From Oscillospiraceae bacterium (GTDB taxonomy: Bacteria > Bacillota > Clostridia > Oscillospirales > Ruminococcaceae): 39,070 bases of DNA. Position 1 is the stretch's first letter. Every line of letters begins with the position of its first letter. Position numbers and translations under genes: made by a program. The stretch is taken from the NCBI GenBank assembly GCA_009781425.1, contig WQYC01000025.1:1-39070 (forward strand). Direction: 5' to 3'. Positions 1-39,070 of this stretch are shown in pieces. Below the pieces are notes generated by a model that saw only the letters and a program-made list of their open reading frames with translations, was not told the DNA's origin and did no database searches.

Positions 1-555
1 CCCCAACACCACCCTAACAATCCCCCGACTCTTCTCATCAGCCCTATCAAACGCAAGCGCTACCGCCCTCGCCTCCACCGAAATCTCTGCAGGCACATAA
101 GCCTTTTCCCCCGTCCAAGTCTCAAGCGGCACATCTAACTTATCGCTCAGCAGTAAAGCCAACGGCAGCGGCGCGTCCTTCATGCGCTTGAAAATAATCG
201 ACCGCACCTGCGAATCGGTCAGCCCCGTCACCCGCACAATCCCCGGAATATCCAGCCCCATTTCAGCCGTAACATCAATAAAAATCTTGTAAAACAGCTT
301 CTTCTTTGCTTTCGAGCCGAGTTCAAGGAAGCTGTTTTCTTCTTTTGCGTCGCCCATCATATAATCGAGCGAAACGTTCAGCTTCTTCGCGTATTCGGCG
401 GCAACAGAGACCTTCGGCGCACGTTGATTCGTCTCATAACGGCTTAAAACCTGCTTAGAAGTCCCCAAGACCTTGCCGAGTTCCTCCAACGATAACCCTT
501 GTTCTTTCCGAATCTGACGCAATCTGTCCCCGAATGTTACTAATTTTTCCTGCAT
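1..555 (-). CDS. XRE-family helix-turn-helix regulator, 3' end cut by window edge
   Basis: Reading the minus strand from the ATG at 555 gives 185 codons open to the window edge. It starts MQEKLVTFGDRLRQIRKEQG and has a classic XRE helix-turn-helix at about residues 8-62 (LSLEELGKVLGTSKQVLSRYE, then the NVSLDYMMG end). A second region at about 80-150 (DIPGIVRVTGLTDSQVRSII) looks like another DNA-binding or dimerisation unit. The tail EARAVALAFDRADEKSRGIVR resembles the end of many phage and element XRE repressors. An AGGAG ribosome site precedes the ATG and a 17-nt-spaced promoter lies upstream. It is divergent from the 674 gene, so it may be the control switch of the mobile element; that role is inferred. 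Confidence 0.85.
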   Translation of the reverse strand, partial: MQEKLVTFGDRLRQIRKEQGLSLEELGKVLGTSKQVLSRYETNQRAPKVSVAAEYAKKLNVSLDYMMGDAKEENSFLELGSKAKKKLFYKIFIDVTAEMGLDIPGIVRVTGLTDSQVRSIIFKRMKDAPLPLALLLSDKLDVPLETWTGEKAYVPAEISVEARAVALAFDRADEKSRGIVRVVLG

Positions 556-584
556 TTCACGTACTCCTGTCTGTTGATGCTAAC

Positions 585-613
585 AGTATAACACATTCAG
601 TCACCAATTGCAA
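585..613 (-). promoter_or_regulatory. Promoter for the XRE regulator
   Basis: Minus strand: -35 TTGCAA (608-613) and -10 TATACT (585-590), spaced 17 nt, about 30 nt upstream of the ATG at 555. It is back to back with the plus promoter at 646-674, so one operator here could control both genes. Confidence 0.6.
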
Positions 614-645
614 CACTATTGTCGAAATATGGGATACGATTTATC

Positions 646-674
646 TTGACATTAATCGCATTGTTGGGTATGAT
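646..674 (+). promoter_or_regulatory. Near-consensus promoter reading right into the mobile element
   Basis: TTGACA (646-651), 17 nt, TATGAT (669-674). Transcription would start near 681, which falls after the furthest upstream TTG start (674) of the following ORF. The real start of that gene is therefore probably downstream. Confidence 0.65.
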
Positions 675-1780
675 TGATATGTAATCTGCAGAATTACGCG
701 CCACAAACGTCACCGTATAGGCGATATTTGAGACGAAAGGAGTTGATTCTATTCAACAAACTCAATGAAAACCAGCTTTTCCTGATTATGCACTTGTGTC
801 AATATCAAACGCTGGACTATCAAACCTGTCTGCTTTCGCTGAATTCGGGCGATAAAATCAAAGCGTCATACGCTTTCCGCCCGCTGACGAAAAACAAATA
901 TATTTCAAAACACAAGGACAGCAGCGTACATATTTTATCCAAAGGAAGAGCGTTGTTCTCGAAAACTAAACCGTTAGTTACATTAGGCGGTGGGAGTAAA
1001 CAGCGTATTAATTCCATTTCACGAACTGCGATGTATTTGAAGCTCGCTGGATTCAAAAGCGTTTCCGAGCCCGATTCAAGCAGTGGGTTTTTCATTCCGT
1101 CAACCTGTTGGCGAAATATCCGCCACGGAATCCTCAGTAACGTGAAGTTCACGGGTATGTTCTGCGTTGGGGAGCTACGATTAGCGGTATATGACATCGG
1201 CGACGGTAAAATGGACTGGCAAATTCGGGCAGAGAGGTCGCTGTTTTATCCGCGCTTCGGCGAAGAATTCAAAACAACTGCCACGGGAATGTTGTTGATT
1301 TGCGATGAAGACAAACGTGTCGAAATCGCCAAGCGAATTATCAAGGAAACCATGTGGCACAGGAAACGGCTGATTGAATATGAAAGCTACGAGGAACGCC
1401 ACCGTCCCGTGAAATACAGCCGCGCGCCGATACGCGTCGCGCATTATTTTGAGCACGTGTATCTGACGACACCGAGCAGAATAGGTAGGACGCTCGCCAA
1501 CATTCGGGAAGAGCAGAAATGCATCAAGAAATATCGCAGTAATGCTGATTACAGCAACCACAACAACAAGGACTGCGATTTTTATGCAGGCTCACAGAGG
1601 ATTTATGTCAACCTCACGACAGATTTATTGAAATATGTCTATTTCTTCACGCAGGTAAAGGAAGATTACGAGAACGGCAGAACGAACTACGCGTTAATCA
1701 CACAAACCGAGGATTTACCGATTGCGGAAATGTATCCGAAATTATCAGAATTGGAAGGGTGGGAAATTTATGAGTATTAA
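674..1780 (+). CDS. Mobile-element protein with N-terminal winged-helix-like region, function unknown
   Basis: The open frame runs from a TTG at 674 to 1780 (up to 368 aa). The start is uncertain. The 646-674 promoter would begin its transcript after 674, an AAAGGAG lies at 736-742, and the first in-frame ATG is at 788. Residues about 28-95 look like a winged helix: NENQLFLIMHLCQYQTLDYQ, then a wing-like stretch ending VHILSKGRALF. This resembles the N-terminus of replication-relaxation-type proteins of Gram-positive mobile elements, although I cannot assign the family. The remainder is basic and rich in Arg and Tyr, with no catalytic motif I recognise. It overlaps the next gene by 11 nt, so the two are probably translationally coupled. 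Its position between an XRE regulator and a serine recombinase suggests an element maintenance or regulatory role (inferred). Confidence 0.7.
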   Translation: MICNLQNYAPQTSPYRRYLRRKELILFNKLNENQLFLIMHLCQYQTLDYQTCLLSLNSGDKIKASYAFRPLTKNKYISKHKDSSVHILSKGRALFSKTKPLVTLGGGSKQRINSISRTAMYLKLAGFKSVSEPDSSSGFFIPSTCWRNIRHGILSNVKFTGMFCVGELRLAVYDIGDGKMDWQIRAERSLFYPRFGEEFKTTATGMLLICDEDKRVEIAKRIIKETMWHRKRLIEYESYEERHRPVKYSRAPIRVAHYFEHVYLTTPSRIGRTLANIREEQKCIKKYRSNADYSNHNNKDCDFYAGSQRIYVNLTTDLLKYVYFFTQVKEDYENGRTNYALITQTEDLPIAEMYPKLSELEGWEIYEY

Positions 1781-2180
1781 TGAAATTGTAAGAAGCGCAG
1801 TTTTAAAGGACATGGTAGTGCTTGAAATTAAAGAAGCATTGCCGCCGAGCAAGAAATTAAACTCATCGCTGCATGATTATTGGATTGATTTAATTCATGC
1901 GGCAATCGGACAGGCTGCGTTTGGGCAAAAACTGCCCAAATTCGAGAAAGCCTTCGTCCTAATTGAAATCACCGCGCCGAAGTACACAGATAATACACAG
2001 CTTTGGGACACCTCGAACCGCTCAATCAATCTGTTTATTAATAACCTCAAAGGTATATTTTTTAAAGACGATAATTTTGAACACATGGCGTTCGGTGTTG
2101 TCGGGTGTTGGGGTGAAGCAGGCAAAATTGTAATAAAAATTATGCCGTTTGAAAGATTTGCGGAATTAATTAAGAATTAA
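1770..2180 (+). CDS. Mobile-element protein, possible distant RusA-like fold
   Basis: 136 aa from the ATG at 1770 (MSINEIVRSAVLKD), preceded by GGAAGGGTGGG inside the end of the upstream gene, which it overlaps by 11 nt. I rejected the longer start at 1722 because the 1770 ATG has the ribosome site. The C-terminal half (WDTSNRSINLFINNLKGIF, then FKDDNFEHM and a Gly/Val strand) follows the spacing of RusA Holliday-junction resolvases: Asp/Asn, a helix with Lys, then DD before a final strand. The basic catalytic surroundings are poorly kept, so this is only a suggestion. If correct, the product would act on branched DNA during element replication. Otherwise it is an uncharacterised element protein. 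Confidence 0.65.
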   Translation: MSINEIVRSAVLKDMVVLEIKEALPPSKKLNSSLHDYWIDLIHAAIGQAAFGQKLPKFEKAFVLIEITAPKYTDNTQLWDTSNRSINLFINNLKGIFFKDDNFEHMAFGVVGCWGEAGKIVIKIMPFERFAELIKN

Positions 2181-2259
2181 TAAAAAGGCAAAAAACCAAT
2201 CTTAATCAACATAAAAGACCGTACAGAAGTTGGGCGGTAAATTGAGAATCTGAAATATC

Positions 2260-2400
2260 ATGGGGAACATAAAAAACACAGGAGAAGTTGTTCTAATCTG
2301 CATTATAACTGTATTATTCGCAATGTTATGCAAAGGTGAAAACCGCGAAAATATGAGGAGTTATGGCAAAGAACAAAGGGTGCGTGAACGGCAGAAATAG
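2260..2400 (+). CDS. Possible 46-residue membrane peptide in the element
   Basis: ATG at 2260 to TAG at 2400 encodes MGNIKNTGEVVLICIITVLF followed by a charged tail (GENRENMRSYGKEQRVRERQK). One hydrophobic segment covers about residues 9-24. The ribosome site is weak, so expression is uncertain. A 31-residue Arg-rich frame (ATG at 2363) overlaps its end and terminates on the ATG at 2455, which could couple the three. No family recognised. Confidence 0.3.
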   Translation: MGNIKNTGEVVLICIITVLFAMLCKGENRENMRSYGKEQRVRERQK

Positions 2401-2454
2401 CGCGAGGAGGCGTAGCCGACGAGCGTGGAGGCAGAAAGGGGGAAGTGAAATCCC

Positions 2455-2682
2455 ATGAGAAAGTTCCGGCAAATATGCAACTGGCTCTACACAAGATTCT
2501 GTGATACCAAAGGCTGTATCGACATACACATTAAGAAAGTACAGCCTAAAGGTAATTGCATGAAGAAACGAGAGCGCACGCATACAATTAAAAATATATA
2601 CAAAGAAAACAATAAAAGCGCGAAAGAAATTTTAATGCGCTCGTTCCTCTTGTATTTAAAGCAAAAATGTGATATGATATAA
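2455..2682 (+). CDS. Small basic protein directly upstream of the recombinase
   Basis: 75 aa from the ATG at 2455 (MRKFRQICNWLYTRF). The AAAGGGGGA lies about 13 nt upstream, a long spacing. An internal ATG at 2560 (MKKRERTHTIKNIYKENN, 41 aa) has an AAAGG at a better distance and may be the true start. The C-terminus (SAKEILMRSFLLYLK) is an amphipathic helix. The frame ends inside the promoter of the serine recombinase. Small basic proteins beside a large serine integrase are sometimes the directionality factor needed for excision; this is position-based inference only. Confidence 0.4.
   Translation: MRKFRQICNWLYTRFCDTKGCIDIHIKKVQPKGNCMKKRERTHTIKNIYKENNKSAKEILMRSFLLYLKQKCDMI
2650..2678 (+). 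promoter_or_regulatory. Promoter for the serine recombinase
   Basis: -35 TTGTAT (2650-2655), 17 nt, -10 TATGAT (2673-2678). The -10 is strong and the -35 is weak. It is followed at once by a perfect 8-bp inverted repeat. Confidence 0.55.
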
Positions 2683-2700
2683 GCGATGATGGTCGCTTAT
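2679..2700 (+). promoter_or_regulatory. Inverted repeat over the recombinase transcription start
   Basis: ATAAGCGA (2679-2686), a 6-nt spacer, then TCGCTTAT (2693-2700), a perfect 8-bp palindrome. It overlaps the predicted transcription start and lies just before the AGGAGG of the recombinase. It could be an operator or a leader hairpin limiting recombinase expression. Confidence 0.5.
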
Positions 2701-2714
2701 TTTAGGAGGTACAA

Positions 2715-4286
2715 ATGTACGCTGAAATAAGAAACCCAATAAATTTCAAGGTTGCACTATACATACGATTATCAAAGGAGGACGATAACGAAAAGGAATC
2801 CGAAAGCGTTACTAATCAGCGCAGCTTGCTTTACGATTACACGAGCAAAAACAAGCTTTATGTTGTGGACGAATACGTAGACGACGGCATTTCCGGTACA
2901 AGCTTCGACCGCCCGAGCTTCAACCGCATGATTCGCGACATCGAGAATAAGCGAATCAATATGGTCATAACCAAGGATATGTCGCGGCTCGGCAGAGATT
3001 ACATTATGACCGGGCATTACATGGAGCGTTACTTCCCGGAGAACAACGTGCGTTATGTTTCTCTTCTCGACGGAATCGATACGTTTTCGGACAGCGGGGC
3101 GAACGACATAACACCGTTCAAGGCAATCATGAATGATATGTACGCAAAGGATATTTCAAAGAAAATCACAAGCGTAAAGCGCGCGAAACAGGAAAAAGGC
3201 TTGTTTATCGGCTCAAAAGCTCCGTTCGGGTACAAGACGCTTCCCAACGACAAAAACAGATTCATGATTGACGAGCCCGCCGCCGAGGTTGTAAAAAAGA
3301 TGTTCGCGCTTGCATTTAACGGGCTCTCCTGCGGGAAAATACGAGAATATTTAAACAAAAACAAGGTTGTCCCGCCGTCCGAATACGCAAACGTCAAGTG
3401 CGGACGGAAAGGTCCCTACTCGGGAACATGGAGCAGCGAGCGGGTGTCGGCGACCTTGAAAAATCAAGTCTACATAGGCAACATGGTGCAGCGGCGCAAG
3501 AAAAAAGTAAGCTATAAATCAAAAAAATGCACATCGCTTCCGCCCGAGGAATGGGTCATCGTTGAGAACACGCACGAGCCGATTATCGACAGGCAGGTTT
3601 TCGACACAGTGCAGATGTTAATCGCAAAGCGAACCTATACGCGAAGCCGAACGCACGATTATCTTTTAAAAGGCTTGATTCACTGCAAGGAGTGCGGTTA
3701 CGTATTTAATGTTGTTTGCAGAAAGCTTGCGGGCGGCAAGGACGTGCTGTATTTTCTGTGCCAAACTCATCAGCGTTTCCCGTCTAATTCAAAATGTTCG
3801 TTGCATTATTTTAGAGTCGACGCGATTGAAGAAAGCGTTTTGCAATGCGTCAGAGCAGTCTGCGAAAAATACCTTGACCTTTCAGAAATGCGGCAGCTCG
3901 GCAAGCAATATTTAAGCGAGCGTAAAGAGCCCGACAACAAAAACGCTCTCGCAGAAATCGAGAATAAAACAACCGAACTTACTAAAAAATTAGACAGCGT
4001 TTACGAGGATAAGCTGAGCGGGATTTTATCACCGGAGGACTTTGAGCGGATTTACGAAAAAATTAAAACCGAGCGTGAGGCTCTGTGCAAAAAACTGCAA
4101 GCAATGCAAAATAAAACAAAAACCGAAGTAAATACTTCGGCTCAGGCGAAAAAGCTCGCGGAACGCTTCTTAAAAGAAATCGACGTAAACAAAGAACTGA
4201 TGTTCAGCTTAATCGACAGAATCGACGTGTCAAAAGACGGCGAAATAGCGATTAACTGGGCGTTTGCGAGCATTGACGATAAGTAA
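2715..4286 (+). CDS. Large serine recombinase (integrase/excisionase of the element)
   Basis: 523 aa with a strong AGGAGG 6 nt before the ATG. It catalyses site-specific integration or excision through a 5' phosphoserine link. The resolvase domain (about residues 12-150) carries the nucleophile in YIRLSKED (Ser20), GISGTSFDRPSF and DMSRLGRD with its catalytic arginines. The recombinase domain (about 160-290) includes KAPFGYKTLP. A zinc-ribbon region has CKECGY near 325 followed by later Cys/His, and a coiled coil (about 400-470, ALAEIENKTTELTKKL) precedes the C-terminus. This is the TnpX/TndX-like architecture. The stop lies only about 14 nt from the junction with cotJC homology, as expected for an integrase next to its attachment site. 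Confidence 0.95.
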   Translation: MYAEIRNPINFKVALYIRLSKEDDNEKESESVTNQRSLLYDYTSKNKLYVVDEYVDDGISGTSFDRPSFNRMIRDIENKRINMVITKDMSRLGRDYIMTGHYMERYFPENNVRYVSLLDGIDTFSDSGANDITPFKAIMNDMYAKDISKKITSVKRAKQEKGLFIGSKAPFGYKTLPNDKNRFMIDEPAAEVVKKMFALAFNGLSCGKIREYLNKNKVVPPSEYANVKCGRKGPYSGTWSSERVSATLKNQVYIGNMVQRRKKKVSYKSKKCTSLPPEEWVIVENTHEPIIDRQVFDTVQMLIAKRTYTRSRTHDYLLKGLIHCKECGYVFNVVCRKLAGGKDVLYFLCQTHQRFPSNSKCSLHYFRVDAIEESVLQCVRAVCEKYLDLSEMRQLGKQYLSERKEPDNKNALAEIENKTTELTKKLDSVYEDKLSGILSPEDFERIYEKIKTEREALCKKLQAMQNKTKTEVNTSAQAKKLAERFLKEIDVNKELMFSLIDRIDVSKDGEIAINWAFASIDDK

Positions 4287-4320
4287 GGACGTAATTGTCG
4301 GGCATAGTAAACCGCTGGGA
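4287..4320. other. Predicted right attachment junction (attR) of the element
   Basis: On the minus strand the conserved CotJC coding sequence continues to the Met-Pro codons at 4300-4305, then departs from the family into element sequence just outside the recombinase stop. The crossover should lie at roughly 4290-4310. The partner junction (attL) with the rest of cotJC must be left of the window. The exact core dinucleotide cannot be set from one end. Confidence 0.6.
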
Positions 4321-4449
4321 AAGATAGCGCAAACTCGCGCCGAGCTCGCCATCGGGTCCGCCATACTGACTCAAAATAAACCCCGCCAGCTTCGGATTCT
4401 TATTATGTATTCTTACAGGCATCTGCGTTCTTTTCTCAAATATAAACAT
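4300..4449 (-). pseudogene. cotJC: cotJC (manganese-catalase-like spore coat protein), 5' portion only, interrupted by the element
   Basis: From the ATG at 4449 the minus strand encodes MFIFEKRTQMPVRIHNKNPK, then LAGFILSQYGGPDGELGASL and RYLSQRFTMP: 50 residues matching the start of CotJC proteins. CotJC is normally about 190-200 aa with di-manganese ligands further on, all missing here. After Met-Pro the frame runs 15 unrelated codons into the end of the recombinase gene. A ribosome site (AAAGGAT/AGGGG) and an 8-nt spacing from cotJB are intact. It is either broken or, as with skin-like elements, restored by excision in the mother cell; the second option is inference. Confidence 0.85.
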
Positions 4450-4457
4450 ATTTACCC

Positions 4458-4724
4458 CTAAATCCTTTCCGACGGCCACGCGCCGTCAAGCCAATCCCAC
4501 TCACCCTCATGTCCCGCACTGCAGGCGCGCAGAGGATAGCAACAGCTTTCAAAAGCCTCGCGACAGGCTTCGCTTTGGTTGCAAGCCTCGCGGAACATCT
4601 CTAATGCGGCTTCATCGTCGGGGTGCGTGTCTAAGTAGAGATTGAGGTCGTGCGCGAAGAAAGATGCCTCGCAGAGCTTATCCATCAGCGCGGAGCACTC
4701 TTGTTTATTGAATTTACTTGCCAT
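4458..4724 (-). CDS. cotJB: Spore coat protein CotJB
   Basis: 88 aa from the ATG at 4724 (MASKFNKQECSALMDKLCEA), chosen over the upstream ATG at 4748 because GAGGGGGAT precedes it. The CotJB family signature LYLDTHPDDEAALEMF is at about residues 29-44, and the C-terminus WDWLDGAWPSE matches the family's W-x-W-(I/L)-(D/E)-G-x-WP ending. It is thought to act with CotJA and CotJC as a coat or coat-associated complex in the mother cell. It overlaps the end of cotJA by 11 nt and is followed 8 nt later by the interrupted cotJC. It is richer in Cys (six) than the Bacillus proteins. Confidence 0.85.
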   Translation of the reverse strand: MASKFNKQECSALMDKLCEASFFAHDLNLYLDTHPDDEAALEMFREACNQSEACREAFESCCYPLRACSAGHEGEWDWLDGAWPSERI

Positions 4725-4896
4725 TCCAAATCCCCCTCGTATAATCATTTATGCCGATGTTCAACTCGGGGAAAATTGTCCCCTCTGCGAGAGCGCGCTT
4801 CGGCGGATAAACCTTGCCGAGCCGCTGAGGTATGACAAAAGCGTAGCCGACACGCGGCGAGTTCGCTTTGTCAATTCTTCTTGTTATATTTTGCAT
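4714..4896 (-). CDS. cotJA: Spore coat-associated protein CotJA
   Basis: 60 aa with AAAGGAG before the ATG at 4896. The segment VGYAFVIPQRLGKVYPPKRALAEGTIFPEL is the CotJA signature (x-AY-x-P-x-Q ... Y-x-P-x-x-AL-x-x-GTIFPEL). It is the first gene of the cotJABC operon and overlaps cotJB. Expression is expected in the mother cell during sporulation, and a GCATA-NNN-TA motif sits just upstream. Confidence 0.85.
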   Translation of the reverse strand: MQNITRRIDKANSPRVGYAFVIPQRLGKVYPPKRALAEGTIFPELNIGINDYTRGIWNGK

Positions 4897-4921
4897 AGAA
4901 TTTCTCCTTTCGTGTTTAATT

Positions 4922-4977
4922 TATTTTATGCTTATAATAAAAGTCGGTGTCACGTTTGCGGCTACTTGCATAATCTA
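4922..4977. promoter_or_regulatory. Divergent sporulation-type promoters (SigE/SigK-like -10 boxes)
   Basis: Minus strand: GCATAAAATA (4922-4931, read in reverse) lies about 26 nt upstream of cotJA, with CACC about 15-17 nt further up. Plus strand: GCATAATCTA (4968-4977) lies 45 nt upstream of the small peptide gene, with an AC about 15 nt before it. Both -10 boxes fit the CATA-NNN-TA of SigK promoters and resemble SigE. No good SigA promoter is seen. The assignment is from sequence alone. Confidence 0.45.
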
Positions 4978-5022
4978 TATTACGACACAAAACGTCACAA
5001 TAAAACAAAGGAGGAACATATT

Positions 5023-5121
5023 ATGCCATTTTTCAACAGAGGTCGCTTTATTCCCTGGTGGACGGTAGGCTACGTCAGACACAACAGAAGAAATTGCGGC
5101 TGCAGACGCGGCTGGTGGTAA
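5023..5121 (+). CDS. 32-residue aromatic/basic Cys-containing peptide, possible coat component
   Basis: A very strong ribosome site (AAAGGAGG, 8 nt spacing) precedes the ATG at 5023. The product begins MPFFNRGRFIPWWTVGYV and ends RRNCGCRRGWW. It has 4 Trp, 7 Arg and a CGC pair and no hydrophobic membrane segment. A terminator follows 8 nt after the stop, making a complete one-gene unit. Divergence from cotJA and a sporulation-like -10 box suggest a small spore protein; no family is recognised. Confidence 0.6.
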   Translation: MPFFNRGRFIPWWTVGYVRHNRRNCGCRRGWW

Positions 5122-5129
5122 AAAGAAAC

Positions 5130-5155
5130 GGGGCTGAGATTTAACTCTCAGCCCC
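5130..5155. terminator. Bidirectional terminator
   Basis: A 10-bp perfect stem, GGGGCTGAGA (5130-5139) and TCTCAGCCCC (5146-5155), with a 6-nt loop. It is flanked by an A-rich left side and a TTAAAG right side. It serves the plus-strand peptide gene and the minus-strand secreted protein ending at 5170. Confidence 0.8.
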
Positions 5156-5169
5156 TTAAAGTTTTGCTG

Positions 5170-6045
5170 TTACAAATCTATCCACATCGCGGGACGAATT
5201 GCACCTTCTTCGGCGACATTATCACCGCTTACGTTGAGTGTGCCGTCGTTATAAATACCTGCGGCAATATAAGTATCGGAACCGGGCGACCTAAGCCACC
5301 AAAAACAACCGAAGCCATTCGGGTTTGTGCTCCTGTTACCGCACCAATTAAATGAACAGCTTATACAAAACGCCCTGCGCGCACTGTTAAACTGGTCGTC
5401 TATCCACCACGCTTCTGCCGGTCTGTTTTGTAATTGCCCGCTATCGCCGAAGTATTTTACAACCTCATCAATACTCAGCAGGAAAATATAATCCGCTGTA
5501 TCCTCGCCGCCCGACGCTCCGAACCATTGATTATCTGCATTAGTAATCGTCGTCTGTTGAATTTTAGCTCTGTCGGTTGAATTGAAGCTGTTGTAAAACT
5601 CATCGTTAAGCCACTTGCGGATTTCGCTGACTGACCATACGTGATAACGTCCCGAGCCTTGGCTGAAAATCCTTTTTTCTAAGAGCCTGTCGGACAAAAT
5701 CAACGCCCTGCCGTCCTTTACTTCAAGCACCCGCCAGTCATAACCGCCGAATTTAATTACACTGCCGACGCTTACAGCACCTATTGCAGCAGGCGCATTT
5801 GCTGTTCCCGTATCAGCGGGTACTGTTATCCCTGCCGCCGCTCGCAGAATCCTTAATGCGTCGGTGGTTGAAGGTGTCCCCGTTATACCGAATTTTGTAG
5901 CTTGTTCTGCTGTGAGCGTAATTAATCCCGCCGCCGCTCTAAGTACTGTGAGCGCGTCTGCTGTTGTCAGGTCTGAAGCCGAGGCTGTCACGGGAAACGA
6001 TAACATCATCGCTATGATGAGTAAAATTGAAATTACCTTTTTCAT
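5170..6045 (-). CDS. Secreted protein: dockerin-like module plus DUF6273 domain
   Basis: 291 aa with AAGGAGG before the ATG. A signal peptide (about 1-23, MKKVISILLIIAMMLSFPVTASA) is followed by two dockerin-type helices, LTTADALTVLRAAAGLI (about 25-42) and STTDALRILRAAAGI (about 59-73). The Ca-binding loop is reduced to GITGTP rather than D-x-N-x-D-G. Residues about 92-291 match DUF6273: VIKFGGYDWRVLEVKDGRAL, then WLNDEFYNSF, WWLRSPG and the terminal RPAMWIDL. It starts 21 nt after the GH94 stop, so the two are probably cotranscribed. The N-terminal module recurs in the 14930 gene. The function is unknown; it is probably extracellular. Confidence 0.85.
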   Translation of the reverse strand: MKKVISILLIIAMMLSFPVTASASDLTTADALTVLRAAAGLITLTAEQATKFGITGTPSTTDALRILRAAAGITVPADTGTANAPAAIGAVSVGSVIKFGGYDWRVLEVKDGRALILSDRLLEKRIFSQGSGRYHVWSVSEIRKWLNDEFYNSFNSTDRAKIQQTTITNADNQWFGASGGEDTADYIFLLSIDEVVKYFGDSGQLQNRPAEAWWIDDQFNSARRAFCISCSFNWCGNRSTNPNGFGCFWWLRSPGSDTYIAAGIYNDGTLNVSGDNVAEEGAIRPAMWIDL

Positions 6046-6066
6046 TTAAGAATCCTCCTTAAAGTT

Positions 6067-8457
6067 TTACATTTCAATCACAACATCATTCTGCGCTTTC
6101 AAAATCCCCTCTTCAATCAGCAAGCCGTCGATTTTCGTGCCGTTTACGGTTACGGACTTAACTCCGCTTTCCGCGCCGTTCGGGTTGTTGATTTTTACGT
6201 TCAGCTCTTTTCCGCGGAAGGTCTTCTTCATTTCAAACTCTTTCCACTCCGACGGAATCGACGGGTTGATTACTAAACCCTTGATTTCGGGGCGAAGTCC
6301 GAGGATTCCCTCAACCGAGCCGACCATGACTGTAGACGCCGTGCCTGTGAGCCAGTGAACGTGCGAACGTCCCGCGAACGGGCTTCCCTTGCCCTCTGTG
6401 AACTGCCCGTGTGCATACGGCTCAAGGATTCTCTTGTCCGCGTCGTCGTTCATGTAGGCGGGGGAGGAATTGCGCCAGTACTCGAAAGCACGGTTTCCGC
6501 GTCCGAGCAGGGATTCCGCGAGAATCGCCCAGCCCTGCGGCTGTGAGAAAATGCCGCCGTTTTCTTTTACGTAGCCGTTGAAGCAGACCATCAGCGCGCC
6601 GTCGAACGCGTGGCTCGCGTAAGGCGGATTCATGACCTGAATTCCGTAAGGCGTGCTTAATTCACGGTAAACGCTGTCCATAGAGGTTTTAGCCTGTTCG
6701 TCGGACGAGAAGCCGGAGATAATCCCCCAAGTCTGCGGATTCAGCCACATGGACGCTTCGGGGTCGCCGTTCTTGCCGATGATGTCGCCGTTCTCGCGGT
6801 AGCCGCGTATCCAGCGGTCGCCGTCCCAGCATTTATCGAGTACAGCCGACAGCTTCCCGCCTATTTCGTTTAAATACTCCAAGTATTTATTGTCGTTTTT
6901 ATACTCTGCGAAATTCTTCAACAGCTTAATCGCGTAGACTAATTGGAACGCCACAAAGCTGCTCTCGCCTTGTTTACCGAGACGCAGGCAGTCGTTCCAG
7001 TCGGCGTGAAGCCCTGCAGGCATACCGTGACCGCCGAGGTTGTTCATCGAGAAATCAACAGCGCGCTTTAAGTGTCCGTAAACCGAGCCGCCTTCTCCCT
7101 GTTCATCTTTATCGGCGTAATGAACAACTTCGTCAAGGAACACCATGTTGCCTGTTTCGGTGATGTATTTATAAATCGTCGGGAACAGCCACAGCGCATC
7201 GTCAGCACGGTAAGAGTCGTGCTTTGTTTCGGCATCGTAAGAGGGGTCACCCGGCTTGTCCTCGTGCGGAGGATTGTGGGTGTATTTAACAAGCGGAAGC
7301 CCCGCGCCGCTCGCAGTCTGCGCCGACAGCATGAATTTAATCTGCTCCAACGCCATCTCGGGCGCAAGGTGGATTATCCCCTGAATATCCTGAACAGTAT
7401 CACGGTAGCCGAAGCCGTTGCGAAGTCCGCAGTAGTCGAAGCTCGCCGCGCGCGACCAAATGAACGTAATGAAGCACTGGTACGCGTTCCAGACGTTGAG
7501 CATATTATTGAACTTATCGTCGGGCGTTTTTACGCTGAGGTTTCCGAGCTTCGCGTGCCAGTAATTCTTGAGCTTTTCAAGCTCTGCGTCTGCGTTTTTA
7601 ATATCGGAATATAAAGCGATTAGCTCTGCTGCTTCTTTCTCGCATTTTTGTGCAAGCAGGAAACAGAACTCCGCGCTTTCGCCCGCGCCGAGAGCTAACT
7701 CCGTCTGAAGAACGCCGCAGGAGTTTCCGCAGTAGTTGAGGTCGCCGTTAAGTCCGCCTTCAATGCCAATCGGGTTGCCGTAATTGCGGTATTTGCCGAT
7801 GAAAGCGTCGCGGTCGCCGCAGTATTTGCTTACCTTTGCACCCGCGAGTCCGAAGAAGCGTTCTTTTCTCGGGTCTTTGAAATTCTCGTTGTAAACCTGC
7901 TTAATGAAAGTATCCTTGAAATATGTACGGGAAATGAACTTCGTGTACTGTAAGTTAACCTGGTCTTGTTCATAGTTTGGCTCGTTTGTGAACTCCATTG
8001 CGCCTGTAACGGACAGCTTGCGGGGTTTTCCGCTGTCGTTAGTGATTTTCACGCGCCAAATTTCATATTCTGCGCCGTGCGGAACAAAGTAGAGGGTTTC
8101 CGCTTTGATTCCGGTATATTCGGAGGAAATCTGCGTATAAGCAGTACCATGGCGGCACTCGGCTTTGAAGCTGTCGATGGGCTTACAAACAGGTGCCCAG
8201 GACGCGCTCCAGTAGTCATTGCTGTCGTTGTCCTTGATGTAGACGTAACGTCCGGGTAAATCGTTCGAGCCGCTGTTAAAGCGGAAGCGGGACAAACGCC
8301 CGTTCGCGCCGCTCTTCACGAAGCTGTAGCCTGCCGCGTTGTTGGAAATAATCGCGCCGTAAAGCGGCGAGCCGAGGTAATTCGCCCAGGGTGCGGGGGT
8401 GTCGGGGCGGGTGATGACGTATTCTTTGTTTTTCTCGTCGAAATAGCCGTAATTCAT
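6067..8457 (-). CDS. GH94 disaccharide phosphorylase (cellobiose-phosphorylase type)
   Basis: 797 aa from the ATG at 8457 (MNYGYFDEKNKEYVITRPDT), which has GGAGG upstream. I rejected a 63-residue extension to 8646 because it crosses the promoter. GH94 enzymes phosphorolyse beta-linked disaccharides to a sugar plus sugar-1-phosphate in the cytoplasm. Seen: the N-terminal sandwich start PWANYLGSPLYGAIISN, the catalytic general-acid motif HADWNDCL (Asp about 489), and the usual (alpha/alpha)6 core. Length and Asp position match cellobiose phosphorylases, but cellobionate or laminaribiose are also possible. Its glucose-1-phosphate could be used by the phospho-sugar mutase at 10478. No signal peptide. 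Confidence 0.9.
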   Translation of the reverse strand: MNYGYFDEKNKEYVITRPDTPAPWANYLGSPLYGAIISNNAAGYSFVKSGANGRLSRFRFNSGSNDLPGRYVYIKDNDSNDYWSASWAPVCKPIDSFKAECRHGTAYTQISSEYTGIKAETLYFVPHGAEYEIWRVKITNDSGKPRKLSVTGAMEFTNEPNYEQDQVNLQYTKFISRTYFKDTFIKQVYNENFKDPRKERFFGLAGAKVSKYCGDRDAFIGKYRNYGNPIGIEGGLNGDLNYCGNSCGVLQTELALGAGESAEFCFLLAQKCEKEAAELIALYSDIKNADAELEKLKNYWHAKLGNLSVKTPDDKFNNMLNVWNAYQCFITFIWSRAASFDYCGLRNGFGYRDTVQDIQGIIHLAPEMALEQIKFMLSAQTASGAGLPLVKYTHNPPHEDKPGDPSYDAETKHDSYRADDALWLFPTIYKYITETGNMVFLDEVVHYADKDEQGEGGSVYGHLKRAVDFSMNNLGGHGMPAGLHADWNDCLRLGKQGESSFVAFQLVYAIKLLKNFAEYKNDNKYLEYLNEIGGKLSAVLDKCWDGDRWIRGYRENGDIIGKNGDPEASMWLNPQTWGIISGFSSDEQAKTSMDSVYRELSTPYGIQVMNPPYASHAFDGALMVCFNGYVKENGGIFSQPQGWAILAESLLGRGNRAFEYWRNSSPAYMNDDADKRILEPYAHGQFTEGKGSPFAGRSHVHWLTGTASTVMVGSVEGILGLRPEIKGLVINPSIPSEWKEFEMKKTFRGKELNVKINNPNGAESGVKSVTVNGTKIDGLLIEEGILKAQNDVVIEM

Positions 8458-8505
8458 GTAAAATTCCTCCGTGTTTTTATAAGATGTAAATATTTGCCTA
8501 ATGCA

Positions 8506-8534
8506 ATAATAGCACGGATTTGCGCATTGCACAA
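8506..8534 (-). promoter_or_regulatory. Promoter of the GH94 gene with overlapping palindrome
   Basis: Minus strand: -35 TTGTGC (8529-8534), 17 nt, -10 TATTAT (8506-8511). The 15-nt imperfect palindrome at 8520-8534 (TTGTGCAATGCGCAA on minus; 13 of 15 positions symmetric) covers the -35 and spacer, as expected of a LacI/GntR-type repressor operator. The regulator itself is not identified. Confidence 0.55.
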
Positions 8535-8587
8535 GGGCGGTTTTTTTCACAAAGTTTGCGCGGGTTTTTTGTGCAATATGTATAGGG

Positions 8588-8616
8588 TTGACAATATATG
8601 ACAAATGTGTTAAAAT
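8588..8616 (+). promoter_or_regulatory. Promoter of the toxin-like mRNA
   Basis: TTGACA (8588-8593), 17 nt, TAAAAT (8611-8616). The transcript would start near 8622 with a GGC-GAAA-GCC tetraloop hairpin (8625-8634) and carry a leader of about 70 nt before the 22-residue peptide. Confidence 0.75.
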
Positions 8617-8690
8617 GTTTGTATGGCGAAAGCCTAAGGGCGACATAACGGTATTGCGGTTGGCTAAGCCTCTGAAAGGAGGTGACGCCT

Positions 8691-8759
8691 ATGGAACTGA
8701 TATTGGGTTTTTTAGTGTTTTACACGCTTTTACTTATAATCAGGGAAATAAAGAAATAA
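8691..8759 (+). CDS. 22-residue hydrophobic peptide, candidate type I toxin
   Basis: ATG at 8691 with a strong GAAAGGAGGTG at 6-8 nt. The peptide begins MELILGFLVFYTLLL and ends IIREIKK: one membrane span with a short basic tail, the form of Fst/TxpA/holin-like type I toxins, which insert in the inner membrane. Its last two codons and stop are the left arm of the terminator at 8754-8791. A convergent consensus promoter at 8844-8872 would make an RNA antisense to its 3' end. The longer frame from 8588 in another register lacks a ribosome site and was rejected. No named family is assigned. Confidence 0.65.
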   Translation: MELILGFLVFYTLLLIIREIKK

Positions 8760-8791
8760 ACCGCCCCTGCGCTAACATCGGCGGTTTATTT
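8754..8791. terminator. Shared bidirectional terminator of the toxin-antitoxin locus
   Basis: A perfect 12-bp inverted repeat, AAATAAACCGCC (8754-8765) and GGCGGTTTATTT (8780-8791), with a 14-nt loop. The A/T-rich outer ends allow termination both ways. It ends both the toxin mRNA and the convergent RNA, as in Fst/par loci. Confidence 0.85.
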
Positions 8792-8837
8792 ATGAACCTA
8801 TGATTTAAGCCAACCGTCTATCGGTCGCCCTTCTTCT
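8754..8837 (-). ncRNA. Predicted antisense RNA (candidate type I antitoxin)
   Basis: From the consensus promoter at 8844-8872 a minus-strand RNA would start near 8837 and end at the 8754-8791 terminator, about 80-85 nt. It has no ribosome site plus ORF. It is fully complementary to the 3' end of the toxin mRNA. Its 5' part also repeats two leader elements of the toxin mRNA, GGGCGAC and CGGTTGGCT. Start and length are predicted, not measured. Confidence 0.6.
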
Positions 8838-8843
8838 TTCCAC

Positions 8844-8872
8844 ATTATATCACACAAATATTAAATTGTCAA
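8844..8872 (-). promoter_or_regulatory. Perfect consensus promoter for the antisense RNA
   Basis: Minus strand TTGACA (8867-8872), 17 nt, TATAAT (8844-8849), identical to the SigA consensus. No coding gene begins downstream within its transcript before the terminator, so an RNA product is the simplest explanation. Confidence 0.8.
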
Positions 8873-8890
8873 GATACAGAGGAGAATTTT

Positions 8891-10423
8891 ATGTTCGCTA
8901 AAATTAACGGCATGGGCTTATACGGCATGAACGCTTTTCCCGTTTGCGCTGAAATCAGCACATCAGGCGGAAGCGTCCCAAGCTTCGATATAGTGGGTCT
9001 CGCCGACACCTCGGTTCAGGAAAGCCGCATGAGAATCCGCTCTGCGCTCAAAAATTCAAGCATAGCAGTTAAGCCGCTTTGTACAGTCGTAAATCTCGCG
9101 CCCGCTTCAATAAAGAAAACAGGCTCGCTCTATGACCTTACTATTTTGACCGCGATTTTAGCGGCGCAGGACATAATAAAAACAGACGTGAACGACTGCG
9201 CCTTTTTCGGCGAGGTTTCGCTCGGCGGAGACGTGAATCCTATTAACGGTGCGCTGACACTTACGATCGCCGCCCGCGAGCACGGAATCAAAAAAGTCTT
9301 TCTCCCCTTCGCAAATGCACGCGAAGCCAGCGTCGCAGAAGGTACAGAGGTCTACGGCGTGCGCAATATCCGCGAGCTCGCCTTGCACCTCATGGGTGAA
9401 AGTTACATAGAACCGCAGAAGCCTTTTATTCCCGACTTTGAAAGCGCCTCCGAGCTTCTTGACTTTGCCGATGTAAAAGGACAGGAAAACGTTAAAAACG
9501 CCCTTGAGGTCGCGGCGGCGGGCTTCCATAATATCCTTATAATCGGCACGCCCGGCACAGGAAAAAGTATGCTTTCCAAGCGTCTGCCGTCGATTCTGCC
9601 GCGCATGAGCTTTGAAGAAAGCCTTGAAACCACGCAGATTCATTCGGTTGCGGGCGTTTTAGATACTAAGAATCCGTTGGTGACAACGCGCCCGTTCAGA
9701 AACGTCACGCACACAGCGTCGGCTGTCGGGCTGATAGGCGGAGGAAGTATCCCGAAGCCGGGCGAGATTTCTCTCGCGCACAACGGCGTGCTGTTTTTAG
9801 ACGAGCTGCCCGAGTTTGACCGCAGAACGCTCGAAACCCTGCGTCAGCCGCTTGAAAACGGCGAAATTAATATTACCCGCGCCGGCGGAAAAGCAAGCTA
9901 TCCTTGCAAAATCATGCTCGTTGCCGCGATGAATCCCTGCCCCTGCGGAAACTTCGGGCATCCGACGAAGCTCTGCGCTTGCAACGAATACAAGGTTCAA
10001 GCCTATCTCGGTAAAATCAGTCAGCCCGTGCTTGACCGCATAGACATACAAATAGAAGCCGCGCCCGTCAGCTATAACGAAATTTCCGACAAAGAGAAAG
10101 GCGAGCCGAGCATTGAAGTTTTGAAGCGCGTTGAAAAAGCGCGGGAAATTCAAGCGCGGCGTTACGCGGGAACTGCAATTAAATCCAACGCCGATATTCC
10201 CGCGGGAAGCTTGCAGGAAATCTGCGTGCTTGCGTCCGATGCGGCGGTGACTTTGAAGAATGCTTTCGAGAAATTAGGCTTGTCTGCGCGCGCTTATGAC
10301 AGGATTCTCAAGGTTTCGAGGACGATTGCTGACTTGGACGGTAAGGATATAATTGAAAAGCGGCATATTTCAAGGGCGATTCAATATCGGAGCCTTGATA
10401 AAAAATACTGGCGCAGTAATTGA
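8891..10423 (+). CDS. comM: ComM/YifB family Mg-chelatase-like AAA+ ATPase
   Basis: 510 aa with GAGGAG before the ATG. An N-terminal Lon-like fold (FDIVGLADTSVQESRMRIRS) is followed by the chelatase AAA+ domain. Walker A GTPGTGKSML is at about 219-228 and Walker B VLFLDELPEF at about 299-308. MNPCPCGNFG and a later Cys form the conserved Cys cluster, and DRIDIQIEA lies in the sensor region. In other bacteria ComM is a hexameric helicase that helps branch migration during natural transformation; here the role is by homology only. It has no clear promoter of its own. Its stop overlaps the -35 of the next gene. Confidence 0.92.
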   Translation: MFAKINGMGLYGMNAFPVCAEISTSGGSVPSFDIVGLADTSVQESRMRIRSALKNSSIAVKPLCTVVNLAPASIKKTGSLYDLTILTAILAAQDIIKTDVNDCAFFGEVSLGGDVNPINGALTLTIAAREHGIKKVFLPFANAREASVAEGTEVYGVRNIRELALHLMGESYIEPQKPFIPDFESASELLDFADVKGQENVKNALEVAAAGFHNILIIGTPGTGKSMLSKRLPSILPRMSFEESLETTQIHSVAGVLDTKNPLVTTRPFRNVTHTASAVGLIGGGSIPKPGEISLAHNGVLFLDELPEFDRRTLETLRQPLENGEINITRAGGKASYPCKIMLVAAMNPCPCGNFGHPTKLCACNEYKVQAYLGKISQPVLDRIDIQIEAAPVSYNEISDKEKGEPSIEVLKRVEKAREIQARRYAGTAIKSNADIPAGSLQEICVLASDAAVTLKNAFEKLGLSARAYDRILKVSRTIADLDGKDIIEKRHISRAIQYRSLDKKYWRSN

Positions 10424-10448
10424 CATATACGGTAAATTTTGGTATCAT
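10420..10448 (+). promoter_or_regulatory. Promoter for the phospho-sugar mutase operon
   Basis: TTGACA (10420-10425) contains the comM stop codon; 17 nt later is TATCAT (10443-10448). It lies 30 nt upstream of the mutase ATG. Confidence 0.7.
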
Positions 10449-10477
10449 AATAAATATATCACAATTGGAGGGCAATT

Positions 10478-12211
10478 ATGGAAAAAATAAACAAAGAAGC
10501 ATTAAATGCAAATTATAAACTCTGGTGTGAAAATGCCAAGTCTGACCCCGATTTAGTAACAGAGCTGCAAAGCATTGCAAACGATGATGACGCCATTCTC
10601 GACAGGTTCTACCGCGAGCTTGAATTCGGAACGGCAGGGCTTCGCGGCTTAATCGGCGCGGGACCCAACCGCATGAATTTTTACACTGTCAGAAAAGCCA
10701 CGCAAGGCTTTGCCGACTATGTTAAGGCGCAGAACCCGAATAATCCGCAGGTCGCGATTGCATACGACAGCAGAATTAAGTCCGATTATTTTTCGCGGAC
10801 AGCCGCAGAAGTACTTGCCGGAAACGGCATAAAAGTGCATATGTACAGCGAATTAATGCCGACGCCTATGCTTAGCTTCGCAGTGCGTTATTTGAAATGC
10901 GATGCGGGTATTAACGTCACCGCAAGCCACAACCCCGCGAAGTTCAACGGCTACAAGGCATACGGCGCGGACGGCTGTCAAATCGGCTCGGAGGTTGCAG
11001 ATGCTGTGCTTGCGATTTGCGCGAAGCTTGATATTTTTAACGATATAAAGTCGCTTGACTTTGAGTCCGCGCTCTCGCAAGGGTTAGTCAGCTACATCGA
11101 CGACAGCGTGAGCGAAGCGTACTTCGACGAAGTTAAGAAGCAGGCGATTCACCCCGAATCAAGCAGAGAAGCAGGCTTAAAAGTCGTCTTCACACCGCTC
11201 AACGGCGCAGGAAATAAGCCCGTCCGCAGAATCTTGAACGACATGGGAATCACGGATATTACTGTCGTTCCCGAGCAGGAAATGCCCGACGGAAATTTCC
11301 CGACTTGCCTTTACCCGAACCCCGAATTCAGAGAAGCGTTGGAGCTCGGCTTAAAGCTGTGCAAGGAAGTGAAGCCCGACTTGCTTTTAGCCACTGACCC
11401 CGACTGCGACAGAGTGGGAATCGCTGTTCCCGATGGAAACGACTACGCGCTTTTCTCCGGTAACGAAACGGGTGTAATGCTGCTCGAATACATTGCGCGC
11501 GAACGCATCGCAACAGGCACAATGCCCGCGAATCCGATTGCCGTAAAATCCGTGGTTACGACAACGCTGACCGAGGAAGTCGGCAGGGAATACGGCGTTG
11601 AAATAATAGCTACACTGACAGGCTTCAAGAACATCTGCGGCGTAGTCGCAGAGCTTGAAAAGAAGAATGAGGAAGCGAGATTTCTCTACGGCTTCGAGGA
11701 AAGCTACGGCTATGTTTCGGGCACATATGTGCGCGATAAGGACGCGGTAGTCGCGTCTATGCTGATTTGCGAAATGGCGGCGTTCTACCGCTCGCAAGGT
11801 ATTTCGCTGATTGAAGCGCGCGCTAAAATGTACGAAAAATACGGTGTTTTCCATAATTCTGTCGATAATTTCGCATTTGAAGGTGCTTCCGGCATGGAAA
11901 AAATGGGGAAAATAATGCAGGGGTTCCGTGATAGTATTCTGTACGAAATTGCAAGTATAAAAGTCACTGCGTTTAGCGACTTTAAAGCAAGCGAAAAATC
12001 GGAGCTTATGAGCGGCGCGAAGACCGCTATAAGCCTGCCGAAAACCAACATGGTTATCTTCGACCTTGACGGCGGCGCCTGCGTAATCGTGCGACCGTCG
12101 GGAACTGAGCCGAAAATAAAAGTCTATTATACAACCGTAGGAAAAACACAGCAGGAAGCAGGAGCAATCCGCGAAAGGCTTTCTAATGAAATGAAAGGAT
12201 TTTTCAAATAA
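10478..12211 (+). CDS. pgcA: Phospho-sugar mutase (alpha-phosphoglucomutase/phosphomannomutase, PgcA type)
   Basis: 577 aa with GGAGGG before the ATG. It interconverts hexose-1- and hexose-6-phosphates in the cytoplasm. Seen: the phosphoserine loop VTASHNPAKFNGYK (active Ser about 148), the metal-binding loop TDPDCDRVG (about 306-314), GFEESYGYVSG (sugar-binding EES, about 407), and the phosphate-binding RPSGTEPKIK (about 538-547). All four domains and the usual length are present. It could convert glucose-1-phosphate from the GH94 phosphorylase to glucose-6-phosphate. Its TAA shares one base with the ATG of the next small gene. Confidence 0.93.
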   Translation: MEKINKEALNANYKLWCENAKSDPDLVTELQSIANDDDAILDRFYRELEFGTAGLRGLIGAGPNRMNFYTVRKATQGFADYVKAQNPNNPQVAIAYDSRIKSDYFSRTAAEVLAGNGIKVHMYSELMPTPMLSFAVRYLKCDAGINVTASHNPAKFNGYKAYGADGCQIGSEVADAVLAICAKLDIFNDIKSLDFESALSQGLVSYIDDSVSEAYFDEVKKQAIHPESSREAGLKVVFTPLNGAGNKPVRRILNDMGITDITVVPEQEMPDGNFPTCLYPNPEFREALELGLKLCKEVKPDLLLATDPDCDRVGIAVPDGNDYALFSGNETGVMLLEYIARERIATGTMPANPIAVKSVVTTTLTEEVGREYGVEIIATLTGFKNICGVVAELEKKNEEARFLYGFEESYGYVSGTYVRDKDAVVASMLICEMAAFYRSQGISLIEARAKMYEKYGVFHNSVDNFAFEGASGMEKMGKIMQGFRDSILYEIASIKVTAFSDFKASEKSELMSGAKTAISLPKTNMVIFDLDGGACVIVRPSGTEPKIKVYYTTVGKTQQEAGAIRERLSNEMKGFFK

Positions 12212-12333
12212 TGGAATTTATTGACATTAATCCGGCTACAGGCGTAGGGCTTGGCGTGGGCGTTGCAATCGCGGCAGTCGCGCTGGCGGTTTTAATCGCA
12301 CTTACAATCATCGACAAAAGGAAGAAAAAATGA
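12211..12333 (+). CDS. 40-residue single-span membrane microprotein, coupled to both neighbours
   Basis: ATG at 12211 overlaps the mutase stop by one base, and its TGA overlaps the next gene's ATG in an ATGA junction. The product begins MEFIDINPATGVGLGVGVAI, continues through a long Ala/Val/Leu span (about residues 11-34) and ends DKRKKK, a stop-transfer tail. An AAAGGA lies about 11 nt upstream. The double overlap makes it unlikely to be chance. I know of no family for it; a role in anchoring or regulating neighbours is speculation. Confidence 0.65.
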   Translation: MEFIDINPATGVGLGVGVAIAAVALAVLIALTIIDKRKKK

Positions 12334-13895
12334 AATACATTGTCACAGCATCGCAAATGAAAAAAGCGGAGCAGAACGCTGACCGCAAGGGCATTACCTT
12401 TTCTGCGCTGATGGATAACGCGGGAGCGGCTTGCTACAAGCAGCTCTTGAAAATTATCGACGGCGGCGACGTAAAGGGTAAGGCTTTTGTTGTGCTGTGC
12501 GGGCGCGGAAACAACGGCGGCGACGGCATTGTACTGTCGCAGAAAATCAAGGAAAACGGCGGCATGGTGCTCTGCATTTTTGTGACAGATTTGCCGAACA
12601 GCGCCTGCGCGAGAGAGAATTACAGCAAGTACTGCGTGCATGGCGGAAGCGAAGGAAACGCACTCGACACCGCGCTTTACACCCACCGCGAGGACGCCGT
12701 TAAGCAGGCGTTAACTAACTGTGATGTCGTTATCGACTGTGTGTTCGGAACAGGGTTTATAGGCGAGCTTGAGCCGCGGCTCGGCGCGTTGTTTCGTTTT
12801 ATTAACATGAACTTCGAGGGACTTAAAATTTCTGTTGACGTTCCGAGCGGCATAAACGCAACCACGGGCGAAGCGGCTGAACGCGCCTTTCTGCCTGATG
12901 TAACCTTCATGCTCGGCGCGGCAAAAAAAGGACTGTTCTCGCACCCGACGTTTGATAACTGCGGCGATTTAGTACTGCTTGACATAGGGATTCCCGATGA
13001 GTGCTACGAGGAATATGAAGCAGTTTTCATTGACGAAAGTATTTTGAAGCAAGTTCCCGAGCGCAAAAAAAGCTCGCACAAAGGCAATTACGGCAAGCTG
13101 TTAAATATAGCGGGAAGCGAGCAGTGCATAGGTGCCGCGCTTCTTTCCACCAAAGCCGCGCTAAAATGCGGCGCAGGGCTTGTCACGCTTGCGAGCGTGC
13201 GTGAGGTTTGCCGCGCTGTGGCTTGCGCTGTTCCCGAAGCAATGTATCTGCCGCTTTATGCTGACGCTGAGGGCTTCGCGGACGGCGAGTCCGCCGAGAC
13301 TGTGAAGGATAAGCTTGCGGGCTCTGCGTTTAACGCAGTCGCGCTCGGCTGCGGGCTCGGGATTACCCAGCACGTCTGGGAAATGGTTGAGGTTGTACTA
13401 AAAAATTGCAATTGTCCTGTTATTTTAGACGCAGATGGAATATATTTGCTGAGCCTTAATATAAATGTCTTAGAGGAAAATGACAAACACAGAGTAATCA
13501 CACCGCACCCGTTGGAATTCAGCAGACTTACGGGAACGTCCGTACAGGAGCTTCAGGCTGACCGCATAAGGCACGCCCGCGACTTCTCGCAGAAGTGGAA
13601 CACGGTCACAGTGCTGAAGGGCGTAAACACAGTCGTAGCCGCACCCGACGGCAAGGTTTTTGTCAACATTACGGGCAACCCCGGCTTGGCTAAAGGGGGC
13701 TCGGGCGATGTTCTGACCGGCATGATTGCTTCTTTTATCACGCAGGGAGTTAGACCGACCGAAGCGGCAATGCTCGCTGTTTATCTGCACGGACTGACCG
13801 CCGATTATCTCGCTGAAAGCATCGCGCTCTCGGGGATTATGGCGGGCGATATTGCGGAAATACTGCCGGTAGTGATGAAGAGCTTGGAGCGATAA
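12330..13895 (+). CDS. nnrE-nnrD: Bifunctional NAD(P)HX epimerase / ADP-dependent NAD(P)HX dehydratase
   Basis: 521 aa with AAAGGAAG before the ATG. It repairs hydrated NADH and NADPH. The N-terminal NnrE (YjeF_N) domain is at about 1-215 (CGRGNNGGDGIVLSQ, DCVFGTGFIGEL, VDVPSGINATTGE). The C-terminal NnrD ribokinase-like domain is at about 235-515 (HKGNYGKLLNIAGSEQCIGA, DADGIYLL, ITPHPLEFSRLTG, and GNPGLAKGGSGDVLTGM with the catalytic Asp of the GSGD motif). Both halves look intact. The start codon overlaps the stop of the membrane microprotein. Confidence 0.95.
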   Translation: MKYIVTASQMKKAEQNADRKGITFSALMDNAGAACYKQLLKIIDGGDVKGKAFVVLCGRGNNGGDGIVLSQKIKENGGMVLCIFVTDLPNSACARENYSKYCVHGGSEGNALDTALYTHREDAVKQALTNCDVVIDCVFGTGFIGELEPRLGALFRFINMNFEGLKISVDVPSGINATTGEAAERAFLPDVTFMLGAAKKGLFSHPTFDNCGDLVLLDIGIPDECYEEYEAVFIDESILKQVPERKKSSHKGNYGKLLNIAGSEQCIGAALLSTKAALKCGAGLVTLASVREVCRAVACAVPEAMYLPLYADAEGFADGESAETVKDKLAGSAFNAVALGCGLGITQHVWEMVEVVLKNCNCPVILDADGIYLLSLNINVLEENDKHRVITPHPLEFSRLTGTSVQELQADRIRHARDFSQKWNTVTVLKGVNTVVAAPDGKVFVNITGNPGLAKGGSGDVLTGMIASFITQGVRPTEAAMLAVYLHGLTADYLAESIALSGIMAGDIAEILPVVMKSLER

Positions 13896-13906
13896 GTAAA
13901 AGTCAT

Positions 13907-13939
13907 AGCCTCTGTAATTTTATTAACGGAGGCTTTTTT
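13907..13939 (+). terminator. Terminator whose right arm carries the next gene's ribosome site
   Basis: AGCCTCTGT (13907-13915) pairs with ACGGAGGCT (13926-13934; one U-G pair), followed by a T run to 13939. The GGAGG in the right arm is the Shine-Dalgarno of the lipoprotein starting at 13940, so terminator and ribosome site overlap. Confidence 0.7.
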
Positions 13940-14464
13940 ATGAGAAAAATCAGATTAACAGCTTTAGTGATTCTTGCAGCTTTTGCGCTACTCTGCACCG
14001 CCTGCAGCGGCAACGTAAACCCCGACAGCATTGATTTTGACAGGTCGTATTCCTTAACTGCGCAGTTTGAATACGGCGGCAACAGCTCAACCGCGCAGTT
14101 CACCCGCACCGCGCCCGACGAATGGAGCGGAACATTGACCGAGCCGTATTCACTGCAGGGCGTTGAAATAAGCTACACCCCGCTCGAAATGTCTGTTTCT
14201 TATTCGGGCTTTTCGGTTGATTTAGACAGCGCACCGCCGAACGTAAACGTCACTGCGTTCCTCATGCTTTGCGCGCTTGAAAGCGCGTTTAAAGGCGACG
14301 CAACCTCAGTGACTTCCGGTAAGGACTGGGTGGAAATCACCGGCAGAACAGACGGCGATACATACGTTTTAACACTTAACAGAGTCGGGCTTCCCGTGTC
14401 GCTTGATGTCCCTGCAAGGCAACTCAAAATTACTTTCAGCGATGTTACTGTGAAGAATTTTTAG
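13940..14464 (+). CDS. Lipoprotein of unknown function
   Basis: 174 aa. The signal peptide with lipobox LLCTAC (modified Cys at about 22) predicts an exported, membrane-anchored lipoprotein. The mature part is beta-rich with alternating Ser/Thr strands (SYSLTAQFEYGG, DTYVLTLNRVGLPVSLDVP), resembling lipoproteins that sit in the membrane as a sandwich, but no family is recognised. Its ribosome site lies in the terminator stem just upstream, so translation from readthrough RNA might be reduced. The gene stands alone between two terminators. Confidence 0.8.
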   Translation: MRKIRLTALVILAAFALLCTACSGNVNPDSIDFDRSYSLTAQFEYGGNSSTAQFTRTAPDEWSGTLTEPYSLQGVEISYTPLEMSVSYSGFSVDLDSAPPNVNVTAFLMLCALESAFKGDATSVTSGKDWVEITGRTDGDTYVLTLNRVGLPVSLDVPARQLKITFSDVTVKNF

Positions 14465-14488
14465 TATAAATTCCGCGCTTTTACAAAT

Positions 14489-14523
14489 AATAAAAATACG
14501 ATGCAATGCATCGTATTTTTATT
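14489..14523. terminator. Symmetric terminator hairpin
   Basis: A perfect 17-bp inverted repeat around one central base: left arm 14489-14505 and right arm 14507-14523, with A-rich and T-rich outer ends. It terminates the lipoprotein gene and could act in both directions. The following gene's GAAAGG begins two bases after it. Confidence 0.75.
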
Positions 14524-14539
14524 TGAAAGGCTCATTAAA

Positions 14540-14767
14540 ATGAAAAAGAAACATAGAAACCCAACGCTTATGCCGCGCAACATCGAATCAATGTCGCCCT
14601 ACGATATGTGCGCAATTTCGGACACTAAAAAAACCGACACCGTAATGAAAAAGCCGCGCGAAATGATTGCAGACATGACGGCGGCAGACACTGACCCTAA
14701 CGGCTCTTATACAGGTGCGCCTGTGAACAGAAACGAGAAGCCTGTGCAGGACGCGGACGATTTATAA
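14540..14767 (+). CDS. Small hydrophilic conserved-type protein ending PVQDADDL
   Basis: 75 aa from the ATG at 14540 (MKKKHRNPTLMPRNIESMSP), chosen over the ATG at 14501 because that one lies in the terminator stem and GAAAGG precedes 14540. There is no signal or membrane segment. The C-terminal GSYTGAPVNRNEKPVQDADDL resembles the ending (GSYTG-x-P ... PVQDxDDL) I recall from small uncharacterised proteins of Clostridia; this is from memory, not a search. A terminator follows. Confidence 0.7.
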   Translation: MKKKHRNPTLMPRNIESMSPYDMCAISDTKKTDTVMKKPREMIADMTAADTDPNGSYTGAPVNRNEKPVQDADDL

Positions 14768-14771
14768 AAGA

Positions 14772-14800
14772 AACGAGCGGCTTGACAGCCGCCCGTTTTG
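14772..14800 (+). terminator. Terminator after the small hydrophilic protein
   Basis: AACGAGCGGCT (14772-14782) and AGCCGCCCGTT (14787-14797) form a stem with one mismatch and a TGAC loop, followed by TTTTG. Confidence 0.75.
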
Positions 14801-14843
14801 TGCAATATTCACAAACCAATATATATATATATATATTGCACAA
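14798..14843. repeat. Inverted TTGTGCAATAT pair around an AT-dinucleotide run
   Basis: TTGTGCAATAT (14798-14808) and its exact complement ATATTGCACAA (14833-14843) are separated by 24 nt containing an (AT)n run at about 14819-14834. The same 11-mer occurs at 8569-8579 upstream of the GH94 gene. The right copy abuts the -35 of the next promoter, so it may be a regulator site or form a cruciform. Confidence 0.5.
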
Positions 14844-14873
14844 TAGACATTATTATACATTATGTGGTATAAT
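14844..14873 (+). promoter_or_regulatory. Promoter of the second dockerin-like gene
   Basis: -35 TAGACA (14844-14849), 18 nt, -10 TATAAT (14868-14873), 57 nt before the ATG at 14930. The leader contains a GTAG...CCCTAC palindrome. Confidence 0.55.
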
Positions 14874-14876
14874 TAT

Positions 14877-14906
14877 GTAGGCGGAACGGATAAATCCGTT
14901 CCCTAC
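14877..14906. repeat. Palindromic repeat (single-hairpin form) in the leader
   Basis: 30 nt starting GTAG and ending CCCTAC, with a GGAACGGAT / ATCCGTTCC hairpin inside. It shares arms with the repeat at 35361-35413. Confidence 0.65.
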
Positions 14907-14929
14907 AAATATTTTGGAGGACGAAAGAA

Positions 14930-15649
14930 ATGAAAAAAGTAATTTCGGTTTTACTCAGCATGATTATGGCATTGTCGCTTGTGACGGCGGTTTCTGCTTC
15001 GGGCTTAACGACAGCGGACGCGCTCACGGTGCTTCGCGCGGCGGCGGGCATGATTGAGCTCACAGCGGAGCAAAAGACAAATTTAGGAATCAGCGGCACA
15101 CCGTCAACTGCTGACGCACTCAGGATTCTGCGCGTAGCGGCAGGGCTTTCGACGGAGCAAGCGTCGGTGGTGGGAACGTGGAAAATTTCTGATGAAAGTA
15201 TTAAAGAATATATTGATTTTATGCTCGGCGTAAATTGGCTCTTTGCTCAAAGGGTTAGTGAATGTACGTGTGGATGTGATGGGCAGGACAGGCGGAACGC
15301 CTCCTGTACAACAGTAAATGAAATAATCGCAGAAGAAACAGCAAGACTTCAACCTGTAAGGCAAGAATTTAAAGAGGACGGAACTTGGGTAAGAACTGAG
15401 TGGAACTATGAATTTGTAATACCAAGCGACACTGTTCGATACATTCAAGATGGGCTTAGGATTCTCACTCCCGATATTGAAACTTATATACCTGCTCCCG
15501 ATGATTGGTGGCTTCTTCATTGGATTTATGAAGAAGAAATAGCTCATCCTAATAAAATCAGTCCTTGCGGAACGATGTTATACATTTTTAACACTCATGG
15601 GTATAATACAGCCAGAATGGCTGGTTATATCATATATGTAAGAGCATAA
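14930..15649 (+). CDS. Secreted protein with dockerin-like module and unknown C-terminal domain
   Basis: 239 aa with GGAGG 10 nt before the ATG. A signal peptide (about 1-23) is followed by LTTADALTVLRAAAGMI and GTPSTADALRILRVAAGL, almost the same 70-residue N-terminus as the protein at 5170-6045, with the Ca-binding loop again lost (GISGTP). The remainder (about 80-239) is different. It begins VVGTWKISDESIKEYIDFML, contains CTCGCDG, and carries a GTWKI...FKEDGTW pattern like lipocalin-type ligand-binding folds. No family is assigned. A bidirectional terminator follows 5 nt after the stop. Confidence 0.8.
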   Translation: MKKVISVLLSMIMALSLVTAVSASGLTTADALTVLRAAAGMIELTAEQKTNLGISGTPSTADALRILRVAAGLSTEQASVVGTWKISDESIKEYIDFMLGVNWLFAQRVSECTCGCDGQDRRNASCTTVNEIIAEETARLQPVRQEFKEDGTWVRTEWNYEFVIPSDTVRYIQDGLRILTPDIETYIPAPDDWWLLHWIYEEEIAHPNKISPCGTMLYIFNTHGYNTARMAGYIIYVRA

Positions 15650-15653
15650 AAAC

Positions 15654-15679
15654 AAAGGGCGGCTGTGAAGCCGCCCTTT
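15654..15679. terminator. Bidirectional terminator closing the glycan operon
   Basis: AAAGGGCGGCT (15654-15664), loop GTGA, AGCCGCCCTTT (15669-15679). It sits between two converging genes and serves both. Confidence 0.85.
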
Positions 15680-15681
15680 TT

Positions 15682-17145
15682 CTAATCAATCGTAATTTTA
15701 AACACCACGGGATTCGCGCTCGAAACTGTTTTTGTTTCGATTGTCAGCGCGTCATTATCCCGCGTGAATACAGGCTTTTCATCGAACCCCAAAACCTCAA
15801 CATCTTTGATTATACTGAAAAAATCATGCGAGCGTTCAGCGAGCGTTTTTATTTTTACCACGCCGCTTTCGGGGTAGATTAAAACAACTGCGTACAAGCT
15901 TGCACCGTTCTGCGTGAAGCGTATATCCTCGCTCGTGAACTGCTTTTCCTCGCCGTCCGTGAAGTGCCCTTCCTTAATTTGCGTCGGGCCTTCACCGAAA
16001 GTACGGAAGCAATTTGTATCGTAAATCGCCTCGCCGTTGACCGCGAGCCACGCGCCGATTTCGCGCAGAATAGCAACTTCTTCTTCAGGAATTTCGCCGC
16101 TCGCCTTCGGACCAATGTTGAGCAGAAGCGAGCCGTTTTTGCTGACAATATCAACCAAATCGCGGATAATCGCACTGCTTTTTTTGTAATAATTCTTCTG
16201 CGTGTAGCACCACGAATTCGTCGCCGCGCTTGCGCAGGTTTGCCAGAAATAGGGCTTCATGGAAGCGAACTGCCCGCGCTCAACGTCAAGCACAGCCGAG
16301 CCGAACGCGAACGCGTCATGCTTGTAATTAATCGCTACAGGCTTGCCCCATTCAAGCCCGCGGTTGTAGTAATACGCCGCGATTTTTTTAAGGTACGGCT
16401 TCATTGCTTTGATTTGCACCCACCAGTCAAAATACAGCACCGCAGGCTGATAATTGTCAATAAGCTCAGCCGTGCGCACGAGCCAGTCCTCCATGAATTC
16501 TTTGCTCGGCTCGGGCGTGTAAATATCGTAGTGGTCAAGATTATTTTCCGGGACTGAAGCCCAGTAAAAATCGCCTTCCTTGAAGTCGCCGCAGATGTCA
16601 CTTTCAAACTCTCTGCCGTTTCCGAAAAACCACCAGTGCTCGATTCTGTGGGAGGACGCGCAAAGCCGCACGCCGCGCTTTTCTGCAGCTAACTTTAGTT
16701 CGCCAAGAACATCGCGCTCGGGACCCATTTCAGCGGCGTTGAAACGTGAGATTTCCGACTTGTACATTTGAAAACCGTCGTGGTGCTCGGCGACAGGCAT
16801 GACGTATTTTGCGCCTGCCTGCACAAACAAATCAAGCCATTCATCGGCGTTGAATTCCTCTGCCTTGAACAGCGGAATGAAGTCCTTGTAGCCGAAGCTT
16901 TTATGCTCGCCGTAGGTCTCGATATGGTGCTTAAATTCGGGCGAATCCTTGATGTACATATTGCGCGAATACCACTCGTTATTGAACGCGGGAACGCTGT
17001 ACAAACCCCAGTGAATGAAGATTCCGAACTTGGCGTTCTTGTACCACTCAGGCACAGGAACGCTCTTCATGGAATCCCAATTATCCTTGTATTGACCGCC
17101 GTTAATCACGCTGTCAATTTGGTTTAAATACTCTTTTTTAGTCAT
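15682..17145 (-). CDS. GH29 alpha-L-fucosidase, cytoplasmic
   Basis: 487 aa with AAAGGA before the ATG; it overlaps the GH3 gene by 8 nt. It removes alpha-linked L-fucose. Seen: WYKNAKFGIFIHWGLYSVP, YVMPVAEHHDGFQMY (the catalytic-site His pair), and the nucleophile motif VLYFDWW (Asp about 239). The next part, GSLLLNIGPKASGEIPEEE, is the family's conserved end of the barrel, and a C-terminal beta-sandwich follows. No signal peptide, so the substrate must be imported. As the last gene of the operon it fits removal of fucose from xyloglucan oligosaccharides, although GH29 substrates vary and linkage cannot be read from sequence. Confidence 0.92.
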   Translation of the reverse strand: MTKKEYLNQIDSVINGGQYKDNWDSMKSVPVPEWYKNAKFGIFIHWGLYSVPAFNNEWYSRNMYIKDSPEFKHHIETYGEHKSFGYKDFIPLFKAEEFNADEWLDLFVQAGAKYVMPVAEHHDGFQMYKSEISRFNAAEMGPERDVLGELKLAAEKRGVRLCASSHRIEHWWFFGNGREFESDICGDFKEGDFYWASVPENNLDHYDIYTPEPSKEFMEDWLVRTAELIDNYQPAVLYFDWWVQIKAMKPYLKKIAAYYYNRGLEWGKPVAINYKHDAFAFGSAVLDVERGQFASMKPYFWQTCASAATNSWCYTQKNYYKKSSAIIRDLVDIVSKNGSLLLNIGPKASGEIPEEEVAILREIGAWLAVNGEAIYDTNCFRTFGEGPTQIKEGHFTDGEEKQFTSEDIRFTQNGASLYAVVLIYPESGVVKIKTLAERSHDFFSIIKDVEVLGFDEKPVFTRDNDALTIETKTVSSANPVVFKITID

Positions 17146-19135
17146 TTTTTATTCCTTTTAATCGAATGTCGCGCGAGGAAAAGCCTATGCTAACTTCTCC
17201 CGCTTCGAGTTCTTTTAACGTGAAAATAATTTCCTGCTTTTCGCCCGCATGAAGTAATATTTTCTTAAACGCGCGCAGACATTTTTCTGCATATAATTGC
17301 ACAGTTACCTTGCCGAAAACTGCACCGATATTCTCAATTTTGCACTTAATTTCCGTGCCGTTTATAGTAAGCTCGGAAAGCTCAAACTGCGTGTAAGAAA
17401 GCCCGTGTCCGAACGGGAAAAGCGGCGTTATATCAGCAGAATCGAAGTGCCTGTAGCCGACCTTATTCCCCTCTAAGTAACGCACTTTTTCCTCATCACC
17501 CGGGAACTCGCCTATGCTGTGCGAGGAGTAATCCTCGAGCTTTAAAGCGAAGGTTTCCGGCAGACAGCCGCTCGGATTTACACTACCGAGAAGCACGTCC
17601 GCAAGCGCGTGACCGCCCTCACAGCCCGCGTAATAGCTCCACACGATTGCTTTCGTTTTATTCGCCCAGCGGCTCATATCAACCGCCGAACCGCCGTTCA
17701 TCACAATAATCATGTTCGGGTTTACAGTGAGCAATTCTTCAATCAGCGTGTCCTGCCGATACGGCAGAATCATGTCATCGCGGTCGAAGCATTCGCGGTC
17801 TTGCAGGTGGTTCAAGCCACCCACGAAAATCACGTGTTCATGCTCACTCGCAAGCTTTACCGCCTCGCGCCGTAAGTCCTCGTCGGGCTTCGGCGGGTAG
17901 ATTTTCACGTTGTTAATTTCGGGCGAAATATCATGCGTATTGCAGTCAAAAAGCTCATAGGTTTCCGCCGCGTAACCGCGCGCGTAAGTCACCTCGCAGT
18001 TGCCGCCGAGCCGTCCGCTGATACCGAGCAGCGGGTGAATTTCATACAGGACTTTGAGCTCCGCACTGCCGCCGATTTCAGCGTGATGACGGCTTGCGTT
18101 ATCGCCGATAATCAGCAGTTTTTTCAGCTTTTTGGGCTTTAAAGGCAGAAGCTTTTCTTCGTTCTTGAGCAGAATTATCCCCTCTGCCGCAACGTCATAA
18201 GCAACCGCGCGATGCTCGGGAATATTGTAAATTCCGCGCTTGCGATTATCAGAAAACATTTTTAAATTTTCCATTAATTTTAGCACGTTCAGCACTTTTT
18301 TGTCGATGTCGGCTTCGCTCACTTTACCCTCGCGGACAGCCGTGAGAAGCGGCTTCGCGAAGTAATAATCATCGAAGTCGGGCGTATACGACATTTCAAT
18401 ATCCATGCCGACTTTCGCGGCTTCCTCAGTGTCGTGAATTGCACCCCAGTCCGAAACGACAGCGCCCTCAAAGCCCCATTCGTCGCGCAGAATCTTGTCA
18501 AGTAATTCCGCGCTATGCCCTGCGTAATGCCCGCGGAATTTGTTATAAGCGCACATCACTGTATGGGTTTTTCCGTCCTTGACAGCCGCCTCGAAGCCCG
18601 GCAGGTAAATCTCGCGAAGCGCCTGTTCATCGACTTCTACGTCGATAGACATTCGCTTGGTTTCCTGATTATTAACCGCATAATGCTTCACGCAAGCCGC
18701 GACATCGCTCTCTTGAATTCCGCGAATTAAAGGCGCGACAACCTCTGAAATTAATAACGAGTCTTCGCTCATGTACTCGAAATTTCGCCCGCAAAGCGGA
18801 CTGCGTTTTATGTTTATGCCCGGTCCGAGAATCACGTCCTTGCCGCGCCCGCGCGCTTCCGCGCCGAGCACCTGCCCTTGCTTGTAGGCGAGCTCGGGAT
18901 TCCAAGCCGCCGCAAGCGCGCCGCCGCTCGGCAGGTAGGTAATATTATCGTTTTTGCTGTTGGGAACCCAGCGGTCGTTCATGAACTCATTGCGCACGCC
19001 CATCGGGCCGTCGCTGAATTTAAGCGGAGGGATTCCAAGCCGCGGAACTCCCGCGGTTTGGAAAATCCCACAGCCGTGAATCATGCCTATTTTTTCTTCG
19101 AGTGTTAACTGCGTCAGTAACTCTTTGATTTTCAT
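17138..19135 (-). CDS. GH3 beta-glucosidase-type glycosidase, cytoplasmic
   Basis: 665 aa from the ATG at 19135, in an ATGA overlap with the GH31 stop; a GGAG lies in the end of GH31. Seen: the TIM-barrel start LTLEEKIGMIHG, LGIPPLKFSDGPMGVRNEF, the KHYAVNNQE motif, the nucleophile VVSDWGA (Asp about 227), and the alpha/beta sandwich (ITPLFPFGHGLSYTQF). The terminal part is shorter than a full fibronectin-III domain. It lacks a signal peptide. It probably removes beta-glucose from the non-reducing end after xylose removal; beta-xylosidase activity is an alternative. Confidence 0.92.
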   Translation of the reverse strand: MKIKELLTQLTLEEKIGMIHGCGIFQTAGVPRLGIPPLKFSDGPMGVRNEFMNDRWVPNSKNDNITYLPSGGALAAAWNPELAYKQGQVLGAEARGRGKDVILGPGINIKRSPLCGRNFEYMSEDSLLISEVVAPLIRGIQESDVAACVKHYAVNNQETKRMSIDVEVDEQALREIYLPGFEAAVKDGKTHTVMCAYNKFRGHYAGHSAELLDKILRDEWGFEGAVVSDWGAIHDTEEAAKVGMDIEMSYTPDFDDYYFAKPLLTAVREGKVSEADIDKKVLNVLKLMENLKMFSDNRKRGIYNIPEHRAVAYDVAAEGIILLKNEEKLLPLKPKKLKKLLIIGDNASRHHAEIGGSAELKVLYEIHPLLGISGRLGGNCEVTYARGYAAETYELFDCNTHDISPEINNVKIYPPKPDEDLRREAVKLASEHEHVIFVGGLNHLQDRECFDRDDMILPYRQDTLIEELLTVNPNMIIVMNGGSAVDMSRWANKTKAIVWSYYAGCEGGHALADVLLGSVNPSGCLPETFALKLEDYSSHSIGEFPGDEEKVRYLEGNKVGYRHFDSADITPLFPFGHGLSYTQFELSELTINGTEIKCKIENIGAVFGKVTVQLYAEKCLRAFKKILLHAGEKQEIIFTLKELEAGEVSIGFSSRDIRLKGIKND

Positions 19136-21399
19136 AGCTTTAACTCCGCTACTTTCCCGTCTTCAGCGGTGACAGTTTTATCGCCGACAGTGATTGTATT
19201 GCCGCTGCGGATTGCTTTTATAGTAAGCTTGTCGTTACCGTTCACATCGGGGATTATGCAGCTTGCCTCACCGTCAGCAGACATATAAAACCGCAGTGTT
19301 ACGCCGTTTGCGTAGTCATAATCAGGACGGTTGTCAACTGCGCCCATAGGCAGAATCGTGCCGTCACGAACAAAAATCGGCATTGAAAAATAGTCGTATT
19401 TTTCAGTGTACCAGCGTCCGCCCTCGCGTACCTCGCCGCTTAATAAGTGCGTCCACTTACCGAAAGGCAGGTAGTAATTCACCTCGCCGCTTTCATCGAA
19501 AACAGGCGCGACGAGCAAGCTGTCACCGAACATATATTGTCTGTCAAGATAATCTGTTGCCGGGTCACAACCAAATTCAAACGCCATCGGACGCATAACG
19601 GGAATCCCTGTTTTGTGCGCTTTTACAGCCATTGCGAACAGATACGGCATAAGTCTGCACTTTAATTTAATAAACGCGGCAAGCACCTTGCTCGCTTCAT
19701 CGTCATAAGCCCACGGCACACGGTAGCTTGTCGAGCCGTGCAAGCGTGTGTGCGTCGAGAACGCGCCGAAGCCTATCCAGCGTTTATAAACATCAGCAGT
19801 CGCAGTCATTTCAAAGCCGCCAATGTCGTGGCTCCAAAATGAAAATCCGCTCATAGCGAAGGACAGCCCGCCGCGCAGAGATTCCGCCATAGACGGGAAG
19901 TTTGCAGAGTTATCGCCGCCCCAGTGTACGGGGAACATCTGACCGCCGGCGTGCGCGCTACGCGCAAAAAGAACAGCCTCACCTTCGCCTTTAATTTGCT
20001 TTAGCAAATTAAAGACACACTCATTGTAAATATGCGCGTAGTAATTATGCATACCAACAGGGTCTGCGCCGTTGTGATATTGCACGTCAATCGGAATCCT
20101 CTCGCCGAAGTCCGTCTTGAAGCAATCCACACCCATATCAAGCAGAGTTTTAAGCTTATCAGTGTACCACTTCGCCGCCGCAGGGTTCGTGAAGTCGATT
20201 ATGCCGATTCCCGGCTGCCAATGGTCCATCTGCTTAATGCCCTTGCCGTCAGCGCGCATTAAATAATAGCCTTTTTCGAGCCCCTCACGGAAAAACTTCG
20301 TCCCCTGCGCTATGTAAGGGTTAATCCAAACGCAAATTTTGAGTCCTTTTTCCTCTTTGTAACGCTTCAGCATACCGCGCACGTCGGGGAAGGTTTCGTT
20401 GTCCCATTCCATTTCGCACCAACGCAGTGCCTTCATCCAGAAGCAGTCGAAGTGGAAAACGCTGAGCGGAATATCGCGCTCTGCCATGCCGTCTATGAAG
20501 CCGGAGGTAGTTTCTTCGTCGTAGTTAGTAGTAAACGAAGTCGAAAGCCACAGCCCGAACGACCAAGCAGGAGGAAGCGCAGGACGCCCTGTCACGCTCG
20601 TGTAGCTTGAAAGAATTTCTGCAGGTGTTTCGCCGTAAATGACCTGAAAACGCAGCTCTTCGCCCGGCACAGAGAAGCCTGTGTAAGAAACCTTCTCACT
20701 TGCAACCTCAAAGGAAACGCTGGAGGTATGGTCAACGTAAACGCCGTAATTACGGTTTGTCATGTAGAAAGGTACGTTTTTGTAGGAAATCTGCGAAGAT
20801 GTTCCGCCGTCCTCGTTCCAAATGTCGATGCTCTGACCGTTCTTGACAAACGCGCTGAAACGCTCGCCGAGCCCGTAGACACATTCGCCTACGCCGAGGG
20901 ATAATTCCGCGACCATGTAGGGCTTATAATCAGCTAAAAGATAATTTTCTTTCGGGAACATGGTAGACTTTTTGCGTCCGTATTTCATGTAGCCGATGTT
21001 GCGGAAGCCGCAAGATGTCAGCACTTTGCCGCCTGCTTCAAAAGTAAAGCCGAAGTTCTCGCGGTCAACGCGGACGGTCATCTTGCCTGCCGTCATGACA
21101 GCTTCCTTGTCGGTAACTTTTATATCAGCGGGGCAAGGCGAAAAATTCTTTTCAAGCTGCGGTTCTTTTCCGTCGAAGCCCTCGAAGTGACGGCAGTGAA
21201 CGCCGATTGTATTCTCGTTTACAGAGCGGAATTCAATCGTGAGCGTAGGTACGTCTACAGATGCTCCGCGGGCATAAATCGGGCGTGACGGGCAGATTAA
21301 ACGCATACAGCCGTCCTCTGCCTCAACTGCATACGCCTGCATAGCGTACATTTCATTCGCGTCCTCACTGCGAAGCCAATAACCTTCAGTAAATTTCAT
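19132..21399 (-). CDS. yicI: GH31 alpha-xylosidase (YicI type)
   Basis: 755 aa with AAAGGAT before the ATG. It hydrolyses alpha-1,6-xylosyl residues, as in isoprimeverose and xyloglucan oligosaccharides. The nucleophile region KTDFGERIPIDVQYHNGADP (Asp about 428) closely matches YicI-type alpha-xylosidases rather than alpha-glucosidases. The acid/base region HWGGDNSANF (Asp about 493) and the GYGLGERF-like VYGLGERF motif are present. Four domains and the expected length. No signal peptide. It sits directly before the GH3 gene, and these two activities alternate when xyloglucan oligosaccharides are trimmed. Confidence 0.93.
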   Translation of the reverse strand: MKFTEGYWLRSEDANEMYAMQAYAVEAEDGCMRLICPSRPIYARGASVDVPTLTIEFRSVNENTIGVHCRHFEGFDGKEPQLEKNFSPCPADIKVTDKEAVMTAGKMTVRVDRENFGFTFEAGGKVLTSCGFRNIGYMKYGRKKSTMFPKENYLLADYKPYMVAELSLGVGECVYGLGERFSAFVKNGQSIDIWNEDGGTSSQISYKNVPFYMTNRNYGVYVDHTSSVSFEVASEKVSYTGFSVPGEELRFQVIYGETPAEILSSYTSVTGRPALPPAWSFGLWLSTSFTTNYDEETTSGFIDGMAERDIPLSVFHFDCFWMKALRWCEMEWDNETFPDVRGMLKRYKEEKGLKICVWINPYIAQGTKFFREGLEKGYYLMRADGKGIKQMDHWQPGIGIIDFTNPAAAKWYTDKLKTLLDMGVDCFKTDFGERIPIDVQYHNGADPVGMHNYYAHIYNECVFNLLKQIKGEGEAVLFARSAHAGGQMFPVHWGGDNSANFPSMAESLRGGLSFAMSGFSFWSHDIGGFEMTATADVYKRWIGFGAFSTHTRLHGSTSYRVPWAYDDEASKVLAAFIKLKCRLMPYLFAMAVKAHKTGIPVMRPMAFEFGCDPATDYLDRQYMFGDSLLVAPVFDESGEVNYYLPFGKWTHLLSGEVREGGRWYTEKYDYFSMPIFVRDGTILPMGAVDNRPDYDYANGVTLRFYMSADGEASCIIPDVNGNDKLTIKAIRSGNTITVGDKTVTAEDGKVAELKL

Positions 21400-21423
21400 G
21401 GTGTTAAATCCTTTCTGTTATAT

Positions 21424-21488
21424 GTAGGGGACGCCCTGTGTGGCGTCCCGTTTTGATATGGCGGGACGCCACACAGGGCGTCCCCTAC
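21424..21488. repeat. Long perfect palindromic repeat between GH31 and the binding protein
   Basis: Two perfect 27-bp arms (21424-21450 and 21462-21488) around an 11-nt loop. The outer ends are GTAGGGGACGCC and GGCGTCCCCTAC. It has no T run, so it is not a simple terminator. In the operon RNA it would form a very stable hairpin, which may shield upstream mRNA from exonucleases. Confidence 0.85.
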
Positions 21489-21500
21489 GTTAAATCTATT

Positions 21501-23204
21501 TTATTGCATTGCTAAAACTTTATTTTCTTCTATTCTGCGTCTTTGCGCTTCAATTTGAATCCAGTCGATGCACTGGTCGTAGCCGTAAGCGCGTGCATTT
21601 TTGTGCATATTAGCGATGATGTCATCAAACTCCTGGTCGTTCTTTGCGTAAATCGCGCTCCATGAGCCTGCTCTGATTTCCTGTGCAACCTGCTCCCAAA
21701 TTACTTCAAGTTCGGGAGTTTTTTCGCCGAACGCGAAGGGCGTACCAAGAGAAACCGCTACCATTCCCTGGTTCCTTAAAAACTCGTCGGCAGTAACTAC
21801 GTCACCCGCCCAAGCGCGCCATGAAGCTTCAGTTTCGGAAACGGGCTGGGTTCTGATTGTGCTTTCCCAGTTGCGCCAGTTAAAAGTATCGCCGTTTGCC
21901 GCGTCGGGGTTGACGGAGTCGCGGTTCCAGGTCATGTTGTTGTGCTGAAGCTCGCCCTCCTGATAAATCATTTCAACGCCGTTAAATTCAATGATTGTTC
22001 TTTTGTCGTCGCGGGTTTTAAAGCCGACATCAGTAAGGAAGGTGTTTCCGTTTTCATCATAGTCCCACGTTACGCCCTGCGGTCCATACTCATTAGTCAG
22101 AACGCCCTCGGGAGTGCAGAGCCAGTTGATGATTTCCATAGCGAGTTCGGGATATTCGGAGTTCGCGCCGATTCCCCAAACTCTGTTGTTCCCGTAAACA
22201 TTGAGCCCGTCAACTAAGTTCATTTGGTCTGCCGCGGGTATACACTGAATGGATTTGCCTGCTTCCAAGTTTGCAGTAGTATTATATGTTTCAGCCACAA
22301 AGGTGAAGATGTTCCAGAAGGATACGCCGTTTCTGTACTTCGCCGCCGCATCGTTGAAGGTCTGCGTCATTGAGTCGGGGTCGTACAAGCCCATTTGGAA
22401 CAGCGTGTTGTAGAACTTAAGACTGCGGGTGTACCAGCCGTTCGGTTCAAGACAGCCTTCAAATTCCTGCGTTGCAACGTGATAAAGCCCGAAGCCGAAT
22501 TCTTCCCAGCCGTAAAGGGCGGGGGTAGACTTAACCATCATAACCATGTCGCCGTCCCAGTCGGGGAAAGAGGAAACGCCGTAGGTCGGTGTTCCGATTG
22601 AAGACACAGGCTCTAAGTCGCGCATTGCCGCCATAATCGGAATATAATCTTCCAATGTGTTAATCGGAGGCTTTCCGAGCTTTTCGTATAAATCCCAACG
22701 CAAGTAAGGGTAATAGATATGTGCTTCGTGGTCTTCCGCGCTTCCGGCGACGTTATGCCCGAAGCCGTAGACAGTTCCGCCTGTTATGCCGCGGTTTTTT
22801 TCAAGCGCGAGCTGCATATGCTCACTGATATAAGGTCCAAAATCTTCAAGAAGGTCATCTTTTTCCCAGTCTAACAGCATACCCGCGTTGACCGCTTCTA
22901 AGTACTGTCCGCTGTCAGTGCCGAAGATTACAATATCACCGAGGAAGCCGCCCTGCATACGAGTTGCAAAGGTTCCGTCCATTTCGTTGATAATCGTAAC
23001 TCTGACGTTGAACTTTTCGAGGAAAACCTCTCCTCCCCAGCCACTTTGCACGCCGGCAGAGTTCGCGAGCTGCGAATAAATCACAAGGTCAACCGTCTCG
23101 CCCGATTTTTTGTTCCTGCTGCCGCCGCCGCTTCCCTCAGCGCAAGCCGCTGTGAGCGAAAGCGTCATGATTAATGCCAAAAGCACCGCAATTTTCTTTT
23201 TCAT
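21501..23204 (-). CDS. Sugar ABC transporter substrate-binding lipoprotein
   Basis: 567 aa with AGGAGG before the ATG. The signal peptide with lipobox LTAAC (Cys about 21) anchors it outside the membrane; a Gly/Ser linker follows. The fold is the long cluster of CUT1 oligosaccharide binders: VDLVIYSQLANSAG, LGDIVIFGTDSGQYLEAVNAG, YGFGHNVAG, MEIINWLCTPEGV. It is rich in surface Trp/Tyr, as expected for oligosaccharide stacking. It works with the two permeases upstream in the operon. Its separation from GH31 by a large hairpin repeat may give it higher RNA abundance. Confidence 0.92.
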   Translation of the reverse strand: MKKKIAVLLALIMTLSLTAACAEGSGGGSRNKKSGETVDLVIYSQLANSAGVQSGWGGEVFLEKFNVRVTIINEMDGTFATRMQGGFLGDIVIFGTDSGQYLEAVNAGMLLDWEKDDLLEDFGPYISEHMQLALEKNRGITGGTVYGFGHNVAGSAEDHEAHIYYPYLRWDLYEKLGKPPINTLEDYIPIMAAMRDLEPVSSIGTPTYGVSSFPDWDGDMVMMVKSTPALYGWEEFGFGLYHVATQEFEGCLEPNGWYTRSLKFYNTLFQMGLYDPDSMTQTFNDAAAKYRNGVSFWNIFTFVAETYNTTANLEAGKSIQCIPAADQMNLVDGLNVYGNNRVWGIGANSEYPELAMEIINWLCTPEGVLTNEYGPQGVTWDYDENGNTFLTDVGFKTRDDKRTIIEFNGVEMIYQEGELQHNNMTWNRDSVNPDAANGDTFNWRNWESTIRTQPVSETEASWRAWAGDVVTADEFLRNQGMVAVSLGTPFAFGEKTPELEVIWEQVAQEIRAGSWSAIYAKNDQEFDDIIANMHKNARAYGYDQCIDWIQIEAQRRRIEENKVLAMQ

Positions 23205-23230
23205 AAAAACCTCCTAAATTTATATTGTTT

Positions 23231-23283
23231 GTAGGGACACGATTTATCGTGTCCGCAACGGTCGCCATAAATGGCGACCCTAC
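23231..23283. repeat. Two-hairpin palindromic repeat between permease and binding protein
   Basis: 53 nt from GTAGGG to CCCTAC containing two adjacent hairpins: GGACACGAT/ATCGTGTCC and GGTCGCCAT/ATGGCGACC. It has the same length and layout as the repeat at 35361-35413, but different inner arms. Confidence 0.8.
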
Positions 23284-23285
23284 AT

Positions 23286-24185
23286 TTAACCTTTCACCGC
23301 GCCGAGCATAAGCCCCTTCTGGAAATATCGCTGCATAAACGGATACACACAGAGAATCGGGATAATCGAGCCCATCGAAACCGTAAGCGAAACAACACGG
23401 TTGCTCAGCATGAGGTCAACGTCGAGCGAGCCCTCCCGCAGAACATCTCCGATGTCTGACGCGAATTGCAAGTAGAGGTAGAGCCTGTGCTGTAAGGTAT
23501 AGAGCGTCGGTTCTGCCTGCATTAATATAATCGAGTCGGTGAATGCGTTCCAGTGACCTACCGCGCCAAAAACCGTAATCGTCGCCAAAATCGGCTTACA
23601 AAGTGGGAGAACAATGGCTCTGAAGGTGGTAAAATACCCTGCGCCGTCCATGAATGCGCTCTCCTCAAGCTCCTTCGGAATAGATTCGATGTAGGTTTTA
23701 ACGAGGATAATGTTAAACGGCTGAACGATTGCGGGAATGATATACCCCCAGAAGTTGTTCGTAAGCCCGAGCATATGCATATTCATGAACCACGGAATCA
23801 GCCCTGCATTAAAGTACATAGTAATGATGATGAAGCGGTAAATGAACTTCCGCCCGAACATCGCGTCTTTTGTTACTAAGTAACCTACAAACGCAGACGT
23901 AAGCACCATCGAGGCTGTTCCGAGGACTGTGCGTGAAATCGTGATGAATAACGCTCTGCCGAGCTCCGCCGCCTGCATAAGCGCAGTGTAGTTCGTGAAG
24001 TGAATCCCTTGTGGAAGCAGGTTAATGCGCCCCGAGGATACTAATTCATTATCGCTGATTGTATTGATAAAGAGATAGTAAAAAGGGAAAATACAAATAA
24101 TGGTGAACAGCGTAAAGAAGACACCGTTGAAAATATTAAACGCTATATCGCCGCCTGATGATTTTTTATAATGGTCTAATTTCAT
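23286..24185 (-). CDS. Sugar ABC transporter permease, LplC type
   Basis: 299 aa with GGGGGG before the ATG. Six membrane spans. The ABC-permease EAA loop is ELEESAFMDGAGYFTTFRAI (about residues 189-208), which contacts the ATPase. The N-terminus (FNIFNGVFFTLFTIICIFPFYYLF) is typical of LplC/YtcP. It is 14 nt downstream of the LplB-type gene and forms the heterodimeric channel with it. No ATPase gene is present; this class commonly shares one MsmX-like ATPase encoded elsewhere. Confidence 0.92.
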   Translation of the reverse strand: MKLDHYKKSSGGDIAFNIFNGVFFTLFTIICIFPFYYLFINTISDNELVSSGRINLLPQGIHFTNYTALMQAAELGRALFITISRTVLGTASMVLTSAFVGYLVTKDAMFGRKFIYRFIIITMYFNAGLIPWFMNMHMLGLTNNFWGYIIPAIVQPFNIILVKTYIESIPKELEESAFMDGAGYFTTFRAIVLPLCKPILATITVFGAVGHWNAFTDSIILMQAEPTLYTLQHRLYLYLQFASDIGDVLREGSLDVDLMLSNRVVSLTVSMGSIIPILCVYPFMQRYFQKGLMLGAVKG

Positions 24186-24199
24186 TCTTCTCGCCCCCC

Positions 24200-25645
24200 T
24201 TATACTATGCTTTCGCCGCGCAGCAGCTTAGAAACCTTGTTCGCCGAGAAGAGCAGAGTTACACTGATAATCGACTTCAACATTCCCATAATTGTAGCGA
24301 GCGGAACGGCACTGCTTGTTTGTGAGGCTAAGCCCTGGTTATAAATATACAAGTCCAAGACCTCAATTGTAGACCTGTTTGCATGGTTTTGGAAAACTAA
24401 GTACTGCTCCAAGCCGTTGGATAATACGTTTGCGATTCCGAGCAGAAGAAGCACGAAGAAGGTAGACGCCAAGCCCGGAACCGTAATATGCCACATTCGG
24501 CGGAAACGCCCCGCGCCGTCAACCGTCGCGGCTTCATACAACTGCGGGTCAATGCTCGAGATTCCTGCTATGTAGATAATTGCACTCCAGCCGAGCCCCT
24601 TCCAAGTCCCCCACAGCCACATCTTCAGCCACATACTGCCGTTGTCCATGAGGTGATTCGTGCCGCTTTCCATGATTCCGAGGTTCATGAGCATCCAGTT
24701 GAGGAAGCCTTCTGTCGAGAAAATAGCGAACGCCACACTGTAAACCAAAACCCAGCTTATAAAGTTCGGGATTGTGGTCAGTGTCTGAATAGCGCGGCGC
24801 GGGTGATTCGATTTTATCTCCGCAAGGAAAATAGCGAACACCATAGGAAGCCACGAGGTAGCGATTCCGATTCCGCTGAGTGCGAAGGTGTTTGTGAGAA
24901 CGCGGACTATGTCGGCGCGTCTCGCAGGGTTGCCGAAAAGGAACTCAAACCATCTGAAGCCTACGAAGTTTTCCATTGAAAGCTCCTGCCCCAAGCGGAA
25001 GTTGAAGAAAGCATAACGCCAGCCCCAAAGCGGCAGATACGCGAAAAGCGCAACTAACACCAAAAACGGCAGAATCATGAGGAACAGCCGATATTTGGAA
25101 TCCATTTGAAACTTTTCGTTTTCCTCCGATTTAGGCAGAGAAACTAATGTCGCAACAGCTAACACAATCATCGCCGCGAACAAAACATAAAACAGAATAA
25201 ATCCCAAGGGTTCAATAGGCTCAAGGCGGTGAACATTGGCGTTTTCGTTCATCATGCCGTAAGCAACCCGCAGAATCGTGTTCCCGACAATCCCGACAAC
25301 TGAGCCGCCGAGCGCGACTACTAAGCCGAGACGGCGCAGCTTTGTATTGCCGAAGCTGAGACAGGCGGCAGCAGCGAGAGCGGCTACGCCGAGAAAGGTA
25401 ATCAGCGCGCCGAAATAAATTGTCTGAATCGTTGAATACTCAATCCACTCCATGCGCAGAGGGCGGTTGAAAACGTCATTAAATATAATGCCGGGCGAAA
25501 TCGTGTTAGTAAATAACGACGCGTTGCCTGTAATCAAGCCGCTCATCTTCGCAGGGTTAAACGCAGGGAAGAACGCCGCAAAGCAGGTAAGAACAACCAA
25601 AGCCCGCTTAATGATTATCAATGTAGCGGAAGTACTTTTTGTCAT
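24200..25645 (-). CDS. Sugar ABC transporter permease, LplB type, with extra N-terminal membrane domain
   Basis: 481 aa from the ATG at 25645, which has GAGGGG at 8 nt; a GTG three codons earlier overlaps the GH5 stop but has no ribosome site. The usual LplB-like permease starts at about residue 185 (YRLFLMILPFLVLVALFAYL) and carries the EAA loop PQLYEAATVDGAGRFRRMWHIT. The first 180 residues are extra: about four predicted spans (near 7-27, 74-97, 107-131, 147-170) with a roughly 45-residue loop between the first two. LplB proteins are normally about 300 aa, so this is an N-terminal fusion or extension of unknown role. Confidence 0.88.
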   Translation of the reverse strand: MTKSTSATLIIIKRALVVLTCFAAFFPAFNPAKMSGLITGNASLFTNTISPGIIFNDVFNRPLRMEWIEYSTIQTIYFGALITFLGVAALAAAACLSFGNTKLRRLGLVVALGGSVVGIVGNTILRVAYGMMNENANVHRLEPIEPLGFILFYVLFAAMIVLAVATLVSLPKSEENEKFQMDSKYRLFLMILPFLVLVALFAYLPLWGWRYAFFNFRLGQELSMENFVGFRWFEFLFGNPARRADIVRVLTNTFALSGIGIATSWLPMVFAIFLAEIKSNHPRRAIQTLTTIPNFISWVLVYSVAFAIFSTEGFLNWMLMNLGIMESGTNHLMDNGSMWLKMWLWGTWKGLGWSAIIYIAGISSIDPQLYEAATVDGAGRFRRMWHITVPGLASTFFVLLLLGIANVLSNGLEQYLVFQNHANRSTIEVLDLYIYNQGLASQTSSAVPLATIMGMLKSIISVTLLFSANKVSKLLRGESIV

Positions 25646-25650
25646 AGTAA

Positions 25651-27555
25651 TCACCCCTCGTAATAGTCAAAGGTAATGCTGATTGTTTCAATGCGGGTAT
25701 TTTTGAATCCGCCATACGGCGTCGCAGTTATATCGTTCAAGTCGCCGTCGGGGGTTCTGGCTTTTTCCAAATCAATATTGGAAACGGGAACCCATTGGTT
25801 GTAAATATTAACTCTGGTGGTAACAGGGTTATCGTTAGTGGTGTAGGGCACGCCCTCGGGCTCTACAGGCTCGCCGTTTATCAGAACTTCCGTAAACTCG
25901 ATAATATATCCGGGCCATAAAACCTCGGCGTTTACTATTCCGACTGCCGCAAATTCAAAGCCGTTCGCGTAGCCCTTGTCGGTTTTAGTGAAATCGAGTG
26001 CAACCGTATATGTTCCCGCGCCCGTAACCTCAACGTCTGTCGCGATTAAGCCGCCGGGAGCACTGTCGGGTCTGTACTGGTCTTGGTTGCTGTACTGAAT
26101 CGTCCAGTCACTGCAAGCGTACATAATCCACGCAAAGGCTTCGTCTGCGCTGTAGGTGAACTGCGGTCTTGATTCCGCTCTTCTCTGCGACTGAACAAGA
26201 GTCATTTCCGCGTCGAAAATAATATCCTCAACAGTCATTTCGAGGCGCGATTCAACAGCTACAGACTTGAACAATCCCGCTAATTTGTCAATCGCATCGT
26301 CATCGTCCTGACGTGCTTTGATTCTGAACTCAGTTCTGCTGTATACGCCGCCCGTGTCCCATAAAGTCGTCGCGTAGCCGTGCTTGTCAGCAAGTGCAAG
26401 GAAGTGCGTAAAGAAATTAAATCTGTCCTCGCCCACATTATCGAGAACGCCCCATTCGCCGATTAAAATTCCGTAGCCCTGCTCGGTGAATTTCGTCAGC
26501 ATACCTAAGAGATTGTTCATTTCCTCAATCTCGGCAGATGTTCCCCAGCCGCCTACGCCCGAGGTATCGCCGCAGTAGCTCCAAGGAGTGTAGTAATGTA
26601 CGCCGAGAATCAGCTTTCCTGCAGGGTCAAGAGGCATAACATATCTGTCGTCCATAGTTTTAAGAACATCAGTATGGAAGCCTTTCACAAGCAGAAAACG
26701 CTCTGCGTTGTTGCCGCCTGTTCCGCGCACTATGTCGATGAATCTTTGGTTTATAACAGTAGTCATTTCGTACTGTTCGTTTTCGGTAAGCGTGCCGCCT
26801 GTCGGGCTGAACGGCGTTTTGTCGTTCAAACGGTCGCCGAGCTCTTCATTTGCCGACTCAAGAATCAGCCGTCCGTCAAAGTGGTTGAAGCGTTCAGCTA
26901 CCTGCGTCCACATTGTCGTATAGATTTCCATAGCTAAGTCGCGGATTTCCTGCTCGGGGTGCCCGAACATACTCCACCAGCCATGGTCCCAGTGGTTGTT
27001 TACAATCGCAATCATGCCCGCGTCGAGCGCGTAATTGACGATTTCTTCAACGCGGTCTAAGTATCTCGGGTCGATTGTAAAATCCCAGTTTTCGTAGTCC
27101 ATTTTGTTGCCGACTGCGAAGCTCATCGCGTTTGTCCAGGCAACGGGAATACGCAGAGTCGAGAAGCCGGCTTCCTTCATGCCGTTTATGCTTTCCTGCG
27201 TTGTTGTCGGCTGTCCCCACATACGCTCGTAAACGCCGGGGTCCTGCATAGGCTGGCGGTTTGCCGCGCCGCAGGCTTCCATGGTGTTTCCGAGGTTTAC
27301 GCCGTGCCCCATGAGCCGCGTCATTTCGTTTGCAGTGAGGCTGAAAATAGGCTGGTCGCGCAGATACCCGAGAGTCCCCACTTCAAAGGACGATTCAACG
27401 GGGACGTTATTGTCTCTGTTATTATCGGGGTTTTCCGGATTGTCACGATTATCTTGATTATCGGGGTCGTCAACAGGCTCAGTCACGCCGCAACCGCCGA
27501 GCAGAATCACAAATGAGAGAAGAACAAATAAAAAAGATTTACGAAAGAGTTTCAT
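25651..27555 (-). CDS. GH5 endo-beta-glucanase lipoprotein with C-terminal carbohydrate-binding-like domain
   Basis: 634 aa. The signal peptide with lipobox LLGGC (Cys about 22) is followed by an Asp/Asn/Pro linker (about 28-52). The GH5 barrel (about 75-430) has GHGVNLGNTMEACG, FSTLRIPVAWTN, IAIVNNHWDHGW, the acid/base ESANEELG (Glu about 233) and the nucleophile LIGEWGVLDN (Glu about 365). The C-terminal 160 residues form a beta-rich domain (GAGTYTVALDF ... NIYNQW) also found in the neighbouring surface protein. It is probably a cell-surface cellulase or xyloglucanase making the oligosaccharides imported by the adjacent ABC system. The ribosome site (AAAGGC) is weak. Confidence 0.9.
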   Translation of the reverse strand: MKLFRKSFLFVLLSFVILLGGCGVTEPVDDPDNQDNRDNPENPDNNRDNNVPVESSFEVGTLGYLRDQPIFSLTANEMTRLMGHGVNLGNTMEACGAANRQPMQDPGVYERMWGQPTTTQESINGMKEAGFSTLRIPVAWTNAMSFAVGNKMDYENWDFTIDPRYLDRVEEIVNYALDAGMIAIVNNHWDHGWWSMFGHPEQEIRDLAMEIYTTMWTQVAERFNHFDGRLILESANEELGDRLNDKTPFSPTGGTLTENEQYEMTTVINQRFIDIVRGTGGNNAERFLLVKGFHTDVLKTMDDRYVMPLDPAGKLILGVHYYTPWSYCGDTSGVGGWGTSAEIEEMNNLLGMLTKFTEQGYGILIGEWGVLDNVGEDRFNFFTHFLALADKHGYATTLWDTGGVYSRTEFRIKARQDDDDAIDKLAGLFKSVAVESRLEMTVEDIIFDAEMTLVQSQRRAESRPQFTYSADEAFAWIMYACSDWTIQYSNQDQYRPDSAPGGLIATDVEVTGAGTYTVALDFTKTDKGYANGFEFAAVGIVNAEVLWPGYIIEFTEVLINGEPVEPEGVPYTTNDNPVTTRVNIYNQWVPVSNIDLEKARTPDGDLNDITATPYGGFKNTRIETISITFDYYEG

Positions 27556-27583
27556 ATTCTAATTTGCCTTTCATATTAAATGC

Positions 27584-27645
27584 GGGGTTCGACCCTCGTG
27601 TCTTTCTGCCGAAAGCCACACGCGCAATGCGACGAGGTCAACCCC
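27584..27645. repeat. Long imperfect hairpin repeat between GH5 and the surface protein
   Basis: GGGGTTCGACC (27584-27594) pairs imperfectly with GGTCAACCCC (27636-27645). Inside lie CTCGT/ACGAG and a GTGTCTTTC/GAAAGCCACAC hairpin. It is a different sequence from the GTAGGG family but holds a similar intergenic position in the operon. Confidence 0.55.
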
Positions 27646-27657
27646 TGTATAATTCAA

Positions 27658-28983
27658 TTATTTCTTTTTTTTAGCAACTACAGCGATTATAATTACTACA
27701 GCTAATACACCTGCGATTACGAAAATAATCCAAATCGGGAAGCCGCCTTCGTCGCTGTCGTTATTGCTGCTTGCGGGAGCTGAAGCGTCGCTGCTTGCAG
27801 AATCGCCTGCATCTTCGCTACCTGCGTCGACTGCGTCCGCTACTGCTTCTTCTGCTTTATCGTAAGCAAAACCGCTGATGGTAAACTCGATAATTACTTC
27901 GCCGTCTGCAGGCATCATGTAGCCGAACAGACCCGCGTCACCGCCGAGCTCAGAGCTCCATTTATTAATTACGTGAAATCTGTAAAAGTCCGCCTTGTCG
28001 TTATTGTCAATGCCGACTACGATAGCTTTGTTTCCGGGAGTTCCGTCAAACTGCGAAACTGTTCTGCCGCCCATCATTACTTTTACGTCCGAGAACTGAA
28101 CTGCGTCGCCCGAAAGCGGAATGTTTGTAGAAACGCCGAGAATGTTAAAGGTTTCGCAGGTGTCTGCTAATGTTAAGTCCTGCGCGCTTACGCGGTAGGT
28201 TCCGTTGCCTGCGAGCTCAATGTTGTTGAAAGTTCCGGGGCGGATGCCGTTATCTGTGTGGAACAGTTGGTCAAAGCTGCCGTCAAAGCTGCCGCCGTTA
28301 GATGCCCAGTCAGAGCCGTTCGCGCCGAAGCTTTTAGATTCCCACTCATCACGGAAGTTCCAGTTTTCCGATTGAATATTAATGAAAGCCATGTATGTAC
28401 CGTTCGGGTCGAACGCGCCGTCAATTTCGTCAGAAATCGCAACTGCTTCAACAGGAGCGTCAACAGCAACTGCGTCTGCGTCAGCCACAGTAACTACAAA
28501 AGAGATTTCAATTGATGTAAATTCGTCAAGCCCGCCGACTTCGAGCGGCTGAACTTCGATGTCGGAGTTCCAGCGGTTGCAGATTGTAAGGCGGAGAGTA
28601 CTGCCTTTTTCCATACCCTCATCATTGATGAAAGCCGCGCCCATTGCGATTTCCGCGCCGTCAAGCTTAAAAGAGGTAATAGCGGCGGTATATTCGGGAT
28701 AAGGTACGCTTGTTTCGATTGCCGCGTAGTTTTCATCAAACTTTACGGGTTCGTCAAAGGTAATAGAAATCGTCGCTGTTTCGCCGATTCCGAAAGATGT
28801 TGCGGCTATGTCGCCGAGTTCCCAGCCGTTAACGTCGGATACAGAGCCGTCAAACTGTGCGGCGAACTGCGCGTTGAAGGTTTCAGTTGCCGCGAAAGCT
28901 GTTCCCATCGGGAGCAGAGCCGTAAGCATAAGTACACTGATAATTAACGCCCAAAATGACGCCTTTTTTGTTCTGGTTTTCAT
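27658..28983 (-). CDS. Membrane-anchored surface protein with two carbohydrate-binding-like domains
   Basis: 441 aa from the ATG at 28983 (MKTRTKKASFWALIISVLML) with GGAGG upstream; the 17-residue longer start is rejected. A signal peptide ends near AFA (about 32). There are two beta-rich units, about 35-180 and 195-365. The second contains NWNFRDEWES, GNGTYRVSAQDL, VKVMMGGRTV and FHVINKW. The first contains LTICNRWN in the equivalent place. Both resemble the C-terminal domain of the adjacent GH5. A Ser/Asp/Ala stalk (about 370-410) leads to one C-terminal span (FPIWIIFVIAGVLAVVIIIA) and a KKKK tail. There are no catalytic motifs. It is the first gene of the operon; a glycan-binding surface role is inferred. 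Confidence 0.82.
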   Translation of the reverse strand: MKTRTKKASFWALIISVLMLTALLPMGTAFAATETFNAQFAAQFDGSVSDVNGWELGDIAATSFGIGETATISITFDEPVKFDENYAAIETSVPYPEYTAAITSFKLDGAEIAMGAAFINDEGMEKGSTLRLTICNRWNSDIEVQPLEVGGLDEFTSIEISFVVTVADADAVAVDAPVEAVAISDEIDGAFDPNGTYMAFINIQSENWNFRDEWESKSFGANGSDWASNGGSFDGSFDQLFHTDNGIRPGTFNNIELAGNGTYRVSAQDLTLADTCETFNILGVSTNIPLSGDAVQFSDVKVMMGGRTVSQFDGTPGNKAIVVGIDNNDKADFYRFHVINKWSSELGGDAGLFGYMMPADGEVIIEFTISGFAYDKAEEAVADAVDAGSEDAGDSASSDASAPASSNNDSDEGGFPIWIIFVIAGVLAVVIIIAVVAKKKK

Positions 28984-29076
28984 AAAATTTCCTCCGGTAA
29001 TTTTTAATTTACATTTACAAGGCAAGGCTTTCAAGCTTTCAAAAGTATACTTGAAAAATTTGCCCGCTTAAAGTCC

Positions 29077-29105
29077 AATATATCACAAGTTTATTTATTT
29101 GTCAA
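29077..29105 (-). promoter_or_regulatory. Main promoter of the glycan-utilisation operon
   Basis: Minus strand TTGACA (29100-29105), 17 nt, TATATT (29077-29082). The leader is about 90 nt. An imperfect inverted repeat centred on GTATAC (29045-29050), with flanking TTCAA/TTGAA, lies about 25 nt downstream of the start and is a candidate operator. Confidence 0.75.
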
Positions 29106-29211
29106 TAGATTTCGGCTCGAAATACAGAGAATTGTGCAAAACGACGAACGAATTTACATAATAAGGTTACGCTTCAAAAAGGTCAAAAAAGATAAAAAAG
29201 CAAAAAAACAC

Positions 29212-29240
29212 TTGTATTATTTTTTTCAATAGTGTATACT
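29212..29240 (+). promoter_or_regulatory. Promoter for the NifU-like gene
   Basis: TTGTAT (29212-29217), 17 nt, TATACT (29235-29240), about 42 nt upstream of the ATG. Confidence 0.6.
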
Positions 29241-29281
29241 TAAAGGACAAGAAAAATTTTACAGGAAAGGACACTGAACGA

Positions 29282-29974
29282 ATGTTATATTCACACGAAG
29301 TAGAGCAAATGTGCGTGGTCGCTAAGGGTGCGAGCCACGGGCCTGCGCCGATTCCTCAAGAAGGAAAGTGGACAAAGGCATATGAAATCAAGGACATAAG
29401 CGGGCTTACGCACGGCGTAGGCTGGTGCGCGCCTCAGCAGGGCTGCTGTAAGCTGACATTAAATGTCAAAAACGGCATAATTGAGGAAGCGTTGATTGAA
29501 ACGCTGGGCTGCTCCGGCATGACGCACTCGGCGGCTATGGCGGGAGAAATCATGCCCGGGAAAACTATTCTCGAAGCCATGAACACAGACTTAGTCTGCG
29601 ACGCTATTAACGTTGCTATGAGAGAATTATTCCTCCAGATTATTTACGGACGTTCGCAGACAGCGTTCTCCGAAGGCGGACTTCCAATCGGTGCAGGGCT
29701 TGAGGACTTAGGCAAGGGCTTACGCTCGCAGGTAGGGACAATATTCTCGACAGGCGCAAAAGGCGTCCGCTACATGGAAATGGCAGAGGGCTACATTAAT
29801 AAGCTCGGACTCGATAAAAACGGCGAAATCATCGGCTACGAGTTCGTAAAGGTAGGGCAGATGTTAGAGCAGATTCGCAAAGGGAAAAGCCCCGACGAGG
29901 CTTACAAAGCGAATATCGGCACATACGGCAGATACAGCGACGCGGTCAAGTACATTGACCCGCGCGAAGAATAA
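29282..29974 (+). CDS. NifU/IscU-like iron-sulfur scaffold-type protein
   Basis: 230 aa with AAAGGA upstream of the ATG. The central region keeps the IscU-like arrangement: a first Cys cluster (GVGWCAPQQGCCKLTLNV, about 47-64), LGCSGMTHSAAMAGEIMPGK (about 79-98) and CDAINVAMRELFL (about 108). It is much longer than IscU (about 130-150 aa), with an added C-terminal segment (SEGGLPIGAGLEDLGKGLRS and beyond). It belongs to the type of scaffold annotated beside GGGtGRT proteins in Clostridia, and such a gene is indeed two genes downstream. Whether it assembles or senses clusters is not known from sequence. Confidence 0.85.
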   Translation: MLYSHEVEQMCVVAKGASHGPAPIPQEGKWTKAYEIKDISGLTHGVGWCAPQQGCCKLTLNVKNGIIEEALIETLGCSGMTHSAAMAGEIMPGKTILEAMNTDLVCDAINVAMRELFLQIIYGRSQTAFSEGGLPIGAGLEDLGKGLRSQVGTIFSTGAKGVRYMEMAEGYINKLGLDKNGEIIGYEFVKVGQMLEQIRKGKSPDEAYKANIGTYGRYSDAVKYIDPREE

Positions 29975-30041
29975 CGAGCATTTAACAATTAACAGTTAAC
30001 AATTAAAAAATTAAATTTTAGTTACGAAAGGGAAAATTATT

Positions 30042-30224
30042 ATGGAACAGAAAAAACTTTATCGCTCAAAAACCAACAAAATATTAGCGGGCGTTTGCGG
30101 CGGTATCGCCGAGTATACCGGGATTAACACCACCTTAGTGCGGGTTATCGCTGTTGTTTCGGGCGTAGGCTTGATTGCTTACATTGTACTCGCTCTTTTG
30201 ATTCCCGAAGAACCGACTGAGTGA
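30042..30224 (+). CDS. PspC-domain membrane protein
   Basis: 60 aa with AAAGGG before the ATG. The PspC signature KKLYRSKTNKILAGVCGGIA (about 4-23) is followed by EYTGINTTLVRVI and a membrane span (VSGVGLIAYIVLALLIPEEP). It is a small stand-alone PspC, a family linked to envelope-stress response, although single-domain Clostridia versions are uncharacterised. It lies between the scaffold and GGGtGRT genes in the same orientation. Confidence 0.9.
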   Translation: MEQKKLYRSKTNKILAGVCGGIAEYTGINTTLVRVIAVVSGVGLIAYIVLALLIPEEPTE

Positions 30225-30252
30225 GCATTAAAAATACGAAAGGAAAAATTCC

Positions 30253-31260
30253 ATGTCAAACATAAAATTTGAAGGTCAGAACAGAAGACAAAGCAAAATC
30301 GACGCTTGTCTTAAAGAATACGGCATAGCAAGCCTTGAAGCGGCGCGCGATTTATGTCTCGAAAAAGGCATAAACGTAGAAGAAATCGTCAAAGGCGTTC
30401 AGCCTATTGCATTCGAGAACGCAACCTGGGCGTACACGCTCGGCACTGCAATCGCAGTTAAAACAGGCAAAACCAACGCCGCAGAAGCCGCGGCTACAAT
30501 CGGCATAGGCTTGCAGGCGTTTTGTATTCCCGGCTCGGTCGCGGAAAACCGCGACGTGGGCTTAGGTCACGGAAACTTAGGCGCAATGCTTCTCGAAGAA
30601 GAAAATAAGTGCTTCTGCTTCTTAGCGGGACACGAGAGCTTCGCGGCGGCAGAGGGCGCAATCGGCATTGCCAGAACCGCCAACAAAGCCCGCAAAGAAC
30701 CGCTCAGAGTTATTCTTAACGGCTTAGGAAAAGACGCGGCTTATATTATTTCGAGAATCAACGGCTTTACCTACGTTGAAACCGAGTATGACATTCCGAG
30801 CGATAATCTTAAAATCGTGAAAGAAATCGCTTTCTCCGATGGCGACAAGGCAAAAGTAAAGGTTTACGGCTGTGACGATGTTTGCGAGGGCGTTGCAGTA
30901 ATGAAGAAAGAATCCGTGGAAGTCAGCATTACAGGCAACTCTACGAACCCCACGAGATTCCAGCACCTTGTTGCAGGAACTTACAAAAAATGGGCGACAG
31001 AGCACGATAAGAAGTACTTCTCTGTGGCAAGCGGCGGCGGAACAGGCAGAACGCTTCACGCCGATAATATGGCGGCAGGCCCTGCTTCCTACGGCATGAC
31101 TGACTCGATGGGACGTATGCACGGCGATGCACAATTCGCGGGCAGCTCGAGCGTTCCTGCGCACGTTGAAATGATGGGGCTTATCGGTATGGGGAATAAC
31201 CCGATGGTAGGTGCGACGGTGGCTTGTGCGGTGGCGATTAGCGAGGCTTTTAAGGCGTAG
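30253..31260 (+). CDS. GGGtGRT-family protein, function unknown
   Basis: 335 aa with AAAGGA before the ATG. It contains the family motif SVASGGGTGRTLHADNMAAG (about 258-277), the GHGNLGAMLLEEENKCFCFLAGHESFAAAEG block (about 116-146), and a conserved C-terminus rich in Gly/Ala (MGLIGMGNNPMVGATVACAV). No signal peptide. The family is conserved in anaerobic Firmicutes and usually found near a NifU-like scaffold, as here, but has no assigned reaction. The Gly-rich motif suggests a nucleotide or cofactor site (inferred). Confidence 0.9.
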   Translation: MSNIKFEGQNRRQSKIDACLKEYGIASLEAARDLCLEKGINVEEIVKGVQPIAFENATWAYTLGTAIAVKTGKTNAAEAAATIGIGLQAFCIPGSVAENRDVGLGHGNLGAMLLEEENKCFCFLAGHESFAAAEGAIGIARTANKARKEPLRVILNGLGKDAAYIISRINGFTYVETEYDIPSDNLKIVKEIAFSDGDKAKVKVYGCDDVCEGVAVMKKESVEVSITGNSTNPTRFQHLVAGTYKKWATEHDKKYFSVASGGGTGRTLHADNMAAGPASYGMTDSMGRMHGDAQFAGSSSVPAHVEMMGLIGMGNNPMVGATVACAVAISEAFKA

Positions 31261-31275
31261 AAAAATAATTAATAC

Positions 31276-31308
31276 AAACCTCCCGCTTTTCAAAAGGCGG
31301 GAGGTTTT
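31276..31308. terminator. Bidirectional terminator
   Basis: AAACCTCCCGC (31276-31286) and GCGGGAGGTTT (31297-31307) form an 11-bp perfect stem with a 10-nt loop and a following T. It lies between the converging GGGtGRT gene and the lipoprotein ending at 31314. Confidence 0.85.
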
Positions 31309-31313
31309 ACTAC

Positions 31314-32420
31314 TCACACACTGTCGGTAGGCAGAATTAATATATCGTCAGAGAAAAGACATTCCACAGAAATAAATTTAACACCCTCATCTCCGAGTTC
31401 AAGCGTATATTTCATTGTCTTCGCGAGGAGGAGATAGCCGTAATCGCCATAGTAATCAAGGATAATTTCCACGCCCGTATCTGTTGTTTTCTCTGAAACG
31501 AATACCGGATAATGCCAGAACCAACCGCGCGCGGGAACTTCATACTCATCGAGAGCTTCGCGGTTAATATTGGTTATTCCGAAGGTATATGCGGCTCTGT
31601 CAATCACATAATCAGTCGGCATTTGCCAGCCTTCCCATGAATCCTCGTTTCCTTGAAGCTCTTCAATCCTTTTGAGAGCAAAATGTAAGCGAGTATGAAA
31701 ACTATTGTCAGACCAGTTCCGTCTTTCTCTTATTAAGTTAAAATCGTTTATAGTTTCAAAAACATCAAAATTGCTTGAAAACAAGGCGCACATTTGAGCA
31801 TATTCATTGTGTTCAGTTAGATTCCAATATCCGAATATTTTTGTACCTATCGGCGTGAATTGTTGTATCGGCGACCATGAATGATTGTCTTTAATTTGCA
31901 ATTCCCATTCGCGTCCGCCGCGCGTGAAAATGTCGTCTTCGCCGTCTTCGACAGTTATGTAAAAGACAAAAGTCCATATTCTTCTGTCAACGTACATGGT
32001 ATGACGTCCGTCATCTGTATGGACATAAACTATATCAAATTCCGCGAAATCAAGTTCGCTTACAAAATCAAAACCCTGCTTGCTGTAATCACCGAAAATC
32101 TCACTCAAATACTCAACATCTTTCTCAACAAATGCGCGTTTTATATCCTCAGCGAGTTCTTCCTGCCATGCGGGATTTTCGGAGCGTTCATACAGGAAAA
32201 ATTCACGCTCGTCAATGACGAGTTCTTTCGGTTCAGGCTCGGGTTCAGGTGCAGGTGCAGGTTCCGTCTCAGGTGCGGTTTCAATGTCAAGCGGCTCTTC
32301 AGCTTCAATTTCAAGCAGAGCTTCCCCTTCGTGAGTCTCGGGAGCTTCCGATATATTTTCGCTCCCGCAAGCCGTAAACAAAAATATTACCGCGAGTAAT
32401 AAAGCCATCAATTTTTTCAT
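31314..32420 (-). CDS. Lipoprotein with Pro/Glu-rich stalk, function unknown
   Basis: 368 aa with GGGGAGGG before the ATG. Lipobox LFTAC (Cys about 18). A low-complexity stalk of Glu/Pro/Ala (about 25-68, including the repeated APEPEPEP) probably spans the cell wall. The globular part (about 70-368) is acidic and rich in Trp/Tyr/Phe (WQEELAEDIKRAFVEKDVEY, RGWFWHYPVFVSEK). No family recognised. It has its own promoter and terminator. Confidence 0.8.
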   Translation of the reverse strand: MKKLMALLLAVIFLFTACGSENISEAPETHEGEALLEIEAEEPLDIETAPETEPAPAPEPEPEPKELVIDEREFFLYERSENPAWQEELAEDIKRAFVEKDVEYLSEIFGDYSKQGFDFVSELDFAEFDIVYVHTDDGRHTMYVDRRIWTFVFYITVEDGEDDIFTRGGREWELQIKDNHSWSPIQQFTPIGTKIFGYWNLTEHNEYAQMCALFSSNFDVFETINDFNLIRERRNWSDNSFHTRLHFALKRIEELQGNEDSWEGWQMPTDYVIDRAAYTFGITNINREALDEYEVPARGWFWHYPVFVSEKTTDTGVEIILDYYGDYGYLLLAKTMKYTLELGDEGVKFISVECLFSDDILILPTDSV

Positions 32421-32451
32421 AAATAACCCTCCCCGTCAAGCTGTTACTTTA

Positions 32452-32480
32452 ATAATACACAGATTATAAAGCAAAGTCAA
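32452..32480 (-). promoter_or_regulatory. Promoter of the Pro/Glu-stalk lipoprotein
   Basis: Minus strand TTGACT (32475-32480), 17 nt, TATTAT (32452-32457). An inverted repeat CTCCCCGT/ACGGGGAG brackets the promoter and reaches the ribosome site. Confidence 0.65.
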
Positions 32481-32514
32481 CGGGGAGAGCGATTCTGTAA
32501 TTTAATTGTAATAA

Positions 32515-33312
32515 TTAGCCGATAAACAACTGCCCCCAGCCCGTTCCGCTCTTACCCACGCCCATGTGCGTGTAATTCGGATTGAGGATATTCGCGCGGT
32601 GTCCCGAGGAATTCATCCATGCATTTACCACGGACTGCGCGTCTTTGAAGCCCTTCGCGATATTTTCGCCGCAGACTCTGTAGCCGATACCGAAATCACG
32701 CAGAACAGTGAAGCAGCTCGTACCGTCGGGGCGGGTGTGCGAGAAGCGGCGCAGAACCTCCTCAGCGCGCACCTCGGCGGCAGCGCAGAGGTCTTCGTCA
32801 AGCTGAAGCGCGGAGAGCCCTCTGCTTGTTCTTGCTTCGTTGACGAGATTCAAAACCTCCTCGGCATATGTAGAGCAGACTGCGGGAAGTGGCTCGGGTT
32901 CAGGCGGCTGAATTGGTTGTACCGGCTGAACAGGCGCGGGTTGGCAAGAACCGGTCGTGCAGGTATTATTTGCGTTACAATTGTTGGTTGTGCAGGAATT
33001 GTTTGCGTTACAATTGTTGGTAGCCGGGGGATTATTCGCCGTGATGTTATTTCCGTTTGCGTTTCCGAAGAATCCCAGGTTGCCCCGCAGAAGGTTTGTA
33101 ATCGGACAGCCGCCTGCGTTTACGTTAGTATTTGCGCTTCTGTTTCCGAAGAAGGAAGCGAAATTCCCGAAGGGGCTTCCTGAGCTTCCTCCTGCCGCTC
33201 TGTTAAAAAAGCTTGTCAGCGGGCAGGACGCCGAGGCTGTAATGCCGGTCGCAGAAACTAAAAGCGCGAGAATTATGCCCGTTATTAATGTCAGTCTAAG
33301 AGATTTTTTCAT
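32515..33312 (-). CDS. Secreted CAP-domain (SCP/YkwD-like) protein with Asn/Cys repeats
   Basis: 265 aa from the ATG at 33312 (MKKSLRLTLITGIILAL), preceded by GGAGG; the upstream ATG at 33342 lacks one. A signal peptide (about 1-29) is followed by a low-complexity region with Asn/Gly and CNANN-CTTNN repeats (about 60-125) and a Pro/Gln linker. The CAP domain (about 145-265) has VLNLVNEARTSRGLSALQLD, AAEVRAEEV, FSHTRPDG, GENIAKGF, WMNSSGHRANILNP and terminal WGQLFIG. Such proteins are common secreted factors in spore-formers (YkwD/SafA-like contexts), but the biochemical role is unclear. There is no nearby spore gene, so I do not assign one. Confidence 0.9.
   Translation of the reverse strand: MKKSLRLTLITGIILALLVSATGITASASCPLTSFFNRAAGGSSGSPFGNFASFFGNRSANTNVNAGGCPITNLLRGNLGFFGNANGNNITANNPPATNNCNANNSCTTNNCNANNTCTTGSCQPAPVQPVQPIQPPEPEPLPAVCSTYAEEVLNLVNEARTSRGLSALQLDEDLCAAAEVRAEEVLRRFSHTRPDGTSCFTVLRDFGIGYRVCGENIAKGFKDAQSVVNAWMNSSGHRANILNPNYTHMGVGKSGTGWGQLFIG
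32957..33022. repeat. 33-nt tandem repeat inside the CAP gene
   Basis: Two near-identical 33-nt units (32957-32989, 32990-33022) encode 11-residue units of the type NNCNANNxCTT. The period keeps the reading frame, so copy number could vary between strains without breaking the gene. Confidence 0.75.
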
Positions 33313-33380
33313 CTTATCCTCCAATAACGTTCGGCTTTTCACCGATTTTTTCTTGTGAATTAGTTAGCTGTGCTAAACAT

Positions 33381-33409
33381 ATGATACCAAAAAACCCTTT
33401 GTTTGTCAA
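33381..33409 (-). promoter_or_regulatory. Promoter of the CAP gene
   Basis: Minus strand TTGACA (33404-33409), 17 nt, TATCAT (33381-33386), about 70 nt upstream of the ATG. Confidence 0.7.
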
Positions 33410-33426
33410 GGTAAATAAGGGTTTTT
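33390..33426. repeat. Perfect inverted repeat overlapping the CAP promoter
   Basis: AAAAACCCTT (33390-33399) and AAGGGTTTTT (33417-33426), 17 nt apart, bracket the -35 hexamer. The outer A/T runs also look like a weak bidirectional terminator. Confidence 0.55.
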
Positions 33427-33490
33427 CTTTTATGCAATTAATTACAGAAATGGAAATTTGAAATAATTTTAAAAAATTTTGGTTAAACAC

Positions 33491-33519
33491 TTGACAAGGC
33501 ACATTCAAAAGTGTATAAT
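33491..33519 (+). promoter_or_regulatory. Consensus promoter of the tRNA-Val/tRNA-Asp unit
   Basis: TTGACA (33491-33496), 17 nt, TATAAT (33514-33519), identical to the consensus. A GCTGTC/GACAGC hairpin (33526-33547) lies in the leader before the first tRNA. Confidence 0.85.
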
Positions 33520-33562
33520 ATAATAGCTGTCGGCTAAAAGTGACAGCAATGGGGACTCAAGC

Positions 33563-33635
33563 GGGAGTATAGCTCAGCTGGGAGAGCATCTGCCTTACAA
33601 GCAGGAGGTCACAGGTTCGAGCCCTGTTACTCCCA
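33563..33635 (+). tRNA. tRNA-Val (anticodon TAC)
   Basis: 73 nt. Acceptor GGGAGTA pairs with TACTCCC, with A as discriminator; D arm GCTC/GAGC; anticodon loop CTTACAA (TAC); T arm ACAGG-TTCGAGC-CCTGT. The 3' CCA is not encoded. Confidence 0.95.
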
Positions 33636-33649
33636 TGATTCCCCAAAAT

Positions 33650-33723
33650 GGTCCGGTAGTTCAGTTGGTTAGAACGCCAGCCTGTCACGCTGGAGGTCGA
33701 GGGTTCGAGTCCCTTCCGGATCG
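33650..33723 (+). tRNA. tRNA-Asp (anticodon GTC)
   Basis: 74 nt. Acceptor GGTCCGG pairs with CCGGATC (one G-U), discriminator G; anticodon stem CCAGC/GCTGG with loop CTGTCAC (GTC); T loop TTCGAGT. The 3' CCA is not encoded. It is 14 nt after tRNA-Val and probably cotranscribed. Confidence 0.95.
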
Positions 33724-33748
33724 CGAAAATTCTTTTATGAATAAAAAC

Positions 33749-33784
33749 AGGACAAGCCCCGAGAATACAAGGCTTGTCCTTTTT
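33749..33784 (+). terminator. Terminator of the tRNA unit
   Basis: AGGACAAGCC (33749-33758) and GGCTTGTCCT (33771-33780), a perfect 10-bp stem followed by TTTT. The T run abuts the end of the minus-strand tRNA and could also serve it. Confidence 0.85.
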
Positions 33785-33785
33785 A

Positions 33786-33859
33786 TGCACCTTCAGGGAC
33801 TCGAACCCCGGACCTACCGGTTATGAGCCGGGAGCTCTAACCAACTGAGCTAAAGGTGC
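33786..33859 (-). tRNA. tRNA with CAT anticodon (Met elongator or Ile2)
   Basis: 74 nt on minus. Acceptor GCACCTT/AAGGTGC, discriminator A; D arm GCTC/GAGC; anticodon stem CCCGG/CCGGT with loop CTCATAA (CAT); T loop TTCGAGT. CAT with this loop fits elongator Met or the Ile2 type modified by TilS. The lack of the initiator features (mismatched acceptor end, GGG-CCC stem) argues against initiator Met. No encoded CCA. Confidence 0.9.
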
Positions 33860-33880
33860 AACTATTAACGAACAAACAAC

Positions 33881-33909
33881 ATTATAACATAAAATAAATT
33901 TCTTGTCAA
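33881..33909 (-). promoter_or_regulatory. Consensus promoter of the CAT tRNA
   Basis: Minus strand TTGACA (33904-33909), 17 nt, TATAAT (33881-33886), 22 nt upstream of the tRNA 5' end. Confidence 0.85.
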
Positions 33910-33930
33910 GTATTTTTTTCAGAGGTAAGC

Positions 33931-35364
33931 ATGAAAAACACAAATTTATCAATGCTCGCGGACTTCTATGAATTCACGATGGCGGGCGGCTATTTAAAAA
34001 GCGGATTATATAAGAAAAAAGCCTACTTCGACGTATTTTTCCGTGCTGTCCCCGATAACGGCGGCTTCGCAATCGCGGCGGGGCTTGAGCAGGCTGTGCG
34101 CTACATAGAGCAGCTGAAATTCACCGATGAAAATATTTCTTATCTGCGCTCAAAAAATCTTTTTGACGAGGATTTTTTGACGTATTTGAAGAATTTCCGC
34201 TTCACAGGCGATGTTTACGCTGTACCGGAGGGCACTCCGGTTTTCGCGAATACGCCTCTTATGACCGTATGTGCGCCTGCTATAGAGGCGCAGTTGATTG
34301 AAACTTATATTCTGCTCGCCTTGAACCATCAGTCGCTGATTGCGACAAAAGCCAATCGCATTGTCAGAGCGGCGGCAGGGCGCGCTGTGTTAGAATTCGG
34401 CTCGCGCAGGGCGCAGGGCGCGGACGGCGCGGTTATGGGCGCGCGGGCGGCGTATATCGGCGGTTGCGCGGGGACGAGCTGCACGCTCACAGACGAGCTT
34501 TACGGCGTGCCTGCGAGCGGAACAATGGCGCACTCGTGGGTGCAGATGTTCGACACGGAATACGAAGCGTTCAAAACTTTTTGCGAGCTTTACCCGAACA
34601 ACGCGGTTCTGCTTGCGGATACCTACAACACGCTGAAAAGTGGCGTCCCGAACGCAATTCGCGCGTTTAAAGAAGTGCTTGTTCCGCAAGGAATCAGCGA
34701 CTTCGCGATTCGCTTAGATTCGGGCGATATATCATATATTTCAAAAAAAGCGCGTAAAATGCTTGATGAGGCGGGCTTGCATAATTGTAAAATCGTCGCG
34801 TCAAACTCGTTTGACGAATATCTTATACGCGATTTAATTATGCAGGGTGCGGCGGTTGATGTTTTCGGCGTGGGCGAACGGCTGATTACAGCTAAGAGCG
34901 ACCCTGTTTTCGGCGGCGTTTATAAGTTAGTCGCGCTTGAAAATGAAGCGGGCGAAATCGTTCCTAAAATCAAAGTAAGTGAAAATATTGCGAAGATTCC
35001 CGTGCCGCATTTCAAGAAGCTATACAGGCTTTTTGACAACGAAACAGGCATGGCAATCGCAGACGAGCTCTGCGTTTACGATGAAATCATCGACGAGAGC
35101 AAGCCGCATATTCTCTTTGACCCGAACGCGACATGGAAAACCAAAACGCTCACAAATTTCACCGCAAAGGAACTGCAGGTTCCTGTAATTAAAAACGGCG
35201 AATTAATTTACAATTTGCCTACTCTTGCACAAATTCGCAGTTACTGCGAAACACAGGTAAATCTTCTTTGGGACGAGATGAAACGCTTCGAGTATCCGCA
35301 TAAGTATTATGTAGACTTATCGCAAAAATTATGGGACATAAAACACGAATTACTAAAAATGTAG
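33931..35364 (+). CDS. pncB: Nicotinate phosphoribosyltransferase
   Basis: 477 aa with AGAGGT before the ATG. It makes nicotinate mononucleotide from nicotinate and PRPP (NAD salvage). Seen: N-terminal LSMLADFYEFTMAGGYLK, the FGSRRAQG motif (about 156-163), SGTMAHSW (about 194-201) with the His that is phosphorylated during ATP hydrolysis, and LDSGDISYISKKAR. Length and motifs match the family. Its stop codon TAG is the first part of a palindromic repeat. Confidence 0.95.
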   Translation: MKNTNLSMLADFYEFTMAGGYLKSGLYKKKAYFDVFFRAVPDNGGFAIAAGLEQAVRYIEQLKFTDENISYLRSKNLFDEDFLTYLKNFRFTGDVYAVPEGTPVFANTPLMTVCAPAIEAQLIETYILLALNHQSLIATKANRIVRAAAGRAVLEFGSRRAQGADGAVMGARAAYIGGCAGTSCTLTDELYGVPASGTMAHSWVQMFDTEYEAFKTFCELYPNNAVLLADTYNTLKSGVPNAIRAFKEVLVPQGISDFAIRLDSGDISYISKKARKMLDEAGLHNCKIVASNSFDEYLIRDLIMQGAAVDVFGVGERLITAKSDPVFGGVYKLVALENEAGEIVPKIKVSENIAKIPVPHFKKLYRLFDNETGMAIADELCVYDEIIDESKPHILFDPNATWKTKTLTNFTAKELQVPVIKNGELIYNLPTLAQIRSYCETQVNLLWDEMKRFEYPHKYYVDLSQKLWDIKHELLKM

Positions 35365-35413
35365 GGAACGCATTTATGCGTTCCGAAACGGAACGGATTA
35401 ATCCGTTCCCTAC
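35361..35413. repeat. Two-hairpin palindromic repeat overlapping the pncB stop
   Basis: 53 nt from GTAGGG to CCCTAC with two hairpins, GGAACGCAT/ATGCGTTCC and GGAACGGAT/ATCCGTTCC, the same layout as 23231-23283. The TAG within GTAGGG is the stop of pncB. Confidence 0.85.
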
Positions 35414-35433
35414 AAATAAACAGGAGGACTATC

Positions 35434-36783
35434 ATGCCTAATCCCTACTTACCCTTACACGAGTACATTCCCGACGGAGAACCGCGCCTTTTCGGCGACC
35501 GTGTCTATATCTACGGTTCGCACGATAACGCAGGCTCAGACAGCTTCTGCGACTTCAAGCTGAAGGTCTGGAGCGCGTCTGTTGATAATTTAAACGACTG
35601 GGTTTGCCACGGTGACGCGTTTCACACGCAGGCTGACCGCGACCACCCGAGCGACACCGACTGGACTGACGGCGTTAAAAACGCGCTGTTCGCGCCTGAT
35701 GTTGTTGAAAAGGACGGTAAATACTACCTTTACGCCTACATTATGGACGCAAAGGGCTGTGTCGCAGTGAGCGATAAGCCCGAAGGCCCCTTTAAGCTGA
35801 TTTCGCAGTATAAATATAATATTCCCGAGGGGCGCGGCGACGAATTCTGCAACAACGGCTGGTTCATTGACCCCGGCACGCTTGTTGACGACGACGGCAG
35901 AGTTTACGTCTACTGCGGCTTTGAGAAGTCGTTTATGGCGGAATTAAACGCCGATAATATGTACGAGGTGATTGATGGGACTTACATCGACGATATTATC
36001 CCTGTTGAAGAGCCGCACAGGTTCTTTGAAGCCTGCTCACCGCGCAAGGTCGGCGATGTTTATTACATGATTTACTCGCCGAATCCGGGCAGCCGCTTAG
36101 TTTACGCGACGAGCAAGTCGCCGACAGGACCTTTCGAGTTCCGCGGGATTATCGTTGACAACGCTGATAATTATCCCGGCGGTAATGACCACGGCTCGAT
36201 TTGCAAAATAAAAGACCAGTGGTATATTTTTTACCACCGCATGACTAACGGGACTATTATGTCGCGCAGAGCCTGCGTTGAGCGGATTGAAATCCTTCCC
36301 GACGGTTCAATTCCGCAGGTTGAAATGACCTCGCTCGGCTTTGAAGAATCGCTGAACCCTTATAAAATCACGCCAGCTGAAATCGCCTGCTATTTAACAG
36401 GAGAAAAGCCGCTCATAACCGAGAAAAACGTATTTGAAAGATATATCACGAATATAAAAAGCGGCACTGTCATAGGGTATAAATACTTCGATTTTGGCGA
36501 GGATTTTTCAAGCAAGACGATGGAATTTATCGCCGATGTAAAAGGCACGGGTTGTAAATCGAAGATTACACTTATGCTTGACGACCCCGACTTAGAGCGA
36601 GGTGCAAGCTTAGGCACACTTGAAATCGGCATGAATGACGGTCAGTACAGCGCGGCGGTCACGAGCGTAACAGGGCGGCACGCGGTTTATTTCGTAGTTG
36701 AGCACTGCTTCGGCGGCTGGTTCAAGGATATGTTCGATGGCAGAAACTTGTTTGAATTAATTTCATTTGTATTCGTAAAGTAG
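35434..36783 (+). CDS. GH43 glycosidase (beta-xylosidase/arabinofuranosidase type) with C-terminal CBM6-like domain
   Basis: 449 aa with AGGAGG before the ATG. The five-bladed propeller (about 1-310) has PDGEPRLFGDRVYIYGSHDN, LFAPDVVEKDGKYYLYA, WFIDPGTLVDDDGRVYVYCG, FFEACSPRKVGDVYYMIYS (acid Glu about 199) and NDHGSICKIKDQWYIFYHR. The last 130 residues (SGTVIGYKYFDFG ... RHAVYFVVEH) look like a CBM6/36-type beta sandwich. No signal peptide, so it acts on imported arabino- or xylo-oligosaccharides. Exact specificity cannot be read here. Its TAG stop lies in a palindromic repeat. Confidence 0.9.
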   Translation: MPNPYLPLHEYIPDGEPRLFGDRVYIYGSHDNAGSDSFCDFKLKVWSASVDNLNDWVCHGDAFHTQADRDHPSDTDWTDGVKNALFAPDVVEKDGKYYLYAYIMDAKGCVAVSDKPEGPFKLISQYKYNIPEGRGDEFCNNGWFIDPGTLVDDDGRVYVYCGFEKSFMAELNADNMYEVIDGTYIDDIIPVEEPHRFFEACSPRKVGDVYYMIYSPNPGSRLVYATSKSPTGPFEFRGIIVDNADNYPGGNDHGSICKIKDQWYIFYHRMTNGTIMSRRACVERIEILPDGSIPQVEMTSLGFEESLNPYKITPAEIACYLTGEKPLITEKNVFERYITNIKSGTVIGYKYFDFGEDFSSKTMEFIADVKGTGCKSKITLMLDDPDLERGASLGTLEIGMNDGQYSAAVTSVTGRHAVYFVVEHCFGGWFKDMFDGRNLFELISFVFVK

Positions 36784-36804
36784 GGGCGGATTTTATATCC
36801 GCCC
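36780..36804. repeat. Short palindromic repeat at the GH43 stop
   Basis: GTAGGGGCGGAT then ATCCGCCC after a short loop (36780-36804). The first TAG ends the GH43 gene. The CCCTAC end is missing; the following GTAAGGAGC gives the ribosome site of the next gene. Confidence 0.7.
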
Positions 36805-36817
36805 GTAAGGAGCTAAA

Positions 36818-37285
36818 ATGAACTGCAACTGCAACAATAACAACGAAAACCTAATCGCAATACTGCAAAAAGCGCAGGAGGAAAGTGGCTGGCTTTCCCG
36901 CGAGACGCTTGAAAGAATCGCAGAAGAAACAGGGATAACGCTCGCAAAAGTCATAGGCGTAGCGACGTTTTACGCGCAGTTCCGCGATAAGCCGATAGGC
37001 AAGAATCTGATTCTGCTCTGTCAGGGTACGGCTTGCCACGTTAACGGCTCTGCGGAAATTGAAGCGGCGATTCGTGAGCATTTGAAGGTTGAGGAAGGCG
37101 AAATTACCGCTGACGGCTTGTTCACCTACAACAACGTCGCGTGCCTCGGCTGCTGCAGCCTTGCGCCTGCGATGATGATTGGCGATAAAACCTACGGGAA
37201 ACTTACACGCGAAAGCACAGTTAAAATTTTAGATGAATATGTAGGGTGCGCCGTCCCCGGCGCACCGCCACCGGAGGTGGATTGA
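36818..37285 (+). CDS. NuoE-like [2Fe-2S] thioredoxin-fold subunit (HndA/HydC type)
   Basis: 155 aa with AAGGAG before the ATG. N-terminal helical part (AILQKAQEESGWLSRETLER), then the thioredoxin-like ferredoxin with ligands in CQGTACHVNGS and NNVACLGCCSLAPAM. It passes electrons in NADH- or NADP-linked hydrogenase or formate dehydrogenase complexes. The last 14 residues (VGCAVPGAPPPEVD) are encoded by a palindromic repeat that begins where the family normally ends, so the tail is probably acquired. The stop shares one base with the next ATG. Confidence 0.9.
   Translation: MNCNCNNNNENLIAILQKAQEESGWLSRETLERIAEETGITLAKVIGVATFYAQFRDKPIGKNLILLCQGTACHVNGSAEIEAAIREHLKVEEGEITADGLFTYNNVACLGCCSLAPAMMIGDKTYGKLTRESTVKILDEYVGCAVPGAPPPEVD
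37241..37266. repeat. Palindromic repeat read as the C-terminus of the NuoE-like protein
   Basis: GTAGGGTGCGCC (37241-37252) and GGCGCACC (37259-37266) form a hairpin. Here GTA-GGG is read in frame as Val-Gly, so the TAG is out of register and translation continues through the repeat to the TGA at 37283. Confidence 0.7.
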
Positions 37286-38886
37286 TGAATATTAGAGTAG
37301 GAATGGGTTCGTGCGGCATTGCCGCGGGCGCGGGTGAAATATTCGCGAAGCTTACGGAAAACGGCTTACAGCCTGCACCTGTGGGCTGTAATGGTATGTG
37401 TTATTTAGAACCGATTGTTGAAATTGACGGCAAAATTTATACGCAAGTCAGTGCAGAAATGATTGATGAAATTTTATCTGGTAGGGGCGCGCATTGCGCG
37501 TCCGAAGAAGCGGATAAAAACAAAATCGCACTCCGCAACTGTGGCATAATTAACCCCGAAAACATCGACGAGTATATTAAACGCGGCGGTTATCAGCCGC
37601 TGACCTTAACGCCCGAGCAAGTAATAGAAAAGGTCAAGGCTTCGGGGCTCGCAGGGCGCGGCGGCGCAGGCTTCCCGACTTGGTTTAAATGGCAAGCGGC
37701 TCGCGATTCTGTCGGCAACAAAAAATATGTAATCTGTAACGCCGACGAGGGCGACCCCGGCGCATTTATGGACAGAGCGATTCTTGAGGGCGACCCTCAT
37801 TCGATTCTTGAGGGAATGTTAATCTGCGCTCACGCAATTGGCGCAGATGAGGGTATAATCTACGTTCGCGCCGAGTATCCACTCGCAATCAAGCGGCTCG
37901 AAATTGCGATTGAGCAAGCGCGTGAACGCGGTTATTTGGGCGAAAAATTCGACATAAAAATTAAAGCAGGTGCAGGAGCATTCATCTGCGGTGAAGAAAC
38001 CGCGCTGATAGCCTCGCTTGAGGGCGAGCGCGGAATGCCGCGGCTGAAGCCGCCGTTCCCCGCCGAGAAAGGCTTTTGGGGTAAGCCGAGCAATATAAAT
38101 AACGTCGAAACCTTTGCGAATGTCCCGTGGATTATCCGCAATGACGGCGCGGCGAACACAAAGGTTTTTGCGCTTACGGGGAAAATCGCGAAAGGCGGAC
38201 TCGCTGAAGTGCCAATGGGCTGTACGATTCGCGATGTTGTGTTTGATATAGGCGGAGGAATTCAGGGCGGCAAAAGCTTTAAGGCAGTTCAGCTTGGCGG
38301 ACCGTCGGGCGGCTGTATTCCCGCGAGTCTGCAGGATACAAAAATCGATTATAAATCGCTCGCTGAGACAGGCGCGATTATGGGCTCGGGCGGCATGGTC
38401 GTCATGGACGAAGGCTCGTGCATGGTAGACATGGCGCGGTTTTTCCTTGATTTCACCTGCAAAGAAAGCTGCGGAAAATGCGCGCACTGCAGAGTCGGCA
38501 ACCGTAGATTGCTCGAAATTCTTGAGCGGATTTGCGCAGGTGACGGACGTGAAAATGACATCGAATTGCTCGAAGAATTAAGCGAAGAAATCAAAGCAGG
38601 CTCGCTCTGCGCGCTCGGTCAAACCGCGCCGAATCCCGTTTTAACGACTATAAAATATTTCAGAAACGAATACGAAGACCACATCAAAAATAAAAAATGT
38701 ACAGCGAAAAGCTGCAAAAAACTGCTGACTTATTCTATTGATTTGAGTAAGTGCAAAAAATGCAATTTATGCGTGAAAAAATGCGCGGTGAGCGCAATTA
38801 ACGACTTTGTAATTGACAATGAAAAATGCACGAAATGCGGTTTGTGTGCGAGTTTATGCAAGTTTGAGGCGGTGATTATTGAATGA
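37285..38886 (+). CDS. NuoF-like NADH/FMN iron-sulfur subunit (HndC/HydB type)
   Basis: 533 aa from the ATG at 37285, with CCGGAGGTGG upstream; the longer frame from 37246 starts within the previous gene's repeat tail and is rejected. Order of domains: [2Fe-2S] thioredoxin-like (about 1-65, VGCNGMCY), the flavin/NADH domain (GLAGRGGAGFPTWFKWQ about 120-136, CNADEGDPGAFMDR, GAGAFICGEETALI), the [4Fe-4S] site (ESCGKCAHCRVG about 393-404) and a C-terminal 2[4Fe-4S] ferredoxin (CKKCNLCVKKC, CTKCGLCASLC). This is the layout of bifurcating-hydrogenase or NADP-reducing subunits. A palindromic repeat adds about 8 residues between the first two domains. Confidence 0.93.
   Translation: MNIRVGMGSCGIAAGAGEIFAKLTENGLQPAPVGCNGMCYLEPIVEIDGKIYTQVSAEMIDEILSGRGAHCASEEADKNKIALRNCGIINPENIDEYIKRGGYQPLTLTPEQVIEKVKASGLAGRGGAGFPTWFKWQAARDSVGNKKYVICNADEGDPGAFMDRAILEGDPHSILEGMLICAHAIGADEGIIYVRAEYPLAIKRLEIAIEQARERGYLGEKFDIKIKAGAGAFICGEETALIASLEGERGMPRLKPPFPAEKGFWGKPSNINNVETFANVPWIIRNDGAANTKVFALTGKIAKGGLAEVPMGCTIRDVVFDIGGGIQGGKSFKAVQLGGPSGGCIPASLQDTKIDYKSLAETGAIMGSGGMVVMDEGSCMVDMARFFLDFTCKESCGKCAHCRVGNRRLLEILERICAGDGRENDIELLEELSEEIKAGSLCALGQTAPNPVLTTIKYFRNEYEDHIKNKKCTAKSCKKLLTYSIDLSKCKKCNLCVKKCAVSAINDFVIDNEKCTKCGLCASLCKFEAVIIE
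37481..37503. repeat. Palindromic repeat inside the NuoF-like gene
   Basis: GTAGGGGCGCGC (37481-37492) and GCGCGTCC (37496-37503) with one G-U pair. It is translated in frame as part of SGRGAHCASEE between the first and second domains. Confidence 0.65.
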
Positions 38887-39070
38887 TAAAATTAAAAATA
38901 AATAACCTTGAAATTAGCGCAGAAAAAGGCAAAACAATTTTACAAATCGCGCAGGAAAATAACATCGAAATCCCGACTTTGTGCCACGACGAGCGCGTCG
39001 AAGTATTCGGCTCGTGCGGAATCTGCACGGTTGAAATCGGTGATTCGCCGCGGCTTTTCCGCGCGTGTTC
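38883..39070 (+). CDS. NuoG/HydA-like iron-sulfur subunit, N-terminal fragment
   Basis: The ATG at 38883 overlaps the previous stop (ATGA) and 62 codons are seen before the window edge. The start (MIKLKINNLEISAEKGKTIL) and IPTLCHDERVEVFGSCGICTVEI show the plant-type [2Fe-2S] domain with its Cys ligands that begins [FeFe]-hydrogenase HydA, NuoG and formate dehydrogenase subunits. Which of these it is depends on the missing C-terminus. With the preceding two genes it forms a three-subunit electron-transfer operon. Confidence 0.85.
   Translation, partial: MIKLKINNLEISAEKGKTILQIAQENNIEIPTLCHDERVEVFGSCGICTVEIGDSPRLFRAC

Follow-up and report, generated by a model that had tools for sequence, protein, structure and literature searches.

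A serine-recombinase element inside the spore-coat gene cotJC of an Oscillospiraceae bacterium, and recurrent integration into this gene in other Clostridia

When a gene for a spore-coat protein stops in mid-frame beside a recombinase gene, is it simply broken, or does it carry an element whose departure would make it whole? The question is raised by one end of a 39,070-nt stretch of an Oscillospiraceae genome (the window, by which we mean that whole stretch), where cotJA, cotJB and the beginning of cotJC lie next to a gene for a large serine recombinase. An initial annotation proposed that cotJC is interrupted by a recombinase element and that excision restores the gene during sporulation. 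The relevant features, with the element at this site termed element B, are as follows.

1..555, minus strand: helix-turn-helix regulator belonging to the element, its frame running off the contig end (HTH_3, E 7e-18; PHROG 8)
674..2180, plus strand: two element open reading frames, 674-1780 and 1722-2180 (no Pfam match at E 0.001, no PHROGs match at E 1e-5)
2715..4286, plus strand: large serine recombinase, 523 aa (Resolvase, Recombinase and Zn_ribbon_recom domains; PHROG 95, integrase, E 7.5e-100)
1..4294, no strand: right part of element B, the rest being contig C47 from about 5792 to 18907
4295..4301, minus strand: shared core CCGACAA, crossover site B; the same 7 bp opens the next cotJC piece (C47:5791-5785)
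4295..4449, minus strand: 5' piece of cotJC, covering residues 1 to about 52 (Mn_catalase, PF05067, positions 1-53)
4461..4748, minus strand: cotJB, intact (Pfam CotJB, PF12652, E 2.1e-21)
4717..4896, minus strand: cotJA, intact (Pfam CotJA, PF11007, E 1.1e-9)

The interrupted gene and the element within it

CotJA, CotJB and the first 53 positions of CotJC (a CotJC/Mn-catalase match at 4449-4291, minus strand) all lie above the Pfam cut-offs, and the matches to PF11007 and PF12652 bear out the intactness claimed for cotJA and cotJB. The cotJC piece is an in-frame 5' portion that starts at 4449 (minus strand), with residues 1-51 showing 84% identity to an intact CotJC from the same genus. Homology to relatives runs through ...SQRFTMPD and ends at the core, so that the break falls between ...TTTACTATGC and CCGACAA. 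The Pfam matches, together with this abrupt end of homology, confirm that cotJC is interrupted beside a serine recombinase. One detail of the initial annotation was wrong: the recombinase gene, which has an AGGAGG ribosome site, does not begin at the junction. It is convergent with cotJC, and it is its end that lies there, the stop codon falling 8 bp from the cotJC edge and core.

What lies on the far side was established from the remainder of the genome (G000), a draft of 67 contigs that is 97.66% complete. A Pfam search of these contigs recovered the PF05067 family as two pieces – positions 1-53 in the window, and positions 52-151 on contig C47 (5529-5786, minus strand). The C47 piece, which covers residues 50-136, opens with CCGACAA (5791-5785) and continues ACGCGGTGTAGGTCTGCTC...; joined to the window piece it reads TMP-DKRGVGLL..., with no codon lost or doubled. 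Moreover, the last 123 bases of C47 are exactly window bases 1-123 on the same strand, and a DNA search found no third place for this overlap in the genome: both contigs thus describe one element of about 17.3 kb inside cotJC. Residues 1-52 and 50-136 of the gene flank these 17.3 kb in the right order, strand and frame. The prediction that further cotJC codons would be found beyond the element, beside a short direct repeat, is therefore upheld by C47 and its identical 7-bp core, and the insertion reading stands, the far-side codons being present and a complete cotJC being absent from the family search of the draft. The locus has the anatomy of the skin class of elements: an in-frame position, a recombinase near the end and an identical core at both junctions.

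Element B has a G+C content of 0.40, against 0.49 in window positions 5001-39070. Its cargo comprises an AAA/DUF4143 protein, a sensor-kinase-like protein, two C5 methylases, Vsr and HNH nucleases and an AAA ATPase; structural phage families (head, tail, packaging) were not found among its 10 larger proteins (PHROGs, E 1e-5). Adjoining the sensor-kinase-like gene is a response regulator with the C-terminal domain of Spo0A (PF08769, E 2.6e-21; L043 8712-9464, minus strand), through which the element could possibly be linked to the sporulation state of the cell. A scan of element B for Spo0A-like boxes gave scattered matches with no pattern. Close copies of the recombinase were not found in the genus at E 1e-100, except in one genome (G053) at 40%.

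The far-side piece is itself cut. It ends after MAAE at codon 136 – termed site D, where cotJC is also cut in other genomes – and the bases that follow on C47 resemble the element arm of another genome of the genus, G056. Taken with the cut at site B, this means that cotJC in this genome carries at least two insertions. Codons 137-185, the last piece, could not be found in the assembly, which is 97.7% complete, so restoration of the full gene cannot be shown from this draft; complementary sets of pieces are present in other genomes (for example, G190 and G237). A candidate third piece (C14:30987-31106) was rejected as a weak match with five stops.

Recurrence at few codons and by several recombinase lineages

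The cut is not peculiar to one genome. A CotJC query matched 56 of all 71 genomes of the genus; removal of one 33% paralogue (G036) left 55, in 30 of which cotJC is broken and in 25 unbroken. Counted as broken are two genomes (G039, G063) whose pieces end at contig edges; counted as unbroken are one with a match of 57% (G062) and four (G023, G050, G069, G032) in which the match does not extend beyond codon 176-177. The gene is cut near codon 30 (site A), 51 (B), 62-66 (C) or 136 (D), and in a few genomes at 176 (E). Site B has been seen so far in the window's genome alone, which counts against the mother-cell explanation preferred below. As a control we used rpsB, a gene of similar length: 62 of the 71 genomes match, and of these only four are without a full match, three of them starting at a contig edge. 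No match to cotJC was obtained in 15 of 71 genomes and none to rpsB in nine. Given the recurrence at fixed codons and the behaviour of rpsB, a chance break is very unlikely.

Extension to the class gave the same picture. We took 293 genomes with a completeness of 90% or more; the family is matched in 199, and from the matches listed 40 genomes were chosen by eye for weak best matches. Two or more complementary cotJC pieces are present in 29 of these 40, and hence in at least 29 of the 199; the 29 span 20 families, the window's own included, and 21 of them were fetched and re-checked with the CotJC profile. The other eleven of the 40 were not counted: adjacent pieces look like frameshifts in G128, G283, G298 and G343, overlapping pieces lie at contig edges in G204, the match in G186 is probably to a paralogue, and G348, G098, G084, G334 and G222 have a single piece each. 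Some genes are cut repeatedly, with three colinear pieces in G190, three on one contig in G224 and – the most pieces per gene – four on three contigs in G210. The insert is 8.1 kb in G237, and the halves lie 157 kb apart in G101; in G190, G224, G237 and G101 the pieces share a one-contig genome or a single contig, so that split genes occur also in one-contig chromosomes. The elements bring varied cargo: cell-wall amidases in G287 and G195, and, in the two elements of G190, a dockerin-bearing GH44 cellulase (L165 12673-15255, plus strand) and an SLH-bearing GH5 cellulase (L165 9012-11801, minus strand). The site-specific insertion in cotJC is real, and is one case of a widespread use of the gene as an integration target.

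Might such breaks be the product of assembly, with an unrelated recombinase contig joined inside cotJC? The window's genome is a draft of many contigs and its cotJC halves sit on two of them, as this account would have it. Each junction nonetheless lies inside a contig and the contig overlap is unique; same-contig or one-contig examples (G190, G237, G224, G030) contradict an artefact; and 58 of the 62 genomes with an rpsB match have that gene whole. We regard this explanation as scarcely credible.

Not every arrangement is simple. In G048 the recombinase frame runs on into the 3' piece of cotJC as a single open frame of 728 codons (L055 4714-6897, plus strand). In G014 (L048, L049, L251) and G045 (L073, L245) the cotJC halves lie with element ends facing outward, those of the one-contig G014 genome being 675 kb apart. 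Halves placed in this way would not be brought together by the simple excision of a small element, which counts against the explanation preferred below. The ends of contig C25 of G045 do not overlap, and thus give no sign of circularity.

When 40 junctions were aligned in codon register, most of the codons where a core was expected had a short shared one, such as GA within GCNGA for site D and GG or GGNACNGAAGAA for site C. The base next to GA at site D is that of the element on one side and that of the gene on the other. Large serine integrases make a two-base crossover, and the pattern fits one. Within the stretches fetched, a recombinase frame lies no more than 160 bp from the edge at 30 of the 40 junctions and further in at eight, none being seen at the other two. 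In a quick tree of 66 recombinases, with SH-aLRT support only, the cotJC site labels cluster strongly (12 changes compared to a shuffled mean of 36.5, with 0 of 200 shuffles as low): two lineages use site C, one site D and three site A, and the window's own uses site B.

Selection, excision and other cut sporulation genes

If broken copies were discarded copies, their reading frames ought to tell. We examined 18 of the 30 broken and 17 of the 25 unbroken genus genes, with codons next to the sites left out. Stop codons are absent from all 18 interrupted genes. Measured to the nearest relative, dN/dS has a median of 0.017 for broken and 0.018 for unbroken genes (14 usable in each set, some pairs being counted from both sides). 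Part of this may have another source. Two pairs of recombinases are 98% identical while their hosts' cotJC pieces are 86-88% or 77% identical, so these elements spread recently and such elements still move between hosts; with recent spread, intact frames could partly reflect the youth of the insertions. Two other pairs look older, with recombinases 84% and 70% identical and cotJC pieces 90% and 80% identical.

These data bear on the idea that sporulation is gone or on its way out in this lineage, and that elements merely accumulate in unused sporulation genes. In keeping with decay, further sporulation genes of the same genome adjoin recombinases, and 15 of the 71 genus genomes lack a cotJC match, though nine also lack one to rpsB. 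Against this stand the stop-free frames and low dN/dS of the 18 broken copies, the presence in the window's genome of a whole sigE (above the NCBIfam cut-off), and the complementary cotJC pieces in 19 other families, one-contig chromosomes included. We consider decay improbable.

The further sporulation genes of this genome deserve description in their own right. Its sigK breaks off near codon 115, where another serine recombinase adjoins it (C3; L215 3388-3738, plus strand, and 3752-5392, minus strand), with no 3' piece of sigK among the matches listed. Its sigG is split at about codon 94-97 between C5 (L217 4608-4928, minus strand) and C57 (L216 712-1194, plus strand), and 43 bp separate its 5' piece from a serine recombinase. 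A cwlD gene without its start adjoins a serine recombinase at 19 bp (C40; L220 2674-3375, minus strand). Another recombinase lies 4 bp from a piece tentatively named for its SpoIID/LytB and peptidoglycan-binding similarity (C38; L218 1740-2633, minus strand).

The window's recombinase has relatives with a telling address. From 483 loci found, 80 were kept, and 12 relatives sampled for the tree form one clade with the window recombinase (100% SH-aLRT); in six of the 12 the locus contains a broken sigK. The 80 loci (L084-L163) yielded 27 pieces of sigK at 40% identity or better. All 27 depart from the sigK sequence right after SRSYV, a cut near the C-terminal end; for ten, the distance to the recombinase end is about 55 bp or less. 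Part of the window recombinase's family thus sits in sigK. cotJC was present in just one of the 80 loci, and is intact there.

A rejoined junction is present in the assembly of a relative. In G033 the 5' piece of cotJC runs into an element on contig C50, while the end of C41 carries a rejoined gene (52 identical bases as far as the core, followed by the 3' piece); an empty or excised form therefore coexists with the interrupted allele in that assembly. An excision product was not seen for the window's genome. Precise excision is strongly implied, and we infer that it would be timed to sporulation. A feature that counts against the explanation preferred below is the sequence upstream of the window recombinase, which by eye looks sigma-A-like. 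The initial claim that excision restores cotJC finds indirect support, from in-register cores, stop-free frames under purifying selection, the G033 junction and the relatives at sigK; restoration of the whole gene cannot be shown in this genome, where there is a second cut and the last piece was not found.

A different view is that this is ordinary integration by a prophage-like element or island into a dispensable coat gene, the conserved cotJC codons serving as attB and excision reflecting the element's own mobility, with no tie to sporulation. That elements still move between hosts fits this view, and there is a phage connection: clade C1, one of the site C lineages, is close to temperate phage integrases, at 56% to the integrase of Paenibacillus phage phiIBB_P123. 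That phage carries the site C codons GGTACAGAAGAG right after its integrase (L252 2275-2340), between arms that by eye resemble element ends; the stretch is likely to be attP. Prophage phi027 of Clostridioides difficile, too, lies beside a cotJC homologue according to the accessible text of two reports (PMC11222575, PMC12122855). What speaks against the view is that purifying selection on broken cotJC equals that on intact copies in the genomes tested, that the gene pieces are in codon register, and that several recombinase lineages use cotJC while others in the same genome sit beside cut sigK, sigG and cwlD, all of them sporulation genes. We hold it to be unlikely, if clearly the strongest of the alternatives.

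Our preferred explanation, which we consider probable, is a site-specific cotJC element that is excised in the mother cell, like skin in sigK. An element of 17.3 kb with its own large serine recombinase has integrated site-specifically into codons 51-52 of cotJC. With flanking pieces in order, strand and frame around a shared 7-bp core, precise attL x attR recombination would rejoin the two codon runs exactly; a second insertion at site D, codon 136, cuts the same gene further on. The recombinase, together with a putative directionality factor made during sporulation, would excise the element in the mother cell, which is where cotJC is used in B. subtilis. The forespore would keep the element, which would be inherited while the coat protein was still made.

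A scheme confined to the mother cell leaves the broken sigG unexplained. Nine of the 71 genus genomes have no full sigG match but a piece of the gene that is cut at positions 88-97, and in G056 both pieces are on one contig, 14.7 kb apart. sigG is a forespore gene and its product acts there, so either excision takes place in the forespore too or sporulation is altered.

cotJC among known gene-intervening elements

Excision of skin from sigK during sporulation is established in Bacillus subtilis and C. difficile (PMC10747680; see also PMC5025042). Like skin, the cotJC element carries a serine recombinase, lies within a sporulation gene and would on precise excision rebuild the reading frame; some of the relatives with which its recombinase groups are found right next to a sigK broken after SRSYV. 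It differs in its target, in that excision here is predicted from anatomy, and in the scanned cargo of element B, which consists of restriction-modification functions and a Spo0A-type regulator without structural phage families. In cargo it is closer to gin, a non-phage island in gerE of Bacillus cereus ATCC10987 that carries restriction-modification genes and a serine recombinase; the accessible portion of that report (PMC5595907) describes three recombinase genes and a tested rearrangement dependent on GirC/GirX. Both elements have a short overlap at the gene pieces, 9 bp in gin as described there and 7 bp here, whereas the cotJC junction has one recombinase in place of gin's three genes.

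Other mobile elements are found inside sporulation genes, with excision: SP-beta in spsM, vfbin in spoVFB and yin in yabG (PMC4191935, PMC10747680). In the accessible text of PMC10747680 there is one element per gene; cotJC, by comparison, is entered at five or more codon positions by several recombinase lineages, with up to three insertions at once. For phi027 the cotJC homologue is placed adjacent to the prophage or downstream of attR (PMC11222575, PMC12122855). An attachment site by a CotJC-like gene is thus a shared feature, while a mid-frame cut of cotJC is not described for phi027 in the text available from these reports. We found no description of mid-frame interruption of cotJC, nor of a split sigG, in the literature searched, which covers few subscription journals.

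Tentatively, and with rather more doubt than attaches to the mother-cell explanation, we suggest that cotJC may be a class-wide hub of programmed gene assembly, entered at different codons by several independent serine-recombinase lineages. Some bacteria would then need two or three excisions to make one coat protein, and in the same genus sigG, split at one recurrent position, would need excision in the forespore and re-integration after germination. The split sigG poses a question: how does an element persist in a gene on which the future spore itself depends? Control of excision becomes testable in species with finished genomes, and the recurrence yields new pairs of recombinase and attachment site. 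Each account of sporulation gene-intervening elements that we found in print deals with a single element in a single gene; here, across 20 families, one coat gene is shared among several integrase lineages at few conserved codons, with elements stacked in single genes, which suggests that mobile DNA finds a general safe harbour in the genes of the mother cell.
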